In this document: piece by piece, positions 1 through 64,000 of the stretch
Layout of the letters: every line of letters begins with the position of its first letter
Numbering within the stretch: position 1 is the stretch's first letter
Position numbers and translations under genes: made by a program
Notes under the pieces: generated by a model
Told to the model about the DNA's origin: nothing
What the model saw: only the letters and a program-made list of their open reading frames with translations
The model's database searches: none
Origin: Thermoplasmata archaeon
GTDB taxonomy: Archaea > Thermoplasmatota > Thermoplasmata > Methanomassiliicoccales > Methanomethylophilaceae
Reading direction: 5' to 3'
DNA length: 64,000 nucleotides
NCBI GenBank assembly: GCA_015063285.1
Contig: SUST01000002.1
Location: forward strand, 62,001 to 126,000

Positions 1-237
1 GAAGGGTTGGGATGCACCGGATTCAAGATCGGATCCTACTACTCTCGGAACGAGAGGCAGCCTGACAATATCCTCAAAGTCGTCGACAAACCGTTCATGG
101 AACTCATCGTGGAGATGAACGGAGAGGAACAGACGCTTCCCAGATTCCAGTGGAAGGACGGAAGGGAGTCGATACTGGTCCCTGATGATATGAGAGGACA
201 TGTCTCCGTGGATTCCACCAAGGAGGTGATCGCATGA
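1..237 (+). CDS. Hypothetical protein, 5' end outside window
   Basis: The reading frame is already open at base 1 and ends at a TGA at 235-237, so the start probably lies before the window. About 78 residues are visible, with no motif I recognise. The stop overlaps the ATG of the next gene (ATGA at 234-237), which indicates translational coupling within one operon. It shares its strand with the next two genes and looks like the tail of an accessory or mobile region. No function is proposed. Confidence 0.55.
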   Translation, partial: EGLGCTGFKIGSYYSRNERQPDNILKVVDKPFMELIVEMNGEEQTLPRFQWKDGRESILVPDDMRGHVSVDSTKEVIA

Positions 238-533
238 GCCTCTTCGAGACTGGACCAGTTGTAACCACACCAGGAATCAGAGAGATAATGGAACTCGGAT
301 CCCAGGCGATTGAGACCATCCAGAATTGCCTGGACAGGCACTGCCAGGGAGACTGGGGAGACCTGTGCGACGACGACAAGCAGCTCAACCAGGACTCCCT
401 GGATGAGGAGAAGGAGAAGGGATTCACCTATGACAACCTCTTCAGCTCATACGAGACCGACTTCGGAAAGATCTACATCATAACCGAATGTGACAGGTCG
501 GTCACGACCATCCTGACACCAGAGGAGTACTGA
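234..533 (+). CDS. Small mobile-element-type protein (99 aa)
   Basis: A 99-residue acidic protein with the stretch GDWGDLCDDDKQLNQD around residue 40 and a C-terminal DRSVTTILTPEEY. I recall the same two blocks (GDWGDLCEEDK... and RSxTTILFPSEY) in small unnamed proteins of bacterial conjugative transposons and plasmids, so this is probably the same family, suggesting transfer from or exchange with bacteria. The biochemical role is unknown. It overlaps the preceding frame by four bases and is followed after eight bases by a hairpin terminator. Confidence 0.75.
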   Translation: MSLFETGPVVTTPGIREIMELGSQAIETIQNCLDRHCQGDWGDLCDDDKQLNQDSLDEEKEKGFTYDNLFSSYETDFGKIYIITECDRSVTTILTPEEY

Positions 534-541
534 CCTCCGAA

Positions 542-557
542 GGGGCCGAAAGGCCCC
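542..557 (+). terminator. Hairpin GGGGCC-GAAA-GGCCCC
   Basis: A perfect six-base GC stem with a GAAA loop lies eight bases after the stop of the 99-aa gene and before the RBS of the next gene. It has no long T run, so it may be a partial terminator or an mRNA 3'-end stabiliser rather than a full stop. Confidence 0.5.
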
Positions 558-574
558 ATTTACAGGGTGATAAG

Positions 575-1519
575 ATGAACGCTGCAAAGCAATTGACACT
601 GTTCGCATTCGACGACATCCCAGTATCATCGGAACCGAAATGGCTGGAAGACTATGACGGGACCCACAAGGGAATCTACAGGATGGATGCAGAGGCCATA
701 GTCGAGGATCTGAACAGGATGCCCTCGGGGAAGGGCTCATGGCTGAGATGCCTTGAAGTGGACCATACCCGTTCCTATGAGTCCAGATTCAAGGACTGGG
801 ATGCCTGCATCTGGATGCAGAGGGGGATAGGTATGAAAAAGATGGTGAAGTCCACGGGAGAGGTGATGGACTGCATCGACCCGCATCCGTACAAGTGGCA
901 TTACCTCGATGGGAAGCAGATACGCGAATGGATCTACGAGCCTCTGAAGGAGGCATGGATAGATAACGATACACTGCATATCAAACTCGATTCTGGAGAG
1001 TATCTCGCAGAGATACATTCTAATGAGGAGATCGACAGATACAACCTGCATCCCTACAACCCAACGATGGATCTTGAACACTTCGCAATCGAATGCTACA
1101 AGCACCAGCTTCCGAGAGATATGATGGCCTGGAGAAAGGAATACGTGTATGGAACACCGGCTCTGAGACCATTTTCCAGAAACATATCAGTGGAAGATGC
1201 GAAGAAGATCAGTCTGAAGGGAGACATCCCCAACGGAATGGTACCGAACGAGCAGTTCAACCAGATATGCGAATGCGCCGAGAGGATCGGCATCCAACTG
1301 CAATTGTCTTACGACGTCCCCGCACTGAGGAACCTTGCGATGTATCCGGTGGAGGAGTGCTGCAAGACATGTCTAAGAAAGAAATCCTCCAACAGGGACA
1401 AGGATTCCGAATGCTGGAAGAACAGCGGACAGGTGTGCTGCAGCAGTTATATGTGGGACAGGAAGACGCCTGCAAAGAAGAAGGTGAACGTTAAAAGAGG
1501 AGATTATGAAGATGAATAA
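575..1519 (+). CDS. Hypothetical protein with C-terminal Cys cluster (314 aa)
   Basis: The ATG at 575 is preceded by GGGTGATAAG, a good archaeal ribosome binding site. The N terminus (KQLTLFAFDDIP) resembles the short QLSLF-type leader seen on many mobile-element proteins. The middle has no motif I know. Residues about 275-300 carry a dense cysteine group (CCKTC, then C, then CCSS), consistent with a zinc site. The gene is convergent with hsdR, the two stops abutting at 1519/1520, so it is probably cargo of the element whose end lies left of the window. Function unknown. Confidence 0.7.
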   Translation: MNAAKQLTLFAFDDIPVSSEPKWLEDYDGTHKGIYRMDAEAIVEDLNRMPSGKGSWLRCLEVDHTRSYESRFKDWDACIWMQRGIGMKKMVKSTGEVMDCIDPHPYKWHYLDGKQIREWIYEPLKEAWIDNDTLHIKLDSGEYLAEIHSNEEIDRYNLHPYNPTMDLEHFAIECYKHQLPRDMMAWRKEYVYGTPALRPFSRNISVEDAKKISLKGDIPNGMVPNEQFNQICECAERIGIQLQLSYDVPALRNLAMYPVEECCKTCLRKKSSNRDKDSECWKNSGQVCCSSYMWDRKTPAKKKVNVKRGDYEDE

Positions 1520-4351
1520 TCACACTTCGACCAAAGGCGATGTACCGTCATAATCAACATTGATGTTGATCTCCTGAACCGCCTTAAGTATGTTATCGAG
1601 GACATCATGATCCTCCTTGAATATCTGATTGATACTACCTTTATTGATGAAGGGCTTGCCTGACAATTTCTTCTTGTCAACGACACCATACATGACAACG
1701 TGCTCGATGATCTCGTTGAGGAAATACATCTGACTGTCGCTGAGATCCGATAAAGACAGGTATTTTGCGAATATCTTGTAGGCAGCCTCCCTATCCAGAC
1801 CTACAATCTGGCGAACTAGAAGCTTGACCGATACATCCTTGAATTCTAACTCGAACTCGGATTTGGATTCGGGATCTGTCCAGAGGATATCCTCAAGCTC
1901 CTGGAGATCCTCCCCATCCAAAGGCTGGTTGGTATGTATTTTCTGAATTGCGATATAATCCATATGGGATTCGATAAGATTCCTCACCTTCTTCTTGTAA
2001 TCGGTGTATTGGAACTCGGGTAGCTCGAACCCTTTGTCCTCTATGGATCTTATGTCGTCAGAGAGATTTGTCGTATACATCTTCTCCTCCTTCTCGATTA
2101 GATTCATGAGGTCGCGTAACTCCTGACGGATCTTCTCAAAATCCATGACGGAACAGGAGACAAGATAATCGCGATCCATACACCTGCGAATGGTCGCATC
2201 ATGGCTCTTGACATTAGCTAGCGTATAGCACCGGTTATAGAGATAGCTAGCCTTTCTGACGAGATCGGAAATATGCTTCCTTGGAACGATACCGTCCGAA
2301 ACGAAATTGCAGATAGACATCATCAGATTGTCGAACCTCAACTTGTTGACATCGTCCTGTTTGCACTCGATATGAGATGCGACATGGTCGGTCAGAATGT
2401 CCAAATCATCATCCGTAAGCATCTGGAAAGAGCTTTCATCCGAGAACTGCTGGATGAATGCCCTATCGAGACCAATGTCGAAATTATTTAGGCAAATGCC
2501 TCTGACATCTGACAATTCATCATTGACCAGATCTGAACGCATCTTGGCATATTCTGGGCTGCTGAACTGGCCGGATTGCAGTTTGATAATCATCTTGGAT
2601 CTCTGGATGAAAAGGGCTTTGGAAACAGAGATACTGCTCGGTGGTTCCACACCTTCTGGATGCTCATCGAAATATTCGAAATTACCACAGAAATCGAAGA
2701 TCTGGAAATGGTCCTTCGGCATACCGTCGATAAGGTCATCACAAGGCCTGGTTCCGCGACCTATCATCTGCCAGAACTTTATCCTGCTATAGATGGGTTT
2801 GAAGAATACCAGATTGAGGATGCAAGGTATGTCAACACCAGTGTCAAGCATATCGACCGATATCGCGATACGGGTCGTGCTGTCCTTATCCTCGAACTTC
2901 TTCATCAACGAATCAGGAGACTCCCTTCTTCTGGACGATCCTGAACTGGTCTTATAATCGATGACGACACAGGCATCCTTATCTTGGTTGGGAAGCATGG
3001 CATAGAATTCGTCCCTGATGGCCTCGGCATGCTGATGAGTTGTAGCGAATATGATCGTCTTACCAAGAGTTGCCCCCTCATCGACGCGGATTCCTTTTTC
3101 CCACAGGGTCTGTATCACCTTACGGATTGAATCGCGGCTGATGACCTTCCTATAGAAACTCTGAGGCGGTATGAAGTCCGGAACGATACCATTCTCATCC
3201 ATGAATTCATACTTGAACCGTTCCTGTTCCTGCAGAGTGAGGTCGGAGAATCTAATCCCTTCGCGATTGAACTTCATATCAACGTCGGTAAGATTGAAAG
3301 GTTTGAGGACCCCCTGCTTAACACCCTCGTCATAGCTGTACTCATATACCGAGGATCTATCGTCGATATCGAAAAGCTCGAAAGTGGATATCTCGTCAAG
3401 ACTGTTCCTGGGAGTGGCTGTGAGACCGAGTACATACGCATCGAAATACTCGAAGACCGCCCTGTATTTCTCATAGACTGAACGGTGGACCTCATCAAGA
3501 ATGACCAATTGGAAATGACCAGGGGAATAGATGCGGCCTGTAGCACCATCCCTATTGAGAAGAGACGCCATCGAAGGATAGGTCGAAATGACAATCCTTG
3601 ACTTATAATTAGGCGAGGGATTATCCCCATAGACCATAGTAGGATCGTAAGAATGTAGATTTGAATCAAAGGTACCGTACGCCTGAGTTACAAGCTTCTT
3701 CCTATCTGCGAAAAAGAGGACATTCTTGGCCCAACCATAATTAAGAAAGATGTCGGAGATGGATGCGGCCACACGGGTCTTACCAGATCCGGTAGCCATG
3801 ATAAGGAGATTTTTGCGTCTCCCCTCAGAATATTGTCTCTTGACATGTTTGATAGCCTGTATCTGATAAGGGCGTCCAGCAATAGATTCCTTGATCTCAG
3901 CAGAAGTCAATGAATCAGCCCTGTACCGGGATAATTCATGATAGGTATGAAGATCTGATTGTGAATAGAAACCGTGTATAGGGCGCAAAGAAATGTTGTC
4001 GAGAATCATAAGTTTGACACCATTGGTCAGAAAGACCACTGGACGGCGATTGGCTGAATCATGTGATTGATAATAGTCAGCATACTCCTGGGCCTGCAAC
4101 AAGCCAGCTTCGGGATTTATGGATGTACGTTTGGCCTCTACCACGGCAAGAACAGTGTGGTCCTTGTCATAGAGAACATAATCGGAGAATCCAATACCTG
4201 ATTGGGTACTATTACCAGAAACCCTGGACTCAATCTCATAGTTCTCATGAAGTTTCCATCCTTGTTCGGATAGCATCTTATCGATGAAATTATCACGAGT
4301 ATCCTTCTCAGTGAACACAAGATAACTGAGTGGACCGTATGAATTACCCAT
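1520..4351 (-). CDS. hsdR: Type I restriction enzyme, motor/nuclease subunit HsdR
   Basis: A 943-residue protein with the usual HsdR order: an N-terminal nuclease-type region containing VVEAKR near residue 73 (the E-x-K of a PD-(D/E)xK fold), a Walker A motif ATGSGKTR near 186, the DEVHRS motor motif near 285, LGLTATP shortly after, and GRGTRP of helicase motif VI near 530. In the family it translocates DNA and cleaves unmethylated foreign DNA in complex with HsdM and HsdS. The ATG is preceded by GAGGTG. It is the last gene of hsdM-hsdS-hsdR, nine bases after hsdS. No frameshift or missing motif is visible, so it appears functional. Confidence 0.95.
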   Translation of the reverse strand: MGNSYGPLSYLVFTEKDTRDNFIDKMLSEQGWKLHENYEIESRVSGNSTQSGIGFSDYVLYDKDHTVLAVVEAKRTSINPEAGLLQAQEYADYYQSHDSANRRPVVFLTNGVKLMILDNISLRPIHGFYSQSDLHTYHELSRYRADSLTSAEIKESIAGRPYQIQAIKHVKRQYSEGRRKNLLIMATGSGKTRVAASISDIFLNYGWAKNVLFFADRKKLVTQAYGTFDSNLHSYDPTMVYGDNPSPNYKSRIVISTYPSMASLLNRDGATGRIYSPGHFQLVILDEVHRSVYEKYRAVFEYFDAYVLGLTATPRNSLDEISTFELFDIDDRSSVYEYSYDEGVKQGVLKPFNLTDVDMKFNREGIRFSDLTLQEQERFKYEFMDENGIVPDFIPPQSFYRKVISRDSIRKVIQTLWEKGIRVDEGATLGKTIIFATTHQHAEAIRDEFYAMLPNQDKDACVVIDYKTSSGSSRRRESPDSLMKKFEDKDSTTRIAISVDMLDTGVDIPCILNLVFFKPIYSRIKFWQMIGRGTRPCDDLIDGMPKDHFQIFDFCGNFEYFDEHPEGVEPPSSISVSKALFIQRSKMIIKLQSGQFSSPEYAKMRSDLVNDELSDVRGICLNNFDIGLDRAFIQQFSDESSFQMLTDDDLDILTDHVASHIECKQDDVNKLRFDNLMMSICNFVSDGIVPRKHISDLVRKASYLYNRCYTLANVKSHDATIRRCMDRDYLVSCSVMDFEKIRQELRDLMNLIEKEEKMYTTNLSDDIRSIEDKGFELPEFQYTDYKKKVRNLIESHMDYIAIQKIHTNQPLDGEDLQELEDILWTDPESKSEFELEFKDVSVKLLVRQIVGLDREAAYKIFAKYLSLSDLSDSQMYFLNEIIEHVVMYGVVDKKKLSGKPFINKGSINQIFKEDHDVLDNILKAVQEININVDYDGTSPLVEV

Positions 4352-4360
4352 CTGAACACC

Positions 4361-5530
4361 TCATCCTTTCTTCAAAGAGAAATACTCTTGTTGAATGGAT
4401 TTTGATAATTGAATTAAATTATTACGCTGATTAATCACATCATTTTTCATCTTCTCAATCTGCTGGACAAATGCAGCAAAAGATTCCTGAATCGGAATAG
4501 GTGGAAGTCCAATAGACAATTTTTCAAAAAATGACTGTTGTATTCTCTGCTGACCGGCAGTACCTTTCATCTTATTGGAAGCCAATTGTCTAAGAGTATC
4601 TGACTTAAGAAGATATTTAAGCCATACCGCATTAGAAACGCCGGGGATGGGACGAGAAACATGGATTTCAGTCGTACCAAATGCTAAACCATTTGTACAG
4701 CCATCTGCAATTGCAACTTTACCATTCTCAAAAGAAGGCGTTATTTTAGCAAAAATAACATCCCCATCTCTAAAGTAAGAATAACCTTCACGGACTTCAC
4801 CTAATTGTTTAACATCATTAAGACTAATGACGCCATTGGAACCAATATTTTCCATCGGAACAAAAGAAACAAGAATTTCGTCATCCAAATGATTAATTTC
4901 TGATTTACTCGGATTAAAAACCATACATTCCATAAATGGTTTGGGAGAGTATTTAGGAAAGAAAAACGGATCTCCGAACAACTCATTAAATTTGGATTTT
5001 ATTAATTCATCGTAAAGGCCAATTAACGTGTCATACCGTTCGATCATATCAGTTATTTTATTAATATTCTCAACAAACTTTTTTTGAATATCGACACTAT
5101 ACAACCTAATAGGGATTTTTTGTAAAAGATATATGGTAAGCTCAGGTCTAACAGATCCTCTGCATATCGCGTCTATAATCTGCAAATAAAGATCGCTTTT
5201 TAAAAGTAATTCTAAATATTCTGGATAGATTTCATCACCTGTGAGTTTAAAAACTACATAACGGGAACTGACCAAAACCCTATCCATAACATTTTGATAA
5301 CCTAAGGAGCCAACATTTGCTCTTAGAGGATTGTAAGCAAAATGACCTCTAGGGACTATCTTATAAGTTGTCTTGTCATCGCTAGACATATCTTTATCAA
5401 AAAACGAAGTACAAAAACCTCTATCGCGAGTTACACTATATACTGGAATCTCATCATCAGATTTATTTCTAATATTATCAGCAACAACATATGGCTTTAA
5501 AAGAACAATAGAACCAGATACCGATGTCAT
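4361..5530 (-). CDS. hsdS: Type I restriction specificity subunit HsdS
   Basis: A 389-residue protein of the length expected for HsdS, with two target-recognition halves. The first half ends in the linker FVENINKITDMIERYDTLIGLYDELIKSKFNELFGD and the second ends in QQIEKMKNDVINQRNNLIQLS; both look like the alpha-helical spacer repeats that set the distance between the two half-sites. The typical phrase GTAGQQRI before the second helix supports the call. The start codon follows the hsdM stop directly (TGA then ATG). The gene is visibly richer in A+T than hsdM and hsdR, as expected for the variable, frequently exchanged subunit. The DNA target cannot be read from sequence. Confidence 0.93.
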   Translation of the reverse strand: MTSVSGSIVLLKPYVVADNIRNKSDDEIPVYSVTRDRGFCTSFFDKDMSSDDKTTYKIVPRGHFAYNPLRANVGSLGYQNVMDRVLVSSRYVVFKLTGDEIYPEYLELLLKSDLYLQIIDAICRGSVRPELTIYLLQKIPIRLYSVDIQKKFVENINKITDMIERYDTLIGLYDELIKSKFNELFGDPFFFPKYSPKPFMECMVFNPSKSEINHLDDEILVSFVPMENIGSNGVISLNDVKQLGEVREGYSYFRDGDVIFAKITPSFENGKVAIADGCTNGLAFGTTEIHVSRPIPGVSNAVWLKYLLKSDTLRQLASNKMKGTAGQQRIQQSFFEKLSIGLPPIPIQESFAAFVQQIEKMKNDVINQRNNLIQLSKSIQQEYFSLKKG

Positions 5531-7042
5531 TCAGATCAAATCCTTGAACTGTTTTAACGATTGGATAGTCTTTTCAGTATTCGAAATAATATCATCAAGA
5601 ATCTCTGAAGGTGGCCTATACTGAATCTCTTTAATGACGATCTCCTTGTATTCCTTAAAAGTCAAGTTATAATTATGCTCCACAATCTCATCTTTCGATA
5701 CCATGAATGATTTATCTAATCTAGTTCTACCGACTTCATTATCAAGATTAAAATAACGATTTAAGACATCAGGAATATCATTATCATCAATAGGATCATG
5801 TCTTGTATCTAGAGTAAAACCGTCAGATTCCATATTATAAAACCATACCTTGTCTGTACCTCCACAACCAGTCTTATTGAAAATTAGAATAGATGTAGAA
5901 ACATCTGAATATGGAAGAAAAACTCCTTTCGGCAAAGTAATTGCAGCAATTAATTGATTTTTATCAACAATTTCTTTTTTAATCGATATTGCGGCCTTTG
6001 TTTCCCAGAATAAAACACCTTCAGGAACAATGACCGCACACCTACCGCCCACTCTCAGCAACTTAACCATAAGAGAAAGGAAAAGAAGTTCAGTTTTTGT
6101 ACAATCAGTTATAGTAAGAAGATCGGGTTTAACCAAGATTTTGTCTGTGATCTTACCGGTGAAAGGCGGATTCGCAAGTATGAGCGAATACTTATCATCG
6201 ATAACATAATCATCCTCGAGACTGTTCCTGTGAACTATGTCTGGATTCTCGATCCTATGCAACATCATATTCATTGCGGCAATCCTGATCATATGCGGAT
6301 CCTTGTCAAAACCGGAGAACATCGAATTATTGTAATGGTAAAGAACCGAGTCCTCACGAAGCTTATCCTGATGGTGTTCAGTAAGATATTCCGCAGCAGT
6401 GATGAGGAAACCACCGGTTCCACATGCAGGATCGGCGATTACATCGTCCGTATTCGGTTGCATGAGATCGACCATGAGGCGAATGATGTGCCTTGGTGTC
6501 CTGAACTGACCGTTTTTCTTCTGCGTTGATAGTTCTCCGAGCAGATACTCATAGAGGTCTCCTCTGACATCATTGTTGTTCTCACGCTCTATTATCTCAT
6601 AGATTTCATCGAGATTGTCGACGACACGGGTGAACATAACGGGGTTAGGGATGGTGAACTTGGCATCCGCCATGAACTTGCTGAATGCACTATCCTTCTC
6701 ACCATGAAGTGTCTTAATGAATGGAAATACACCGTCTCTGACGGTCGCGAACATTCTTTCAGGATTCATATCCTTGAAAACGGACCATTTGAAATCATGC
6801 TTATCCCAGACTATATTGTTCTCCTCAGAGGAAAAAGAACCGACAAACTTGCTCTCGTAAGGGATTCCCAACAGATTTGATGTCTCGATTCCATCGATAT
6901 CCATATCGTCCAGATCGTGAATGAACATCAGATAAGTGATCTGTTCTATGATGGAAACTGATTCAGTGTCACTACCTCCGGCCCAGAAAAGATCCCAAAG
7001 CTTCTTGACACTATTCTTCATCTCTGTTGAAAGACCCGACAA
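5531..7042 (-). CDS. hsdM: Type I restriction-modification methyltransferase HsdM
   Basis: A 503-residue N6-adenine methyltransferase. The AdoMet-binding motif DPACGTGGF is near residue 203 and the catalytic motif NPPF (ILANPPFTGK) near 288, with a family-typical YLLGEL-x-GQFRTPRHI block before motif I. It modifies the HsdS-defined site and is also needed for restriction. The start is taken as TTG at 7042, which has GGAAGGGG four bases upstream; an internal ATG seven codons later lacks a binding site. It is the first gene of the operon. The long open region upstream (7043-7186) probably holds its promoter. Confidence 0.94.
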   Translation of the reverse strand: MSGLSTEMKNSVKKLWDLFWAGGSDTESVSIIEQITYLMFIHDLDDMDIDGIETSNLLGIPYESKFVGSFSSEENNIVWDKHDFKWSVFKDMNPERMFATVRDGVFPFIKTLHGEKDSAFSKFMADAKFTIPNPVMFTRVVDNLDEIYEIIERENNNDVRGDLYEYLLGELSTQKKNGQFRTPRHIIRLMVDLMQPNTDDVIADPACGTGGFLITAAEYLTEHHQDKLREDSVLYHYNNSMFSGFDKDPHMIRIAAMNMMLHRIENPDIVHRNSLEDDYVIDDKYSLILANPPFTGKITDKILVKPDLLTITDCTKTELLFLSLMVKLLRVGGRCAVIVPEGVLFWETKAAISIKKEIVDKNQLIAAITLPKGVFLPYSDVSTSILIFNKTGCGGTDKVWFYNMESDGFTLDTRHDPIDDNDIPDVLNRYFNLDNEVGRTRLDKSFMVSKDEIVEHNYNLTFKEYKEIVIKEIQYRPPSEILDDIISNTEKTIQSLKQFKDLI

Positions 7043-7125
7043 ATAACCCCTTCCATGACAGTTAGCAAAGGGGAATCAGGGTTTACATATTTGGATTAAA
7101 CGAGACAATGCATCGAATAAGAATA

Positions 7126-7149
7126 TGCCCACCTGAATTCAGGCAGGCA
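7126..7149. repeat. Imperfect 24-bp palindrome centred on CCTGAATTCAGG
   Basis: A perfect 12-bp palindrome (7132-7143) extended by TGCC/GGCA arms. It lies between the end of the minus-strand gene at 7187 and the hsdM start, so it could be a terminator for the former or an operator of the R-M operon; the sequence does not decide. Confidence 0.4.
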
Positions 7150-7186
7150 TGAAAGTGTTTGCGCTACATGCCGGATCTACAGCCGA

Positions 7187-7471
7187 TCAGTGCTCTGTAA
7201 AGATGCTCACCGGCTTCAATCCGTCTACTAGCTCTGCGCATGTATCGGGATCCGGAAGAGGGACCCTGATCTGAAGGATTGCTTCTGAGGTGGCCTCGTC
7301 GCGGCTGTTGATAGAGCAGCCGCTGAGGAAGATGTCCTCGTAGACGTACTTCATCAATAGAGTGGTGAGATATACTCTCTCGCAGTCGATGAAACCGTCG
7401 ATGCCTCTCTCTATTCTCTCTTTAAGCCATTCCTTGTCCTTGTCAATGATGTTGTCAGACATGGAATACAT
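7187..7471 (-). CDS. Hypothetical protein (94 aa)
   Basis: A short soluble protein with no recognised motif. Two starts are possible, ATG at 7471 or ATG at 7462. A TATA-like TTTATTAA (minus strand, 7488-7495) would place the transcript start between them, so the mRNA is probably nearly leaderless and the second start is as likely as the first. It lies between the R-M operon and small exported proteins. Function unknown. Confidence 0.5.
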   Translation of the reverse strand: MYSMSDNIIDKDKEWLKERIERGIDGFIDCERVYLTTLLMKYVYEDIFLSGCSINSRDEATSEAILQIRVPLPDPDTCAELVDGLKPVSIFTEH

Positions 7472-7507
7472 ATGGGTTGTATGAAGTTAATAAAGAGTTC
7501 CTGATTT

Positions 7508-7529
7508 TTTAGGGTTTAAAAACCCTAAA
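7508..7529. promoter_or_regulatory. Perfect palindrome in divergent promoter region
   Basis: TTTAGGGTTT, AA, then AAACCCTAAA: a 10-bp-arm inverted repeat midway between the divergent genes at 7471 and 7567. Both flanks carry TATA-like A+T runs. This is what a dimeric repressor operator acting on both genes would look like, although it could also fold as a terminator (T-rich on both sides). Confidence 0.45.
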
Positions 7530-7566
7530 TTTTTATCAGTAAAACTGCAATTAACTATTAGATAGA

Positions 7567-8139
7567 ATGAAAGCAAGCACGACAATTGCAATTATTGTAG
7601 TTGCTATAGTAGTCGCGGGAGTTGGAATCTATGCATTACAATCCTCAGACAATGATAACAATAACAGTAGCAACAACGGTAGCAGCAAAACATCGACTGA
7701 AAGAAGTTTTAATCCAGCTAACGGAACATACCAATATGAAACTGACCCGTGGAATGAGAATGGATCGGCATACAAAGCAACACTCTCTATAAAATTCACG
7801 AACGGGAACATTGTGTCATACAATATGTCAAAAACTTACGTAGGGGGAGCTTCCGTAGTACTGGAGCCTAACAGCATCAAACCCGTAGAACCGGTTCCGA
7901 TGGATCCGACACCATATGGTATGAAAAAGACCAATGAGCTCATACAGGAAGCTAACCCATATCTGAAAACATATACGAGATACTCTGACATGGAGTATGG
8001 AAGCTATCACGGACAAAAAGTGGTGACATACCACTTCGGAGGGAATGGAGATAGCATGTGGGTGATGGAATCAGGCGTTCCCTGTAAAATTCAGGACTAT
8101 TACGATGGAAAAAAATTGACTTTTAAAATTATAGGTTAA
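7567..8139 (+). CDS. N-terminally anchored extracellular protein (190 aa)
   Basis: One hydrophobic segment (residues about 6-24) is followed by an Asn/Ser-rich linker (about 26-45) and a soluble domain of about 140 residues with no family I recognise. The topology implies a single N-terminal membrane anchor with the domain outside the cell. It is convergent with the adhesin-like gene that follows and shares a bidirectional terminator with it. No enzymatic residues are evident. Confidence 0.7.
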   Translation: MKASTTIAIIVVAIVVAGVGIYALQSSDNDNNNSSNNGSSKTSTERSFNPANGTYQYETDPWNENGSAYKATLSIKFTNGNIVSYNMSKTYVGGASVVLEPNSIKPVEPVPMDPTPYGMKKTNELIQEANPYLKTYTRYSDMEYGSYHGQKVVTYHFGGNGDSMWVMESGVPCKIQDYYDGKKLTFKIIG

Positions 8140-8142
8140 AAA

Positions 8143-8164
8143 CTGAGCGGGAGCACCCGCTCAG
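8143..8164. terminator. Bidirectional terminator between convergent genes
   Basis: A perfect 9-bp stem (CTGAGCGGG / CCCGCTCAG) with an AGCA loop, four bases after the TAA of the plus-strand gene and seven bases from the stop of the minus-strand gene. T-rich sequence follows on the plus side and an A-rich run on the other, so it can serve both transcripts. Confidence 0.8.
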
Positions 8165-8170
8165 TATTAT

Positions 8171-10200
8171 TTATCTGCGCTTTATGAGAAGAATTACTAA
8201 TGCAATTCCCATAATGGCGATGATCCCAATCAGGGTCAGAGTCATATAAGTCAATTCAAACCCGAAAATGACAATGACATCGGATCCTGGGGAAGGAGTA
8301 GGTTGTGGTGTTTCTTTCCAAACAGCTTTGAAGGTAATATCGGAATTACCCATCGTCATCAAAGAACCTGGATAATAAATAGAACTATCATAACTCCAAC
8401 CGTCAAAAGTATAGCCTGTTTTTGATCCATAATAATATGCAACAGAAAACTTACTTCCAGATTGGACATGTTGAGAAGGCACAGAATCAGAACCACCCTT
8501 AGTATCATAACTGACGGTGTATGTTGTTACAACATGCTCTACCCAGTCAGCAACGAAATACATGTCTGAAGTACCCATCGTGAAAACGTTGGAAGGATAG
8601 TACTTCTTTCCATTACAAGTCCAACCATCAAAATCATATCCCGTTTTAGTAGGGGAAACAGAAGGAATACTTGCATTGCTACCCTCATAGACTGTTAACG
8701 AAGGAACAGAAGGAGTACCTCCATTAACATCGAAATAAGCTGTATGAGAAGGAACCGATTTCCAACTGGCAACAAATGTCAAATCAGAAGAACCCATGGT
8801 GATCCGATAACCAACATTATACGTTGTTGAACCTAATGTCCAACCGACAAAAGAATATCCGGACTTAGTACCAGAATATGATGGAAGAGAAAAGACTTCA
8901 CCTTCAGAAACAGTTATCGATGGAACCGTTGAAGAACCGCCATTGACGTCATAATAAACAGTATGCTTGGCTCCAGACCAGTGTGCTGTTAGTAAAAGAT
9001 CACTAAAAGGCATAATCTTAGTGGATCCAGGATAAGCAATGGTACCATCACTGCACGACCAATAATCAAAGGTATATCCTGTTTTAGTACCTGTATAACT
9101 GGGAACAGAAAACGAATCTCCGGGAGATGCTGAGAATGATGTAGGAGGTGACAACGAACCCCCATTAGCTGAAAATGAAACAGTAAAGGTAGGTACATAC
9201 TCCCCTTGATAGGTCATAGAAGTAGTTGTTCCGGACCATATTCTACCCCACAAAGCACCATTATACAAATCTACATTCGTTAACTCTACACCATCCTTAT
9301 AGAAATGCACATTTCCAAAACCGCCAATTGCAGTGCCTTCTTTGATTCCAGCGGGGAATTTGTACCCAGTGACACCAGTGTCGCCAAAAACAATACCATC
9401 TAGATGAGTCAGCGAATGAGGGTATGCTATCATGCCTGTGATTTTAGTACTCATGAATGCACCCGTGCCTATGTAAGTCAAAGTAGACGGGAAAGAAATA
9501 GATATCAATCCAGCTTCTTGGAAGGCAAAATTATCTATTTTTTTCAGACCGTCATGTAAAGTAACGGAATATAGTTGTGTAGCACGCCAACAAAGACTCT
9601 CAGGAATTACTTCAACAGTTGAAGGGATATCTAGAGTTCTAATATTAGTAAGAGAAAGAGCACGTGCGCCTATAGTCTTAACAGATTTCAAATCAATACT
9701 CGATAAACTTGAACCAGCAAATGCTCTTTCACCTATGCTGGTAGTATTTGGAGATAATTTAACTGAAACAATAGCTGAACCCATAAATGCATCTTTTCCA
9801 ATTGATTCAAGGTTAGGTAGATCCAAAGACGTTATTGAGGATGATTTGAAGGTTCCTTCGCCTATCTGCTGAATAGAAAAAGGTATAAAGAAATCATCAA
9901 AACTAGTACTCTGAAAGAGATAATTACCAAGATAAACGATTCCATCCGAAATCCTGAGACTAGTTAGACTCTTCCTGTATAGAGGTGATGAGCCATCAGA
10001 ATAATCATATGTTCTGGCCTGCTCTTGTGTCGTAGTAATGTCGGCAACACCCGTATCTTATTCCACGTAAGAGTCACACCAGACCCTATCTGTTCTACAA
10101 CAATGTCGTCAGCATCAATAGGATCATCACTAACAAAGAACATAGATGATACTAATAAGAACGATACAAACAGCATCGTAGCTTTAACAGCCGTCTTCAT
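8171..10200 (-). pseudogene. BspA-type LRR / InlB-repeat adhesin, one frameshift
   Basis: The minus strand begins at 10200 with a clear signal peptide (MKTAVKATMLFVSFLLVSS) and reads about 47 residues to ...TLTWNKI. From about 10058 the matching continuation (DTGVADITTTQEQARTYDY) is in another frame, which stays open to 8171. Restoring one base near 10058 gives about 676 residues: signal peptide, five or more BspA/LRR_5-type leucine-rich repeats (IGKDAF, IGERAF, IGTGAF blocks), four InlB B-repeats (x-NGG ... GYxFxxW ... LxAxW), and a C-terminal hydrophobic anchor ending IKRR. Such proteins are surface adhesins in gut microbes. The break is either a real inactivation, phase variation, or a sequencing error. 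Confidence 0.8.
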
Positions 10201-10725
10201 AGTTATGCATAATAGTTGAACTATTTCAATAATTAGAAAACAAATTCACAAGCTGACAAAGGATAATAATCATTTAACAGCAGCACATGCCAACATGTTC
10301 ATCTTAAGTTGAAAAAGTGGTCCTTATACAGAAAGAACATTGTTGAAATTTGAAACCGAGTGCAAGGCGAGAGCATTTGATAGGGTGTTACTGAAACTGA
10401 TGCTGTATAGGTTCTGTAGAGGATGATTGTCATCTGCCGATCTTTTATCAATGAAGCGGTCGAGCCGGCAACCTTCTGACTCCAATCTTGCGAGCAAACC
10501 GACGGCCATTTTATATGACTAAATGAAACGACAACCGGGATGGACTCCTTTTCCGGGCTTTTTGAAACCTCACCCTTCACTCAACGCTCGGGGACGTATT
10601 GCGTCTTGCGGCTCGCATTTCCTGTTTGATGTTCTCTCGTTCGCCGCATCCGCATAGGCCCCTCGCTTGCACTCCGTTCCGGGGTTCGGAAAAAGCCCCT
10701 AAGAAAGAAAAGGAGTTGCTTAGAA
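10201..10725. other. Intergenic region, 525 bp, no convincing gene
   Basis: The left part holds the A+T-rich promoter of the adhesin gene, with an inverted repeat AATAGTT/AACTATT near 10208-10222. A 61-codon minus-strand ORF (10324-10509) starts after an A+T-rich stretch but has no RBS and no recognisable product. The block 10575-10705 is distinctly more GC-rich and contains a GGGG...CCCC hairpin just before the next gene. It does not resemble rRNA, tRNA or an insertion-sequence end that I recognise. Confidence 0.4.
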
Positions 10726-11406
10726 ATGGTAACATCTGAAGAATTGAACGCGACCTTCGAGAAGGTCGGAAACGATTTCCACTTCGATGAAGTGACCGCG
10801 GAGTTCGCTCCGTACCGTGATCTGAAAGTACGCTGGTGCAGGACCATGAGAAGCATCAGCTTCACTGTGTCCGACTACCTGCAGGACGCGACTAACGGAG
10901 TGGTCGAAGGCATCGCAAGAGCGATATTCGGAAGGATCCGCGGAGAGGAGAACGTCGAATACCCTGAGGAGACAATCGCCTGGCTGACATCCGGCGAGTT
11001 CCGCGATCTGAACCAGGAGAAGTACATCGAGAGGAGCAGGACCATCGGTGACATGTCCTCCGAGGAGACCGGACTGCTCTGGGAGGCATACTACAGGCTC
11101 GTAGATGCCGGACTGATCCCGGAGGTCGACGGGCTGAGGCTGTTCTGGTCGAAGAACGATTCCGTGGCCAAGGCAGGGCAGTCAAGCTGCCTGATGAAGG
11201 TCGTCATCATGAACAAGAGATTGCTGAAGGATAACGTTCCCTCCGAGGTGCTGGACTTCTGCCTCCTGCACGAGCTGGCGAACATCGTCGTCGGATTCGG
11301 ACTCAACAACATCGAGAGAAAGAAGACCGTCAGCGAAATCTCCGAGGGTTATGAAGGAGCATCCGTGGCCAAGAGATGGCTGGACCAGGTGATGATGGAG
11401 GTCTGA
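10726..11406 (+). CDS. Metallopeptidase-like protein with altered HExxH motif
   Basis: A 226-residue protein. Residues about 156-192 read LMKVVIMNKRLLKDNVP, then SEVLDFCLLHELANIVVG. I recall this pattern (xxVIxINxxLxDPxVPxEVLDYVxxHExxH) in archaeal zinc metallopeptidases related to the SprT/M48 group. Here the second zinc histidine is replaced by Asn (HELAN, residues 182-186), so zinc binding and peptidase activity are doubtful. The upstream part (YLQDATNGVVEGIARAIFGRI) also fits that family. It may be a regulatory or decoy homologue. It sits alone on the plus strand at the edge of the accessory region. Confidence 0.65.
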   Translation: MVTSEELNATFEKVGNDFHFDEVTAEFAPYRDLKVRWCRTMRSISFTVSDYLQDATNGVVEGIARAIFGRIRGEENVEYPEETIAWLTSGEFRDLNQEKYIERSRTIGDMSSEETGLLWEAYYRLVDAGLIPEVDGLRLFWSKNDSVAKAGQSSCLMKVVIMNKRLLKDNVPSEVLDFCLLHELANIVVGFGLNNIERKKTVSEISEGYEGASVAKRWLDQVMMEV

Positions 11407-11413
11407 ACAAACA

Positions 11414-11427
11414 GGGGCTCAGGCCCC
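11414..11427 (+). terminator. Hairpin terminator GGGGC-TCAG-GCCCC
   Basis: Starts seven bases after the TGA of the metallopeptidase-like gene and is followed by TTTA. A five-base GC stem is modest but well placed. Confidence 0.55.
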
Positions 11428-11467
11428 TTTACCCCAAACAATTTCATTGATTTTTGGAAGATTGATG

Positions 11468-11580
11468 CGGGGGCTTCCCCGCGAGTAAATGTTTTCAGGT
11501 TACTGACGTTGTGTTCAGTGCGTTGCGAATCGTTGTATCGATACGTACGAACCAACCTCTGCCTTGAAGGTCAACCGCCC
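11468..11580 (-). repeat. Dispersed ~110-bp element, copy 1
   Basis: Read on the minus strand: a diverged stretch with GATACAACGATTCGCAACGC, then CTGAAAACATTTAC, then a GCGGGG/CCCCGC hairpin (11468-11483). It matches copy 2 near 12652-12770 over more than 100 bases, and the last part matches shorter copies near 27891 and 28723. No intact gene is seen in this copy; it lies downstream of the PLD-type gene. It could be a terminator-bearing small RNA or the decayed 3' end of a gene. Confidence 0.6.
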
Positions 11581-11649
11581 TCCTGGATCCATTTGGAATC
11601 AGTGCCTTTTCAAAGAATGAAGCTATGTTTTGAAACAATAAACGGAGCC

Positions 11650-12471
11650 TCAGATACCCTGCAACCTATCCAAAAGGGTGCCGATGTCGTCATATTTGGA
11701 GCAGCAATCGTTACAGACAGGGTCGTTAAAGGATGAACCAAAAGGATTGCCGCAGATCAGACAGACTCCGTCCTTCTCCTGATAATCCCTGTTCGACCAC
11801 CTCTTCCAGGACTTCATGCATTTGGTGCAGTAGATGGAATCGGAGATGGAAGCGGAGCATCTGATGCAATGAAATTTCAAAGGCAGTTCGACGATCGGTT
11901 CGGGTACCGACTCCGGTGACACCGTCACCGGTTCGTTGGGACGCGAGGTCTTGAAGGAGCTCTTGAAACCCTTCTTGAAACTCGATAGGAGCGATGGCTT
12001 GGGATCGTCGGTTCCGAAGATCGTACGGTAATCCCAATCTCCGTGCTGTCTCTCGCACATCTTCGAATATTTATCGAGCATATCGATGATGCGATCGTAA
12101 CAATCCACATCCAAGCCGTTGACGAAGAGTGACCCGAGTTCCTCGTTGTTCTCCTGAGAGAAGGTATACAGATTCATCGAGGAAAGAACCGCCTCATTCT
12201 CATTGACGATGACCTTTGCATGGAGATCCTTGATGAAACCGATGGAACAGTTGTCAAGGGATTTCAGCCAAGACATGGTGTCGTTCTTGACCTCCCACTT
12301 GCCATAGATGACGAAGATGCGAACCCCTTTGCCGTCAGCGAGCTTCAATAACCGGCGAAGACGGCTGTTGATATTCAGAGACGCGGTCACTATGAAGATG
12401 AATCTTTCGGATTCATCAACGATCCTGTTGATCTCGGCGGTTATCTCTGAGGTATCAAGAATGAATGCCAT
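11650..12471 (-). CDS. PLD-type protein with C-terminal zinc ribbons (273 aa)
   Basis: Residues 1-120 form one phospholipase-D-superfamily half: LHAKVIVNENEAVLSSMN near 83-100 carries the H-x-K and the downstream N of an HKD motif, followed by NNEELG. A low-complexity linker precedes two Cys pairs (CIRC...CTKC, about 205-220) and a second set (CLICGNPF ... CNDCCSKY, about 240-262), consistent with zinc ribbons. Proteins with one HKD half usually dimerise and many are nucleases, so a DNA- or RNA-cleaving role is plausible but not shown. It lies among accessory genes between two copies of a dispersed element. Confidence 0.75.
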   Translation of the reverse strand: MAFILDTSEITAEINRIVDESERFIFIVTASLNINSRLRRLLKLADGKGVRIFVIYGKWEVKNDTMSWLKSLDNCSIGFIKDLHAKVIVNENEAVLSSMNLYTFSQENNEELGSLFVNGLDVDCYDRIIDMLDKYSKMCERQHGDWDYRTIFGTDDPKPSLLSSFKKGFKSSFKTSRPNEPVTVSPESVPEPIVELPLKFHCIRCSASISDSIYCTKCMKSWKRWSNRDYQEKDGVCLICGNPFGSSFNDPVCNDCCSKYDDIGTLLDRLQGI

Positions 12472-12651
12472 AGAGGAAAATACGGATGAATGATAAAAAT
12501 CTCATTCATAAAAACCTTAGAAGTTAATTCTATGATAACTTAGATAAAATGAATGATTCGAACAAAATCGGACGATCTCTGAAGAAAACAGCGATTGAGA
12601 TGTTGACCTATATTCGTCTCAGTTTCAACAGAAACGAAAATAAGAAGTTGT

Positions 12652-12770
12652 GCGGGGAGCCTCCCCGCGAGGTAAATCGTTTCAGGTAACTGTCGTTCGT
12701 GTTCCGTGCGTTGCGGTTCGTTGTATCAATGCCGACCATCTGACCTCGGATTTGAAGGTCAGGACGCTCC
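12652..12770 (-). repeat. Dispersed ~110-bp element, copy 2
   Basis: The fullest copy together with copy 1: minus strand TTGATACAACGAACCGCAAC, CTGAAACGATTTACC, then the hairpin GCGGGGAG/CTCCCCGC (12652-12668). Here the element overlaps the last codons of the preceding minus-strand gene, whose C terminus (ATHGTRTTVT) is therefore encoded by the repeat. Confidence 0.6.
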
Positions 12771-13155
12771 TGAGACGTTCCACGTTCACCACCCTGAGCT
12801 GTGCGAAGACGCAGGTGTCGCAGCTTGCGTTGCCGCATTCTTTCGCATGGGGGCATTGATGATCGTGATTCTCCCAGCTGCCGTTGTCAAGCATCTCGTT
12901 CATCTGATACATGTGATTGACATTATCGATGACCATCTCGTCCTGGATCAGGTGAGGGTCAACCACCTGCGATTCTCTTGTGTAGATGGCCACGTTCGTA
13001 CATGACGAGATGGCCTTCGACACTTCCGGATCGTGGTCGGAGAGGTTGTCGATATAGTCGATCGCTTGCTTCGTCTTATCATAGATCCCAGGGATGAGGT
13101 TGATATCCGATCCCGGAGACCTGGCTTTCGCTGATCTGTTCTCTTTACCTTGCAT
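12682..13155 (-). CDS. Hypothetical protein with Cys/His cluster (157 aa)
   Basis: The start is taken at 13155 because AGGAGG lies four bases before that ATG; the open frame extends further upstream without signals. The sequence contains HDHQCPHAKECGNASCDTCVF near residues 100-120, a compact group likely to bind zinc. The last 25-30 residues lie inside the dispersed element copy 2, so the C terminus may have been replaced by repeat insertion. A TATA-like TTTTAATACT (minus strand, about 13290-13300) is a possible promoter. No family recognised. Confidence 0.6.
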   Translation of the reverse strand: MQGKENRSAKARSPGSDINLIPGIYDKTKQAIDYIDNLSDHDPEVSKAISSCTNVAIYTRESQVVDPHLIQDEMVIDNVNHMYQMNEMLDNGSWENHDHQCPHAKECGNASCDTCVFAQLRVVNVERLRSVLTFKSEVRWSALIQRTATHGTRTTVT

Positions 13156-13377
13156 GGCTCCTCCTATGAATGAGGTTCTTTCTCGATGCCTTACGGATGT
13201 TCGAAGGGCTTCGGTTGTCCGATGAGAATATGCACACGATTCCATGTGGTTTCGGCCCTTCTCCTAGGCGAGAGTATGATTTCTGCCGGAGTATTAAAAG
13301 CGTAGTGAAAGGTCGTAACTTTACTTTGCAGAATGATTCGAGCGGTTACGCAAGGGTTGATAAAAGGTTCGGAAGGG

Positions 13378-13707
13378 TCACATGCGTCCGGGCTGATCAT
13401 CGAAGTCCTGACCGGTGTAGGCCACCTGTATCACCCTGACGAGCTTCCTGTCCTCCTTGACGATGTAGAAGATGCAGTAGTTCCTCCTGTAGTTGAACTG
13501 CCTCTTCTCCACCGTACCCACGTGACGGGGGTCCTCGCGGACCATGTGGTCGTAGGGATACTCCTCGAGGGAGCCTATCGCCTCGTCGGTGTCCCTCAGG
13601 AACCTCTCGGCCGCCGAGACGTTCTTGAGGCGGTCCCTGATGTAGTCCCTTATCGATACGATATCGTTCTGGGCGTCCGCCGAGACCTCGACGCGGTAAT
13701 CGCTCAT
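13378..13707 (-). CDS. RelE/ParE-family toxin
   Basis: A 109-residue protein with the RelE/ParE pattern: an N-terminal AQNDIVSIRDYIRDRL helix, a central LEEYPYDH, then YRRNYCIFYIVKEDRKLVRVIQVAYTGQD. RelE toxins cleave mRNA on the ribosome and ParE toxins poison gyrase; the sequence alone does not separate them, though the YRxNYCIFYIV core with basic residues fits RelE better. The gene starts inside the upstream antitoxin ORF, the usual arrangement in these modules, but see the antitoxin entry for the abnormal overlap. Confidence 0.88.
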   Translation of the reverse strand: MSDYRVEVSADAQNDIVSIRDYIRDRLKNVSAAERFLRDTDEAIGSLEEYPYDHMVREDPRHVGTVEKRQFNYRRNYCIFYIVKEDRKLVRVIQVAYTGQDFDDQPGRM

Positions 13708-13942
13708 TCAGGAGCCTCTTGATGAACTGATGGGCGTCGGCGTTGCCTCCCTGTTCCGATCTCTGGTACCTCTCTTCCAATTCGATGTCGAGGAGGATGT
13801 CCTTGACCCTGTTGTAGTGATCGATGTTCATCAGGACCCTCGACCCGTAGCCGTTCTTCGTGATGAAGACCGGTTGGTTCTCTGAAAGGTCGAACATCTT
13901 GGAGGTGTCTCTCATCTCGGTGATGGGAACGATTTGGGTCAT
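13397..13942 (-). CDS. Phd/YefM-type antitoxin ORF running through toxin gene
   Basis: The first 79 residues look like a Phd/YefM antitoxin (MTQIVPITEMRDTSKMF, then ENQPVFITKNGYGSRVLMNIDHY, a DNA-binding Phd fold). An antitoxin of this type should stop at the toxin start; a TGA is there (ATGA at 13704-13707) but in a different frame. In its own frame the ORF continues about 100 codons out of phase through the toxin, giving an Arg/Gly-rich tail with no family features. A frameshift near the antitoxin end, real or technical, is the simplest reading; the functional antitoxin would be about 13704-13942. Confidence 0.7.
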   Translation of the reverse strand: MTQIVPITEMRDTSKMFDLSENQPVFITKNGYGSRVLMNIDHYNRVKDILLDIELEERYQRSEQGGNADAHQFIKRLLNERLPRRGLGGRPERYRIDKGLHQGPPQERLGGREVPEGHRRGDRLPRGVSLRPHGPRGPPSRGYGGEEAVQLQEELLHLLHRQGGQEARQGDTGGLHRSGLR

Positions 13943-13963
13943 GGATATAGGGATGCGGTCGGA

Positions 13964-13972
13964 GTATAAAAC
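13964..13972 (-). promoter_or_regulatory. TATA box of the toxin-antitoxin operon
   Basis: Minus-strand GTTTTATAC centred about 26 bases before the antitoxin ATG at 13942, with no room for a leader. This predicts a leaderless transcript. Confidence 0.6.
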
Positions 13973-14030
13973 ATTATTATGTACATTATCATGCTATGAT
14001 GGGATTGAAGGAGGCTTTCGCCCCCTTGTT

Positions 14031-14348
14031 TCATTGCTGTTTGGTATATTTCCTGCGTTGGTATTCCTCGACCGCCAATCTCCTGCGCTCCTCCTCGGAG
14101 AGGCCTTCATAGGAAGCGTCCTTGGGGAACCTCGATTCGTACTCCCTGAGGTTGCGCTCTATCTCCTCCTGCTCTATGTCGATGCCGTAGAGCGGCGTGG
14201 TGGCCTTGCGGAGGACCGCCTTGCCGTCCTCGACGGACCAGACGACGAGGTCGTCGCCCTTGGTGAGGTTCAGCATCTCGGCTAGAGGCCTGGGGACGGT
14301 GACCCTGCCGCTTCTGTCGTAGCCGACCTTGGATCCTATCCTGAGCAT
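14031..14348 (-). CDS. AbrB/SpoVT-type DNA-binding protein
   Basis: A 105-residue protein whose first 50 residues form a SpoVT-AbrB swapped-hairpin domain (KVGYDRSGRVTVPRPLAEMLNLTKGDDLVVW), followed by an acidic/basic helical tail of about 50 residues. Proteins of this type are transcription regulators or antitoxins. GAGGCGAT precedes the ATG. It lies nine bases after the 126-aa gene and so is probably co-transcribed with it. No obvious toxin partner is adjacent. Confidence 0.82.
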   Translation of the reverse strand: MLRIGSKVGYDRSGRVTVPRPLAEMLNLTKGDDLVVWSVEDGKAVLRKATTPLYGIDIEQEEIERNLREYESRFPKDASYEGLSEEERRRLAVEEYQRRKYTKQQ

Positions 14349-14357
14349 GATATCGCC

Positions 14358-14738
14358 TCACGGACGGTACCAGCCGTAGCGGTCCCTGAAGGTCTGCAGC
14401 CATCCGAAGACGGCGGAGCCGTTCTTCTTCCTGGCCCATTCGTTGATATCCGGACTTTCCGTCTGGTCGCAGAGGGCCATGAACTTATCCGGATGATCCA
14501 TGACGTACTGGAACGCTGTGCGCTTGTTCTCGATCGGGGTCCTGGGGTTCTCCATGATCCTTTCGATGTAGTGCTGGTTCATCCCGATGGTGTTGGTCCT
14601 GGGCATGCGGGTGTTCAGGAAGCCTTCGGTTAGGATTCTCCTCTTGGGGTTGGATCCCTTTGGAAGACGGACCCATCCCAGAGGATAGAGCATGCCCTTT
14701 GGCCTCCTCGGAGGGATGAGCTCGTAGTCATCCGTCAT
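14358..14738 (-). CDS. Hypothetical protein with NPxTPxE repeat (126 aa)
   Basis: A basic protein whose segment at about residues 53-80 (YIERIMENPRTPIENKRTAF, then QYVMDHPDKFMAL) matches three repeats in the 319-aa protein encoded at 26913-27872. I do not recognise this motif from a named family. The match ties this gene to the virus-like element to its right. The start overlaps the end of the upstream 227-aa gene by 11 bases, so it belongs to that operon. Confidence 0.7.
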   Translation of the reverse strand: MTDDYELIPPRRPKGMLYPLGWVRLPKGSNPKRRILTEGFLNTRMPRTNTIGMNQHYIERIMENPRTPIENKRTAFQYVMDHPDKFMALCDQTESPDINEWARKKNGSAVFGWLQTFRDRYGWYRP

Positions 14739-15411
14739 ACTCTATCGTCTCCGGGAAGTCTTTGAAGATGATGTCGTACCTTCCGTAGGGCTGCCTCGAG
14801 TTCCTGACCGGTACCTTTCTGACAGTCACGCTCTCGATGAGATCGCGGTCCTCGGAATCGATGTAGCCCATCTCCGCCACATCCTTCCTGCAGAATCCCG
14901 GCTTGGGATTGCAGGGGCACATGACGGATGCGATGTTCGGTTCGGGGCAGACGATGTACTCGTCGTCGTCCAGCATCCTGATCAGGACGGCGTCCTCATA
15001 GGATGTCCAGACGTTGCTGTTTGGTTCCTCGTCATCGATGTCTTCGGCATCTTTGGTATCGGATTCGGATTCGGGATCGTCCTCCTCGTCCGTTACCGGA
15101 TCGGGATAGAGTCCGCATTCCATCGCCTCTTCAAGTGACTGGTCGTGGACCTCGAACGAGGTCCTGAGCCTTCTTTCGAAATCTGTGAGGATGACGTCTA
15201 TCTGTCCTTCGTGGTCCTCGAGGCCCTTGGTCTCCGAGTAGGCCTCGGCGAGGGCCATCATGAGCGCGTCGAGTTCAAACTGGTCGTTATCGCCGCATAT
15301 CGCGTACGTTATGTATCTAATTGCGTCGGTGGCTTCGTAGAGGTCGAAATCGTCGTACTGATAGTCCTTGGGCGCGTCCTGTTTCTTGAGCAATGAGATG
15401 TATCTTGCCAT
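14728..15411 (-). CDS. Acidic hypothetical protein, paralogue of the 213-aa protein
   Basis: The start at 15411 has AGGAG seven to eight bases upstream; an in-frame ATG at 15450 lacks one. The N-terminal half (QFELDALMMALAEAYSETKG, then GQIDVILTDFERRLR) parallels the gene at 15534-16175 (ILEALMNTLVDFYVF, then IGFLVSSIEDKV), and both continue into a very acidic linker. The C-terminal part (CPCNPKPGFCRKD) is unique. Probably duplicated genes of the element; function unknown. Confidence 0.68.
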   Translation of the reverse strand: MARYISLLKKQDAPKDYQYDDFDLYEATDAIRYITYAICGDNDQFELDALMMALAEAYSETKGLEDHEGQIDVILTDFERRLRTSFEVHDQSLEEAMECGLYPDPVTDEEDDPESESDTKDAEDIDDEEPNSNVWTSYEDAVLIRMLDDDEYIVCPEPNIASVMCPCNPKPGFCRKDVAEMGYIDSEDRDLIESVTVRKVPVRNSRQPYGRYDIIFKDFPETIEYDG

Positions 15412-15533
15412 TGTATTGTCTCCTTTGATTGATTCTTTGATTGTGTTCACGGCTTCGGATAGGGTGCCGCGATCGCCCTTGATTGCATAGCTTGCGCTGG
15501 AGGTTCGATGTTTGAGAAGCCTCGGAGAGGCGT

Positions 15534-16175
15534 TCAGAACTCCTTTTTAGGTACAAGGGAAACTGTGACCTCAAAGCCATCGGACTCGAAGCGCTTCATC
15601 ATCCCAGGGATTTCCTTGTCCCTGATGTCATCGGGATCCGAGGCGACTGGATTCTGAACAGGTTTCTCGATAGATTTCGGGCAGCGGATCTTCCAGAACG
15701 TCTTCTTGTCCTCGGGGGTGTCGATTACCTCCGTGGACCTTTCCGGTTCGATGGGCTGGGGGAGATCGTCGTCTTCATAATCCTCTTCTTCAACAGGGAC
15801 CTCGATGCCGAATTTGGCATTGATCTCCTGGACGTCCTCGACGGTCAGGGGACGGACATCCTTCTCCGGAGCGTCATAGGCCCCGTTCTGGATGAGGGCC
15901 TTCCTGAATGCGACAGCATCGCATACCTTGTCCTCGATGCTGGAAACGAGGAACCCGATGTCCTCGATGTCGTCCCCGGGTTCGAATGTGAATACATAGA
16001 AGTCCACGAGGGTGTTCATGAGGGCTTCGAGGATGACGGGCTCTCTGCCGTCGGTGAGCTTGTCTGCGGCGTTGATGAGCACATCCTCGAGCTCATCGGG
16101 GTCGACTATCGGAAGGTTCGAGATTATCTGATTGTGGAGATCCACTGTGATTGTATCCTTGATTTGGTTTGACAT
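15534..16175 (-). CDS. Acidic hypothetical protein (213 aa)
   Basis: The first gene of the minus-strand operon 16175-14031. Residues 1-100 are related to the following 227-aa product; the rest is an acidic linker and a Lys-rich C-terminal part with no known domain. A TATA-like CCTTATATTC (minus strand, 16409-16418) lies well upstream, implying a leader of about 200 bases, and a TGTCCACC motif sits just beyond it. Function unknown. Confidence 0.68.
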   Translation of the reverse strand: MSNQIKDTITVDLHNQIISNLPIVDPDELEDVLINAADKLTDGREPVILEALMNTLVDFYVFTFEPGDDIEDIGFLVSSIEDKVCDAVAFRKALIQNGAYDAPEKDVRPLTVEDVQEINAKFGIEVPVEEEDYEDDDLPQPIEPERSTEVIDTPEDKKTFWKIRCPKSIEKPVQNPVASDPDDIRDKEIPGMMKRFESDGFEVTVSLVPKKEF

Positions 16176-16601
16176 TATTGGTCACTTTTCCTCGCGACGC
16201 TTCGGAGGGATCGCGGTCCTCGTGACCTTCGACCGCGGATTGCGATGCGGTGATCTGATTGATTCCGCGGTCGTAATTGCTTGAAGCCGATGATTCAGAA
16301 GATGGTTCGGGAAGGCTGCTGTTCGGATCCCTTATCCTATCCTTTCAGGGTAAGGACCGTCCTTCCTGTTGACCGGAATCGGCTACATGAAGGAGTATAG
16401 TTAGGTAGAATATAAGGTTCTGCGAGAGAGTTCTGGCACTGTCCACCAACGATTAGAAATCTATTCATCTAAAAAATAGTTACATTAGGAAAAACAGAGA
16501 ACAATCCAATAATCGTAACAAATGATGCTAAAGATCCTTGCATAAAAACATTTAATGGCTCGAAGAGATAAGCGCAGAATAATAAGAGAGGTGAATCAAA
16601 G
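16176..16601. other. Divergent intergenic region with promoter and TGTCCACC motif
   Basis: 426 bp between divergent genes. For the leftward operon it holds a TATA-like box (minus strand, 16409-16418) and, 22 bases further upstream, a single TGTCCACC (16440-16447), the motif repeated at 28761-29020. The right part is A+T-rich and probably drives the plus-strand gene at 16602, which has AGAGAGGTGAATC as its binding site. No RNA gene was found. Confidence 0.5.
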
Positions 16602-17069
16602 ATGTCCGACGAAACGAAAATCTGCAAGTCAACTGATAAAAACGAGACCAAAGACAAGGTAACGAAAAAACAATCGAAAAAGGGCATCAGAAATACAAAA
16701 CCTGAAAAATCAAGAATTATAGATTTCATAGATCCAGACGGGAATCCCTTCAGATGGGGGCACGATGAATGGCCGTACCATGAGAAGATGATCGTCCGCA
16801 ACGTAAAATTGGTCCCATATGATGGCGGACCATCCGATTATCCGGGATACTTCGATGAGGAAGGACACATCATTCTACCCGAAGAAATGGATGATGAACG
16901 GCCCCCTACCCCTGATGAATGCAAGGAACTGAAACGTCCCGGCTGGAAGCTCATAAGGGACGGGAAGGTAGTACCTTACGATGGGAAGAAATCCGACTAT
17001 CCCGGATACTTCGACGAGGAAGGGAATTTCGTTCAGACAGAAGATGACAGCGGTCCTGAATGGTACTGA
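16602..17069 (+). CDS. Hypothetical protein with tandem DYPGYFDEEG motif (155 aa)
   Basis: A Lys-rich N terminus (residues 1-38) is followed by an acidic part with two copies of the motif (K)xVPYDGxxSDYPGYFDEEG at about residues 70-90 and 123-143. The copies are too alike to be chance and indicate an internal duplication of about 53 residues. I know no family with this motif. It is the only plus-strand gene inside the element and is convergent with rep, the stops being almost adjacent (17069/17071). Confidence 0.72.
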   Translation: MSDETKICKSTDKNETKDKVTKKQSKKGIRNTKPEKSRIIDFIDPDGNPFRWGHDEWPYHEKMIVRNVKLVPYDGGPSDYPGYFDEEGHIILPEEMDDERPPTPDECKELKRPGWKLIRDGKVVPYDGKKSDYPGYFDEEGNFVQTEDDSGPEWY

Positions 17070-17070
17070 A

Positions 17071-18570
17071 TCACTCGCTTACGGAGTAAGCTCTAGCCTG
17101 ACGGCTGATAAAATAACTGTCCGGCTCTGCGAAAGGTCCTGACATGACCAGATCGTTGTTCTGAGGAATGAATTCCAGATCGGATACTGCGAATGGGATG
17201 GACTTTGCAAAGTCCGTCAGGGTCTGGTCGTTGGCCTTGAGGCGCTCCTTGAACTGGAGGTACGTGGTCATCACGACGCTGTAATGCTGGGCGAAGCAGA
17301 CTATCTCGTTGTCCTGGATGTACCTGACGTAGTTGCCGATGGAGTCGTGGACTCCCTCGTACACTCTGAGGAGCTCCCCGCATTCGCTGCATCTTCTGAT
17401 CTTGTACTGCCTGTGGATGCCGATGCGCTTGATCTTGTTGCGGCCGATTCCTCCCCATTCCCTGAGACGGGTCTTTAGGAGAAGCTTCTTCTCGACCCAT
17501 TGATCCCAGTCGACGCCTGAGAGGTCGCCTACCATGCGGCCTTTGCCGTTGAACTCGTCCTCGTAGTCCTTGTCCTTGTACTTGCCTTTGCCTGACTTGA
17601 CTCCGGGGATCATGAGATTCATGGTCTCCTCGAACCAGTCGATGTCGTCGGGATCCCTCTCTGCTATGCCGAGGCCCATGTGGGTGAAGAGATAGGCCAG
17701 CGTGTGCCTTATGGAGTTGATCCTCTCATGGGGGTGGACCTTCTTTATTATCCAACCGGGATGTAGCCTCCTGAACTTGTTGGTCTTGATATGGCCATAG
17801 ATCAATGAATGGAAGTGAGGGGCGAGCTGCCACTCGGTCTGCTTCTGACGCCAGGGATGGAATAGGGTGACCCCTGCGTTGCCTCCGCATTCCTGGAGGT
17901 CGTCTACTATGATCCTCAGCATCTCATCGTATTCGTCCTTGGTCTGCATCATGGACTTGGCCCATTCCTGAGGTGGTGACACGACCCAATGGCCGATCTC
18001 GGGACGGTGACCGGACTGTTTCTCGATGAGCTTGGAGTATCTGAGTAACGGTTTCTCAGTCTCGACACCCTGTCTTAAGGCCTCATCGTTCATGCATTCC
18101 GGACAGTGGAGGGACCAGCAATGCACCCTCTTGCCTTTGATGAAGTGCTCCGGATGGTCGGGGCACATGCTGTATACTATGCCCCCTTCCCTAGAGCGTA
18201 TGAAGCCGCACCCCTTCTCCTGAGGGCGGTTAAAATCGTGGCCGGGCATGGTCCACTCGATGAACTCGTGGAACTCTGGACGGAAGAAGACGTTGTTGCC
18301 TGAGGGGTCTTGGAATACCGTCTTTCCTTCCTGAACCTGACGGTATGCTTCCTGAATCGGTATTCCGACTTGCATTGCAAGTCTAAAGTACTCTATGGCA
18401 GGATACTTGGAGGACTGTATGGGAAGGTTCATGACGTAGTCGACTACCTGATGCCTCTTGAGAGCAGCTTGTTCCGCCAGGCCTTGCCTTTCGGCTAGAG
18501 CGAAATTGGCCATAAGGGAGGAGAGCCTGCGCTGCTCTGCCTTGGAATCGTAGTCTTCGATGGTTCTCAT
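17071..18570 (-). CDS. rep: HUH-type rolling-circle replication initiator (Rep)
   Basis: The start at 18570 is chosen because the frame upstream is the GC-rich structured block with no RBS. The 499-residue product has, in order, a Cys/His cluster (C136, C151, C156, C159), HWVVSPP near 194-200, the metal-binding HUH motif PHFHSLIYG (H252, H254), and RHTLAYLFTHMG with a candidate catalytic Tyr at 293. A zinc ribbon beginning CSECG lies in the C-terminal third. I recall the same order (HxVxSPP, PHFH, YLxxH) in Rep proteins of haloarchaeal plasmids and viruses. Such enzymes nick one strand at the origin and stay attached through the Tyr. The gene lies beside a hairpin-rich candidate origin. Confidence 0.85.
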   Translation of the reverse strand: MRTIEDYDSKAEQRRLSSLMANFALAERQGLAEQAALKRHQVVDYVMNLPIQSSKYPAIEYFRLAMQVGIPIQEAYRQVQEGKTVFQDPSGNNVFFRPEFHEFIEWTMPGHDFNRPQEKGCGFIRSREGGIVYSMCPDHPEHFIKGKRVHCWSLHCPECMNDEALRQGVETEKPLLRYSKLIEKQSGHRPEIGHWVVSPPQEWAKSMMQTKDEYDEMLRIIVDDLQECGGNAGVTLFHPWRQKQTEWQLAPHFHSLIYGHIKTNKFRRLHPGWIIKKVHPHERINSIRHTLAYLFTHMGLGIAERDPDDIDWFEETMNLMIPGVKSGKGKYKDKDYEDEFNGKGRMVGDLSGVDWDQWVEKKLLLKTRLREWGGIGRNKIKRIGIHRQYKIRRCSECGELLRVYEGVHDSIGNYVRYIQDNEIVCFAQHYSVVMTTYLQFKERLKANDQTLTDFAKSIPFAVSDLEFIPQNNDLVMSGPFAEPDSYFISRQARAYSVSE

Positions 18571-18850
18571 AGTATACTGCAATGAAGGCTCTGAGGGCCT
18601 TCGGTCTTGATCGTGAATCGTGCCCCTGCTGGGAAGCGGCGACTGACGTCGCCGATTGGAAGGCGGCCGGCGGTCGCCTGGGCTCGCGCCCCAACGGCGC
18701 CCGCTGCGGCCTGTTTGAGTCGCCCGACCCACTCGGGCGATGCCCTCGGGGTCTGCGCCGTCCGCTGACGCGTCCGTCGGGCGACGTCGATTTGGATGCC
18801 CCGTGGTCCCCGTGCGGTGCGGGGGCGGAGGCCCGCAGGGGCACCACGGT
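18571..18850. other. Candidate replication origin: GC-rich hairpin block
   Basis: 280 bases between rep and the next gene, far more GC-rich than either side. Hairpins: CGGCGAC-TGAC-GTCGCCG (18637-18654); GGGC-TCGC-GCCC (18680-18691); a perfect 8-bp stem TCGCCCGA/TCGGGCGA (18720-18740); and a long stem at 18801-18849 (CCGTGGT, CCCC and TGCGG paired with their complements, two single-base bulges). This matches what double-strand and single-strand origins of rolling-circle replicons look like. The open frames across it are a result of base composition, not evidence of a gene. Confidence 0.65.
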
Positions 18851-19180
18851 TCAGTGCTGGTCATCCCGGGTGGGATGCGTGAGGTCTACGATATGGAGCT
18901 TCGGTCCGTTGACGTACGCTCCATAGTGGGAGATCCTGTCGAGGTAGCCGGCGCGGCTGATGCTGGCGGCCATCATCCTCTCCCTCTCGATGTCCTTCAG
19001 CATCTGCACCACGGGATGGTCCTCGAGTCCGAGGAACCTGTACGGGAACAGCCAATCGTAGAACCGTTTGCTGTCCTTCGGCTCCGACAATGCGATCTCC
19101 GGAGGGAGGGGGATGCTTGAGGCCTCCCTCATGGAGAGGATCCTGTCCAGTTCCTGGTCGGTCGATATGTTGGCGCTCAT
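18851..19180 (-). CDS. Hypothetical protein (109 aa), coupled to the ATPase
   Basis: The ATG at 19178-19180 overlaps the ATPase stop (ATGA), so this frame rather than the longer open frame starting at 19711 is taken. The product is soluble and helix-rich (QMLKDIERERMMAASISRAG) with no known motif. The gene ends at the edge of the candidate origin block. Its place after the ATPase suggests a role in DNA handling or assembly, but this is inference. Confidence 0.65.
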   Translation of the reverse strand: MSANISTDQELDRILSMREASSIPLPPEIALSEPKDSKRFYDWLFPYRFLGLEDHPVVQMLKDIERERMMAASISRAGYLDRISHYGAYVNGPKLHIVDLTHPTRDDQH

Positions 19181-19797
19181 ATCACCACATCCCTGAACAT
19201 GTGGCTGTTGGCGTAGCTCCACCAATCCACCTTGGGGATCGCCACGCAATCCTCGAACCTGGGGAAGTAGCACCATGCCCTCCTGTCCACATCCGGGTGC
19301 ATGGCGTTCGCGAGATCGATCGCGTAGTTGGCCGAGGCCTGGGATGCCCTGAACTCGGGACGCTCGAACTGGAGATCCTCCTGGTGCATCCACTTGTTCA
19401 TGATGATCGCATCCTGCGACCTCAGGAACGCTATGTCCGTGTCCGCGATGTTCTGCGTGGTGATCGCGATGATGATGGACTTGTGCGATATGATCGACAG
19501 CCAACCCTGTATGTCTCCCCTCTTTGCGGAGCCTCTGGACTGGAAGATCCTGTTGACATCCTCGACGACCACTATCGACCCCACCGGGACGTCGCTGGTC
19601 TGGGAGACCAGATGGTATCCCGGGAAGATCGAGACGTCGAACTTCAAGGTGTCCAGCAGGTACTTCGGACGGTCGGGGTGGCAGTACGCCAGCAGACTGT
19701 GGAGGCTGCATGACTTCCCCTGCTTCCCGGAGCCGACGGCGATTATCACGCCGTGCTCCATGGCGCTGATGTAGTCGATGGCCGCGCTATCAGTCAT
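19177..19797 (-). CDS. P-loop ATPase of Zot/HerA type
   Basis: Walker A GSGKQGKS lies near residues 22-29, Walker B GSIVVVEDVNRIF near 74-86, and IIIAITTQN a further 30 residues on resembles the sensor strand of FtsK-HerA and Zot-like ATPases. Such proteins pump viral DNA into particles or drive extrusion of filamentous virus. At 206 residues it is short, a single ATPase core without a clear membrane segment. ATG at 19797 is nine bases from GGGAGG; ATG at 19803 is also possible. Genes overlap on both sides. The exact subfamily (packaging ATPase or inovirus-type Zot) cannot be settled by eye. Confidence 0.78.
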   Translation of the reverse strand: MTDSAAIDYISAMEHGVIIAVGSGKQGKSCSLHSLLAYCHPDRPKYLLDTLKFDVSIFPGYHLVSQTSDVPVGSIVVVEDVNRIFQSRGSAKRGDIQGWLSIISHKSIIIAITTQNIADTDIAFLRSQDAIIMNKWMHQEDLQFERPEFRASQASANYAIDLANAMHPDVDRRAWCYFPRFEDCVAIPKVDWWSYANSHMFRDVVI

Positions 19798-19930
19798 CGT
19801 CATCGTCCTCCCGGTCGTCGCATGTCCTCTGGTTGGCCTTGCAGGCCTGGTTTATGTACCATATCCGCTTGCGCTCCGGGTTGCCGTGAACCCAGAACGG
19901 AGGGGCGGAGCCGTCATTCCTTGTCGTCAT
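19790..19930 (-). CDS. Small acidic-tailed protein (46 aa)
   Basis: A very good binding site (GGAGGTGATAACG) precedes the ATG at 19930, and the frame overlaps the genes before and after it, as do its neighbours. The product has a WVHGNPERKRIWYINQACKANQ core and ends in five Asp residues. It could bind a basic partner or DNA through its core. Too short to assign to a family. Confidence 0.6.
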   Translation of the reverse strand: MTTRNDGSAPPFWVHGNPERKRIWYINQACKANQRTCDDREDDDDD

Positions 19931-20666
19931 CGTTATCACCTCCCTCATCGTCCTTTCCGTGTATCGAGTCCATGAGGTCGGACATGGAGTAGTCCTTGGT
20001 GCTGAGGTCCGGATCATCCATGTTGAGCATCCTCGCGATGCCGTCCAGGGTCTTCCCGACATGGTTCCTCGTAAGGAGGATCGCCAGCAGGAGAGGGTTG
20101 TCCCTGAGCTGGGTGTTCTCCTTCGCCACATCGAGCACCCACTTGCTCCACTTGGAGTAACTCTCCTCCCTCGAGAAGAGCAGCTGGGGATCCGAGTCGA
20201 ACGGCCATGCGTACGCTATCCTTCCCGACTGGAGGTCCATGTCCTGCACCGGGTAGTAGCGGTTGCTCATCGGTGTGTGGTACTGGACGCTGTTGCCGGG
20301 CTGGTCGAAGTACTTGATCATCTCGTTCGGTATCCTCACGATGGTGAACTGGTGGGTGTTGGGGTCCAGGCACCCGTAGAATGATGCCGTGGGATGGTAG
20401 AGGTTGTGAACCGCCCAATAGCCTAGCAGCCATCCGAGTATGGGAGCGAACACGATGGGCCAGTACTCGTTGACGATGTCAATGAGAGTATCCGGTCCGA
20501 CGTACCTGTATAGGACGTATCCGCCAGCACAGATTCCTACTACGATCGCGAGGATGATCAGGATCAGGTTCCTGAGGGACCTCCTCCTGAAGTCCTGAGG
20601 GGTTTCGTGGTCTTGGGGCATCTCCGGGATGGGGAGCTCGAGGTCGGGGACCTGTTCAGAAGACAT
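19914..20666 (-). CDS. Two-TM membrane protein with cytoplasmic domain (250 aa)
   Basis: Two hydrophobic segments (about residues 31-54 and 68-87) follow a short N terminus with DFRRRSLRN before the first helix. The remaining 160 residues are soluble and probably cytoplasmic, ending in an acidic tail. GGAGATAGCCT precedes the ATG, and the start overlaps the end of the 36-aa gene. Position between the ATPase genes and the small membrane proteins suggests a role in virion assembly at the membrane. No family recognised. Confidence 0.7.
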   Translation of the reverse strand: MSSEQVPDLELPIPEMPQDHETPQDFRRRSLRNLILIILAIVVGICAGGYVLYRYVGPDTLIDIVNEYWPIVFAPILGWLLGYWAVHNLYHPTASFYGCLDPNTHQFTIVRIPNEMIKYFDQPGNSVQYHTPMSNRYYPVQDMDLQSGRIAYAWPFDSDPQLLFSREESYSKWSKWVLDVAKENTQLRDNPLLLAILLTRNHVGKTLDGIARMLNMDDPDLSTKDYSMSDLMDSIHGKDDEGGDNDDDKE

Positions 20667-20766
20667 AGGCTATCTCCGTGTCCAGCTTGCGGACCTGGCG
20701 TCTGAAGGACCATCTGAAGAACACGATCCCCAGGAGGATCATCGCCCCGAAGAGGATCCAGTTCAT
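20656..20766 (-). CDS. 36-aa single-TM protein, virion protein candidate
   Basis: MNWILFGAMILLGIVFFRW is a hydrophobic helix followed by a basic stretch (SFRRQVRKLD). Tiny proteins with one helix and a positively charged end are typical of major coat proteins of filamentous viruses, where the basic end faces the DNA; this is inference only. GGAGG lies seven bases before the ATG, and the start overlaps the stop of the preceding gene. Confidence 0.6.
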   Translation of the reverse strand: MNWILFGAMILLGIVFFRWSFRRQVRKLDTEIAYVF

Positions 20767-20957
20767 GCTATTGCCTCCGATATCCCCTTCTCCGTGAGTC
20801 CGGACCAGAAGATGCATCCTCCGAGGAAGGCTAGAAGCGACGAGACGGAGACGTATCCGAAGACCTCGGACACTCCCAGAAGGCTCGCCAGAGCTGGTCC
20901 CATCCATGCGCTTGCCGACAGGATGGTGATGCCTGATATCATGCGTATCAGTCTCAT
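20763..20957 (-). CDS. 64-aa two-TM protein
   Basis: Two hydrophobic segments (about residues 7-26 and 33-52) with a short loop. AGGTGA lies before ATG 20957, which overlaps the preceding gene's stop. It is part of an uninterrupted chain of small membrane-protein genes. Function unknown; a minor virion or assembly protein is possible. Confidence 0.62.
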   Translation of the reverse strand: MRLIRMISGITILSASAWMGPALASLLGVSEVFGYVSVSSLLAFLGGCIFWSGLTEKGISEAIA

Positions 20958-21268
20958 GGCTTCACCTTCCTCGGACACTTGCACTCGCAGCTGGAGTTCT
21001 CGACGATGATCCCTGAACCGTAATAGGAGATCCATATCGAGAAGGTCAGCAGGAGGACTGAAACTCCTAAGAGTATCCCGTTGGCCGCGAGGAACTCCGC
21101 CGATGTCATCTCCGGATAGTACTGGAGAAGGAGGTCGGCGAGGCTTCCTCCGTCATCGAATGCTAAGGCTGCAAGCGATTTTCCGTACAGGGCATATGTC
21201 ATGAAGTCGATGATGAACAGGACGTTCAGGACCATGCTCAGGAATCCGAGCCAGAATGTCCACTTCAT
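20954..21268 (-). CDS. 104-aa two-TM protein with C-terminal Cys triad
   Basis: ATG 21268 has GGAGG eight bases upstream. Hydrophobic helices at about 5-26 and 68-90 flank an acidic loop; the C terminus reads ENSSCECKCPRKVKP, three Cys near a basic end that could form disulfides or bind metal. Overlaps its neighbours by four bases on each side. No known family. Confidence 0.65.
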   Translation of the reverse strand: MKWTFWLGFLSMVLNVLFIIDFMTYALYGKSLAALAFDDGGSLADLLLQYYPEMTSAEFLAANGILLGVSVLLLTFSIWISYYGSGIIVENSSCECKCPRKVKP

Positions 21269-21519
21269 CTTGCATACCTCCTTCTTGGGGTGGCGATGAT
21301 GTAGCCTGCCAGCAGGATTCCTGCGATCAGGAGTATAGATGGCCATACCTCTGCGATGAACTCGTCAAGGGTCATCCTGTTCTCGAGCATGGCCATGTAG
21401 GCGTCCATCTGCGTCATGGAGTCCTCCATGGAGCTTGCGTTATGGAGGTCGACAATGGTGAAGATGCCACCTATCGCCGTTCCGACTGCCGAGAGTATGG
21501 GTAGGAACCATACCATCAT
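21265..21519 (-). CDS. 84-aa two-TM protein
   Basis: ATG 21519 overlaps the stop of the 313-aa gene (ATGA), which favours it over the in-frame GTG at 21531. Hydrophobic helices lie near residues 3-22 and 60-76, separated by a Met- and acid-rich amphipathic stretch (SSMEDSMTQMDAYMAMLENRM). The C terminus is basic (TPRRRYAR). Probably an assembly or minor structural protein of the element. Confidence 0.65.
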   Translation of the reverse strand: MMVWFLPILSAVGTAIGGIFTIVDLHNASSMEDSMTQMDAYMAMLENRMTLDEFIAEVWPSILLIAGILLAGYIIATPRRRYAR

Positions 21520-22457
21520 ATCATCCCCCACATGCCTAGACGTCTGATCCTGACGATGTACGCTATCGCTATGACCAGCACGAAGATGATGGCCAGCACC
21601 GCGGGGTTGGAAAGCAGTGAGACTATGTCCCTGAGCATGTCCGGGAGGTCCTGATAGGACGCTTCCTCCCAGATGGCGTAGACGGTCTTGGAGTAGACGA
21701 TGTTCAGCGGATCCGATGAGTTCACGCTGTCCGCGTTGGCCGCTATCAGAGGGAAGTCGTCGGAGACATCGTTCGGCTGGTTATCCCCATTCACCGTGCT
21801 CCAGCCCTTGAAGGAGAAGCCCTCTTTGGTTGGGTATGCGGATGTGGTGTCGAAGAAGTGCATGCCGATGTCGTCTGAGGCCAATACTTGCCAGTAGTAT
21901 GTCTGGCAGACCGAACCTCCCAGGCTGTCGAAGGTCAGGGCGTAGGTATGATGAACCTGGTCCTGCACGATGACTGATCCGTTCCACTGTACGTCCAGAT
22001 GGATCTTGATTAGGAACGTCGATACCTCGGTATCGAACACGTTAGGGTAGGTGCAGCGGAAGTGGATCCAGTAGTCGCCGTGGGTGTCCTCGGATACCTG
22101 CTGGAGGGCAGGGGAGATGGCTATCGTGAGCTTCGCCGATTCGTAGTTGCCGTATGCCGATGTGACGTTCCATGAGATCCATGACGGGAGGCAGTGGGAT
22201 TCCACGTAGGAATAGCCTGTGTTCCCGGAGTCCGCACGATTGATCAGATAGGCCAGGAAGAACTTGGCCGATTCCGATTCATGGTCGTAGACCACGTACT
22301 GGGTAGGGTCGTCGGACTTCAGATTGGTCATGGTTATCATGAAGGTCTCATCCGCTGCCGGAGGCTGTACATAGTTCACATCCTGGGCATCGACCACAGG
22401 GATGGCGAGGGTGAGGGCCAGCATGACGATGGCCATCGTTGCGATAGCTGACCTCAT
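21516..22457 (-). CDS. Exported protein with InlB-type repeat and C-terminal anchor
   Basis: The start at 22457 gives a signal peptide (MRSAIATMAIVMLALTLAIP...VDA). The 313-residue product has an extracellular beta-rich region, one InlB-like repeat at about 195-265 (YALTFDSLGGSV ... EGFSFKGWS ... TVYAIW), and a C-terminal transmembrane helix (about 284-303) ending in RIRRLGMWGMI. The topology is that of a virion or cell-surface spike. The frame upstream of 22457 has no RBS. The start overlaps the stop of the gene at 22454. Confidence 0.75.
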   Translation of the reverse strand: MRSAIATMAIVMLALTLAIPVVDAQDVNYVQPPAADETFMITMTNLKSDDPTQYVVYDHESESAKFFLAYLINRADSGNTGYSYVESHCLPSWISWNVTSAYGNYESAKLTIAISPALQQVSEDTHGDYWIHFRCTYPNVFDTEVSTFLIKIHLDVQWNGSVIVQDQVHHTYALTFDSLGGSVCQTYYWQVLASDDIGMHFFDTTSAYPTKEGFSFKGWSTVNGDNQPNDVSDDFPLIAANADSVNSSDPLNIVYSKTVYAIWEEASYQDLPDMLRDIVSLLSNPAVLAIIFVLVIAIAYIVRIRRLGMWGMI

Positions 22458-22840
22458 CTCTGACCCCTCCACTGCCAATCGTCGTATCCGTACCTGCTGT
22501 CGTCGTACCTCATCCTGTCCTTGGGAGGTAAGATGAGACGGACCACCACGTAGAGGATCAGGGCCGCGAATGTGAGTCCGATCAGTGTGGCCGTCGTATC
22601 CTCCGAGAGTCCGGTGGCGTCCGCTATAGCGGATACCCCGGAACGCCAGGTGGAATAGATCACTGCGACTATCCCTCCGGTGCCTCCGATCTTCAGCACG
22701 TTGCCTATCTTCCATGAAGAGACCCATGAGCTGAATCCCTTCAGACCCGTTCCGATCGCCTCGCCTGCCTTGAAACCGACCTTGGCTCCTCCCGATCTGG
22801 CTGCGGATGAGAATACCTTGAATATAGATGTCCAGGACAT
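22454..22840 (-). CDS. Membrane protein with two hydrophobic segments (128 aa)
   Basis: A Ser/Gly/Lys-rich N terminus (about residues 1-45) is followed by hydrophobic segments at about 49-64 and 85-104, then an Arg/Asp/Tyr-rich tail (RMRYDDSRYGYDDWQWRGQR). GATGATACC precedes the ATG. It lies four bases after the 611-aa spike-like gene. A membrane-embedded structural role is plausible; no family recognised. Confidence 0.65.
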   Translation of the reverse strand: MSWTSIFKVFSSAARSGGAKVGFKAGEAIGTGLKGFSSWVSSWKIGNVLKIGGTGGIVAVIYSTWRSGVSAIADATGLSEDTTATLIGLTFAALILYVVVRLILPPKDRMRYDDSRYGYDDWQWRGQR

Positions 22841-22844
22841 GGTA

Positions 22845-24680
22845 TCATCCCACGGTGATAGTGTAGGAGCCGTCGTCGCTGTATGTGATAACAGGCATCA
22901 CGATGCAGGAGGCGGTAGGTGCGCTGGTGAAAGCGATTGTGGTCTCCCAGACTGCATAGAGCGTCGTGGTCCCATTGTAGGAGACCGCTATCGATGCTCC
23001 GGGCTGGTATGACGGCGTCTTCGCTGTGCTCGATGTCGCCCATCCGAGGAACACGCTTCCCGACTTGGTCGGAACGGTGTTCGGAATGGTGAACGTATGG
23101 TTGCCTGTAGATGTTCCTGTGTAGTTCTGGTTACTTGGTGCACCGCTACCTCCGTTGGCGTTGAAGTTCAGATGACAGGTGTATGAGACCTGACTCCAGA
23201 CCGCGTACAGTGTGGTGGTTCCGTTGTAGGCGACCGCGATGGATCCTCCGGGCTGGTAAGCCGCTGAGGTGGCGTTGTTCGATGTCGCCCAACCGAGGAA
23301 TGTGTAACCCGATCTGGTCGGAGATGTCGACGGGATCGTGAACGTGTGGTTACTGGTGGATGTTCCCGTATAGTTCAGATTACCGGGAGCACCTGACCCT
23401 CCGTTGGCGTTGAAGTTCAGATAACAGGTGTACGTGTTCTGCTGCCAGACCGCATACAGCGTGGTGGTTCCGTAGCTGAAGGAGTACGAGCCGCCTGCCT
23501 GATATGCCGCTGAGGTGGCGTTGTTCGATGTCGCCCAGCCTTTGAAGGTGTAGCCCGATCTGGTCGGTACTGTTGAGGACAGGGTGACGGACTTCGTGGT
23601 CGATGATCCCGAGCCTCCGTTGGTGTTGCCCGGAGCTCCGGATCCTCCGTTCGCGTTGTATGCTATCGTGAAATAGTACGTAGTGGAAGTCGAACTTGTC
23701 ATCTGTTCCGCTGGATAGTACTTCCCGCCCGAAGCCGCAGTCATGGAGTCGGATCCGCCTCCGGGATAGGTTAAGCTGGTTGCCTTGACCATGTTGTAAC
23801 AGCTGGAGGAATACGAAGTCGTGGTGACCATTCCGGAGGATTGGGATCCCGAGGTGGTCGACGACGCTCCGTACCAATCGACATCGATCGTGGTGCCTGA
23901 CTGGACTGTGTAGGTCTTGCTGGAGGATGTGACATTGGAATTATCCACACCCAGGAGCTTGAACGATGCCCAGTTCCCTTTGTACACGGTTATCGTGATG
24001 TTGGTGACGTTCTGTTCCCAGACTGCATAGAGCGTTTTGGTGCTCTTGTATCCGACGCTTATGGTGCCACCGGGCTGGTATGATGCCGATGTGGCTGAAC
24101 TGGAAGTTGCCCATCCTTTGAACGTGTAACCGGATTTCGTCGGGGTTGTCGAGGAGATCGTGAACGTGTGGTTGCTCGTGGATGTGCCTGAGTAGGACTG
24201 GTCGCTGGGTGCTCCGGATCCGCCGTTGGCATTGTACTTCAGGTAGCATGTGTACTGGTTGGACGAGGATGCCGCCGTGACGGCGAAGGAGACTTCGAAA
24301 GAATCGTCCTCCGTGGTCCAGTCCGAGAACAGGATGTAGTACGTGCGTGCAGTGACGGAAGAGGATGCCTGAAGGGTCAGACCAGAGGAGTTCCAAGTGA
24401 CCGTGATGCCTGAGACGGCGTTGCCGTCGCTGACATTGGACGAGGTACCGACCCCGATCGAGATGTCATGCTGATAGAAGTACCTGTTATCGTAGGTAGA
24501 TCTAGCTGCCATAGAAGGACATGCCTGAGCCCATGTGTATGTGGAGCTGGAACCCTGCTGGACGGTCATGCTCGCGGATCCGTTGTCCAGAGCATCGGAC
24601 TCCTCCGATACGGCGAGGGCTACGCCCGCGAAGGAGATGGCTACGATCAGAAGGGCCAGGCCCATAATCTTGTGGTTCAT
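22845..24680 (-). CDS. Exported spike-like protein, new N-domain plus InlB repeats
   Basis: ATG 24680 follows GGTGATAACC; the in-frame GTG at 24689 is part of that site. The 611-residue product has a signal peptide (IMGLALLIVAISFAGVALA), an N-terminal domain of about 110 residues (LDNGSASMTV ... YTWAQACPSM ... FSDWTTEDDSFEVSFAV) that also occurs twice in the neighbouring 727-aa protein, then four InlB-type repeats of about 75-83 residues, and a short end module (FTSAPTASCIVMP, TYSDDGS) also found inside the 727-aa protein. There is no C-terminal membrane helix, so it is either released or held by partners. Likely host-attachment or surface protein of the element. Confidence 0.78.
   Translation of the reverse strand: MNHKIMGLALLIVAISFAGVALAVSEESDALDNGSASMTVQQGSSSTYTWAQACPSMAARSTYDNRYFYQHDISIGVGTSSNVSDGNAVSGITVTWNSSGLTLQASSSVTARTYYILFSDWTTEDDSFEVSFAVTAASSSNQYTCYLKYNANGGSGAPSDQSYSGTSTSNHTFTISSTTPTKSGYTFKGWATSSSATSASYQPGGTISVGYKSTKTLYAVWEQNVTNITITVYKGNWASFKLLGVDNSNVTSSSKTYTVQSGTTIDVDWYGASSTTSGSQSSGMVTTTSYSSSCYNMVKATSLTYPGGGSDSMTAASGGKYYPAEQMTSSTSTTYYFTIAYNANGGSGAPGNTNGGSGSSTTKSVTLSSTVPTRSGYTFKGWATSNNATSAAYQAGGSYSFSYGTTTLYAVWQQNTYTCYLNFNANGGSGAPGNLNYTGTSTSNHTFTIPSTSPTRSGYTFLGWATSNNATSAAYQPGGSIAVAYNGTTTLYAVWSQVSYTCHLNFNANGGSGAPSNQNYTGTSTGNHTFTIPNTVPTKSGSVFLGWATSSTAKTPSYQPGASIAVSYNGTTTLYAVWETTIAFTSAPTASCIVMPVITYSDDGSYTITVG
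23089..23660 (-). repeat. In-frame tandem repeats of about 249 bp
   Basis: The stretch TCCGTTGGCGTTGAAGTTCA occurs at 23151 and again at 23400, 249 bases (83 codons) apart, within long blocks of near identity that encode successive InlB-type repeats; a third, more diverged copy follows to the right. High DNA identity makes gain or loss of a repeat by recombination likely. Confidence 0.7.
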
Positions 24681-24698
24681 GGTTATCACCCGGAGGTT

Positions 24699-24714
24699 AG
24701 GGGCCGAGGCCCCT
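24699..24714 (-). terminator. Intergenic hairpin AGGGGCC-GA-GGCCCCT
   Basis: Lies between the stop of the 727-aa gene and the start of the 611-aa gene. A 7-bp stem with no T run suggests a processing site or partial terminator that sets the ratio of the two spike-like proteins. Confidence 0.5.
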
Positions 24715-24719
24715 TGGTT

Positions 24720-26903
24720 TCAGTAGTAGCCTCCGTACTGGAGCGCCTTTCTTCTCCTGTAGATGACGAATGCCACTATGGCGATGATGAGAATTATCGC
24801 CGCAATGATGTACATCAGGTACTCGGAGAGGATATGCTTCATCAGAGGCACATCGACGACGATTGTACCTGTGACCCTGTCGGATCCGTGCTCGTTGACC
24901 CCGGTGCAGGAATATGTGTACGTTCCATTCTCGGAATAAGTATGGAAGACGGTAAATCCCTGTCCGGTGGTTCCGTCTCCGAAATCCCAGAGAACGGTGT
25001 CGGCGTCCTCGCCTGTCCAGACGAACTTGAATGTCCTCGTTCCGTCGGAGTAGACTGTAGTGGAGTCGTCTCCGGGGGTCACGGGTGCGGGTGTTGTGCT
25101 TCCGCCCGAGGTGTTACCTCCAGAGGTGTTTCCGCCGCTGGTAGAGCCTCCGCTGGTGTTGCCACCGGTGCCTGAGGATCCTCCGGATGTCGTCTCGGTC
25201 ACTGAGAACACGATGGTGAACAGGTCATCCTCTGTGGTCCAGTCGAAGAAGGAGATGAAGTAGTCTCCGGGTTCGACGGCCGAGGTCGCCGCTATGGTGA
25301 GACCTGTGGAGGCCATGTTCACAGTGATCCCGGGGACCTCGGCTCCGTCTGCGGGCCTGAAGGTGTCCCCGATACCGAGCGAGAACTCGTGGGTGTAGAA
25401 AGCAGCATCATCGAAGGTGGATGTCTCCAGCATCGAGGGGCATGCCTGCTCCCAGGTGTATGTCGCTGTCGATCCTTTTACGACCGTGAGCTGGGCTGTT
25501 CCATTGTCGTATGCTGCCTCTGTCGCATCGAGTCCGCCCTCTCCGGGGAGGAACAATGATGCGAGTGGCCCCATGAATGCTCCCAGCGATCCGAGGAGGG
25601 AGAAGGATCCGTCATCGTCGTAGGTGTATACGGGGATGACGACGCATGCGGCCGTGGGCACACTTGTGAATGCGGCGGTCTTCTCGACGTTGAACGTGAC
25701 GTTCTGCGACTTGACCTGTCCTCCTGCTGAGGTCGCGGTCAGAGTGAACGAGACCGAAGTGACGGAGATGTCATTGGGGATGGTTCCCGTCACGACTCCC
25801 TGGCTGAGGACCAGCCAATCGTAATCCGATGTCAGCGACCAGGTGCATCCGGCGGAGATGTTCACAGTCGGGCTGTATGTGTAGTTCTTTCCGGAATAGT
25901 AGATCCCGGTCGGTGCCTGTGATGTGATGGTCATGGTCTGCTCCGCGACATGGAAGACGATTTTCTTGGTCGCGGTCTGGGAAGGTCCGGCGGTGGTGAA
26001 TCCCTTGAGGGTTATGGTGAAGTCACCGAACTCCGTGGGGGTTCCGCTGATCTTTCCGTTGCTGAGGGTGACCCCTGCGGGGAGGTTCCCGGACTTTCCG
26101 AAGGTCATGTTCACGTTGCCTGCGAGATCAATATCGGTCATCGCGGAGTTCTGGGTGAGGTTGTACGATGTGCTCACTGAATTCGCGATCTGAGCGACAG
26201 GATAGACATTGAAGCTTACCGTCTGCACAGCCTGCTGTCCTCCGGGCGTGGTGGCCTTGATGGAGTAGTAGTACGTGGTCATCGAGGTCACGCTGGGGGC
26301 TGTTCCCGATAAGGTGCCGTTGCTCAGGGTGAGCCAAGATGCGTTGGTCTTTCCGGTAACTGTCGTGGTAGTGAATGTGGAGGATGCCACGTTGACTGTA
26401 GGTCTGTATGTGACGGTGGATCCCGTCAGGGCATCGACCGCGGAGGGGGATGTATAGTTCACGTTGCCGGAACCGGAGCCTGAACCGGATCCTGCCGCTG
26501 TGACCGCGAAGGATACCTCGAAGATGTCGTCCTCGGTGGTCCAGTCGAAGAACTTGAGGTAGTATGTGCCCGTGGCTACAGAAGAGGTCGCCGCCAGGCT
26601 GAGTCCGGATGCGCTCCACGAGATCGTAATACCGCTGACCCTTGCGCCGTCCATCGGACCCTGGCTGGTGCCGACTCCGTATGAGAGGTTGTGGGTGTAG
26701 AACGGCTGACTGTCATACGTCGATGTGGCCGCCAGACCGGGACAGGCCTGGGCCCATGTGTAACTGGATGTCCCTCCCTGGGCAACCGTCATGCTCGCCG
26801 ATCCGTTGTCCAGAGCGTCGGTATCCTCTGTGAAGAGGACCGCGCATCCTCCGAACAGGGCGAGGACGGAGACCAGGGTGATCATGAATAGCTTGTTCTG
26901 CAT
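24720..26903 (-). CDS. Membrane-anchored multidomain spike-like protein (727 aa)
   Basis: Signal peptide (MQNKLFMITLVSVLALFGG); N-domain copy 1 at about 32-135 (LDNGSASMTV ... WAQACPGL ... FFDWTTEDDIFEV); Ig/cadherin-like repeats of the putative-Ig (He_PIG) type at about 150-405; the module FTSVPTAACVVIP, YDDDGS near 410-432; N-domain copy 2 at about 460-565 (AYDNGTAQLTV ... WEQACPSM ... FFDWTTEDDLF); a Gly/Ser/Thr-rich linker; a PKD domain (about 605-680, VLWDFGDGTT ... YSENGTYTYSC); and a transmembrane helix near 692-714 followed by RRRKALQYGGYY. The plan suits a virion spike or surface receptor-binding protein. The N-domain is not one I recognise. Confidence 0.8.
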   Translation of the reverse strand: MQNKLFMITLVSVLALFGGCAVLFTEDTDALDNGSASMTVAQGGTSSYTWAQACPGLAATSTYDSQPFYTHNLSYGVGTSQGPMDGARVSGITISWSASGLSLAATSSVATGTYYLKFFDWTTEDDIFEVSFAVTAAGSGSGSGSGNVNYTSPSAVDALTGSTVTYRPTVNVASSTFTTTTVTGKTNASWLTLSNGTLSGTAPSVTSMTTYYYSIKATTPGGQQAVQTVSFNVYPVAQIANSVSTSYNLTQNSAMTDIDLAGNVNMTFGKSGNLPAGVTLSNGKISGTPTEFGDFTITLKGFTTAGPSQTATKKIVFHVAEQTMTITSQAPTGIYYSGKNYTYSPTVNISAGCTWSLTSDYDWLVLSQGVVTGTIPNDISVTSVSFTLTATSAGGQVKSQNVTFNVEKTAAFTSVPTAACVVIPVYTYDDDGSFSLLGSLGAFMGPLASLFLPGEGGLDATEAAYDNGTAQLTVVKGSTATYTWEQACPSMLETSTFDDAAFYTHEFSLGIGDTFRPADGAEVPGITVNMASTGLTIAATSAVEPGDYFISFFDWTTEDDLFTIVFSVTETTSGGSSGTGGNTSGGSTSGGNTSGGNTSGGSTTPAPVTPGDDSTTVYSDGTRTFKFVWTGEDADTVLWDFGDGTTGQGFTVFHTYSENGTYTYSCTGVNEHGSDRVTGTIVVDVPLMKHILSEYLMYIIAAIILIIAIVAFVIYRRRKALQYGGYY

Positions 26904-26912
26904 GGTATCGCC

Positions 26913-27872
26913 TCAGTAGTACCTGTTGTACTGTCTCCCGCCCTTCCTCTTGAAGTAGAGGTCGGGGTTCTTCTGGACGACGCTGGTCACTGCCTGCTTG
27001 TCCTCGGGGGACGCCTCGGGGTTGGTCAGCACCTTCAGTGCGTAGCTGGAGTTGCCGTTCCTGTTCCTGCCCTGGAAGGCCTTGACGAAGAACTTCTTCT
27101 CCTTGGGTGTCATGGAGTCGAACTCCTCCTGGGATTTCCAATGGGCAGCCCAGAATCCCTTCCTCTGGACCTGGGGTCCGGCCGCCTGTGCGACATCATC
27201 GGGGGCGAACATGTGGGGTGCGTTGTTCCTGAGCCTGACTAGGTTGACCTTGGTCTCCTCGGGAGTCTGAGGGTTGCCAAGGACCTTCTGGAAGTACCTG
27301 GTCCTGGCGACGTCGCTCTTCAGTCCGGAGACGGTCTGGTAGAGGTCGTCGTAGCTGCGGACGTCGGAGATCGGCCTCCTCTGCCCGCGGTCTGCATTGA
27401 AGTAGCCGTTGCGGGGCCTCTGGTTGGCCGCTCCGTAGTACCTGGAGAAGCCGTTCGCCCTGCCGTTGCCCTGGAAGCGCCTTCCGTCGCCTCCGTCCTG
27501 GAAGCCGTCGTCCCTGCCGTAGGGGGTGAAGCGCTGTCCTGTGTTCTGGTCGTAGTAGAATCCGTCGGAATCCTGCACCATGCCTCTGGGCCTGTATCCT
27601 CCGGAGTATCCCCTTCCCCTCAGCCAGGATCCCGTGTTCTTCTGGGATGCCATCTGCTCGTCGGAGAGGAACTTCTGAGGGTTCTGATCCCTGTACTGCC
27701 TGACGATGCTCAGATTCTCCTGGGGGGTGTTGGGGTTGGTCATGATCTTGTTGTAATAGCGCGTGGCTCTCAAGGGCGACATTCCTGCGAAAATACGGGT
27801 TGCCTCGCTGGGAGAGAGCCTCTGGATGCCCCCGTTCTGGGGGTCTGTACCTAAGTTGTTTTTCGAAGCCAT
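26913..27872 (-). CDS. Basic protein with three NPxTPxE repeats (319 aa)
   Basis: MASKN at 27872 is taken as start, with GTGAG just upstream. Three repeats of about 35 residues occur near 35-75 (YYNKIMTNPNTPQENLSIV ... PQKFLSDEQ), 190-225 (YFQKVLGNPQTPEETKVNL ... PHMFAPDD) and 275-308 (YALKVLTNPEASPEDKQAV ... PDLYF). Between them is a Gly/Arg/Tyr/Asp-rich low-complexity section (about 90-165). It is not exported and is strongly basic, so binding nucleic acid in the particle is possible. The 126-aa protein at 14358 carries one copy of the same repeat. Confidence 0.72.
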   Translation of the reverse strand: MASKNNLGTDPQNGGIQRLSPSEATRIFAGMSPLRATRYYNKIMTNPNTPQENLSIVRQYRDQNPQKFLSDEQMASQKNTGSWLRGRGYSGGYRPRGMVQDSDGFYYDQNTGQRFTPYGRDDGFQDGGDGRRFQGNGRANGFSRYYGAANQRPRNGYFNADRGQRRPISDVRSYDDLYQTVSGLKSDVARTRYFQKVLGNPQTPEETKVNLVRLRNNAPHMFAPDDVAQAAGPQVQRKGFWAAHWKSQEEFDSMTPKEKKFFVKAFQGRNRNGNSSYALKVLTNPEASPEDKQAVTSVVQKNPDLYFKRKGGRQYNRYY

Positions 27873-27890
27873 TTTTCTCACTTCTATGAT

Positions 27891-27924
27891 CCCGGGGACT
27901 CCCCCCGGGTGGATGTTTTCTGGG
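27891..27924 (-). promoter_or_regulatory. Leader hairpin and box, dispersed element copy 3
   Basis: Minus strand CCCAGAAAACATCC followed by a CCCGGGG/CCCCGGG hairpin (27891-27909), directly before the RBS of the 319-aa gene. The same order, box then GC hairpin, is seen at 28723-28756, 12652 and 11468. Possibly an attenuator or processing signal. Confidence 0.5.
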
Positions 27925-28077
27925 ATGGTCGGGCGGCGCGGCAGGGATGTACGGAGGTCCGGACTACTACCGGCCAGGAGTGACTTACATGGATGAGATC
28001 GGATAGGGCCGACGCGGTTGAAGAGAACGAAAGAATCCCGCGGCCCGGACCCTTTCCGCTCCCTGGCGCCTCCGCCT

Positions 28078-28293
28078 TCACATCCCGTTCTCCCAGACCT
28101 TGATCACCGTGGGCTTGTTGGAATACCTGGAGTCCTTGCTGAGCCTGATACGCGTGGTGTCTCCCATCTCGAGATATGACATGCAGGCGTGCTCGGCATC
28201 CTCCTGCGTGGAGTAGCGGAACCTCTTCTTTCTGAGTTCTCCGTCGCTCCACAGGAACCAGCGGTCCACGATGTACGGGTGCTCGGAGATCAC
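28078..28293 (-). CDS. Hypothetical protein (71 aa), GTG start
   Basis: The GTG at 28291-28293 overlaps the stop of the upstream gene (GTGA), the pattern seen throughout this operon, so it is chosen over the longer frame. Sequence VISEHPYIVDRWFLWSDGEL with many basic residues; no known motif. Followed by a GC-rich gap of about 200 bases before the 319-aa gene. Confidence 0.55.
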   Translation of the reverse strand: MISEHPYIVDRWFLWSDGELRKKRFRYSTQEDAEHACMSYLEMGDTTRIRLSKDSRYSNKPTVIKVWENGM

Positions 28294-28688
28294 TGTCCTG
28301 TCCTGAACTTGGCCATCATCTTCTGGCCAGTCGCGACGTCTGCTCTGTTCACGCTGGTGTTGAGGTCGACCCCGTCCATGATCTGGGCGAATTTGACGGC
28401 GAAGTCGGCGAAGTTCTTCCACCATTTGCCGTCCTTGGGGAAGTTGACGAACTTCCCGTCGATCATCGTGACCAGGGAAGGGCGCTCGTCCTTGTACTGT
28501 CCGGTCGACTCGTCGTAGTCGCTGACGATCTTCAGGCCGACGTAGACCCCGCCCTCGTTGAAGGTGGAGACCTCCTTCTTGATCGTCTCGTTGCCGGTCT
28601 CGATGTTGAGCTGTCCCATCTGGGCCCTGATCTCTGCTGCGTTCACTGCTCCGTTTCCTGCTGTTGCTTTTCCTGCTGTTTCTGCCAT
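28290..28688 (-). CDS. Hypothetical protein (132 aa), first gene of element operon
   Basis: GGGAGGAAAG precedes the ATG. The product is soluble: an Ala/Gly-rich N terminus, a central part (GGVYVGLKIVSDYDESTG, then PSLVTMIDGKFVNFPKDGKWW) and a helical end. First-gene position in rolling-circle viruses often holds an early or DNA-binding protein, but nothing in the sequence shows this here. The upstream leader carries element copy 4 (28723-28756) and the TGTCCACC repeats. Confidence 0.62.
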   Translation of the reverse strand: MAETAGKATAGNGAVNAAEIRAQMGQLNIETGNETIKKEVSTFNEGGVYVGLKIVSDYDESTGQYKDERPSLVTMIDGKFVNFPKDGKWWKNFADFAVKFAQIMDGVDLNTSVNRADVATGQKMMAKFRTGQ

Positions 28689-28722
28689 TTTTCTTTCCTC
28701 CCTATTTCTCAGGGTAATAGAC

Positions 28723-28756
28723 CCGGCCCGAGGGCCGGTAAAGTGTTTTAGAACGG
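28723..28756 (-). promoter_or_regulatory. Leader hairpin and box, dispersed element copy 4
   Basis: Minus strand CCGTTCTAAAACACTTTA followed by CCGGCCC/GGGCCGG (28723-28738), about 35 bases before the start of the first gene of the element operon. It repeats the box-plus-hairpin arrangement seen upstream of the 319-aa gene. Confidence 0.5.
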
Positions 28757-28760
28757 AAAT

Positions 28761-29020
28761 TGTCCACCATGAAGGCTTACTAAGCAGCCGAAAAAAGGCG
28801 ATTGTGACAGAACAAATGGGATATGAACAGGCCAGAATGCCGATTAGTTAGGGTGTTTCAAAGAAGTGCTGGCTTACCCTGTGGTGACTCCCACACTGTC
28901 CACTTTCTTTATCCACCCAGATCATCAAAACCTTGGTTTGGCATTGTCCACCATTTTTTTGCGTCCTGTCCACCACAAAGCCGGTCCTGTCCACCTGTAG
29001 CTCTTGGTGCATTGTCCACC
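28761..29020. repeat. TGTCCACC direct repeats (iteron-like)
   Basis: TGTCCACC occurs in the same orientation at 28761, 28945, 28967, 28988 and 29013, with a one-mismatch copy TGTCCACT at 28897. The last four are spaced 22, 21 and 25 bases, about two helical turns, and most are followed by A. The block lies in the 452-bp gap (28689-29140) between the first element gene and the rightward host-type gene. Spacing and number fit iterons bound by a replication protein or a repressor operator array. A further single copy lies at 16440. Confidence 0.75.
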
Positions 29021-29140
29021 ATCTTCTCAGATTATTGTTCAATTACTTCTGAATAGCGGAATCCTAATGGTGCTTGTTTCCTACGTTTATGTAACAAATA
29101 TCAGTTAGCCGTAAATATGATTCACAACAATTCATAATTC

Positions 29141-29512
29141 ATGGGAAAATACGTCATATTCAAGACATCGGACGAGGGCTACAAATTCAACCTTGTCGCC
29201 GGAAACAACGAAGTGATCGGAACCTCTCAGGTGTTCAAGTCTCTGGATTCCGCAAAGAAGAGCACAGAATCCGTCAAGAAGTTCTGCGATGCGGAAATCG
29301 AGGACCAGACCCTGAAGAACCCCGAGTCCAAGAAGTACCCCAAGTGGGAGATCTATCTTGACAAGGCCGGGGAGTACAGGTTCAGGCTCTGTGCTTCCAA
29401 TGGAGAGAACCTCCTGGCTTCCGAAGGCTACACAGCAAAGGCGAATGCCAAGAAGGGAATCGAATCCATCAAGAAGAACGCTGCTTCCGAGATAGTCGTC
29501 AAAAACGATTGA
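29141..29512 (+). CDS. DUF1508/YegP-type protein, two repeats
   Basis: A 123-residue protein made of two YegP-like (DUF1508) repeats: residues about 3-48 (KYVIFKTSDEGYKFNLVAGN ... SLDSAKKSTESVKK) and 68-115 (KWEIYLDKAGEYRFRLCASN ... KANAKKGIESIKKNA). Family members are small and of unknown function. A TATA-like CGTAAATATG (29110-29119) about 25 bases before the ATG suggests a leaderless mRNA. It probably marks the first gene outside the virus-like element. Confidence 0.85.
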   Translation: MGKYVIFKTSDEGYKFNLVAGNNEVIGTSQVFKSLDSAKKSTESVKKFCDAEIEDQTLKNPESKKYPKWEIYLDKAGEYRFRLCASNGENLLASEGYTAKANAKKGIESIKKNAASEIVVKND

Positions 29513-29523
29513 ATCTTGATAAA

Positions 29524-29555
29524 GATCGGAAAGGGTGCAACATCTCTCTCCGATC
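29524..29555 (+). terminator. Terminator after the DUF1508 gene
   Basis: GATCGGA pairs with TCCGATC across an 18-base loop, followed by ACTTTTCTTTA. It starts 12 bases after the stop codon. Confidence 0.6.
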
Positions 29556-29643
29556 ACTTTTCTTTATGTATTTTTGAAACGTTAGTGCCGTTACACTTAT
29601 CATGGATGTATGAATATCTATCAGCATCTAGGGTGGAGACTGA

Positions 29644-30858
29644 ATGGTATCATCAGTAAAGGGACGTGACAATAAACCGAAGCATACGTGGTGGTACAAG
29701 TTCTTCATGCAGGTACCTATAAGGTGCTTCCTCCTCCCGATAGGTTCTCATTTCCTGAATATCAAGACCACAAAGTACGAAGGAAAACTGAAAGGGCCGT
29801 TCCTTCTCCTGTATAACCACTCATGCGATTATGACTTTGTAGGCGTCCTGAAAGGGGTGCCCGGTTACTACAGATTCGTCATGAGTGACGAGATAATCAA
29901 GAAACGCTACAAGAGGGTGGTCGTCAAGTCGGCCACGAACGGTATCTACCGCAGGAAGGGAGAATCCGCACAAGGTGTGGCCGAAGGTATCAGGGCGACC
30001 CTCGATATGGGCATAGGAGTCTGCATGGCCCCCGAGGGTCAGGAGACGCCCAACGGTGTGTCCGCCCCCGTCCGCAAGAAGACAGGTCAGCTGATAAAGG
30101 ACATGAATGTCGATGTGGTAACATACAGGCTTGAGGGAGGTTACGGTTTCCTTCCCAAATGGACCTCGGAGCGTTCCAAGGGACCGCTCTTGGGCTCCTT
30201 CGTCAATATCTACAAGAAAGAGCAGCTGGCCGAGATGACGCCCGATGAGATCAACGAACTTCTCAACAAGGATCTCTACTTCAGTTTCTACGATTGGAAC
30301 AGGAAGGAGCGTCGCGAGTATCCGCGTTCGAAACCTGCGGAATGTGTCGACCGCATCATCTATACCTGTCCGAAATGCAATGCGTTCCATACGATCCGCA
30401 GCAAAGCGGATGAAGTATACTGCGAGGAATGCGGATACAAGGTGAAGATGAATGTCTATGGTTTCTTCGAAGGTGAGGACATGGTCTTCGACAACATCTA
30501 TGATTGGGATGTTTGGCAGAAGGACCGTCTGAAAGAGAAGCTCCCTCAATGGCAGGCTGAGCCCGACAAGGTCATCACCAGTACCGAGGGCGGAATCCTG
30601 AAGAGGATGAATGGCGACGACCAGGAGATTCTGGATGAGGGGGTCACCATCGAGATCACATACAACGATGTGATCATCAGGAGCGACAGGACGAATATGA
30701 GGTTCCCTCTCAAGGATCTCGAGGGGTTGGCACCCATCGCTCACGGAATAGGAGTCAGTTATGGCGGAGAGTTCTACAAGGTGTGGTTCGCATTCCCGGA
30801 TGCGACCATCCGTTTCCGTACCATCCGCAGGATAATCATGAACGAATCGGTCATCTGA
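29644..30858 (+). CDS. PlsC-type acyltransferase with zinc ribbon (404 aa)
   Basis: The acyltransferase block NHSCDYDF (H59 and D64 of the H-x4-D motif) and MAPEGQETP further on mark the lysophospholipid acyltransferase fold, which transfers acyl groups to glycerophosphate or similar acceptors. A C-terminal region adds a zinc ribbon (CPKCNAFH ... CEECGY, about residues 240-265) and a beta-rich tail, making it longer than bacterial PlsC. Archaeal membrane lipids are ether lipids without fatty acids, so the substrate here is unclear. GGTGGAG precedes the ATG. Confidence 0.8.
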   Translation: MVSSVKGRDNKPKHTWWYKFFMQVPIRCFLLPIGSHFLNIKTTKYEGKLKGPFLLLYNHSCDYDFVGVLKGVPGYYRFVMSDEIIKKRYKRVVVKSATNGIYRRKGESAQGVAEGIRATLDMGIGVCMAPEGQETPNGVSAPVRKKTGQLIKDMNVDVVTYRLEGGYGFLPKWTSERSKGPLLGSFVNIYKKEQLAEMTPDEINELLNKDLYFSFYDWNRKERREYPRSKPAECVDRIIYTCPKCNAFHTIRSKADEVYCEECGYKVKMNVYGFFEGEDMVFDNIYDWDVWQKDRLKEKLPQWQAEPDKVITSTEGGILKRMNGDDQEILDEGVTIEITYNDVIIRSDRTNMRFPLKDLEGLAPIAHGIGVSYGGEFYKVWFAFPDATIRFRTIRRIIMNESVI

Positions 30859-30917
30859 TGTCCTTTGCCTGGCTCGGAATCTGATGAATATGCCGTTTGG
30901 TAAGCGACACCTTAATA

Positions 30918-32219
30918 ATGATGGCTCAATGTCGAATCAATAACGGGGCTGTTATCATAGATGTGAAGAACTCATGGGTATTGTACGATGTTGCAAACTC
31001 TGCATACATTCTGTTCGTACTGTCCATCATTCCCATCTATTTCAACAAGCTAGCGCAGGAAGGAGGTCTCGAAGAATCAGAGTACCTTGCATTCTGGGCC
31101 GCATCAGTCTCGCTGGTCACGTTCGCGATGCTTTTCTTCGGACCGTTCTGCGGAACGTTGTCCGACAGACAGGGATGGAGAAAACCGGTGCTGATCACAT
31201 TGGTCATCATCGGGGCCGTCACTTGTGCCCTCCTGGGTTTCATCCAGATGTGGGCATTGTTCCTTGTTGTTCTCTGTATCGGAAAGGTCGCGTTCTACGC
31301 ATCCCTTGTCGTCTATGACGGAATGCTCGTCGATGTGGCGAAGGATGAGGAGATGGACCATCTGTCGTCAAAGGGTTATGCGATAGGATATATCGGCAGC
31401 TGCATACCGTTCGCATTCTGTCTCGTCTTCATGGTGTTGTCTGACTTCATCGATATGGGGCCGAACATCTTCACCACACAGCAGGCAGTCATCCTTTCAC
31501 TGGTCCTGGTCGGAGCATGGTGGGTGATCATGTCACTTCCGTTGTTCAGGAATTATGAGCAGGTCCACTACAGGAAGGTCTCCATGAGGCGTCCTTCCAA
31601 GAGCGTAAAACGTTTCATCCACACATTCAAGGACATAGCTTCCAACAAGGCCATGCTCTTCTTCATGATTGCTTTCCTGTTCTACATCGACGGTGTGAAC
31701 ACCGTTATGGAGATGGCGACAGCTTACGGAAAGGCATTGGATCTGGGAGATATCGGATTGCTCGGAGGATTGCTGCTGACGCAGATCGTAGCATTCCCCG
31801 CAACCATCTTCATGAACAAAATGGCGTTCAGGTTTGGAACGCACCGTATCATCATAGTGTCCATAGTCGGATACCTGTGCATCTCGGTGTTCGCATATTT
31901 CCTGAGCAATATGGTCGAATTCTTCATCCTCGCATTCGCGGTGGGATTGTTCCAGGGAACTATCCAGGCTCTGTCCAGATCCTACTTCGGAAGGATGGTC
32001 CCCAAGGATGACACCGGGGAGTACTTCGGTATCCTGGACATATTCGGCAAAGGATCTACGATCATCGGGACAGCATCTATCGCCATCCTGACCACATTCT
32101 TCCACGAGCCCCGCACGATGGTATTCGTCCTCATCGCGGTATTTCTGATCGGTCTCATCTTGTTCCTGCTCTCCAACAGGTATGCAATTTATGACAATCC
32201 CGCAACCAAATCCGAGTGA
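30918..32219 (+). CDS. UMF1-type major facilitator transporter
   Basis: About 12 hydrophobic segments. The N-terminal SWVLYDVANSAYI and the GTLSDRQGWRKP loop between helices 2 and 3 are typical of the UMF1 branch of the MFS, known from Atg22-like proteins and bacterial homologues; the substrate is unknown. The start is uncertain: ATG 30918 is given, but a TATA-like CTTAATAAT at 30910 would make GTG 30963 (VKNSWVLYD) a better start and would match family length. A short GC hairpin follows the stop. Confidence 0.85.
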   Translation: MMAQCRINNGAVIIDVKNSWVLYDVANSAYILFVLSIIPIYFNKLAQEGGLEESEYLAFWAASVSLVTFAMLFFGPFCGTLSDRQGWRKPVLITLVIIGAVTCALLGFIQMWALFLVVLCIGKVAFYASLVVYDGMLVDVAKDEEMDHLSSKGYAIGYIGSCIPFAFCLVFMVLSDFIDMGPNIFTTQQAVILSLVLVGAWWVIMSLPLFRNYEQVHYRKVSMRRPSKSVKRFIHTFKDIASNKAMLFFMIAFLFYIDGVNTVMEMATAYGKALDLGDIGLLGGLLLTQIVAFPATIFMNKMAFRFGTHRIIIVSIVGYLCISVFAYFLSNMVEFFILAFAVGLFQGTIQALSRSYFGRMVPKDDTGEYFGILDIFGKGSTIIGTASIAILTTFFHEPRTMVFVLIAVFLIGLILFLLSNRYAIYDNPATKSE

Positions 32220-32230
32220 GGTGGGAAAAT

Positions 32231-32244
32231 GGCCCGGAAGGGCC
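32231..32244 (+). terminator. Hairpin GGCCC-GGAA-GGGCC
   Basis: Begins 12 bases after the transporter stop. Five-base GC stem, weak T content afterwards. Confidence 0.45.
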
Positions 32245-32282
32245 TAAAGCGTTATTGATCCGACCAGATGGTCGAATCGACT

Positions 32283-32426
32283 TCAAGGATACTGGGCCCA
32301 CTGGATGCGCAGGCATGCAGGAGGTTTGTTCCCGCCCTTGACATGGAATTCCACACATTCGCGGCAGTTTCCGTGCCTGGGGCAATCAGTATTCTTGCAT
32401 GGGCAGTCCTCTTTGAGTTCTGTCAT
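32283..32426 (-). CDS. Small Cys-rich protein (47 aa)
   Basis: A short frame starting at ATG 32426: MTELKEDCPCKNTDCPRHGN, then CRECVEFHVKGG and PPACLR. Six cysteines and two histidines within 40 residues make a metal-binding mini-protein. I recall unnamed small proteins in methanogens and clostridia with the same CPC...CxxHGxCxxCxxxH...PxC spacing (DUF6485-like); the match is from memory. It lies between the transporter and alaS, convergent with the former. Confidence 0.72.
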   Translation of the reverse strand: MTELKEDCPCKNTDCPRHGNCRECVEFHVKGGNKPPACLRIQWAQYP

Positions 32427-32461
32427 GCATAATGAATTGTCTGGATAGGATAAAAGATAAT

Positions 32462-32477
32462 CCGGCCTTTCGGCCGG
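32462..32477 (-). terminator. Terminator of alaS
   Basis: CCGGCC-GAAA-GGCCGG on the minus strand, about ten bases after the alaS stop and followed by ATTATCTTTTATCC. Confidence 0.75.
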
Positions 32478-32487
32478 TTGAATGGTT

Positions 32488-34263
32488 TCAGTCGAACTTT
32501 CCGACGACAGCTTTGATACGCCTTACGCCGGCTGCGGAACTCTCTTCCTTCTTGATCTTGAATCCCTGAAGTTCCTTGGTGTTCTTGACGTGGGGTCCGC
32601 CGCACATCTCAGCGGAAACGTCGCCTATCTTGTAGACTTTGACGATCTCGCCGTATTTGTTGGTGAAGACTCCTTCCACACCCTCTTCCTTTGCCTGTTC
32701 GTAGGGCATCTCCTCGCAGACGACCGGGATCTCTGCTTTGATGCATTCGTTCACCCAGTCCTCGATCTGTTTGAGCTCTTCGGGTGTGACCTTCCTGTCC
32801 AGGTTGAAGTCGAATCTGAGCCTCTCAGCCGTGATGTTGGATCCCTTCTGATGGATATCCGGAGAGACGAACTTCCTCAGTGCCGCATTGAGAAGATGGG
32901 TGGCGGTGTGCAGCTTTGTGGTCTCCTCGCTGTGGTCGGCAAGACCTCCCTTGAAGGTTCCTCCGTCTCCGCGGGACTTGTCCTGGTGCGTCTTGAACCT
33001 TCCGTTGAAATCGTCCATGTCGACCTTCAGTCCCTTCTCCGCCGCCAGTTCCACGGTCATCTCGATGGGGAATCCGTAGGTGTCGTAGAGCCTGAACACG
33101 GTCTCTCCGTTGAGGACAGGACTGTCGCCGTTCTCAGCGACCATCTGGTCGAATCTTCTCAGACCCTTCATGACTGCCTTGTGGAACTTCAGCTCCTCGT
33201 TGTTGATGTTGTTGTAGATGAAATCCTTGTTCTGTTCGAGTTCGGGGTACGCCTTGGAGTAGTTGTTGACGATGACCTCTGCGATCTTCTGCATGAAAGG
33301 CTCCTCATATCCGAGTTTGGACATGTATCTGGAGGACCTCCTGATGAGCCTCCTGAGGATGTATCCCTGACCGATCTTGGCGGGAACGACACCGTCTCCC
33401 AGGATGAATGTGGCCGCTCTCATGTGATCGGCGATGATCCTGAATGCCCTGGTGTCCTCCTCGTTCTCGCCGTACTTCTTGCCGGTGAGCTCTGAGATCT
33501 TGTCGAGGATAGGGGTGAACAGAGGTGTGTCGTAAACGGTCTCGTTGTGGTTCAGGATACGCAGGATCCTCTCGAGTCCCATTCCAGTATCGACGTTCTT
33601 CTGCTTGAGCGGTGAGAAGGTTCCATCCGCGTTCTTGTTGTACTGCATGAACACGTTGTTCCAAATCTCTGTGAACTTTCCGCAGTGGCATGAGGGCCCG
33701 CAGTCAGGTCCGCATTTGGGCCTGCCGTCGTCGAAGAAGATCTCCGTGTCGGGTCCGCAGGGTCCTGTCTGACCGGCCGGGCCCCACCAGTTATCGGATT
33801 TGGGGTAGAAGTAAATCTGATCGTCCCTCAGTCCGTGGGATTTCCAGAGTTCTGCGGTCTCGGTATCGCGGGGAGCATCCTCGTCACCGGCGAATGCGGT
33901 GACCGAGAGCTGGTCGGGCTTGATCCCGAGGACCTCTGTGAGCAGGGTGTAGCTGAAATCGATGGACTCCTTCTTGAAGTAGTCTCCCAAGGACCAGTTA
34001 CCGAGCATCTCGAAGAAGGTGAGGTGACTGGCGTCTCCGACCTCATCTATGTCTCCTGTCCTGACGCATTTCTGGAAGTCCACAAGCCTCTTTCCTGCTG
34101 GGTGTTTCTCTCCGAGAAGATAGGGGACGAGCGGGTGCATCCCTGCGGTCGTGAACAGTACCGTCGGATCGTTCTCAGGGATGAGGGATGCGGAACTGAT
34201 GTATGCGTGTCCCCTCTCCTTGAAGAAGTTGACGAAAGTCTCTCTCATTTCTTGAGCGTCCAT
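32488..34263 (-). CDS. alaS: Alanyl-tRNA synthetase, bacterial-type, without C-Ala
   Basis: A class II synthetase that charges tRNA-Ala. The catalytic part begins at residue 1 (MRETFVNFFKERGH, then TVLFTTAGMHPLVPYLLG and TFFEMLGNWSLGDYF), followed by the tRNA-recognition helices and the editing domain (HTATHLLNAALR near 450, CGGPHV near 552). At 591 residues it ends right after the editing domain and lacks the C-terminal C-Ala/DHHA1 domain. The sequence reads like the bacterial branch, short forms of which I associate with candidate-phyla bacteria, not the archaeal AlaX-like form of about 900 residues. AGGAG lies eight bases before ATG 34263. Probably acquired laterally; a second, archaeal alaS may exist elsewhere. 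Confidence 0.9.
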   Translation of the reverse strand: MDAQEMRETFVNFFKERGHAYISSASLIPENDPTVLFTTAGMHPLVPYLLGEKHPAGKRLVDFQKCVRTGDIDEVGDASHLTFFEMLGNWSLGDYFKKESIDFSYTLLTEVLGIKPDQLSVTAFAGDEDAPRDTETAELWKSHGLRDDQIYFYPKSDNWWGPAGQTGPCGPDTEIFFDDGRPKCGPDCGPSCHCGKFTEIWNNVFMQYNKNADGTFSPLKQKNVDTGMGLERILRILNHNETVYDTPLFTPILDKISELTGKKYGENEEDTRAFRIIADHMRAATFILGDGVVPAKIGQGYILRRLIRRSSRYMSKLGYEEPFMQKIAEVIVNNYSKAYPELEQNKDFIYNNINNEELKFHKAVMKGLRRFDQMVAENGDSPVLNGETVFRLYDTYGFPIEMTVELAAEKGLKVDMDDFNGRFKTHQDKSRGDGGTFKGGLADHSEETTKLHTATHLLNAALRKFVSPDIHQKGSNITAERLRFDFNLDRKVTPEELKQIEDWVNECIKAEIPVVCEEMPYEQAKEEGVEGVFTNKYGEIVKVYKIGDVSAEMCGGPHVKNTKELQGFKIKKEESSAAGVRRIKAVVGKFD

Positions 34264-34335
34264 TGTGTACACTCCTTTCTAATAAGGGTGGCTATCGCTA
34301 CCTCATTAATAAGAATAACCTTAATGCGCGCGCAA

Positions 34336-35565
34336 TCAGTGTTTGGATTGCCTGACAGCTTCGTTGACGTCGCCCTGGGTGATGATGACCTTCACGCCTA
34401 GTTCAGGCAGTATCCTCGAAGGCATCGGACCGATTTCTTCGACGATCACTGTCCCGCAGTCCTCCAACTGTCTGATAATGGATTCTATGTGATCCCTGTG
34501 GTCCTTCCCTGCCACGGTACCCGATCTGTCGATAGGAACGGTCCTCAGGAATCTGACGGTGTCCCCGTCGGTAGCGTATATCCTGAACTCCGAAGCATTT
34601 CCGAATCCGCTGTTCACAGTCTTACCATCGCTGGTTGCCACTGCTACCTTGGACTCATCATGTTCGGTATCGAATGTGACATTCAGGTTGCAGTCCTTCA
34701 GACCGCAGCCCTCGATATGGGTGAACTCCGCGGACCTGTCCTGGCCGAGCAATCCGATGGCATCCGCACGGCATTGTCTGCAGTGGCGCATCATCTTCAT
34801 GTCCAATCCGCAGCGGTCCATCATGTCCCTTCTCTCAAGGGGGGTGGGTGCCTTCAGGTCGGAGAACTTCGTCCCTTCGACAGGGATCAAGGGGAGTATG
34901 TTCACAATGTACACTCCCATGTCGCGCACATGCTTCACCAGATCGGGGATATGGGAATCGTTTATCCCCGGGATCATGACAATGTTTATCTTCACCAGCA
35001 TCCCGAGGTCTACGCATCTGCGTATGCCCTCCAGCTGTTTGTCCCTTAATATCGTGGCCCCTTCGATCCCGGAATACTTCCTTCCCTCATAGATTACCGC
35101 ATCATAGATCTTCGCCCCGATCTCCGGATCGATGCAGTTCATCGTGACTGTGACGAATCTGACATTCAGATCGAACAGTCTCTGAGCACAATCCGGAAGA
35201 GCTAGACCGTTGGTGGAAACGCACAGCGTAAGTCCGGGCATCTCTTTACCGATGAGCTCCAGAGAACGGAACGTGTTCTCATTGGCCAGAGGGTCCCCGG
35301 GCCCCGCCACGCCGATAACGGATAGCTGGGGGATTTCCTCCTTCACCGCCTTCACCTTGGCCAAGGCCTGTTCCGGATCGAGGACCTCGCTTGTCACTCC
35401 AGGTCTGGACTCGTTGCAGCAGTCGAACTTCCTGTTGCAGTAGTTGCATTGGATATTGCACCTGGGTGCGACTGGGAGGTGCATCCTTGCGAACGAATGG
35501 TGGGCATCCTCGCAGAAACACGGATGTTCTGATAATGCCTTCCTGAGGTCCTCTGGTATGTCCAT
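34336..35565 (-). CDS. nifB: NifB-type radical SAM protein with NifX-like domain
   Basis: The radical SAM motif RCNIQCNYCNRKFDC (C36, C40, C43) and AGPGDPLAN are specific to NifB, which builds the NifB-co iron-sulfur-carbide precursor of nitrogenase cofactor from AdoMet. From about residue 290 a dinitrogenase-iron-molybdenum-cofactor (NifX/NafY) domain follows (KVAVATSDGKTVNSGFGNASEF). No other nif gene is in the window. ATG 35565 is chosen: a TATA-like CTTTTATG about 25 bases before it suggests a leaderless mRNA, and an in-frame ATG at 35592 is part of that box. Confidence 0.9.
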   Translation of the reverse strand: MDIPEDLRKALSEHPCFCEDAHHSFARMHLPVAPRCNIQCNYCNRKFDCCNESRPGVTSEVLDPEQALAKVKAVKEEIPQLSVIGVAGPGDPLANENTFRSLELIGKEMPGLTLCVSTNGLALPDCAQRLFDLNVRFVTVTMNCIDPEIGAKIYDAVIYEGRKYSGIEGATILRDKQLEGIRRCVDLGMLVKINIVMIPGINDSHIPDLVKHVRDMGVYIVNILPLIPVEGTKFSDLKAPTPLERRDMMDRCGLDMKMMRHCRQCRADAIGLLGQDRSAEFTHIEGCGLKDCNLNVTFDTEHDESKVAVATSDGKTVNSGFGNASEFRIYATDGDTVRFLRTVPIDRSGTVAGKDHRDHIESIIRQLEDCGTVIVEEIGPMPSRILPELGVKVIITQGDVNEAVRQSKH

Positions 35566-35669
35566 GGAAATACTATGATGTGGACCGACCATAAAAGGAT
35601 GTGGGCATCCTTCATATTTGATATTCTATTAATTATAATAATAAAGAAGAGAAACATTCCGAAGGATCG

Positions 35670-36062
35670 ATGGCAGACTTCCTAGCATCGGTCATGTCCG
35701 AATTGAATTCCAACCTTGCAGTCGGCAAGAGGACTTTGGAGCAGATGATGGATTCCGGGGATTTCACATACAAGACTAGGAGCGGTTCGGTGGTCAGCAT
35801 TCCCAAGGAACAGATGGATTATCTTTGGGAAGTATGCGAGGAGACCGAAAAGATCAGGCTCAGGCTGCCGATCTATGTGTCCACAGATATTTCGTCGGAT
35901 ATCGGTGCATGGAAGGTGGAGGGAACGCCGGATGCGGATGTCGTCGCCAGAATCCTCGGGAAGAACATGCATCGCGAGGGATATCTGCGCCTTTATCATC
36001 CAGATATGAGGGATTTGAAATCGAAAATACCCGATGCCATCATAGTAGTCTTCACGCCTTGA
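35670..36062 (+). CDS. UPF0216 (DUF61) family protein
   Basis: A 130-residue protein with the family pattern KRTLEQMMDSGDFTYKTRSG, then RLRLPIYVSTD and a late VVARILGKNMHREG. This family is conserved across Euryarchaeota with unknown function. A+T-rich sequence with TATA-like elements precedes it (about 35625-35645). Divergent from nifB. The stop is followed directly by another TATA-like box, at 36071, belonging to the rRNA leader region. Confidence 0.8.
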   Translation: MADFLASVMSELNSNLAVGKRTLEQMMDSGDFTYKTRSGSVVSIPKEQMDYLWEVCEETEKIRLRLPIYVSTDISSDIGAWKVEGTPDADVVARILGKNMHREGYLRLYHPDMRDLKSKIPDAIIVVFTP

Positions 36063-36494
36063 TACTAAGGATTATATATGGCCTGGAGATACACGAATCT
36101 GCGCGATGAGACCCATTGCGTGGTTGGCATCTGATGCCGATCGATCAAGTTCGAAAGTTCGAACTGACGCTCTTGGAGGTCTTCCCAAGCTTTAAGTACT
36201 TGGTGAGATTACAGGGGGTTGCGCGACTCAATAATCGCGTGGCCAGTGCATTGCACGATGGTCAAGTTCGAATCATATCGAGGTGAAAGCCGACTGGTAA
36301 GAGTTAAATACTTCTTGCGAGTACGGAAATTTCGCGTCTGTCTATAAGACAGCGATTCAAATCGAATGTAACATGCACCCGAACAGAGGTCCTGTCTCGG
36401 GGAAGTGGTGTAGGGCCCCGTAAACGGAGGATGAGAGCGGATAAGCCCAGTGATCACCGATCATACGAAACCTGGACGTGTGCTAGATCATACG
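36063..36494 (+). promoter_or_regulatory. 23S rRNA leader with tandem promoters and possible small RNA
   Basis: 432 bases without a convincing protein gene. TATA-like boxes: GGATTATATATGG (36069-36081), GCTTTAAGTACTT (36189-36201) and GAGTTAAATACTT (36302-36314). Two or three tandem promoters are usual for rRNA. The stretch 36103-36172 has GATGA, CTGATG and a final CTGA between GCG/CGC flanks, resembling an archaeal C/D box RNA, but I could not place its guides. Inverted repeats include AGTTCGAA/TTCGAACT (about 36154-36171) and GTGCA/TGCAC near 36245. Confidence 0.55.

Positions 36495-36502
<8 letters not shown>
36482..36502 (+). other. 23S precursor processing stem, 5' arm
   Basis: GCTAGATCA plus the following bases to GGC pair with 39398-39422 (TGATCTAGC at the far end), giving a long stem that brackets the 23S gene. 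Archaeal pre-rRNA is cut at bulge-helix-bulge structures in such stems. Confidence 0.7.
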
Positions 36503-39410
<2,908 letters not shown>

Positions 39411-39600
39411 GTGTGATCTAGCAGTTAAACAGGTTTCGTATGAACTTAATCTCATCTTCCAATACACATCTCTTTTCATTATTCATCTTCAATAGTTGAT
39501 ATTATCTCATCCTCTTGTGGTTTTTCAAGCCTTTAATTTGGCTTTCTGACAACTATAGTTTTTATTCCTATACCAGCCTCTTTTTTCTGGAGGTCCAGTT

Positions 39601-40281
39601 TTGGATAATAAAGCAATAATCGTGATCGCAGCCGTAGCCGTAGTCGCCGTAGCTGCAATAGCTGCCGTCTTTATGATGAGCGATGATTCGGAGGATGTGC
39701 CTTCGGATACTGTCCGCTATAAAGGAAACGGCGGATCTATGGAAAGTGGTGCGAAATACTATGATTACAAAAGTACTGAGGTTGCGGATTGTCTCTTCAC
39801 CAAGGACAGTTACCACTTTGTGACTTGGAATACCAAGTCTGATGGAAGCGGTCAAGAGTATAAGGTTGGTTCGACAGTTCCCTTAAAGACCGTTCTTTAT
39901 GCACAGTGGTCCGACCTGAATGCTATTGGTTCCGTCAACATGTATACCAATGTATTCAACCTGTTCGTTGCTGAAAAAGGTACTAAGGATGTGACTAATA
40001 TTGATGGCATCTACACCGATATTGCATCAAAAGATGCAATTCTTGTCCTTAAGGCAAAGAATGGTTCCCAAATTTCAATCGATGATTCCAACAGAGTTGT
40101 GATCAATGATGGTAACAAAAAATACACCGTTATTCTATCACTTTCTGTCCAAGGACTCTCACTAGGTAATCCAACAATTTTGGATCTTTCTTCCTCTTCC
40201 GTGTATTATGATATAGATCAGAGTGTGAAGAATCAGAGAGCAAATGTGAATATGCAGATTCTAGAATCATCATCTTCTTGA
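39601..40281 (+). CDS. Anchored extracellular protein with InlB-type repeat (226 aa)
   Basis: The TTG start has GGAGGT six bases upstream. A hydrophobic N-terminal segment (residues 4-26) anchors the protein; one InlB/Flg_new-type beta-grasp repeat follows at about 37-100 (YKGNGGSMESG ... SYHFVTWN ... VLYAQW), then a domain of 120 residues I do not recognise. A surface-exposed role is likely. It stands alone between the 23S gene and the hydrolase operon and has its own terminator. Confidence 0.75.
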   Translation: MDNKAIIVIAAVAVVAVAAIAAVFMMSDDSEDVPSDTVRYKGNGGSMESGAKYYDYKSTEVADCLFTKDSYHFVTWNTKSDGSGQEYKVGSTVPLKTVLYAQWSDLNAIGSVNMYTNVFNLFVAEKGTKDVTNIDGIYTDIASKDAILVLKAKNGSQISIDDSNRVVINDGNKKYTVILSLSVQGLSLGNPTILDLSSSSVYYDIDQSVKNQRANVNMQILESSSS

Positions 40282-40286
40282 TAAAC

Positions 40287-40305
40287 AAGGGTGTTCACCA
40301 CCCTT
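40287..40305 (+). terminator. Terminator AAGGGTG-TTCAC-CACCCTT
   Basis: A seven-base stem followed by TCTTTTTTTTC, six bases after the stop codon: a strong terminator. Confidence 0.8.
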
Positions 40306-40372
40306 TCTTTTTTTTCTATTGCTGGTTATAATTTTCATAATCTGGCACTATTCGATTCTTCGAAAGGTAACT

Positions 40373-40378
40373 CTTTAT
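40373..40378 (+). promoter_or_regulatory. TATA box of the MBL-sua5-map operon
   Basis: TTTATA about 26 bases upstream of ATG 40403 with no RBS between: a leaderless promoter. It also argues against the longer open frame starting at 40319. Confidence 0.65.
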
Positions 40379-40402
40379 ACGCACCTATTCTTCCTTGAAT
40401 CA

Positions 40403-41041
40403 ATGATTCATCGCATAGGGCCGTACATATCGATAGATTCGAACATCTACATGCTTACAGGCAGTCAGAATATCCTAATTGATGCCGGAACAGGTCTGTC
40501 GTCCAACGAGGTCATCAGATCCATAAGGAATGTATTGGGGCCGGAGAGAAGATTGGACAAGATTCTGCTCACCCATTGCCATTTTGATCACATCGGAGGG
40601 GTTCCTTATTTGGTATCTGCTTTCGGATGCAAGGCCTATGCGGGTTATGCAGATGCCATCTCAATCCGCAATGGGGATTACAACTATACTCTCAGTCATG
40701 ATTTCGGTGTAGACATACCGCCTATACCTGTCGAGGATCTGCATGAGGGCGACATTATCGATAACGGCGAATCTAGGTTGCGTGTGATTGAGACTCCCGG
40801 ACACACGATGGGAGGTGTAAGTTTCTATGACGAGATCTCATCCTCCCTCTTCTCAGGAGATACTGTGTTTTCCAACGGATACGGCCGTACCGATTTCAAC
40901 GGCGGTTCTTTGGAAGTCCTAAGAAAATCTATAAGAAAGCTATGTAATACGCCAGTGAAAGGGTTGTACCCAGGTCATGGCCTTCCCGTATCTGACGGTT
41001 CGGCCGCTATCCAGAGAGCACTGGAAATGGTAGGTGAGTGA
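40403..41041 (+). CDS. Metallo-beta-lactamase-fold hydrolase
   Basis: A 212-residue protein with the binuclear metal motif THCHFDHIGG (H58, H60, D62, H63), the later HTMGGVSF and GDTVF, and a final PGHG. It matches the glyoxalase II-like branch of the fold: hydrolysis of thioesters or related bonds in the cytoplasm. The substrate cannot be read. The stop is followed immediately by the ATG of the Sua5-type gene, so the two are co-translated. Confidence 0.88.
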   Translation: MIHRIGPYISIDSNIYMLTGSQNILIDAGTGLSSNEVIRSIRNVLGPERRLDKILLTHCHFDHIGGVPYLVSAFGCKAYAGYADAISIRNGDYNYTLSHDFGVDIPPIPVEDLHEGDIIDNGESRLRVIETPGHTMGGVSFYDEISSSLFSGDTVFSNGYGRTDFNGGSLEVLRKSIRKLCNTPVKGLYPGHGLPVSDGSAAIQRALEMVGE

Positions 41042-41680
41042 ATGAAGATCATCAAGTGTGACTATTCGAACGGATTCGGAGCACAATGCGAGGAAGCCGT
41101 CAAGGCAGCAGCCGAGGACATTGCAGCGGGAAAGCTCATAGTCTACCCCACAGAGACCGTTTACGGAATTGGGGCAGACATCTACAACGAGGCCGCGGTC
41201 AAGAATCTCTATCTGACCAAGAAGAGGCCTTTCGACATGCCTCTGTCTGTCGCGGTTTCGGATATCTCCATGCTTGAGAAGGTTGCTGTTCTCAACGAGA
41301 ACGCACAGAAGCTCGTCAAGGCGTTCATGCCCGGGCCGCTCACCATCATCGTTCAGAAACAGCCCAGCGTACCCGATATTGTGACATCCTCGTCACAGAA
41401 GGTCGGAATACGCATTCCTGACAACAGGTTCGCTCTGGAGCTCATCAAACGTACCGGTCCTATCATCACCACATCGGCAAACCTTCACTCGCACCCCGAT
41501 GCGATCAACGTTGATGCTGCAGTCGAGGATTTCGGAGATGCGGTCGACACCTACATTGATTCCGGTGCATGCAACCTTGGAAAGCCGTCCACCATCGTTT
41601 GGCTGATGGACGACCAAGTCGAGATCATCCGTCAGGGTGCAATCTCAGAGAAACAGATCATGGAAGTCTTAGAATGCTGA
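41042..41680 (+). CDS. sua5: Threonylcarbamoyl-AMP synthase (Sua5/YrdC)
   Basis: A 212-residue YrdC-domain protein: GKLIVYPTETVYGIGADIYN, the TKKRPFDMPLSV motif (KRxxxxP), FMPGPLTII and GIRIPDNRFAL. It makes threonylcarbamoyl-AMP from threonine, bicarbonate and ATP, the first step in t6A formation on ANN-decoding tRNAs. There is no extra C-terminal Sua5 domain, so it is the short YrdC form. The start follows the hydrolase stop; the end overlaps the map start. Confidence 0.93.
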   Translation: MKIIKCDYSNGFGAQCEEAVKAAAEDIAAGKLIVYPTETVYGIGADIYNEAAVKNLYLTKKRPFDMPLSVAVSDISMLEKVAVLNENAQKLVKAFMPGPLTIIVQKQPSVPDIVTSSSQKVGIRIPDNRFALELIKRTGPIITTSANLHSHPDAINVDAAVEDFGDAVDTYIDSGACNLGKPSTIVWLMDDQVEIIRQGAISEKQIMEVLEC

Positions 41681-42564
41681 CAAGCGAGGAATTGGAGAAG
41701 CTGCGTAAGGCAGGAAAGGTCTCTGCGGAGGCCAGGGAACTTGGGTTGTCAATGTGTAAGCCCGGAGTCAAGCTCTACGATGTAGCACAGGAGGTCGAGG
41801 GATACATACGCAAGCACGGATGCAAGCTCGCCTTCCCATGCAACATAAGCAGGAACGAGATCGCGGCCCACGCCACTCCCAGCTGCAACGATAAGACAGT
41901 CTTCGAGGTAGGGGACATCGTTAAGGTGGACTGTGGAGGGATCCTTGATGGATTCATCGGCGATACCGCCGGTACAGTCGAAGTGGGTTCCCGCAGCTAT
42001 CCGGAGCTGGTCGAGATCAGCAAGACTGCGAGGAATACCGTAGCGGAGTTCATCGGAGAAGGCGTGCCTCTCTGTGAGATCGGCAGTGCGGTGGAGAGGA
42101 CCATTAGGGGTGCAGGATTTGCACCTATCGTCAATCTTTGCGGACATCAGATCGCCAGGAACGAACTCCACGCTGGATTCTCTGTTCCGAACTATGACAA
42201 CGGCGACGACTTCAAGATCCAATCCGGTATGACGGTTGCCATCGAGCCTTTCGCCACAAACGGAAAGGGAGAGATCAAGAACGGAAGGCCCGGAAATATC
42301 GTACGTATCATCAGGGAGAGGCCTCTCGCCGATCCGAAGGATCAGGAGTTCTACGAGTACATCAAGGAGGAGTTCTTCCAGCAGCCGTTCTGTGCAAGGA
42401 GCTGCGAGTTCCCTGACGCAGAGAAGCGCGTGAGGAGTCTTATCCGTCACGGTGTATTGTCCTGCTATGCGGAACTGGTAGAGGTATCTGGAGGACTTGT
42501 TTCCCAGCACGAATATACCTTCTACATAGACGGTAAGCACGGAGAGGTCACGACACTCCCGTAA
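41674..42564 (+). CDS. map: Methionine aminopeptidase, type II
   Basis: A 296-residue enzyme that removes the N-terminal Met from new proteins. Visible metal ligands include D in VKVDCGGILDGFIGDTAGTV (two Asp), H in NLCGHQIARNELHAG, and E in MTVAIEPFAT; the helical insert of type II enzymes is present near the C-terminal third. ATG 41674 overlaps the sua5 stop by seven bases; the longer open frame upstream lies within sua5 and is discarded. A tRNA gene follows. Confidence 0.95.
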   Translation: MLTSEELEKLRKAGKVSAEARELGLSMCKPGVKLYDVAQEVEGYIRKHGCKLAFPCNISRNEIAAHATPSCNDKTVFEVGDIVKVDCGGILDGFIGDTAGTVEVGSRSYPELVEISKTARNTVAEFIGEGVPLCEIGSAVERTIRGAGFAPIVNLCGHQIARNELHAGFSVPNYDNGDDFKIQSGMTVAIEPFATNGKGEIKNGRPGNIVRIIRERPLADPKDQEFYEYIKEEFFQQPFCARSCEFPDAEKRVRSLIRHGVLSCYAELVEVSGGLVSQHEYTFYIDGKHGEVTTLP

Positions 42565-42568
42565 ACGT

Positions 42569-42578
42569 TTTAATAAAA
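42569..42578 (+). promoter_or_regulatory. TATA box of tRNA-Leu
   Basis: TTTAATAAAA centred 25 bases before the first base of the tRNA, so transcription should start at or near its 5' end. Confidence 0.65.
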
Positions 42579-42598
42579 CTCCCCTTACACCGGTCTAA

Positions 42599-42683
42599 GC
42601 TGAAGTTGCCAAGCCTGGTCAAAGGCGAGGGACTCAAGATCCCTTCTCGTAGGAGTTCGCCGGTTCGAATCCGGTCTTCAGCA
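42599..42683 (+). tRNA. tRNA-Leu (anticodon CAA)
   Basis: The acceptor stem GCTGAAG (42599-42605) pairs with CTTCAGC (42676-42682), followed by discriminator A and an encoded CCA (42684-42686). The anticodon stem AGGGA/TCCCT encloses CTCAAGA, giving anticodon CAA for UUG. The long variable arm (TCTCGTAGGAG) marks a class II tRNA, and GGTTCGAATCC is the T arm. No intron. Confidence 0.97.
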
Positions 42684-42755
42684 CCATTTTCCTTTATCAA
42701 TGATTGAAAAAAGAAAGAGGTTTTACCGGACATCTCCCGATGTCCGGTTGGATAC

Positions 42756-44003
42756 TCAGTTCTGAGGCTCTTCGTTCTTGATGAAGTCGTAGTCGTCAGA
42801 GAACATCTCCATGGGTTTGCCCATGGTGACCTTCATGAGGATACCAGCGATGGCTCCTCCGACGAGAGAGACTGCGAAGACGATGACTGCCATTGCAATG
42901 TCTGCAAGGGCCATTGAGGTCTCGCCTGCGATGAGAAGAACGATAGCACAGGAGATAGCTCCGGTCCATCCTGCCATTCCGTGCAGGTTGTGAACTCCCA
43001 TAACATCGACGATTCCAAGCTTGTTGCACAGCCTGGGCTGCAGGTAGATGAAACAGAGAGCGGAGACGATTCCAGCTGCGATACCGATGATCAGTGCTGC
43101 CCAGGGGCCGACGATGATCAGAGGTGCTCCGATAGCGACAGGACCTGCGAGCATTGCGTAGGTGTATGTCAGGGGGTTGACCTTCTTCTGGCAGACCATA
43201 CATACGACATATGCGCTGATAATCGATCCAAGTCCGGCCATGTAACAAGTCATGATTCCGAGTGCGAAGAGTTCCATCGGGAGGAATCCGCAGACGAATG
43301 TGGGCCAGAGGACCCAAAGGAGCATACTGGCGAGCCAAACGAAAGAAACACTGTGAGTTGTAGTGTACATAGGCTCGTTGAAAGCTTCCTTAACCCTAAG
43401 AGCGAGACATGCTCCAAGACCGAAGTATGCAGCACACATGTGGACCATGATGGATCCTCCGTCGTCGGTAGTGAGTGCGCCGAACAGCTCTAAATTGCCC
43501 ACGAGCCACTCGACGAGGCAGTACACGAACGCGAAAACAATTCCACCGAGGAAGTAATGCCACTGTTTGACTGTTCCAAGGAATACACCGATTGCGATGA
43601 CATAAGTGATAGCACAGATGACCGCTCCGATCATGAGGGTCTGGTTCCACGCGTCACCGAAATAGAACTGGTGGATTCCGGCATATACGATATAGCTTGC
43701 CGCTGCAGACAGAAGGACTGCAAGACAGACTCCCCACTCGAACTTCTTGATGAAGATCATGAGGAACGCGACAAGCATCAGCATAAACCATACACCAATG
43801 TTCTTTATGAACATGAAAGCTTCATTCAACAGATCATTGTCTTTGTCGTCGAAGTCACCGGAAGGGGTAACATAGTCTTCGGGGATCAGAGGGCTGTCAG
43901 GAGATGTTGCGTCCGACATTCCAAAAGTCAATCCGGCGAAGAGTCCGACAAGGACTATTCCTAGGACTACAGCCATTGCTGTAGCCTTCTTCATACCATT
44001 CAT
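42756..44003 (-). CDS. amt: Ammonium transporter Amt
   Basis: A 415-residue membrane protein of Amt/Rh type with about eleven helices after an N-terminal signal-like segment. Family marks include the central GGSIMVHMCAAYFGLGACLA and the late GVHNLHGMAGWTGAI with conserved His residues of the pore. ATG 44003 has AGGAGG nine bases upstream; the frame further upstream is leader. It lies directly behind mtmC-mtmB, with a terminator and its own TATA-like box (ACTTTATTTATA, minus strand about 44049-44060). Ammonium is a product of methylamine cleavage, so the pairing makes sense; it may also carry methylammonium. Confidence 0.95.
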   Translation of the reverse strand: MNGMKKATAMAVVLGIVLVGLFAGLTFGMSDATSPDSPLIPEDYVTPSGDFDDKDNDLLNEAFMFIKNIGVWFMLMLVAFLMIFIKKFEWGVCLAVLLSAAASYIVYAGIHQFYFGDAWNQTLMIGAVICAITYVIAIGVFLGTVKQWHYFLGGIVFAFVYCLVEWLVGNLELFGALTTDDGGSIMVHMCAAYFGLGACLALRVKEAFNEPMYTTTHSVSFVWLASMLLWVLWPTFVCGFLPMELFALGIMTCYMAGLGSIISAYVVCMVCQKKVNPLTYTYAMLAGPVAIGAPLIIVGPWAALIIGIAAGIVSALCFIYLQPRLCNKLGIVDVMGVHNLHGMAGWTGAISCAIVLLIAGETSMALADIAMAVIVFAVSLVGGAIAGILMKVTMGKPMEMFSDDYDFIKNEEPQN

Positions 44004-44148
44004 TTGATTTATCCTCCTAGGGTAATCGAAAAAAGAACCGTTTTTCTTAATATAAATAAAGTATGCGGAAATCAACCATACATATTTATAATTTGATTAT
44101 GAGGTCAAATCATCATTTCTGCATTACTTATATATTTGGAATTTTAGA

Positions 44149-44200
44149 CCTCCTGGTTTAAAATACCAGGAGGGGTGCCCCCCAAACGAGGAAGGGGGGC
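44149..44200 (-). terminator. Double-hairpin terminator of mtmCB
   Basis: Read leftward after the mtmB stop: GCCCCCC/GGGGGGC (44177-44200, 10-base loop) and then CCTCCTGGT/ACCAGGAGG (44149-44173, 7-base loop) followed by a T/A-rich run. Two perfect stems in series; should largely separate mtmCB from amt. Confidence 0.75.
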
Positions 44201-44224
44201 GAAGGAGTTTACTTTTTGAGGAAC

Positions 44225-45664
44225 TCAGTATCTGTAGTTCTTAGGGTCGTCGTATCCGCCGTACATCACACCGGTGTTGTAGGGGGTGATCTCGAATCCC
44301 CAGTCTGCCATGCGCTTGATTGCCTTGTCGTAGACCTCGAGGTACTCCTTGGTAGGCCTGACGGTCTTGACATCGTAACACTCCTGGAAGGTCTTTCCGA
44401 GGTCTGCGCAGGTGTACTGAGGCTCGTACCACTCGACAAACTTCTTGAGGATGTCGTTGACCTCAGGGATCTTCATTCCTGCGGTCTGTGCTGCTGCCTC
44501 TCCCATGACACGGGCTTCCATTCCGGTGGTCTTGTCCTGGACAACTCCCTTTGCGACTGCAGATCCGGAGAGGAGTTCTCTTCCGGAAGCGGTGTCGGTG
44601 ATTGCCTGGGCTGCGGTCTCGATCAGTCCCATCTCGGTGCAGGGTCCTGCAACGGGGTAGTACTGGTTAGCGAGGAGCAGGTCGGTGTTGTTGTCGACTG
44701 CTGCGCAAGCGTGTCCAGCGACTGCGAGGGTCTCCTTAGCCATGGTTGTTCCCCACCTGATGTGGATAGGTCCGTCAAGGTGGAAGTTTCCGGAGAAGAG
44801 TCCGAAGGATGCGAGTGTGGTTGCGACATCACAGATTGCGGTCTCCTCGAGCTGTCCGCAGTATCCACCGAAGATGGGCATCTGCTCGATCATGATGACG
44901 TCTCCGCTGATGGTCCATCCAGCGAGCATGTTCAGACCGGTCATATCGATCTTCAGCTCATTCAGCTGGGAACACTCGTGTGCATCGGTGATCCTGTGTC
45001 CGGCGTTGGGGCAGTCTGCGACAAGCCTTGCTGCCTCGGACAGAGGAGTCTCGGGTCCCTAGACACCGAGTCCGGGCCTCTGGGCTCTGATTCTTGCTTC
45101 CTTTGTTGCCCTGAGCTCCTGCATTGTTGCACGGATCTCGTAAGGGGTCTTGGATTTGGCGGGCTTGCCCTCGACGGTGGTCATAACTCCGTTAACGAGG
45201 TCGTCAACGATTCCCTCCTGTGCGTAGGACTGCATGATCTGTACGAACACGTCTTCAGAGATAGGGGATCCAGTAGGTCCTCCCTGGATGACGGGTTTGA
45301 TGGGTGCGTTTCCGTGCCTGGGGTAGAACCTGGCGACGTCCCTTCCCTCTCCGAGGATGATCTTTTTGGGTGCCCTCTTGATTCCCTCCCAGATTTCCTC
45401 TTCCGTGAACTTCATTACACGGCCGAGGTCCTGGCAGTAGAATCCGCAGGTGCACAGCATCTCCAGTCCAGCCTGGAACAGGTTGTTCTTTGTCTCGTTG
45501 TCCTCAGGGACGAATTTGTCGCCGAAGTTGAGCTTGTACTTCTCTTTCAGAGCTGTGGCTGTCTCAGGGATGATCTTGTAATCCCAGTCTGCCTCAGGCA
45601 CTTTCTTTCCCTTGATGAATCTCTCGTAGACATCAGTGATTGTCAGGAATCTTGTTGCTGCCAT
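44225..45664 (-). CDS. mtmB: Monomethylamine methyltransferase MtmB (pyrrolysine at UAG)
   Basis: The gene reads through an in-frame TAG (plus 45059-45061). With the start at ATG 45664 (AGGTGA five bases upstream) the amber codon is residue 202, exactly the pyrrolysine position of the Methanosarcina enzyme, inside the matching context RPGLGV-(UAG)-GPETPLSEA. Sequence before (GGPTGSPISEDVF) and after (CSQLNELKIDM, HLDGPIHIRWG, NQYYPVAGPCTEM, GKTFQECYDVKTV) follows MtmB throughout. It moves the methyl group of monomethylamine to the corrinoid of MtmC, releasing ammonium. At 479 residues it is about 20 longer than the Methanosarcina form, with a unique tail ending DDPKNYRY. Gene callers will split it in two. 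Confidence 0.97.
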
Positions 45665-45692
45665 TTTATTCACCTATTATAGTGTTATAGAA

Positions 45693-46331
45693 TCAGTTTC
45701 CAGTGAGCTTGTCAACGAGTCCGATGATCTCGTTTGCTGTCTCAGAGTATCCGTCGGCTCCGATCTCGTCGCACCACTCCTTGGAGCAGGGTGCTCCTCC
45801 GAAGATTGCCTTGTAGGGCGCCTCCATCTCTTTGATGGTCTCAACGAGCTCTCTCTGGGACTCGAGGGTTGTTGTCATGAGTGCGGATCCTCCGCAGACC
45901 TGAGCGTTGTTCTCCTCTGCTGCATCCATGAAGTCCATTGCGGATGCGTCGGGTCCGAGGTCGATGACGTTGTATCCAGCTCCCCTGAGCATTGCACAGC
46001 AGACGTTCTTTCCGATCTCGTGGATATCTCCCTCAACAGTACCCATAACGACGGTACCCTTCAGGTTTCCCTCTCCGCTCTCCATGAGGGGCTTGAGGAT
46101 GTTCAGTGCTGCCTCCATTGTCTTGGATGCTGCAACGACCTGAGGTAGGTAGATCTCTGCCTTGTCGAACCTGACTCCGATGGTCTCCATTCCCTTTCCG
46201 AGTCCCTCTCCGATGATGGTTCCGATGTCCATCTTGGCGTCGATTGCCTTCTGGGTTGCTTCCTGAGCAAGTTTGATGTTCCATGTCTCAACTGATGTCT
46301 TGAGATCAGCGAGAATCTGTTCGTTTGCCAT
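45693..46331 (-). CDS. mtmC: Monomethylamine corrinoid protein MtmC
   Basis: A 212-residue cobalamin-binding protein: helical cap domain, then the Rossmann-like corrinoid domain with GTVEGDIHEIGKN (D102, H104, G107; His is the lower cobalt ligand), GYNVIDLGPDA and the late IFGGAPCSKEW. It accepts the methyl from MtmB and passes it to a coenzyme M methyltransferase (MtbA), not in this window. AGGAGG lies seven bases before the ATG. It is the first gene of mtmC-mtmB, 28 bases before mtmB. Confidence 0.97.
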   Translation of the reverse strand: MANEQILADLKTSVETWNIKLAQEATQKAIDAKMDIGTIIGEGLGKGMETIGVRFDKAEIYLPQVVAASKTMEAALNILKPLMESGEGNLKGTVVMGTVEGDIHEIGKNVCCAMLRGAGYNVIDLGPDASAMDFMDAAEENNAQVCGGSALMTTTLESQRELVETIKEMEAPYKAIFGGAPCSKEWCDEIGADGYSETANEIIGLVDKLTGN

Positions 46332-46402
46332 TTTTATTCCTCCTATTTTTGGACCGGGTTGCCCGGTTCTAAATCAGCAACTAAGTCCATCATTATAAAA
46401 GG
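46332..46402 (-). promoter_or_regulatory. Promoter and leader of mtmCB
   Basis: A TATA-like CCTTTTATAATG (minus strand 46391-46402) predicts a transcript start near 46367, coinciding with a compact hairpin ACCGGG-CAA-CCCGGT (46353-46367), then the RBS. A hairpin at the extreme 5' end suggests a stability or regulatory function. Confidence 0.55.
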
Positions 46403-46684
46403 TTTCTCATTTGGTTATATCATCCAAGAGGATATAGTTGCTTTTATATTGAGTTAATCAATAAAATAGTGTACATAAAAGTATATTTTAGTGGCAAAAT
46501 AGGTATGTTTTTATATGGTTAACCAAACCATCCACAATTAAATTTAAATATGAATTCAAAAAAACTATTAAAATGAATAATTTTACAAAAAAATATCAGG
46601 AAAACGATCGATTTTTTTGATTGAAATATTGACCGCATCAACATTACTTGGATGGATGGATGCTCTATGCATCGTCTTGCTACA

Positions 46685-46750
46685 AAGACTCATCCAACTC
46701 TAGACAACTAAGACTCATCCAACTCTAGACAACTAAGACTCATCCAACTG
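46685..46750. repeat. 25-bp tandem repeat, 2.6 copies
   Basis: Unit AAGACTCATCCAACTCTAGACAACT starts at 46685, 46710 and 46735, the third copy breaking off after CATCCAACT. The copies are identical. It may be a transcription-factor site array or a slipped-strand minisatellite. Confidence 0.85.
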
Positions 46751-46855
46751 ATGTGATTACGATCCATGACGATTGCAATAAATACGGGCAGATGATGTGA
46801 GATGCATTGCAATAGCATCGTGTTCTATTGTATGTCAAATCTCTTCTATGCTTAC

Positions 46856-46868
46856 TTTTATTAATAAT
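46856..46868 (+). promoter_or_regulatory. TATA box of the rps13-rps4-rps11-rpoD operon
   Basis: TTTTATTAATAA, predicting transcription from about 46885 and a leader of about 110 bases. The leader contains GTTTACGTAAAC and CCCCTCGGGG hairpins before GGAGGAATAAAA-ATG, room enough for ribosomal-protein feedback control. Confidence 0.6.
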
Positions 46869-46996
46869 AAGAACATCCCGCGGTTTACGTAAACTCAGGA
46901 CCCACTCTCTATATGGGGGCGAAAACTGAGAGCTCATTCCGGAAGGAACTTGAGCTTGACTGAATCCCCTCGGGGATCATTTACGGAGGAATAAAA

Positions 46997-47470
46997 ATGG
47001 CCAAAGCGAAGAAAGACTCGCAGCAGACCGAGGATGAGAACTTCAACTACATCGTCCGTATCGTCAACACCGATATCGACGGTCAGAAGAGGACAGTCAT
47101 CGGTCTCCAGAGCATTAAGGGAGTCGGAAAGAGGGTCGCACAGATCGTTACCAAGAAGGCAGCGGTCGATCCCACAGTCAAGATGGGATCCCTCCCCGAC
47201 GAGAAAGTCAAAGAGATCGAAACACTCGTCAAGTCCTACGTCGAGTACGCACCCACATGGGCAATCAACAGGCAGATGGACTACGAAACTGGAGCTGACA
47301 TGCACCTTTTCGGTCAGGATCTCGAGATCATCCAGAAAGAGGATATCAACAGGATGAAGATGATCCGCTGCTACCGCGGTATCAGGCACGAGACCCACCA
47401 CAAGGTAAGGGGTCAGAGGACTCGTTCGAACGGCAGACACGGACTCACCATGGGAGTCTCCAAGAAATGA
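46997..47470 (+). CDS. rps13: 30S ribosomal protein S13
   Basis: A 157-residue archaeal S13 (uS13): FNYIVRIVNTDIDGQKRTVIGLQSIKGVGKR (helix-two turn-helix), and the C-terminal CYRGIRHETHHKVRGQRTRSNGRHG that reaches the head of the 30S subunit and the P-site tRNA. It has an extra charged N terminus of about 14 residues. First gene of the conserved archaeal operon rps13-rps4-rps11-rpoD. Confidence 0.98.
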   Translation: MAKAKKDSQQTEDENFNYIVRIVNTDIDGQKRTVIGLQSIKGVGKRVAQIVTKKAAVDPTVKMGSLPDEKVKEIETLVKSYVEYAPTWAINRQMDYETGADMHLFGQDLEIIQKEDINRMKMIRCYRGIRHETHHKVRGQRTRSNGRHGLTMGVSKK

Positions 47471-47481
47471 AGGTGGTTTGA

Positions 47482-48129
47482 ATGGGAGATCCAAAGTTTT
47501 CAAGAAAGACATATGACACCCCCTCACACCCCTGGCAGGGAGAGAGGATCAAGGCAGAGGTCGAGGTCGTCAACGCCTTCGGACTCAAGAACAAGACAGA
47601 GGTTTGGAAGGCAGAGACCATCCTCAGGAACCTGAGGGGTCAGTCCAGGAACCTCCAGGCACGTCTCAGAACCGGTGACGCCCAGGCAAAGATCGAGGCA
47701 GATGCCCTTCTCGCAAAGTGCGGAAGGCTCGGATTCCTCACAACTGACGCCACTCTGAACGATATCCTTACTCTGAAGGACGAGGATGTTCTGTCCCGTC
47801 GTCTCCAGACAATTGTCTACGAGAAGGGACTGTCCAGCACAATCAAGCAGGCAAGGCAGATGATCACTCACGGACACATCTTCGTGAACGGACACAAGGT
47901 CACCGTTCCCGGATACATCGTCACAAGGAAGGAGGAGTCCTCAATCGAGTACAACCCCGCATCACCCTTCACCGATGAGATGCACCCCATGAGGATCTCG
48001 GCAGAGCAGGCAGCAGCCAACGCAGCAGTCAAGGCAAAGGCCGAGGCAGAGGCAGAGGCTGCCGCAGCAGCAGCCGCAAAGGCAGATGCAGAAGAGGCAG
48101 GAATTACAATCGAGGATGGTGAGCAGTGA
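47482..48129 (+). CDS. rps4: 30S ribosomal protein S4
   Basis: A 215-residue S4 (uS4) of archaeal type with an S4 RNA-binding domain ([15 protein letters not shown], then [25 protein letters not shown]). Unlike most, it ends in a long Ala/Lys/Glu-rich helix (about residues 175-205). It binds 16S rRNA early in assembly. Located 11 bases after rps13; its end overlaps rps11 by four bases. Confidence 0.98.
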
Positions 48130-48515
48130 TGACCGCAAAATGGGGAATCGCCAACATATTCGCGAGCTACAACAACGTCATGATCACACTGACTGACATC
48201 ACCGGAGCAGAGACAGTCGCAAAGGTCACCGGTGGAATGGTCGTCAAGCAGGCGAAGGACCAGTCTTCGCCTTACGCGGCACAGAGGGCAGCCGAGAAGA
48301 TTGCCGAGGTCGCTAAGGAGAAGGAGTACGTCGGAATCCACGTCAGGGTACGTGCTCCCGGAGGAAACAAGTCCGTTTCGCCCGGACCCGGTGCTCAGGC
48401 AGCTATCCGTGCTCTCACAAGGGCCGGACTCAAGATCGGCCGCATCGAGGACGTCACACCCATACCGCACGACGGAACCAAGAAGAAGGGCGGACGCAGA
48501 GGACGCAGGGTCTGA
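48126..48515 (+). CDS. rps11: 30S ribosomal protein S11
   Basis: A 129-residue S11 (uS11) with [22 protein letters not shown] at the N terminus and [18 protein letters not shown] at the C terminus. Binds the platform of the 30S subunit. The ATG overlaps the rps4 stop (ATGA). Confidence 0.98.
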
Positions 48516-48527
48516 GGGGGATATCCC

Positions 48528-49373
48528 ATGGACATAGAGATTATCGAAATGGCTGACAGGAAGGCAAAGTTCGTTCTCAAGAACTCTTCCCCGGCCATGG
48601 CGAATGCGCTCAGGAGGACACTCCTCTCGGACATCCCCAAAATGGCGATCGATACCGTTGAGTTCTACACCGGTAAGATCGAGGGTGAGGATGGAAAGGA
48701 GTATGAGAGTATCACGCCCTTGTTCGAGGAGATCATCGCCCACAGGCTGGGAATGCTCCCAGTCCCCACGGATCTGGACCTGTTCGTCCCTCAGAGCGAA
48801 TGCGAATGCGGCGGAGAGGGCTGCCCCAACTGTACCATCATGTACAGCCTGAGGAAGACCGGACCTGCAACGGTCCTGTCATCCGATCTGCAGCCCCTCG
48901 GAGGACCCGACAGCGACAAGCTGAGGATCGTCGACGAGTTCATCCCGATTGTCGAGCTCACAGCCGACCAGGGGATCACCGTCTACGCCAAGGCAGTCAT
49001 GGGTACCGCGAAGAAGCACGTCAAGTGGCAGGTCTGCAACGGTGTCGGATACAAGTACATGCCTGTGATCGAGATCGATCCCAAGCACGCATCCGACGAG
49101 CAGGTCGTCGCATGTGCAGAGCTTTGCCCTGCAGGACTAGAAGTCAAGAGCAAGAAGCTCGTCGTGAAGGATCCCGTCGCATGCGGATATGCGAAGGGAT
49201 GCCTCGAGAGACTCGACGAGACGGAGGGTGTGACCGTAAAATGGGACGACACCAACTTCCTGTTCAAGTTCGAGACCGACGGTTCTCTCACAGCCCAGCA
49301 GGCATTGGATATCGCCATCGATACCCTCTCGAAAGAGGCAAAGGGCTTCGCTGACGACATCAAGGCTCTCTGA
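48528..49373 (+). CDS. rpoD: RNA polymerase subunit D
   Basis: A 281-residue archaeal homologue of bacterial alpha and eukaryotic Rpb3. The assembly domain is seen at AMANALRRTLLSDIPKMAIDTVEFYTG. Two Cys groups are visible: CECGGEGCPNC near 90-100 and, in the ferredoxin-like insert, CAELCPAG plus CGYAKGC (about 195-225), consistent with a [4Fe-4S] cluster as known for some archaeal D subunits. Last gene of the operon; terminator follows. Confidence 0.97.
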   Translation: MDIEIIEMADRKAKFVLKNSSPAMANALRRTLLSDIPKMAIDTVEFYTGKIEGEDGKEYESITPLFEEIIAHRLGMLPVPTDLDLFVPQSECECGGEGCPNCTIMYSLRKTGPATVLSSDLQPLGGPDSDKLRIVDEFIPIVELTADQGITVYAKAVMGTAKKHVKWQVCNGVGYKYMPVIEIDPKHASDEQVVACAELCPAGLEVKSKKLVVKDPVACGYAKGCLERLDETEGVTVKWDDTNFLFKFETDGSLTAQQALDIAIDTLSKEAKGFADDIKAL

Positions 49374-49386
49374 AGAAACTATTCAT

Positions 49387-49400
49387 CCCCCGAAAGGGGG
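49387..49400 (+). terminator. Terminator of the ribosomal operon
   Basis: CCCCC-GAAA-GGGGG, 14 bases after the rpoD stop, followed by AATTCTCATTTTT. Confidence 0.75.
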
Positions 49401-49439
49401 AATTCTCATTTTTCATAATCTATTATAATAAAAGAAAGA

Positions 49440-49459
49440 GGACAGCCATGGGGCTGTCC
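49440..49459 (-). terminator. Terminator of the polymerase D operon
   Basis: On the minus strand GGACAGCC-CCAT-GGCTGTCC followed by TCTTTCTTTTATTATAAT. Convergent with the ribosomal-operon terminator. Confidence 0.8.
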
Positions 49460-49480
49460 GTGATTGTTCGAGATCAGGCA

Positions 49481-52400
49481 TCAGAAGAAGTCGGATAACT
49501 TGCACTTCTTGACCTTGTCGTTGTTGAACACGGAGTTCATGTTCATCTCAAGGATGTCGATTCTCTCTCTGGTGTAGGCATCGAGACCATACTTCTCGCC
49601 TATGGTCTTGGAGATCTCCAGATACTTCTTCACAGAGGCCTCGTGGACGGTGAGGTTCAGAGGGTTTTTGCATTTGTAGCATGTGCCGCTGAGGGTCATC
49701 CTGCGGTACTTCTCTCCGCATTTCGTGCATCTCACTGTCTGAGTGGAGAAGCTCCTCAGGTTTCCTATCATGTCCGGCATGAAGTGTTTGTTCAGGACAC
49801 GGACAGCCACATCCTTCTCGTCGACCGCACGTATCTTCCTTCCCAGTTCGAGCTGTGCGTTCATCTTATCCATCATGGATTCCAAGGTCGTGTAAGCGGA
49901 GTACTTGGGACCTAGCGAGATGTCACTGGTGTCGTGCGTGAATCCCATGCCCTCATACTGCTTCTCGGTACCGATACGTCCAGCGATGAGATCCATCTTC
50001 TTCTCGATCTCCTTGGGCTCTTTCATGGCCATCGCGGCCTCGTAGAGCTCCAGAGGATACTCCCTCAGGCAGTCCACGTTGTGGGCCTCCTTATCGATCT
50101 CGTTGGGGTCCAGCCTCGTAGTAAGGACCAGAGGTGCATCCATGAGTCCTCCTCTCCTATCCGGGAGGAAGCTCCTGGAGAAGTTGAGCAATGCATCAAG
50201 ACCGAGCATCAGACAATCCTCATCACCGTCGCAGTTCCTTCTCTTGGCGGCGTGGAAGAAAGGATGTCCGTAGCAACCGCGAACGTCAGCGTATCCTATG
50301 ATACGGCAAAGGATGCAACCGGATGTGTGGGGTGCAAGACCGAATACTATGTTCCCGATCAGGTCGGTCCTGTTCTGGACATTGTAGTAGCGCGGAAGGT
50401 GATAGAGCAGCTCCAACTCATCGTCGAGATAGATGGCAACCTTTGCAAGATAATCCCCGCAGTCCTTCGCGGGAACGACGTCCTGCACCTTCAGTTCGCA
50501 GATCTGCTCCGGATCCACGAGAGGATCGCCGTTCCAATCCTTCGTGTACCCAAGCTCGTGGGCCTTCTCGATGGACAGCCCTATCTCCCTGGGTTTGAAA
50601 TGTGTTAGAGGGATGTCGGTCATGTCGAAACGGACAGTTCCGTCCTTGAACACGGAGATGCCGTTCTTTGACCTGAGTATACCTTTCTCAAGTGTCTCAA
50701 CGGTCTTCGTCTTTGAGATCAGCGTATCATGGCATTTGACCTCGCTCGGGTTCGTTATACCGAGGTACTTGCAGGCCGCTTCGAACTCCTCGTTGAGGTC
50801 GATCTTCATCGGTGCCGGTCCGTCTGCTCCCATCTCGTTCTTCTTGGGAACGTATACGGTATGCCCGCCGCAGTTCCTGCACCAGTTGCGGAATGTGTAG
50901 ATGTTGCAGTTCCTGCATAGTCTATTGGCTACGACCTCTTCGTACTTCGGATGCCTCGATATGGTGGCTTTGACCTCTTTACCTGCCTCCGCATCCTTTC
51001 CCACAGGGAATACGCAGTGCAGCTTAGGCGACAGCTCACGTTCCTTTGCCTTCTCGGGACGGCCCATCCTCGTACCCACGCGTGTCATCGCTCTTGCGCG
51101 TACCTCGTAACCTGCAGCCTTGCTGATCGCGTCGAGGGTGTTGGCCCCTTCCAGTTCAGGTCCTGCTGACAGGACGTTGGAATCATGTTTGATTCCCATG
51201 CAGTCCAGCATGGGTTCCGAGTACCTCTCGTCGATAATCACTTTCTTTTCTTTCACACGGTGGGGGACGCACAGTTCCTGAAGCACCTTCTTGGATTCTG
51301 ATTCGAGGTCGACGACCAGATTCTTTCCGTCGAACGTCCCTGTGGAAAGGACTTGCTCTCTGAGCAGTTTGATCCTGTCAAGAGGTACGTCCGACCAGAA
51401 TATGTTGAACTTGGGGTGCAGAGGAACGCCCAGTTGTGCGCTCATCTCTTTGGCGCGTTCATAGGTCGGGTCCACCCAATCAGCGGGCAGTTCTCCTTTT
51501 GATTTCAGCACCTGCTTATGCCATTCGATCGGATATCCGCAAGGGACCAGAGTGTGGTTGTTCTCACAGAACTCTCCGAAGGGGACCAGGATCTCGCCGT
51601 TATCCAGGATCTCGGTCACCCTGTCCCTGACGGCAAGGACATCCTCCTTGGTCTGGCAGTAGACAACGTCACCGTTCCTGAGCAGGACAGTCGGTCCTTC
51701 CAGGATGTCGCAGGGTGTGACGACGCATGCCTTACCCGGCCTCTCGATCTTGAGCTGAGTTCCGATGGCCATGAAGTCGTCCATGATGTACATGCTTGCG
51801 GTGCTGTATGCGAGTGATGCTAGACCCGATGTCCTCGCCCTTCCGTATCTTAGCCTGAATCCTCCGACCCTGCAGGGATGTCCGAATATCGGACGTCCTG
51901 CGACGATATCCCTGAGATACTTGTCCAGAGGCTGTACCTTCTTCTCGACGGGTTTGTCATCGGCCTTCTTCTCAGGTTCTTTCATCTTGTGGGCATCCAG
52001 ATACTGTCCGATGAATTCCCATCCGGGAATCTGAAGCTTATCGACGTGCTTCTTCAGTTTGGCGGCCTTTTGACACATTCCCTCGGCGATGACCAGTACC
52101 GCTCCTCCCCTGACACGGTTCGTATCTATCCTGGGGAGGTCCCTGAATCCAGATATCTCGATCTGTTCTGTACCTTCTCCATCGACGCATATGGGGCAGT
52201 TCCTTACGATAAGGTCTATCTCCTGCGATGTCGGGGAGTACTGAAGATGCTGACATTGCTTGTACAGCGGGATTTCCTCATCGAATCTGGCGATCTCGGC
52301 ATCTGTGGCGATGTATCTGCCGATACCGAGTTCGGTCCTGACGACATCGGCGATGAGAACGCTCATGGCCTGTGCGGTACCTCCCGCAGCACGGATGGGG

Positions 52401-52843
52401 CCGGCGAACAGAAGGTCAACGTAATCGGTACCGTCGTCGTTCTTCCTGATCCTTGTCTCCGCGATACCTTCCAGAGGTGCGACCAGGATACCTTCAGTCA
52501 GAACTGCGAGACCTACCCTTGTCGCTCTGTCCAGGGCCTGCTCGAGACTTTCCGCAGGCCATTTCGCGACCTCCTTTGCGGTCAGAAGACAGGCGACCTC
52601 ACGGTTCCCTGCCTCAAGGGTCTTCTGCCTGATGACCTCGGCCACTCCCTTTACATTGTAATCTTTGAGAAGCTCTTCGCAACGAGAGGCCAGATCCTCC
52701 GCCTGAGGAACATCGACGTAATCTTCGGGGTCGAAACCCATAGCTCTGGCCTTTCCGGCCAGTTCGTAGATCTCATCCTTCTTCGCATTGAGCTCGGAGA
52801 AATAATTCGCCATCTCCTGGCTGTAGACCGGGCTAGCCATCAT
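49481..52843 (-). CDS. polC: DNA polymerase D large subunit (DP2)
   Basis: The catalytic subunit of the archaeal replicative polymerase PolD, 1120 residues. The active-site motif NCDGDEDCLMLGLDALLNF lies near residue 870; zinc sites at CRNCNIYTFRNWCRNCGG (about 640-660) and CTKCGEKY ... CYKCK (about 1038-1060) bind structural metals; the last residues (VKKCKLSDFF) match the PCNA/DP1-contact tail. No intein is present although many archaeal homologues carry one. It overlaps the NOG1 gene by four bases (ATGATGG), so the two are translationally coupled. Confidence 0.97.
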   Translation of the reverse strand: MMASPVYSQEMANYFSELNAKKDEIYELAGKARAMGFDPEDYVDVPQAEDLASRCEELLKDYNVKGVAEVIRQKTLEAGNREVACLLTAKEVAKWPAESLEQALDRATRVGLAVLTEGILVAPLEGIAETRIRKNDDGTDYVDLLFAGPIRAAGGTAQAMSVLIADVVRTELGIGRYIATDAEIARFDEEIPLYKQCQHLQYSPTSQEIDLIVRNCPICVDGEGTEQIEISGFRDLPRIDTNRVRGGAVLVIAEGMCQKAAKLKKHVDKLQIPGWEFIGQYLDAHKMKEPEKKADDKPVEKKVQPLDKYLRDIVAGRPIFGHPCRVGGFRLRYGRARTSGLASLAYSTASMYIMDDFMAIGTQLKIERPGKACVVTPCDILEGPTVLLRNGDVVYCQTKEDVLAVRDRVTEILDNGEILVPFGEFCENNHTLVPCGYPIEWHKQVLKSKGELPADWVDPTYERAKEMSAQLGVPLHPKFNIFWSDVPLDRIKLLREQVLSTGTFDGKNLVVDLESESKKVLQELCVPHRVKEKKVIIDERYSEPMLDCMGIKHDSNVLSAGPELEGANTLDAISKAAGYEVRARAMTRVGTRMGRPEKAKERELSPKLHCVFPVGKDAEAGKEVKATISRHPKYEEVVANRLCRNCNIYTFRNWCRNCGGHTVYVPKKNEMGADGPAPMKIDLNEEFEAACKYLGITNPSEVKCHDTLISKTKTVETLEKGILRSKNGISVFKDGTVRFDMTDIPLTHFKPREIGLSIEKAHELGYTKDWNGDPLVDPEQICELKVQDVVPAKDCGDYLAKVAIYLDDELELLYHLPRYYNVQNRTDLIGNIVFGLAPHTSGCILCRIIGYADVRGCYGHPFFHAAKRRNCDGDEDCLMLGLDALLNFSRSFLPDRRGGLMDAPLVLTTRLDPNEIDKEAHNVDCLREYPLELYEAAMAMKEPKEIEKKMDLIAGRIGTEKQYEGMGFTHDTSDISLGPKYSAYTTLESMMDKMNAQLELGRKIRAVDEKDVAVRVLNKHFMPDMIGNLRSFSTQTVRCTKCGEKYRRMTLSGTCYKCKNPLNLTVHEASVKKYLEISKTIGEKYGLDAYTRERIDILEMNMNSVFNNDKVKKCKLSDFF

Positions 52844-53838
52844 TCCACTTCCGCTTCTACGGCTTTCCTGCGGTTGATCTCTCTCATCTCTTTGATGACC
52901 GTCTCTGTGAGGACATCCATGTTCTCTCCGGTCTGGGCAGAGAAGAACAATCTTCCGTTGCCCGTCTTGAGGATGTCCGACTTGCTTTCGGCCACTATGA
53001 TCTTCACACCTTCGAAGTTCTGCTCGATGTTGGCCAGGAGCTTCTCCTGGACCTCAAGTTTGAATCCGCATGTCTCCGAAGGGTCTATGACGAAGAGCAT
53101 GACATCCGTCAGATATCTGAGGGCGAGAACCGCCTGCTTCTCGATGTCATTCCTCTTCTCGAACTCCCTGTCCAGAAGGCCGGGTGTATCGACGATCTGG
53201 TATTTCCTCCAGTCATCCTGAATGTGTCCCACGATGATTCCCTTGGTCGTGAAGGGGTAGGGTGCGATCTCCGGTTCGGCAGTGGACATGACTGTGACAA
53301 GGTTGCTCTTTCCAACGTTCGGGAATCCTGCGACGACGATGGTCGGCACTGCGGAATCCACCGCTGGTAGCTTCCTGAACTTGTTCTTGGCATCCTGGAG
53401 GAACAGCAGGTCGTCGGAAATCCTGTTCACATAAGAGTTGAGCCTGCCGTAGAAACCTCTCCTGAGAGATTCTATGATCTCCGGGTCCTTCGTACGCCTT
53501 ATGTCCTTGAGCGTGTCGTTCTTCAGTTTCTCGGCCTTGGTCGCGCACCAGTTGACCGCTCCCAGAGCCTTCTTGTACCTGTCGATCCCGATGACGATGT
53601 CCACCAGTTCGGGGAAGAAATCCTGTTCCTTGTCCATCCTTGGGAATCTGTCCACGTAGCCGGCCAGAGCGGTCACGACGATATCTCCTGCGGCAGTGAC
53701 CTTTGCCAAAGCCGTCTTCTTGCGGGTATCCAACGTGTTCGTACCGTTCTTGTAGATCTTGGATGCCCTATGGAATGCCTTCTCCATCAATTCGTCCGAC
53801 GTAAGGACAGTGGGAATCTTGTAATCTACTCCGACCAT
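52840..53838 (-). CDS. NOG1-type GTPase
   Basis: A 332-residue GTPase: a helical N-terminal domain (RASKIYKNGTNTLDTRKKTALAK ...), then G1 GFPNVGKSN near 171, IVDTPGLLDRE (G3) near 216 and NKxD-equivalent VAESKSD (G4 altered to ESKSD) near 287. NOG1 acts in large ribosomal subunit maturation. The start at 53838 is placed by a TATA-like CCTTTATTTATC (minus strand 53860-53871) about 27 bases upstream; the longer open frame would include that promoter. Confidence 0.93.
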   Translation of the reverse strand: MVGVDYKIPTVLTSDELMEKAFHRASKIYKNGTNTLDTRKKTALAKVTAAGDIVVTALAGYVDRFPRMDKEQDFFPELVDIVIGIDRYKKALGAVNWCATKAEKLKNDTLKDIRRTKDPEIIESLRRGFYGRLNSYVNRISDDLLFLQDAKNKFRKLPAVDSAVPTIVVAGFPNVGKSNLVTVMSTAEPEIAPYPFTTKGIIVGHIQDDWRKYQIVDTPGLLDREFEKRNDIEKQAVLALRYLTDVMLFVIDPSETCGFKLEVQEKLLANIEQNFEGVKIIVAESKSDILKTGNGRLFFSAQTGENMDVLTETVIKEMREINRRKAVEAEVE

Positions 53839-53897
53839 GTCTACATGGATTCCGTACCGATAAATAAAGGAATGCGCGCGTGTGTTGGAGCATCCTT

Positions 53898-56800
53898 TCA
53901 CTTCCACTCCACGTTCACCTTGAGAAGCCATAGATCATGCACCATTCCGCTCTTCGGGGACAGTTTGGAAGGGATGACGATCGCAGGGCAGTCGATGATC
54001 CTTATCCCGCATTCCACGCCGGGCGTGCCGACATCCTTCCCTATGATCCTGCTCAGAGCCGACAGGTTCGTCCTGAATGTGACTCCCAGGTCCACCTTGG
54101 GAGTGGCTTCCAAGGAGCGTGCCAATATCCCCGGGTACTGTACCTTGGCATCGAAGGTGACCTCCAGGTCTATGTTGTCGGTGAATGCTGCAACGCCGTC
54201 TATCCTGTACGGATTCTTCATGGACAGCGCTATGGATTCGATCTTCCCGGCTATGTATTTCAGGACATCCTCCACCAGGTCGGAGTCGCATCTCAGCGCA
54301 ATCCTGATCCCGGCAGAGGCCGATGATGTGGGGTCCAGGACATCGACCTTCACGAAAACAGAAGCTTCCACGAGACAACCCGCGACCTTCTTGATGACGG
54401 TGTTCACTGCGCTCTTCACAGTGAGTTTGATGACCTCTTGCAGACTTTCCAAATTGGTTATCGAGCCTACTTCGTCGAATGCGGATTGGACCGAGCGGAC
54501 CATTATGTCCTTGGCAACTTCGGCGGTCATGAGTTTGGAAGACATGAAAGAACCGTTGGACCTCCCCATGGTAGCATCCTTGAATTCCCAATCTCCGGCC
54601 CCATCATACGACCTTTGCCATGTCCTGCTGTCATCGCTCTCATCCTTGTGGGTGCCTGTCTTGTCTATCACGGTACCTTCAGAATCCTTTAGCGTCACCC
54701 CGTCCCCGTTCTTCGTGACCTTTCCCGAAGAGTTGACCAAGGAGAATGAGGTATCAATGACCAAGAATTCACCGGGTGATATCGATCCAGTTAGTTTCAT
54801 GACCTTCTTGCGGTCCGATGCAGCGGTCAGTGTGTAGCCGTCCAATTCGATCGACTGATCCGAGTTGTTGAGCAGTTCGACCCACTCGTGTCCGCTGTCA
54901 TCGCCCTTCGGGTTGGTCTCGTATTCGTTGATGACGAGCCCTTTGGAGAAAGGGGCGGTGTACTTGATGCTGAGTCCGGCATCCAATCCTATATTGACGC
55001 CCAATCCCGGGATAGGGATGCTGCTTATCGCCGATCCTATTCCAGGTATCCTGCTCAGTGTGAATCCCAATTCGTTATAGTCCTCCAGGTCGGGCATGAT
55101 CAATGTGATGTCTGTATCGCCGATATCTGCGGATACGGTGATCAGGTGCTTGCTGCCCTTCATCAGGGGATCGACCGTTAGTTTCACCTTCCATTCGTCG
55201 GAGGATACCGTTGCCTTCCCCGTTACGAATACGTTGTTGGCGTTCATCTCCCCATTGACCTTGGCCGTGATGCTGGCAACCACGGACATCCCTGCTATCG
55301 GTCCGGAAAGCGTTGCTGTGAACAATGTCTTGACATTTGTCATCAGAGAAGCCAGATCCAAATTAATCTCAAATCTGTAGCCCAGATACTCGAATCCGAA
55401 ATTCTGGTTGCTAAGGTTCAGGCTGTAGAATACATCTAGGATCCCGCCCCCAATCATTTCGCTCAGCTGCGTCTCTATCCACTCGGACACGATCGTTATG
55501 GGTTCCATCATCCTGTTGTACAGATCCACAATTATGTCGGAGACATATCTGGCGATCTCCATCACGCATCCGCTGACCACATCTATGAAGTCCTTGACCA
55601 TCTCGATTATTTCACGGAGCGGTTCGAGTATAGGTTCGAGATACTTTTCGATGGTAGCCCATGCATCGCTGATGATCGTGTTGCTCGGGGAATAGTCTAT
55701 GCCTACCAAGGCCCAGGCGCTTGCTACACTCACCTCGATGGTGATGTCGTTGGTGATCGTTCCGCAGCTGGCCGAGGTTATGGATGAGCCCATGGCGGAA
55801 GAGAGCGAGCTTTGACCCTCGACACGGTAGGAGATGAAGTCCGACAATCTGATCTCGTAAGTGGCGGAATAGGCAGCACAGACATCCTCCATCAGCCCCG
55901 TTATGTGGGTACATTTGTCCTTCAACAGTCTGGGCTCATAAACAAAAGGGGAGCTCTCATAGGTCAGAGAAAGGTATTCCATGGAGGTGTTGTCCTCCCC
56001 GTCCATGAGCATGAAACAATGGCTGTCCGGTAGATCTGTGGGCCCCCAATATGGGCTCGTGGAAGATTCCGCGATTATCTCGTCAAGCAAGACGTCTATC
56101 CTCTCCGGAACGGAACAGGATATGCCGCTGGCACCCAGTCCGAAAGATACTATGTCTGTCAGAACGCGTTCGAGCAACCCCGGTCTGGAACCCTCTATCC
56201 CTCTGAGGCGGTCATAAACAGATAGGTCGGAATACACTTTGGACACGTAACTGCGGACGGCACGGTCCACCTCAGACGATCCCATGAGGGAATCGGTATC
56301 ATCACCTGCGAGTGGCCTGAGGCTCTCCTCGATCCTTTTCCTGAACTCCTGAGTATCTGCCAATTCAGCAGCGTGTTTCATTATAGTTTCTGCAATCGCA
56401 GCATAGAACGGGTCGCTGAACGATTCCGATTCAAGCGATTCCATCACCGCATCGTCCACTGCAGATATGCATTCAGCCGTCAATGATCTGTACGCTTCCG
56501 TTATCTGGTCCATGAATGCGATGCCGTCCGAAGGGTCCAGGTACAGGACGATCGGCGGGTAATTTGATTCGAACAGGGAGACGGCGGAAGAGTTCAGTAT
56601 CTGTCTGATGGTGTCCTGGATGTAGCTGTTCCCCATGTGGTAATGCACATTGAAGAATTCGATCCAACTCTGTCCAAGGACATCAACGGTCGGATTGTCC
56701 ACGGTTACTGTGTATACTCCAACGCTGATCGTGGTCTTTCCCGATCCCGGGAAGCGGTATACCGATTCCTTGATCCCTGCCTCTTTCATGACATCCTTGA

Positions 56801-57806
56801 TGTAGCTGCCGGCTCCGAACACATCGTCCCCGGTGAAGAAGTTGATGAGTGCATCCAGTGCCCATCTTTCCATCGACAGTTTCCTGTCCAGGTCATCCAG
56901 GACATAGTTCCCGCACAGGTAGTCGAACCATTTCAGTGCGATGTCGTCTACGGCGGACATCATAACCTGTCCGTAGAAGGATGCCCTGTCGATGATGATG
57001 CTGTCCCCGGCCATCATATCTGCGAGGTCCGCCCTGTCGGTGGCGAGATTCCCGTCCGAGTCCCTGAAGCAGATGATGCCTATCAAACTAAGGGCGTTCT
57101 CGTACGCTTCCCTTACATCCTCTGCCGTGATTATAGATTCCGTACCCTTGGAACCGTACTTTGCCATGGCCCCGTAACCGTTCAGTACACGATATTGTGC
57201 CAGAGAGCTCAATTCATATGACATTATCTGCGAAATGGATATGCCTCCGTCCTCGGTCATCCTTTCGAACATCGACCCCCTCTCGGATGCCAACGGCAAT
57301 GCGTAGCTTCCATCCGTCGATATCTCCACCGTCTTCTCGGAGCCGCCGAATCCTGAGCGGACCTTCAATTCCATCGTGCCCGTTCCGCGGAGGTATGCCG
57401 GGGTGAAACCGCCCACTCCTCCCTCGTACTGCAGGACCTCCATCGACTCTGCTTTCAGTTCGAATTCGCGGTCGAGCAGGTCTGCGGTCATGCCACCGCT
57501 CCCCATGGGGAAACGTTCGTCCACCCAATCATAGGCTCTTTTCTCGAATTCCTCCGCCCTGTTCTCCAGACTTCCGAGGGAATCGTCCTTGGAAATGTCG
57601 AGTATGATCACCCCCAGTTCCTGTTCGACATAGGATGTGATGTCATCTACAGACCTTTCCAGGGCAGCTGCCGAATCTACTGTCATGTCCACGTTGTTTC
57701 CGGACCTGCTGTGATCTGCAACCACCGCACCGGCCACGGATGCCATGAGGAGGATGGCAACCGCCAATACCGAAAATGGCATGTTCGCCTTGCGATCGTC
57801 AATCAT
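53898..57806 (-). CDS. Giant exported protein with lamin-tail domain (1302 aa)
   Basis: An N-terminal signal/anchor (residues about 9-31, SVLAVAILLMASVAGAVVA) is followed by a long helical and beta region unlike any family I know (about 40-940). A lamin-tail domain lies at about 955-1080 (GLVINEYETNPKG, then HEWVELLNNSDQSIELDG and GEFLVIDTSF). The final 220 residues resemble lipid- or ligand-binding beta-barrel sequence, without a C-terminal anchor. LTDs occur in bacterial and archaeal secreted proteins and nucleases, but no nuclease motif is visible. It sits alone among core genes. Confidence 0.78.
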   Translation of the reverse strand: MIDDRKANMPFSVLAVAILLMASVAGAVVADHSRSGNNVDMTVDSAAALERSVDDITSYVEQELGVIILDISKDDSLGSLENRAEEFEKRAYDWVDERFPMGSGGMTADLLDREFELKAESMEVLQYEGGVGGFTPAYLRGTGTMELKVRSGFGGSEKTVEISTDGSYALPLASERGSMFERMTEDGGISISQIMSYELSSLAQYRVLNGYGAMAKYGSKGTESIITAEDVREAYENALSLIGIICFRDSDGNLATDRADLADMMAGDSIIIDRASFYGQVMMSAVDDIALKWFDYLCGNYVLDDLDRKLSMERWALDALINFFTGDDVFGAGSYIKDVMKEAGIKESVYRFPGSGKTTISVGVYTVTVDNPTVDVLGQSWIEFFNVHYHMGNSYIQDTIRQILNSSAVSLFESNYPPIVLYLDPSDGIAFMDQITEAYRSLTAECISAVDDAVMESLESESFSDPFYAAIAETIMKHAAELADTQEFRKRIEESLRPLAGDDTDSLMGSSEVDRAVRSYVSKVYSDLSVYDRLRGIEGSRPGLLERVLTDIVSFGLGASGISCSVPERIDVLLDEIIAESSTSPYWGPTDLPDSHCFMLMDGEDNTSMEYLSLTYESSPFVYEPRLLKDKCTHITGLMEDVCAAYSATYEIRLSDFISYRVEGQSSLSSAMGSSITSASCGTITNDITIEVSVASAWALVGIDYSPSNTIISDAWATIEKYLEPILEPLREIIEMVKDFIDVVSGCVMEIARYVSDIIVDLYNRMMEPITIVSEWIETQLSEMIGGGILDVFYSLNLSNQNFGFEYLGYRFEINLDLASLMTNVKTLFTATLSGPIAGMSVVASITAKVNGEMNANNVFVTGKATVSSDEWKVKLTVDPLMKGSKHLITVSADIGDTDITLIMPDLEDYNELGFTLSRIPGIGSAISSIPIPGLGVNIGLDAGLSIKYTAPFSKGLVINEYETNPKGDDSGHEWVELLNNSDQSIELDGYTLTAASDRKKVMKLTGSISPGEFLVIDTSFSLVNSSGKVTKNGDGVTLKDSEGTVIDKTGTHKDESDDSRTWQRSYDGAGDWEFKDATMGRSNGSFMSSKLMTAEVAKDIMVRSVQSAFDEVGSITNLESLQEVIKLTVKSAVNTVIKKVAGCLVEASVFVKVDVLDPTSSASAGIRIALRCDSDLVEDVLKYIAGKIESIALSMKNPYRIDGVAAFTDNIDLEVTFDAKVQYPGILARSLEATPKVDLGVTFRTNLSALSRIIGKDVGTPGVECGIRIIDCPAIVIPSKLSPKSGMVHDLWLLKVNVEWK

Positions 57807-57918
57807 GTTCTGCCTTGTCTTGTTGGAGATATTTAAAACACGGATACTGCGGTCAACAATCGGAATTAAGCAGACTCCTATAATTACAACGAAACGCGCG
57901 CGATTGTGTGGCCACCCA

Positions 57919-57928
57919 TTTTATATTA
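57919..57928 (+). promoter_or_regulatory. TATA box of the lipid operon
   Basis: TTTATATTA about 31 bases before ATG 57955, giving a very short leader with a GACAAGG binding site. Shows that the long open frame from 57745 is not the start. Confidence 0.6.
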
Positions 57929-57954
57929 TTATCGTATCGTACGGACAAGGTACC

Positions 57955-59586
57955 ATGACTAGAACGTCAATAGAATACACGGCAAAGACTGGTCTCCCCA
58001 AAAAGACGCAGTCTATCTGTCCGGAATGCGGAAAGATCATCGAGGCCACCCTCATGGAGAAGAACGGAGGGGTCGTTATGGAAAAGGACTGCCCCGAGCA
58101 CGGTCACTTCAGTGATAAGATCTGGACCGACGTAGACCTCTACCTGAAGGCAGAGAAGTTTGCGACGGACGGAATCGGAATCCACAACTCCATGAACGAG
58201 ACCATCAAGGATAACGATGACACCGCAAGTATCGTCATCGACAATCAGAGGATCGATATGCTCTCATGCACGATGATCGCCAATGTCGATTTGACCAACA
58301 GATGCAACATGCATTGTCCCATCTGTTTCGCCAACGCCAACGACCAGGGATACGTTTACGAGCCCTCCTTCGAGGAGGTCCACAAGATGCTCGTCGCGCT
58401 CAGGTCCGAGAAGCCTATCGCGAATACGGCAGTACAGTTCGCCGGAGGGGAGCCTACGGTGCACCCCAGGTTCGTTGACATCATCGCAGACGCCAAGAAG
58501 TTGGGATTCGCCCAGATCCAGGTGGCAACCAACGGATTGGAGTTCGCATATCACTACGAGTTCCTCAAGGCGGCCAAGGAGGCCGGTCTCAACACCATCT
58601 ATCTCCAGTTCGACGGATTGGATGACGAGATCTACCTCAGGGTCAGGGGAAGGAAGATGTGGGCCAACAAGCAGAAGGTCCTCGAGAACTGCAGAAGGCT
58701 CAAGGAGGACGGACTCCACAGCCCGTCCATCGTTCTCGTCCCTGTCATCATCAACGGGGTCAACGATAACCTCGTCGGAGACATCGTGAAGTTCGCTTTC
58801 GACAACTCCGATATTATCAGGGCAGTCAACTTCCAGCCCGTGGCATTCACCGGAAGGGTCACAAAGGAGGAGCTGGAGACAGGAAGGTTCACCCTCACTG
58901 ATCTCGTGGATAGGGTTGAAAAGCAGACCGGTTACGCAAACAAGGACGATTGGTACCCCGTCCCTGTTGTCGCACCCATCTCCAAGTTCGCCTCCATCCT
59001 TCTCGGAAAGACCAAGGTCACATTCACCACACATCCCCACTGCGGATTGGCGACATATCTCTTCCAGGATGAGAAGGGAAACGTCGTTCCCTTCCCCAGG
59101 TTCGTCGATATCGACAGGTTCTCCAAGGAGCTCAACAAGATCTCCGATAAGATGGAAAACGCAAGGTTCAAGAAGCTCTACGCAGCCAAGCTGATCAAGC
59201 TCCTGAACAGCTGTATCGACGAGAGCAAGATGCCCGAGGGATTGACTAAGAAGAAGTTCGTCGACATGCTCAGAGGTGTCATGGGAAGCGATTCCAAGAA
59301 GGCACTGGCGAACTTCTCATGGAAGATGATGCTCCTGGCAGGAATGCACTTTCAGGACAGCTACAACTACGACATCGAAAGGGTCAGGCGCTGCGGAGTC
59401 CACTACATAACCCCGGACTGCCGTCTGTACCCCTTCTGCGCCTACAACAGCGGACCCGAGTTCCGCAGAGAGATCGAAGCGAAGTTCTCCATCCCGTTGG
59501 ACGAGTGGAAGAAACTTCACAAAGAGGAGGCCGACAAGATCGATGCCGCACTGATCGTGCCCATCGACGAGAGAGGTCCCGAGTGA
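57955..59586 (+). CDS. tes: Radical SAM enzyme, tetraether synthase (Tes) family
   Basis: A 543-residue enzyme with the Tes layout: an N-terminal rubredoxin-like site (CPECGK, residues 22-27; DCPEHGHF near 46), the radical SAM motif CNMHCPICFANA near 116, AGGEPTVHP, and a C-terminal auxiliary cluster region (CGVHYITPDCRLYPFCAYN near 480). The archaeal family (type protein MJ0619) joins two archaeol-type lipid chains carbon to carbon to form membrane-spanning GDGT. The next two genes encode a ferredoxin and geranylgeranyl reductase, both in the same lipid pathway, which strengthens the call. Other radical SAM substrates cannot be fully excluded. Confidence 0.88.
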   Translation: MTRTSIEYTAKTGLPKKTQSICPECGKIIEATLMEKNGGVVMEKDCPEHGHFSDKIWTDVDLYLKAEKFATDGIGIHNSMNETIKDNDDTASIVIDNQRIDMLSCTMIANVDLTNRCNMHCPICFANANDQGYVYEPSFEEVHKMLVALRSEKPIANTAVQFAGGEPTVHPRFVDIIADAKKLGFAQIQVATNGLEFAYHYEFLKAAKEAGLNTIYLQFDGLDDEIYLRVRGRKMWANKQKVLENCRRLKEDGLHSPSIVLVPVIINGVNDNLVGDIVKFAFDNSDIIRAVNFQPVAFTGRVTKEELETGRFTLTDLVDRVEKQTGYANKDDWYPVPVVAPISKFASILLGKTKVTFTTHPHCGLATYLFQDEKGNVVPFPRFVDIDRFSKELNKISDKMENARFKKLYAAKLIKLLNSCIDESKMPEGLTKKKFVDMLRGVMGSDSKKALANFSWKMMLLAGMHFQDSYNYDIERVRRCGVHYITPDCRLYPFCAYNSGPEFRREIEAKFSIPLDEWKKLHKEEADKIDAALIVPIDERGPE

Positions 59587-59602
59587 GTTCGGAGAGAGTC
59601 AA

Positions 59603-59770
59603 ATGATATCTGTCAATGTGGACAAATGCCTGCACTGCGGAGGCTGTGTGGGTTCGTGCCCTAAGAATGCGATATTCCTGAACGATTTCGTTCTGGAATT
59701 CAACAAGGACTGCATTAACTGCGGTATCTGTGTGAAATTGTGCCCTGTGGGAGCACTTTCGAAGGAGTGA
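59603..59770 (+). CDS. 2[4Fe-4S] ferredoxin (55 aa)
   Basis: MISVNVDKCLHCGGCVGSCP followed by CINCGICVKLCPVGAL: two complete C-x2-C-x2-C-x3-C sets for two [4Fe-4S] clusters. It lies 16 bases after the Tes stop and 4 bases before the reductase start, so it is very likely the dedicated electron carrier for the radical SAM enzyme or the reductase, or both. Confidence 0.95.
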   Translation: MISVNVDKCLHCGGCVGSCPKNAIFLNDFVLEFNKDCINCGICVKLCPVGALSKE

Positions 59771-59774
59771 TACC

Positions 59775-60965
59775 ATGAAGACATACACATGTGACGTAGT
59801 GGTCGTCGGGGCAGGTCCCGGCGGAAGCATGGCAGCCAAGTTCTGTGCCCAGGGAGGCATGGACACAATCCTTATCGAGAAGAAGGCAGAGATCGGAGCA
59901 CCGCTCAGATGCGCTGAGGGAGTTTCGAAATCCTGGCTTGACGAGGTCGGAATAGTTCCCGACAGGACATGGATCAGAGGCGACATGAAGGGCGCTATCA
60001 TCAAGTCCACGAAAGGAACCTCCTACCAGCTTGACGAGTCCAAGGCCGGAAACGAGGTCGGATATGTGCTGGAGAGGCACCTCTTCGACAAGGCTTTGGC
60101 AAGGGACGCTGCAAACGCAGGCGCCAAGATCATGATGAGGACATCGTGTACCGGCGTCATCCGCGAGAACGGAAAGCTCGTCGGTATCAAGGCCAAGTCC
60201 ATGGGAGAGGAGATCGAGATTCGCGCCAAGGCAGTCGTCGCAGCGGACGGATACGAATCCCAGGTCGCCAGGTGGGCCGGTATCGATACCACGCTGAAGC
60301 TCAGCGATATAGATTCATGCATCCAGTACAGGATGTGCAACATCGACATCACCCCAGACTACTGTGAGTTCGTGATTGGATCCTGTGCACCCGGAGGATA
60401 TATCTGGGTGTTCCCCAAGGGAGACAAGGTCGCCAACGTCGGTATCGGTGTGGCGGGACAGCTCTGCACAAAGGGAGCCGATGCCAAATACTATCTCGAC
60501 AAATGGATAGCAGAGGACCCCAGGTTCAAGAACGGACAGATCCTCGAGATCATGGGCGGATTCGTCTCCACATGTCCCGGTCTGGACTGTGCGATCGATG
60601 ACAACATCATCCTCGTAGGAGATGCAGCAAGGATCATCGACCCCATCACCGGAGGAGGAATCTGTCACGCATGCAGGACGGGAATGTACGCCGGCCAGGT
60701 CCTCGTAGAGTGCAACAAGACCGGGGACTTCTCCAAGAAGGCCCTTCAACCCTACGAGAAGAGATGGCGTGACAGGATGGAGGACAAGCTGTTCAGGAAC
60801 TGGATGGCCAAAGAGAAGCTTGCAACACTCGATGATGACACAATAGATGACATCATCAAGATGATCAGCACAGCCGAGATCTCCAACGTTACGGTCTACA
60901 ACCTCTTGAAGGCTCTGAAGGACAAGTACCCGAAGGTCGTCGAGGGATTCGAGGACCTGATCTGA
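59775..60965 (+). CDS. Geranylgeranyl reductase (archaeol lipid saturation)
   Basis: A 396-residue flavoprotein: FAD-binding VVVGAGPGGSMAAKFCAQGG at the N terminus, the family motif APLRCAEGVS near residue 43, YIWVFPKGDKVANVG (GGR signature YxWxFPxG) and GDAARIIDPITGGGICHA near 281. It reduces double bonds of digeranylgeranylglycerophospholipids to give archaeol. Third gene of the tes-ferredoxin-GGR operon. Confidence 0.95.
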   Translation: MKTYTCDVVVVGAGPGGSMAAKFCAQGGMDTILIEKKAEIGAPLRCAEGVSKSWLDEVGIVPDRTWIRGDMKGAIIKSTKGTSYQLDESKAGNEVGYVLERHLFDKALARDAANAGAKIMMRTSCTGVIRENGKLVGIKAKSMGEEIEIRAKAVVAADGYESQVARWAGIDTTLKLSDIDSCIQYRMCNIDITPDYCEFVIGSCAPGGYIWVFPKGDKVANVGIGVAGQLCTKGADAKYYLDKWIAEDPRFKNGQILEIMGGFVSTCPGLDCAIDDNIILVGDAARIIDPITGGGICHACRTGMYAGQVLVECNKTGDFSKKALQPYEKRWRDRMEDKLFRNWMAKEKLATLDDDTIDDIIKMISTAEISNVTVYNLLKALKDKYPKVVEGFEDLI

Positions 60966-60973
60966 AAACAGTC

Positions 60974-60989
60974 AGGGGCATCTGCCCCT
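60974..60989 (+). terminator. Terminator of the lipid operon
   Basis: AGGGGCA-TC-TGCCCCT followed by CTTTTTTTATTTATT, nine bases after the reductase stop. Confidence 0.88.
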
Positions 60990-61006
60990 CTTTTTTTATT
61001 TATTCT

Positions 61007-62053
61007 TCACCAGCGCATGCCCTTGCTCTCTTTGGGAATGAACCCTTCGAATCTGGGCTTATAGAACTCTTCGTTATCGGGTTCGATCGGTATGTTGTGA
61101 TACTTGAATGTCTCCGTATGGCCGTTCGCCCATGCCACCAATTCCGATAGGAACAATACGGGCATTCCATTAGGTTGGGCATCGTATTTCGTGAAGCACT
61201 TCGGACAGGCCACTACTATGAGGCATCCGTTGCCGCATTCCTTCTCCCTGTCCGCCATCATCGTTTCTGCCAACACGGTATCCTTTCCGCAGCATCCCAT
61301 TCCGTTGTTGACGAATTCACAACCGAGGGCCTCTACGACCGCGATCATCTCTTTCTTCAGCGGCATGCATGAGCATCCCGGCTCGATCGCTACCTTGATC
61401 TTCCTGTCCAGTTTAGGAAGTCTGTCGATGTTCTTGTACAGGAACTCTACCATGTTGGAGGTCTGCACTCCATGTTCGACAAGGGCTTCGGTACAGCCTC
61501 CGCAGAGCGTTATCAGTTCCTTTCCGTGGGCCGCTTTTGATACATCGATTATCTTCTCATGCCTCTCGGTCTCCTGCATCTCCCTGAACTGCGGTGGACG
61601 GAGACAGCATCCTGAATTCTCCAGTTCGGAGCAGGTCTTCCCTACAGCTTTGACAGCCAGTGTTGCAGCGTATTCCAGGTAAGGGGCTTTGCATTCCACT
61701 ACGCACCCGGGCATGATGTATGTGTCGTCACCATCCCATTCGCAGACTAGCTCGTCGCGGGAGGGGTGGTTCTCGATAGGCATCGCATAGCCTGTCTGTT
61801 TGTATGTCTCGGATACATGGATGTCGTTGGCCAGGGCCCTGAGGTCCCTCATGACCGTGAAAGGATCGCTTCTCCTGCAGACCTGTGAGCAGGTACCGCA
61901 AAGGATGCATGTAGAGACATCCTCCTCTCCTCCGATCATGATCTCGTGAGGATCGAGGCCGCCATATTTGTTGGCGGGGCAGTACGGTGTGCATTTTCCG
62001 CAGCTGATGCATTTCTGCATCAGTCTGGCGATCTCATCCTCAATCATTCCCAT
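61007..62053 (-). CDS. HdrD-like iron-sulfur oxidoreductase (348 aa)
   Basis: Two ferredoxin-type sets at the N terminus (CISCGKCTPYCP and CILCGTCSQVC) for [4Fe-4S] clusters, then two complete CCG motifs (GCVVECK ... GCC ... CGGC, and GCSC ... GCCG ... CPKC). Two CCG motifs are the mark of the heterodisulfide reductase catalytic part (HdrB/HdrD). It may reduce CoM-S-S-CoB, or be one of several HdrD-like or lactate/glycolate-oxidase-like subunits. AGGTGA before ATG 62053 decides the start. Overlap and spacing with mevalonate kinase show a shared operon, an unexpected pairing. Confidence 0.82.
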   Translation of the reverse strand: MGMIEDEIARLMQKCISCGKCTPYCPANKYGGLDPHEIMIGGEEDVSTCILCGTCSQVCRRSDPFTVMRDLRALANDIHVSETYKQTGYAMPIENHPSRDELVCEWDGDDTYIMPGCVVECKAPYLEYAATLAVKAVGKTCSELENSGCCLRPPQFREMQETERHEKIIDVSKAAHGKELITLCGGCTEALVEHGVQTSNMVEFLYKNIDRLPKLDRKIKVAIEPGCSCMPLKKEMIAVVEALGCEFVNNGMGCCGKDTVLAETMMADREKECGNGCLIVVACPKCFTKYDAQPNGMPVLFLSELVAWANGHTETFKYHNIPIEPDNEEFYKPRFEGFIPKESKGMRW

Positions 62054-62058
62054 TCGAT

Positions 62059-63036
62059 TCACCTCATCATAGGTATGTCCATGGGCTCTCCCTGGGCGAT
62101 ACCTGTCTCCATACGGACTCCTTCCGATCCGCTGTTCATGATATAGGGCGTTCCGCCCCTTGACCTGATGGCTTCCGCGACCTTCTCCGGTTCATCGGTA
62201 AGCGCTACCATGCAACCTCCTCCTCCGGAACCGGTGAGCTTTGCACCGTAGGAGTATGGGAGCGATGCGTTGACCAGTTTGTTGAGTTCCTTGCAGGATA
62301 CGCCGAGGATGGAGAGGAGCTTGTGGTCGTTGGTCATGAGACGGCCCAGTTCCTCCACATCGCCTCTCTTCAGAGCATCATATCCTTCCAATGTGGTGTC
62401 TCCCATCTCATCGATGATGTCCGATGCGAAGCTGTTTTTGTCGAAGAATCTTCTGACCTTCGCAACCTGAGGGCCAGTAGGGGCTTTCACGCCGGTGTTG
62501 CCTATGACGAACGACAGTTTGGGTACCTTGATATCCGTGACCTTCCAAGTCCTGTCGTTGCGCGAAATCGTCCACAGTTCCTTGGAATCATCCTTGGTGT
62601 TGATGGCGATGCCTCCTCCGTGGACACATGCAGATGCATCCATGGGTGAGCCGTTCCCCTGTGCGAACAGTTCCGCACCGTAGGCCTCCTCGACCAAAGC
62701 CAATTCCGTCAGCGACTCGCCTCTCTCCGAATGGATGGCTAGGGCCAGTGCTGCTGACAGTGATGCCGACGATCCTAGACCGGAACCGGAAGGGATCTCG
62801 CTCACCGTCAGAAAATCCAGGCAGTGGTTGAGGTTCCTTGTCAGGTAATTGAAATGAGGCTGCTTGCTCAGGTCCAGATATTCTCCGTTCAGGCTGTTCT
62901 TCTTGCTCCTGCGTACGCTGCATGTTATCCTGCGGTCTGTCGCTAGGACCACGGCCGGTTTGCCATAAACCACTGAATGCTCTCCGAGCACCACGAATTT
63001 CCCGGGAGCAGAGGCAGTGTACCATTCGCTAGACAT
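62059..63036 (-). CDS. mvk: Mevalonate kinase
   Basis: A 325-residue GHMP kinase: ASAPGKFVVLGEHSVVYGKPAVVLATDRR at the N terminus, the ATP-loop PSGSGLGSSASLSAAL near 92-107, and the third motif KLTGSGGGGCMVALTD near 275. Phosphorylates mevalonate, the entry to isopentenyl chains for archaeal lipids, linking this operon in function with the convergent tes-GGR operon. Start by one-base overlap with the stop of the upstream gene (TGATG). Confidence 0.94.
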   Translation of the reverse strand: MSSEWYTASAPGKFVVLGEHSVVYGKPAVVLATDRRITCSVRRSKKNSLNGEYLDLSKQPHFNYLTRNLNHCLDFLTVSEIPSGSGLGSSASLSAALALAIHSERGESLTELALVEEAYGAELFAQGNGSPMDASACVHGGGIAINTKDDSKELWTISRNDRTWKVTDIKVPKLSFVIGNTGVKAPTGPQVAKVRRFFDKNSFASDIIDEMGDTTLEGYDALKRGDVEELGRLMTNDHKLLSILGVSCKELNKLVNASLPYSYGAKLTGSGGGGCMVALTDEPEKVAEAIRSRGGTPYIMNSGSEGVRMETGIAQGEPMDIPMMR

Positions 63037-63557
63037 CACTGATTCAATCCGTATTTCCCCATCTCTTCCCTGATGGCATCGTTGGGGTTGCGTCCGTTGA
63101 GAATGGGCTGTGGAATCTCCCACCATCCCTCTTCCATTGCCATGAGCCTCTGTTCAAAGGCATCGTCGGACTCGCCTGGCTGCTGCTCCACTTTGGCGAG
63201 CTCCTTCATGACCGCATCCACAAGGTCAACTTTGAACTTCTGGTTGACAAGATTCATACCGATGAAGGAGTCCAGGCTAGTTGCGACCTCCTCCCTGTAT
63301 TCAGGCTGGAGGCATTCCATGAGCATGTCAAGGATGCCATGCGCTGTTGCCTTGAACACGAAGGACATCTTCGCTTCGACAGGGAGCTTGTCATCGTTGA
63401 GGGTATCCTCGATGAGTCTTTTGCCGAACAGGGTCTCCATTGCGACCGCTCTGTTCGGATTCTTGCCGAACGCATACTCGTTGAGCAGCTCTTCCGGCGA
63501 TTTCTCTTCCTCTTCTCCTCCGAAGAGGCTAGCGTTTGGATCCAATTCTCCTGCCAT
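63036..63557 (-). CDS. Hypothetical protein (173 aa) in the mevalonate kinase operon
   Basis: A soluble, acidic protein with a disordered N terminus (GEEEEKSPEELLNEY) and a helical body; late phrase WWEIPQPILNGRNPND. No family recognised. GATGATACG precedes the ATG, and its stop shares a base with the mevalonate kinase start. It follows the aminotransferase gene by a few bases, so all four genes form one operon. Confidence 0.7.
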   Translation of the reverse strand: MAGELDPNASLFGGEEEEKSPEELLNEYAFGKNPNRAVAMETLFGKRLIEDTLNDDKLPVEAKMSFVFKATAHGILDMLMECLQPEYREEVATSLDSFIGMNLVNQKFKVDLVDAVMKELAKVEQQPGESDDAFEQRLMAMEEGWWEIPQPILNGRNPNDAIREEMGKYGLNQ

Positions 63558-63561
63558 CGTA

Positions 63562-64000
63562 TCATCTCAGTTTCTTCATTGTGGATTCGAGGATGTCCAT
63601 CCCCGCGTTGATCTTGGTCTCGTCCGCCGCATAGGAGAACCTCAGGTGGCCCTCCCCGTACTTTCCGAATGCGGATCCCGGTGTGCATATTAGTCCTGCC
63701 TTGACCAGTTCAGCAGCCAGATCGGCAGACTTCATGTCCATGTCGTATGAGGGGAATGCATAGAAGGCCCCCTTGGGAGGCTGAATGCTCATTCCAGGAA
63801 TCTCGTTGATCCTCTTGCATATGAGGTCCCTTCTGGCCCTGTATACCTTCCTGGCGTTGTCAAGGTAAGGGTCTATGTTGGGAAGGGCGTTGAGTATACC
63901 GTACATGGCCGGCATATTGGGGCTGGCGCAAACATGGTACTGCATCTTGATCAGGTATTCCATCATCTTCTTGCTTGCGCAAAGGAATCCCATCCTCCAT
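63562..64000 (-). CDS. PLP-dependent aminotransferase, 3' part
   Basis: Only the C-terminal 145 or so residues are in the window; the frame remains open to base 64000. It begins WRMGFLCASKKMM, the segment after the PLP lysine in class I aminotransferases (AspC/AlaT type), and ends with the small domain (GAFYAFPSYDMDM, GSAFGKYGEGHLRFSYA with the substrate-binding Arg). Substrate cannot be told from this part. Heads the operon with the 173-aa protein, mevalonate kinase and the HdrD-like protein. Confidence 0.92.
   Translation of the reverse strand, partial: WRMGFLCASKKMMEYLIKMQYHVCASPNMPAMYGILNALPNIDPYLDNARKVYRARRDLICKRINEIPGMSIQPPKGAFYAFPSYDMDMKSADLAAELVKAGLICTPGSAFGKYGEGHLRFSYAADETKINAGMDILESTMKKLR

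Follow-up and report, generated by a model that had tools for sequence, protein, structure and literature searches.

A conserved hairpin block beside an HUH-type rep gene is a candidate composite rolling-circle origin in Methanomethylophilaceae

Comparison of related elements indicates that the non-coding block at positions 18571–18850 (minus strand) of the window, meaning the whole 64,000-nucleotide stretch analyzed here, genuinely contains folded hairpins, which are conserved as a set and travel with the adjacent rep gene. We consider it probable, on balance, that the block is a composite rolling-circle origin of virus-like or plasmid-like elements integrated in Methanomethylophilaceae genomes, in which one hairpin (stem B) resembles a double-strand origin (dso) and the other (stem A) a single-strand origin (sso).

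Results

Composition and folding of the block

The candidate origin region is a non-coding gap bounded by the start of rep at 18570 and by a reading frame for a 109-aa protein (18851–19180, minus strand). The latter overlaps the P-loop ATPase gene of the element operon (19177–19803, minus strand; recognized by its GSGKQGKS motif and unmatched in Pfam), so the gap amid overlapping genes that drew attention to this locus is real. The block is also richer in GC than both flanking genes, as originally noted (0.711, versus 0.541 for rep and 0.597 for the gene on the other side), and GC is as high in only 0.16% of 280-nt windows. Its folding was unmatched among 456 sampled 280-nt stretches of the window. 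Relative to dinucleotide shuffles, its DNA folding z-score was −2.48, with 1 of 100 shuffles as good, and its RNA folding z-scores were −2.12 and −1.88. A local hairpin z-score scan did not single the block out, as it is not the top hairpin of its own locus. The folding excess over shuffles is modest and the window alone makes a weak case, far weaker than the one from comparison with relatives. Hairpins arising by chance in a GC-rich spacer would fit those modest scores and the outcome of the scan, but are contradicted by the conservation, compensatory changes and linkage to rep described below, and we regard this explanation as extremely improbable. A decayed reading frame was likewise rejected: the rep frame stays open through the block in the window, but that open frame lacks conservation, with stops or frame-breaking indels in relatives.

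Copies of the block and linkage to rep

A DNA search of the source genome (1.79 Mb, 33 contigs) returned five further copies of the block, and ~10 others came from relatives; almost every copy adjoins a gene for a homologous HUH Rep. In four of the five (L007–L010), the gene order is retained: membrane protein, ATPase, small gene, then block and rep. Relatives of Rep occur in 32 of 102 Methanomethylophilaceae genomes, and matches from the block search, like those from a stem A covariance model, almost exclusively adjoin rep; the block is thus kept with rep across many elements, as the original prediction implied. Three matches depart from this rule: a decayed element whose rep is broken, one weak match of the model, and one weak block-like DNA match in G012, which sits in an unrelated gene region and was dismissed as chance. 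In the decayed copy, pairs of stem A are lost, and two genes separate the block from the rep remnant 1.8 kb away. Stems A and B were not recognizable in Rep clades L060 and L062 or in the distant L072–L074, which counts against an origin role. Two further sets of matches were dismissed as chance: 104 matches of a stem B pattern in IMG/VR, where the returned loci encode no Rep relative; and class-wide matches of that pattern outside the family.

The location of stems A and B relative to rep depends on the Rep clade: they precede the gene in one clade (upstream-type elements) and follow it in another (downstream-type elements). They are on the rep strand in all intact copies. Their occurrence on either side of rep, always on its strand, argues against a simple rep leader. 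Downstream-type elements keep rep, the block and a homologue of the 132-aa gene found at the operon start in the window (28290–28688, minus strand), to which the genes upstream of rep in these elements are weakly similar. The ATPase, membrane and small genes were absent from the fetched stretches of downstream-type elements, which suggests that the block belongs to the replication module rather than with virion-type genes. A role as packaging signal for element virions, which could be proposed from the conserved ATPase and membrane protein adjoining the block in upstream-type elements, is very improbable given that the block is retained in downstream-type elements whose fetched stretches lack these genes.

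Stem anatomy

Read 5' to 3' on the rep strand, the block comprises stem A, AAACAGG, stem B (helices P1 and P2) and GYCYTTCC, followed in upstream-type elements only by stem C. In the window, all of these lie on the minus strand. Stem A (18719–18785) spans ~72 nt in relatives, where its 8-bp outer stem (18778–18785 with 18719–18726 in the window) is invariant except for two T.G wobbles. Its arm 1 carries a GNNA loop (GTCA at 18766–18769) and tandem G.A mismatches. Stem B (18665–18711) is a bulged hairpin made of P1 (18707–18711 with 18665–18669) and P2 (18696–18704 with 18670–18678), and the GCCTTCC at its 3' foot (18658–18664) is conserved in sequence. Stem C (CGGCGAC/GTCGCCG, 18637–18654) lies between stem B and the rep start, and its sequence varies while pairing is kept. 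When the DNA of three relatives is folded freely, the minimum-energy structure is the conserved one with three stems.

The window copy departs from this pattern in that arm 2 of stem A is eroded. The perfect 8-bp inverted repeat highlighted in the original prediction is present (18720–18727/18733–18740) and competes with the conserved outer stem A for the same arm (−10.3 versus −9.3 kcal/mol). The second hairpin highlighted there (18801–18849, no strand assigned) also exists, with 17-nt arms (18801–18817/18833–18849) and two mismatches, and it has no counterpart in the aligned relatives. Both are specific to the window and are not the conserved hairpins; the block looks bipartite and not like a group of equivalent hairpins.

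Compensatory changes and wobble pairs

Compensatory changes across related elements, a check set beforehand, were found in stems A, B and C. Six pairs (11 cells) changed in stem A and 11 pairs (16 cells) in stems B and C, with none of 500 shuffles as high in either case. Relatedness is not taken into account by these shuffles, and few genera are represented among the sequences, which means that the counts are not phylogenetically independent. One P2 position of stem B shows G-C, C-G, A-T and T-A. Covariation across the alignments is therefore strong evidence, although it is not independent.

Wobble pairs, which bear on whether the block acts as RNA or DNA, differ between the two stems: stem A has four G.T cells and zero A.C, and stem B has zero G.T among 22 hairpins. 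The pattern in stem A, together with its GNRA-like loops, hints at RNA and would speak against a DNA origin. The main rival explanation is that the block is a structured non-coding RNA or mRNA element produced from the rep strand and regulating rep or copy number. It would account for the tandem G.A mismatches of stem A as well as for the constant location of the block on the transcribed strand. We nonetheless judge it unlikely: stem B is free of G.T; the block can precede or follow rep, and in the decayed element 1.8 kb separate it from the rep remnant, leaving no fixed leader or 3' end; and a search with Rfam covariance models gave chance-level matches only.

Stems A and B against the Rep tree

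DNA identity of stem A between the two Rep clades is 63%–92% (88%–92% in the best-matched sets), while the Reps of those clades share only 32%–41% of residues and are separated in the Rep tree with 100/100 support. The clade split appeared in 0% of bootstrap trees of stem A, a short sequence whose tree has weak branches of its own. Stem B is ~79% identical within clades and 69% between them, the latter being close to the 62% seen for shuffled sequence; it keeps its shape, and its sequence follows the Rep clade. Stem A would be accounted for by some factor that all elements have in common, and stem B by Rep itself. Stem B thus resembles a dso in being a Rep-specific hairpin beside its cognate rep, and stem A an sso in being structured, bound in orientation, independent of Rep type and near the dso-like stem.

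That stem B follows the Rep clade, and that rep of upstream-type elements is immediately preceded by stem C, could also be read as Rep autocontrol, with stems B and C serving as a DNA operator or transcription attenuator and stem A as an unrelated conserved element. This is improbable, since stems A and B follow rep in the other clade, where direct control of rep initiation is impossible.

The Rep protein and neighboring genes

The rep gene (17071–18570, minus strand) encodes a 499-aa protein with zinc-binding Cys/His residues and the motifs HWVVSPP, PHFHSLIYG and LAYLFTHMG. The family motifs are HWVVSPP, PHFHxLxYG and AAYLxTHMGLG, comprising an HUH motif and a catalytic Tyr motif, and H252, H254 and Y293 are invariant in 19 sequences. 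The structure model is confident (pLDDT 88), and its viral matches include microvirus replication initiators (prob 0.99–1.0, E ~1e-3 or lower); PDB matches were not significant, with the FBNYV Rep nuclease among those listed. Motifs and model together support the identification of Rep as an HUH-type rolling-circle initiator, in agreement with the original prediction. Rep had no match in Pfam, PHROGs, or phage or plasmid collections, and no relative in IMG/VR. Its closest named relative comes from a goat-rumen Methanomethylophilaceae MAG, the sole match in the genome contig search.

Three rep genes (L045, L046 and L054, of G057, G060 and G014) contain one in-frame TAG each. Methanomassiliicoccales can read TAG as pyrrolysine, and these genes may be read through rather than broken. 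Other features near rep were also recorded. A second conserved non-coding motif, GGATCACYKC..GCA..ATCCGCAAAGG, lies just downstream of rep in L049, L051, L052, L054 and L055, and part of it occurs twice in G053. In other Rep clades (L052, L056–L059), rep is directly preceded by a long GC-rich hairpin with bulges, unrelated in sequence and perhaps their own origin; in L052 it is joined to a different Rep type.

Elsewhere in the window, positions 21516–26903 encode large proteins that look secreted, have membrane segments at the C-terminus and contain Listeria-Bacteroides-type repeats (weak match to PF09479 in Pfam); they are candidate virion spikes of the element. Beyond rep, a PLD-like nuclease and small RelE/PHD-like and AbrB-like genes (assigned by eye) at 11650–14348 look like exchangeable cargo. 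A 43-nt inverted repeat at 36461–39443 flanks the archaeal LSU rRNA gene as its usual processing stem, and a 25-nt repeat occurs in three tandem copies at 46682–46756.

Cargo breakpoints and element ends

Three pairs of elements (G055/G056-C31, G000-C6/G092 and G056-C37/G064) match at 93%–98% over the block and as much of rep as is sequenced. In each pair, the 3' foot of stem B is the exact point at which similarity ends and the cargo becomes different. Cargo past the block is common to elements with different Reps, as in G092 and G056-C37 (83% over 135 aa) and in G056-C31 and G064 (75% over 69 aa). Such breakpoints fit a transfer of strands at the nick site of an origin, but the same result would be expected if homologous recombination had taken place inside the block. 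Nicking had been expected in the hairpin loops; the shared cargo breakpoints, the sole positional hint, come from downstream-type elements and point instead to the 3' foot of stem B, equivalent in the window to the step between 18665 and 18664.

Downstream-type units are 2.9–3.1 kb long and sharply delimited, with one end at the foot of stem B, as would suit an HUH transposon of the IS91 or Helitron kind that terminates in the block. The opposite end resembles the 3' part of a tRNA gene and is repeated nearby, as in site-specific integration, and this left end makes integration of that kind likelier than a 3-kb transposon. An IS91- or Helitron-like element would be expected to end at the hairpin, at insertion junctions on both sides, and to have no site-specific attachment site; here cargo is shared among elements beyond the hairpin, and the block is internal in upstream-type elements. 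We disfavor the transposon explanation as very doubtful indeed. The tRNA-like sequence, ATCAxGGAGTGGGGACCATCC, was seen at the left end of downstream-type elements (L220 end, G000:C6) and is repeated in G092:C57 (L225 at 123–162, 9564 and 18481); such repeats are likely attachment sites. For the element in the window itself, a search for direct repeats that might mark attachment sites turned up no convincing pair. A search for circular contigs by end overlap gave none, which counts against the origin reading.

Discussion

Under the favored reading of the block as a composite rolling-circle origin, we infer nicking, excision, circular forms and separate roles for stems A and B. The element would first be excised and circularized. 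Rep would then recognize stem B and nick the rep strand close to, or directly at, the 3' foot of that stem, between 18665 and 18664 at the conserved GYCYTTCC; Tyr293 would hold the 5' end, and the 3' OH would prime leading-strand synthesis. The displaced strand would end with stem A, then stem B, and stem A would fold on it as a single-strand origin recognized by host factors. Recognition by host factors would explain why stem A is shared across divergent Reps and found at variable sites, in one orientation directly before stem B. The original prediction of a rolling-circle origin therefore probably named the right kind of element, its particular hairpins and loop nicking being unsupported. 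A fuller version can be put forward only tentatively, in which stem A is an archaeal single-strand origin module recognized by host factors and both shared and swapped among elements with very divergent HUH Reps, in fixed orientation and on either side of rep, and stem B is the Rep-specific double-strand origin, its 3' foot being the cargo-swap junction.

The order of stem A followed by stem B fits the usual layout of rolling-circle plasmids, with the sso just upstream of the dso (PMC5037232, PMC9569500). Lagging-strand initiation in these plasmids does not involve Rep (PMC5714925, PMC5037232), and bacterial sso such as ssoA are, like stem A, structured, independent of Rep and common to different Reps (PMC5037232, PMC5714925). 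However, stem A has no demonstrated sequence relation to them, and the archaeal host has other priming enzymes. Archaeal dso of haloarchaeal and methanogen plasmids (motif TCTCGGCnnnCnnnG, pGT5-like, M. mazei pC2A) are similarly located next to or inside rep, and a layout of dso plus sso was proposed there, in the methanogen plasmid paper with an sso from alignments only (PMC9569500). In contrast to those plasmids, their nick motif TCTCGGC has no match near this rep, and the Rep family here is without database match. The recently described origin of the betapleolipovirus SNJ2, whose structure was shown by mutagenesis to be needed, is likewise a DNA element with two hairpin parts that adjoins the rep gene of an archaeal virus in a provirus context (PMC13107129). 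Its Rep-Arvir family initiator is not an HUH enzyme, unlike the HUH-type Rep described here, and its element is short (a 22-nt hairpin plus an inverted repeat) and downstream of rep, whereas the parts found here are longer and lie on either side. Pleolipovirus-like proviruses in Methanomassiliicoccales share the host order and are also small virus-like integrated elements, but the spike and membrane genes here are unmatched to pleolipoviruses, and the available portion of that report describes no such origin (PMC10919331).

Initiation of leading and lagging strands in archaeal rolling-circle replication is poorly known, and the block provides an alignable origin candidate with a predicted nick point. 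This candidate comes from a gut and rumen methanogen family, and in it the Rep-specific part is set apart from the part common across Reps. A composite origin could explain how cargo is swapped while the replication module is retained, and the block could be a starting point for shuttle vectors in an archaeal order that is hard to manipulate.

Follow-up and report, generated by a model that had tools for sequence, protein, structure and literature searches.

Archaeal tyrosine recombinases that target tRNA genes (SSV, pNOB8, SNJ2 and pT26-2 types) share with the locus described here the type of recombinase, the duplication of the tRNA 3' end and the position of the integrase gene beside the attachment site, as far as they are treated in the available part of the source (PMC8371274). 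Their attachment sites are described there as single cores needing some ill-defined extra flanking bases, and no array of tRNA-end copies within an arm is mentioned for archaeal sites in that part (PMC8371274). Suicidal integrases of the SSV type carry the attachment site inside their own gene, which is split on integration, whereas the resident gene at our locus is an intact frame of 361 amino acids with its stop codon beside a repeat array.

In attI1 of class 1 integrons, the direct repeats DR1 and DR2 are supplementary integrase sites, which have been proposed to act as topological filters (PMC8946536). The array examined here is similar in having an Xer-like recombinase, probably of two domains, and core-type direct repeats beside the crossover (copies at about +43, +64-65, +85-86 and +110-111 from the tRNA end, all on the same strand), but attI1 has two repeats and is a cassette platform, whereas up to seven are found here, in a tRNA-integrating element. 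Of the systems compared here, attI1 with DR1/DR2 is the one that the array would most resemble in its mode of action. The attP site of phage lambda also has several integrase sites (candidate ones in our case) in one arm beside the core; the lambda arm sites are, however, unlike the core, and a separate domain at the N-terminus recognises them, whereas the TGTCCACC repeats here equal the core, being the tRNA-Ala 3' end TGTCCA and the flanking CC, so that arm repeat and core are not distinct in sequence and the site is not of the lambda type. In the TnpI/IRS system of Tn4430, the recombinase itself binds accessory direct repeats resembling core half-sites, in a resolution site inside the transposon rather than in an integration site as here. 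A limited literature search for integrases of Methanomethylophilaceae in connection with tRNA returned no paper.

The integrated element and its ends

The window, i.e. the whole stretch of 64,000 nucleotides that was analysed, is G000:C2:62001-126000 (positions on contig C2 of the source genome, G000). The nearest named relatives of this genome are MAGs from rumen and omasum labelled Methanomethylophilaceae and Methanomassiliicoccaceae. Coordinates below are those of the window unless a contig or locus is named. Judged from the comparison of sequences, the segment 28869-29020 very probably represents the attR of an element of ~32.4 kb (C2:58488-90888), inserted at the 3' end of tRNA-Ala(TGC) and bordered by a relic arm. 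The ends of the element comprise the following features:

C2:58414-58487, intact tRNA-Ala(TGC) gene at attL
C2:58481-58578, attL array, starting exactly at the tRNA-Ala(TGC) 3' end and followed by the integrase gene
C2:58581-59666, XerD-like tyrosine recombinase of 361 amino acids beside attL (PF00589, 1.9e-18)
28290..28688, - strand, terminal gene of the resident element, 132 amino acids, no Pfam match
28869..28874, + strand, CTGGCT motif of the P arm, the inverted form of CCAGA/AGCCAG, which lies on the opposite side
28889..28902, + strand, attR core TCCCACACTGTCCA, identical to the 3' end of the tRNA-Ala at C2:58414-58487
29141..29512, + strand, host flank gene encoding a DUF1508 protein (PF07411, 3.2e-32)

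The tRNA-end 15-mer TCCCACACTGTCCAC at C2:58473-58487 has one further occurrence on the contig, at C2:90889-90903 (window 28889-28903), and from this duplication of the tRNA 3' end at both ends follow the length of the element (~32.4 kb) and the assignment of attL to the tRNA and of attR to the window. In another genome (G006) the site is empty and a DUF1508 gene comes directly after tRNA-Ala(TGC); since a gene of the same kind stands to the right of the window array, the DNA there is host. The preliminary description had placed a junction between element and host at this point, with a host-type gene beyond it, and the empty site and the DUF1508 gene bear this out. Its view of the repeats as resembling an array of protein-binding sites is likewise upheld. 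A duplicated tRNA 3' end, a PF00589 gene beside attL and an empty site in a relative, which together mark a tRNA-integrating attachment site, were all found. A related element of ~34 kb occupies tRNA-Ala(CGC) on contig C3 (attR at C3:64783-64797, tRNA 3' end at C3:99006-99035).

As to its cargo, the resident element encodes a type I restriction-modification system (hsdR 1520-4351, hsdS 4361-5530, hsdM 5531-7042), and much of it consists of large surface-type proteins of the Listeria-Bacteroides-repeat, LRR and PKD kinds (window 8171-9826, 21516-27881), which have relatives in the C3 element. The G000 genome holds eight matches to the resident integrase, at tRNA-Glu, Lys, Ser and Ala genes (including C7, C8, C18 and C2:42851).

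The repeat array

The copies and the motif among them are arranged as follows:

28761..28768, + strand, lone TGTCCACC in the element-side (P) arm, 136 bp from the other copies
28897..28904, + strand, TGTCCACT, the tRNA end itself with two flanking bases
28904..29020, + strand, array of class A, interpreted as a P' arm surviving as a relic, aligning copy for copy with the arms at L158, L163, L161 and L203
28910..28917, + strand, degenerate copy TATCCACC, which is TGTCCACC in four other class A arms
28917..28921, + strand, CCAGA motif
28945..28952, + strand, TGTCCACC copy at about +43, in a register conserved across arrays
28967..28974, + strand, TGTCCACC copy at about +64 to +65, in conserved register
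28988..28995, + strand, TGTCCACC copy at about +85 to +86, in conserved register
29013..29020, + strand, TGTCCACC copy at about +110 to +111, final base block common to class A arms

Six direct repeats had been reported at first. Five of them are exact copies of TGTCCACC (28761, 28945, 28967, 28988, 29013), all in the same orientation as claimed (+ strand), and the spacing of 22, 21 and 25 bases given for the last four is correct; the sixth, at 28897, is the inexact TGTCCACT, one of two copies with a single mismatch (TATCCACC at 28910 being the other). The 8-mer occurs seven times in the 64-kb window, where 2.5 occurrences are expected, and the four starts within 69 bp are its sole such cluster. 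No other 8-mer in the window has four occurrences in 90 bases, and 40 dinucleotide-preserving shuffles of the window gave no four-copy cluster of any 8-mer. Pattern searches of the whole genome (1.79 Mb) returned 104 copies of TGTCCACC, with close pairs at three places only (C2:58494-58578; C2:90945-91020, which is the window array; and C3:64618-64719), all of which are integrase attachment sites. The repeats thus hold against the possibility, raised in the preliminary description, that the 8-mer might be equally common and equally clustered elsewhere in the genome. They are not CRISPR repeats, as had been stated, since they measure just 8-10 bp and their spacers align between genomes. For the lone copy at 28761 no counterpart was seen in other P arms, and it may be a chance occurrence. 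When viral contigs were scanned for repeats in pairs, the matches listed were mostly scattered single pairs.

The same array occurs at other tRNA-Ala genes next to an integrase, in this and in related genomes. In most arrays from several genomes the copies stand at fixed distances from the tRNA end (41-43, 63-65, 84-86, 109-111, 131-134 and 156-159), mostly 21-25 bp apart, and this register is kept across several genomes and two genera. In the alignment of the arms, 33 of 41 motif columns are conserved vs 28 of 76 spacer columns (p = 5e-6, related sequences being taken as independent). Among the tRNA-Ala flanks surveyed across the genus, an extra TGTCC[AG]CC, expected in ~1% by chance, was present in 11 of the 14 flanks with an integrase or its remnant vs 6 of the 46 without (Fisher p = 9e-6, with related sequences again treated as independent).

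Several genomes have, directly after tRNA-Ala, the TTATTCCATCAAAAGTGAC-like start of a different insertion (L160 9010-9450; L164; L253; L286), and in G018 an insertion of the TTATTCCATCAAAAGTGAC type sits between tRNA-Ala and the array.

Origin of the array in the window

When an element integrates at a tRNA end, the integrase-side P' arm goes to attL and the old chromosomal flank stays at attR. The window array is not part of the resident element but belongs to the chromosomal half of attR. Aligned with the resident arm (C2:58481-58578), it matches copy by copy, but the spacers differ, which makes it a diverged homologue and not a duplicate of that arm. Going by these alignments, the best interpretation of the array is that an earlier integrant left it there as a relic of its P' arm.

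We compared seven attR ends, each of which has the CTGGC motif, a copy of the tRNA end and a gene homologous to the terminal one (28290-28688). In none of the seven is this homologue more than about 350 bp from the tRNA-end copy. What follows past the tRNA copy is plain flank in three (G017 C12, G008 C13, G026 C53) and a P'-type arm, in some cases with an integrase fragment, in the other four (G027 C14, G001 C61, G000 C2, G000 C3); the array therefore belongs to whatever adjoined the tRNA and not to the element. This bears on the suggestion of the preliminary description that the repeats head the element's operon, as iterons bound by Rep or as an operator of the AbrB-type protein. An operator or origin would be expected at every attR end with the terminal gene, yet three of the seven lack the array, and such a role is thus unsupported. 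Moreover, the array is found outside the element core and also stands beside the integrase at tRNA-Ala genes.

The C3 element has different arm types at its attL and attR. The simplest reading of these sequences is that the same tRNA has been used repeatedly, the arm of an earlier element being left over. Both the window array and a solo array in G024 part from complete arms just past the copy at about +110; excision at this copy would fit the loss of the earlier element, a deletion being equally possible. The earlier element would have gone by later deletion or misplaced excision, leaving its arm behind, and re-integration of the present element at the tRNA would have put this relic on its far side. 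Relic arms would make earlier integrations readable at the tRNA genes of gut methanogens.

Integrase targets and a second motif

Relatives of the integrase at 31-60% identity also target other tRNAs, and the repeats partly follow the target. Between +37 and +54, the 3' end of tRNA-Ala is found in 11 of the 16 Ala loci, which are not independent as their integrases form one clade of the tree, and in none of 42 other loci; the Glu 3' end is found there in two of the four Glu loci and in 0/54 others, and the two Glu types occupy separate branches of the sister clade of Ala. Scored with 9-mers over all tRNA targets, an excess was seen for Ala (1.57), Glu (1.97) and four Ser loci (1.36); there was none at Lys or Gly loci, and most Leu targets fail in this score too. 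Two explanations offer themselves: a different mode of action of the arms at Lys, Gly and most Leu targets, or tracking in only one part of the family. Some loci of Ala integrases (about 49-57% identity) also lack an exact same-strand copy at +37 to +54. We would therefore restrict target tracking, as it appears from these counts, to Ala and Glu only.

A second motif seems to be indifferent to the target. Of the 58 integrase loci, 51 have CCAG between +11 and +26 from the tRNA end, whatever the tRNA (about 4% expected), and six of the seven loci without it have CTGG; on the P side, CTGGC precedes the tRNA-end copy by ~20 bp at all seven attR sites. Together, the two motifs seem to flank the core as an inverted pair that does not depend on the target.

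Proposed function and alternative explanations

The alignment of the integrase to two-domain XerD begins at residue 39, which leaves little room for an arm-binding domain of the lambda type; PF00589 was the only domain found, and the structure model is poor (pLDDT 47). Because the copies are identical to the tRNA end, associated with integrases, held in register, conserved and, in part, adapted to the target, and because the integrase matches a two-domain XerD, they are most likely core-type integrase sites. As accessory sites of this kind they are good candidates, and the sequences suggest that the integrase of the element binds a row of look-alikes of its target. The explanation as a whole, an attR with a relic arm whose copies are, or were, read by the integrase as extra core-type sites, we regard as probable.

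In the circular element, the arm would have the crossover core on one side and the integrase gene on the other. The XerD-like integrase, presumably of two domains, would bind the tRNA 3' end, and the same DNA-binding surface would also grip the tRNA-end copies, which lie ~two helical turns apart (21-25 bp); a spacing of 25 bp is, however, no clean multiple of 10.5, which counts against this model. Extra integrase monomers might then load or orient the complex and so favour integration at tRNA-Ala, and the inverted CTGGC...CCAGA pair could be a second, target-independent site. An arm series with fixed register, tied to the integrase clade and partly to the tRNA target, offers a concrete model for the extra flanking bases, and for how direction and a change of target might be possible in an integrase that lacks an arm-binding domain. 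More tentatively, and with somewhat less than even confidence, this might be extended to a family of archaeal integrases in Methanomassiliicoccales: a row of target-tRNA 3' ends beside the core, read by the same domain and rewritten upon a switch of tRNA, CTGGC/CCAGA remaining constant and the arms persisting as fossils of earlier integrations.

The copies could instead be arm sites of another protein, such as a directionality factor or a host architectural protein, their likeness to the tRNA having arisen otherwise. The element has genes for small regulators (e.g. the MazE/AbrB-type protein at 14031), the arm is where such proteins bind in other systems, and a spacing of 21-25 bp fits many DNA-binding proteins; we nevertheless consider this unlikely, as an unrelated protein does not explain why the repeat is the 3' end of the target and gives way to that of Glu in some relatives that target tRNA-Glu. 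Less likely still, the copies are stacked scars, i.e. duplicated cores from successive rounds of integration and loss, which now have no function. The repeated use of one tRNA and the divergence of the window and G024 solo arrays from complete arms just past the +110 copy agree with such a history, but scars would vary in position and number, whereas the register is constant over several genomes and two genera, and the copies are more conserved than the spacers.

That the copies are iterons for a replication initiator of the element appears very improbable. Direct repeats at 21-25 bp do resemble iterons, and an ORF at 17071-18864 contains the HUH-like motif APHFHSLIYG, but the array is outside the resident element and missing at three of the seven related attR ends, and the putative Rep gene is ~10 kb away from it. 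HUH initiators, moreover, typically nick a hairpin rather than using long iteron arrays. The ORF has no Pfam match, its motif is as in rolling-circle initiators, and its called start seems too far upstream. Even less credence is given to a coding repeat, in which the reverse complement GGTGGACAG would stand for Gly-Gly-Gln repeats in the C-terminal tail of the integrase. One class of arm is indeed translated in this way, the integrase tail at L168 (3037-4158) reading ...VTGGQ...EGGQ...EGGQ through the array; the resident integrase, however, stops before it (L158 12581 vs 12481-12578) with the copies still kept, and the class A arms are non-coding, which largely refutes this explanation. Transposon ends (TGT-starting repeats of the TnsB or IS21 type) were rejected as well: the window holds no inverted counterpart of the array, and a tRNA with a tyrosine recombinase directly adjoins it.

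An inverted partner, 5-7 bases off, accompanies the +43 copy in many arms (e.g. TGGACAATTTTATTGTCCA), much like a complete recombinase core; such arms, with the pair at +30 to +52, are those of L204, L206, L210, L215 and L291.
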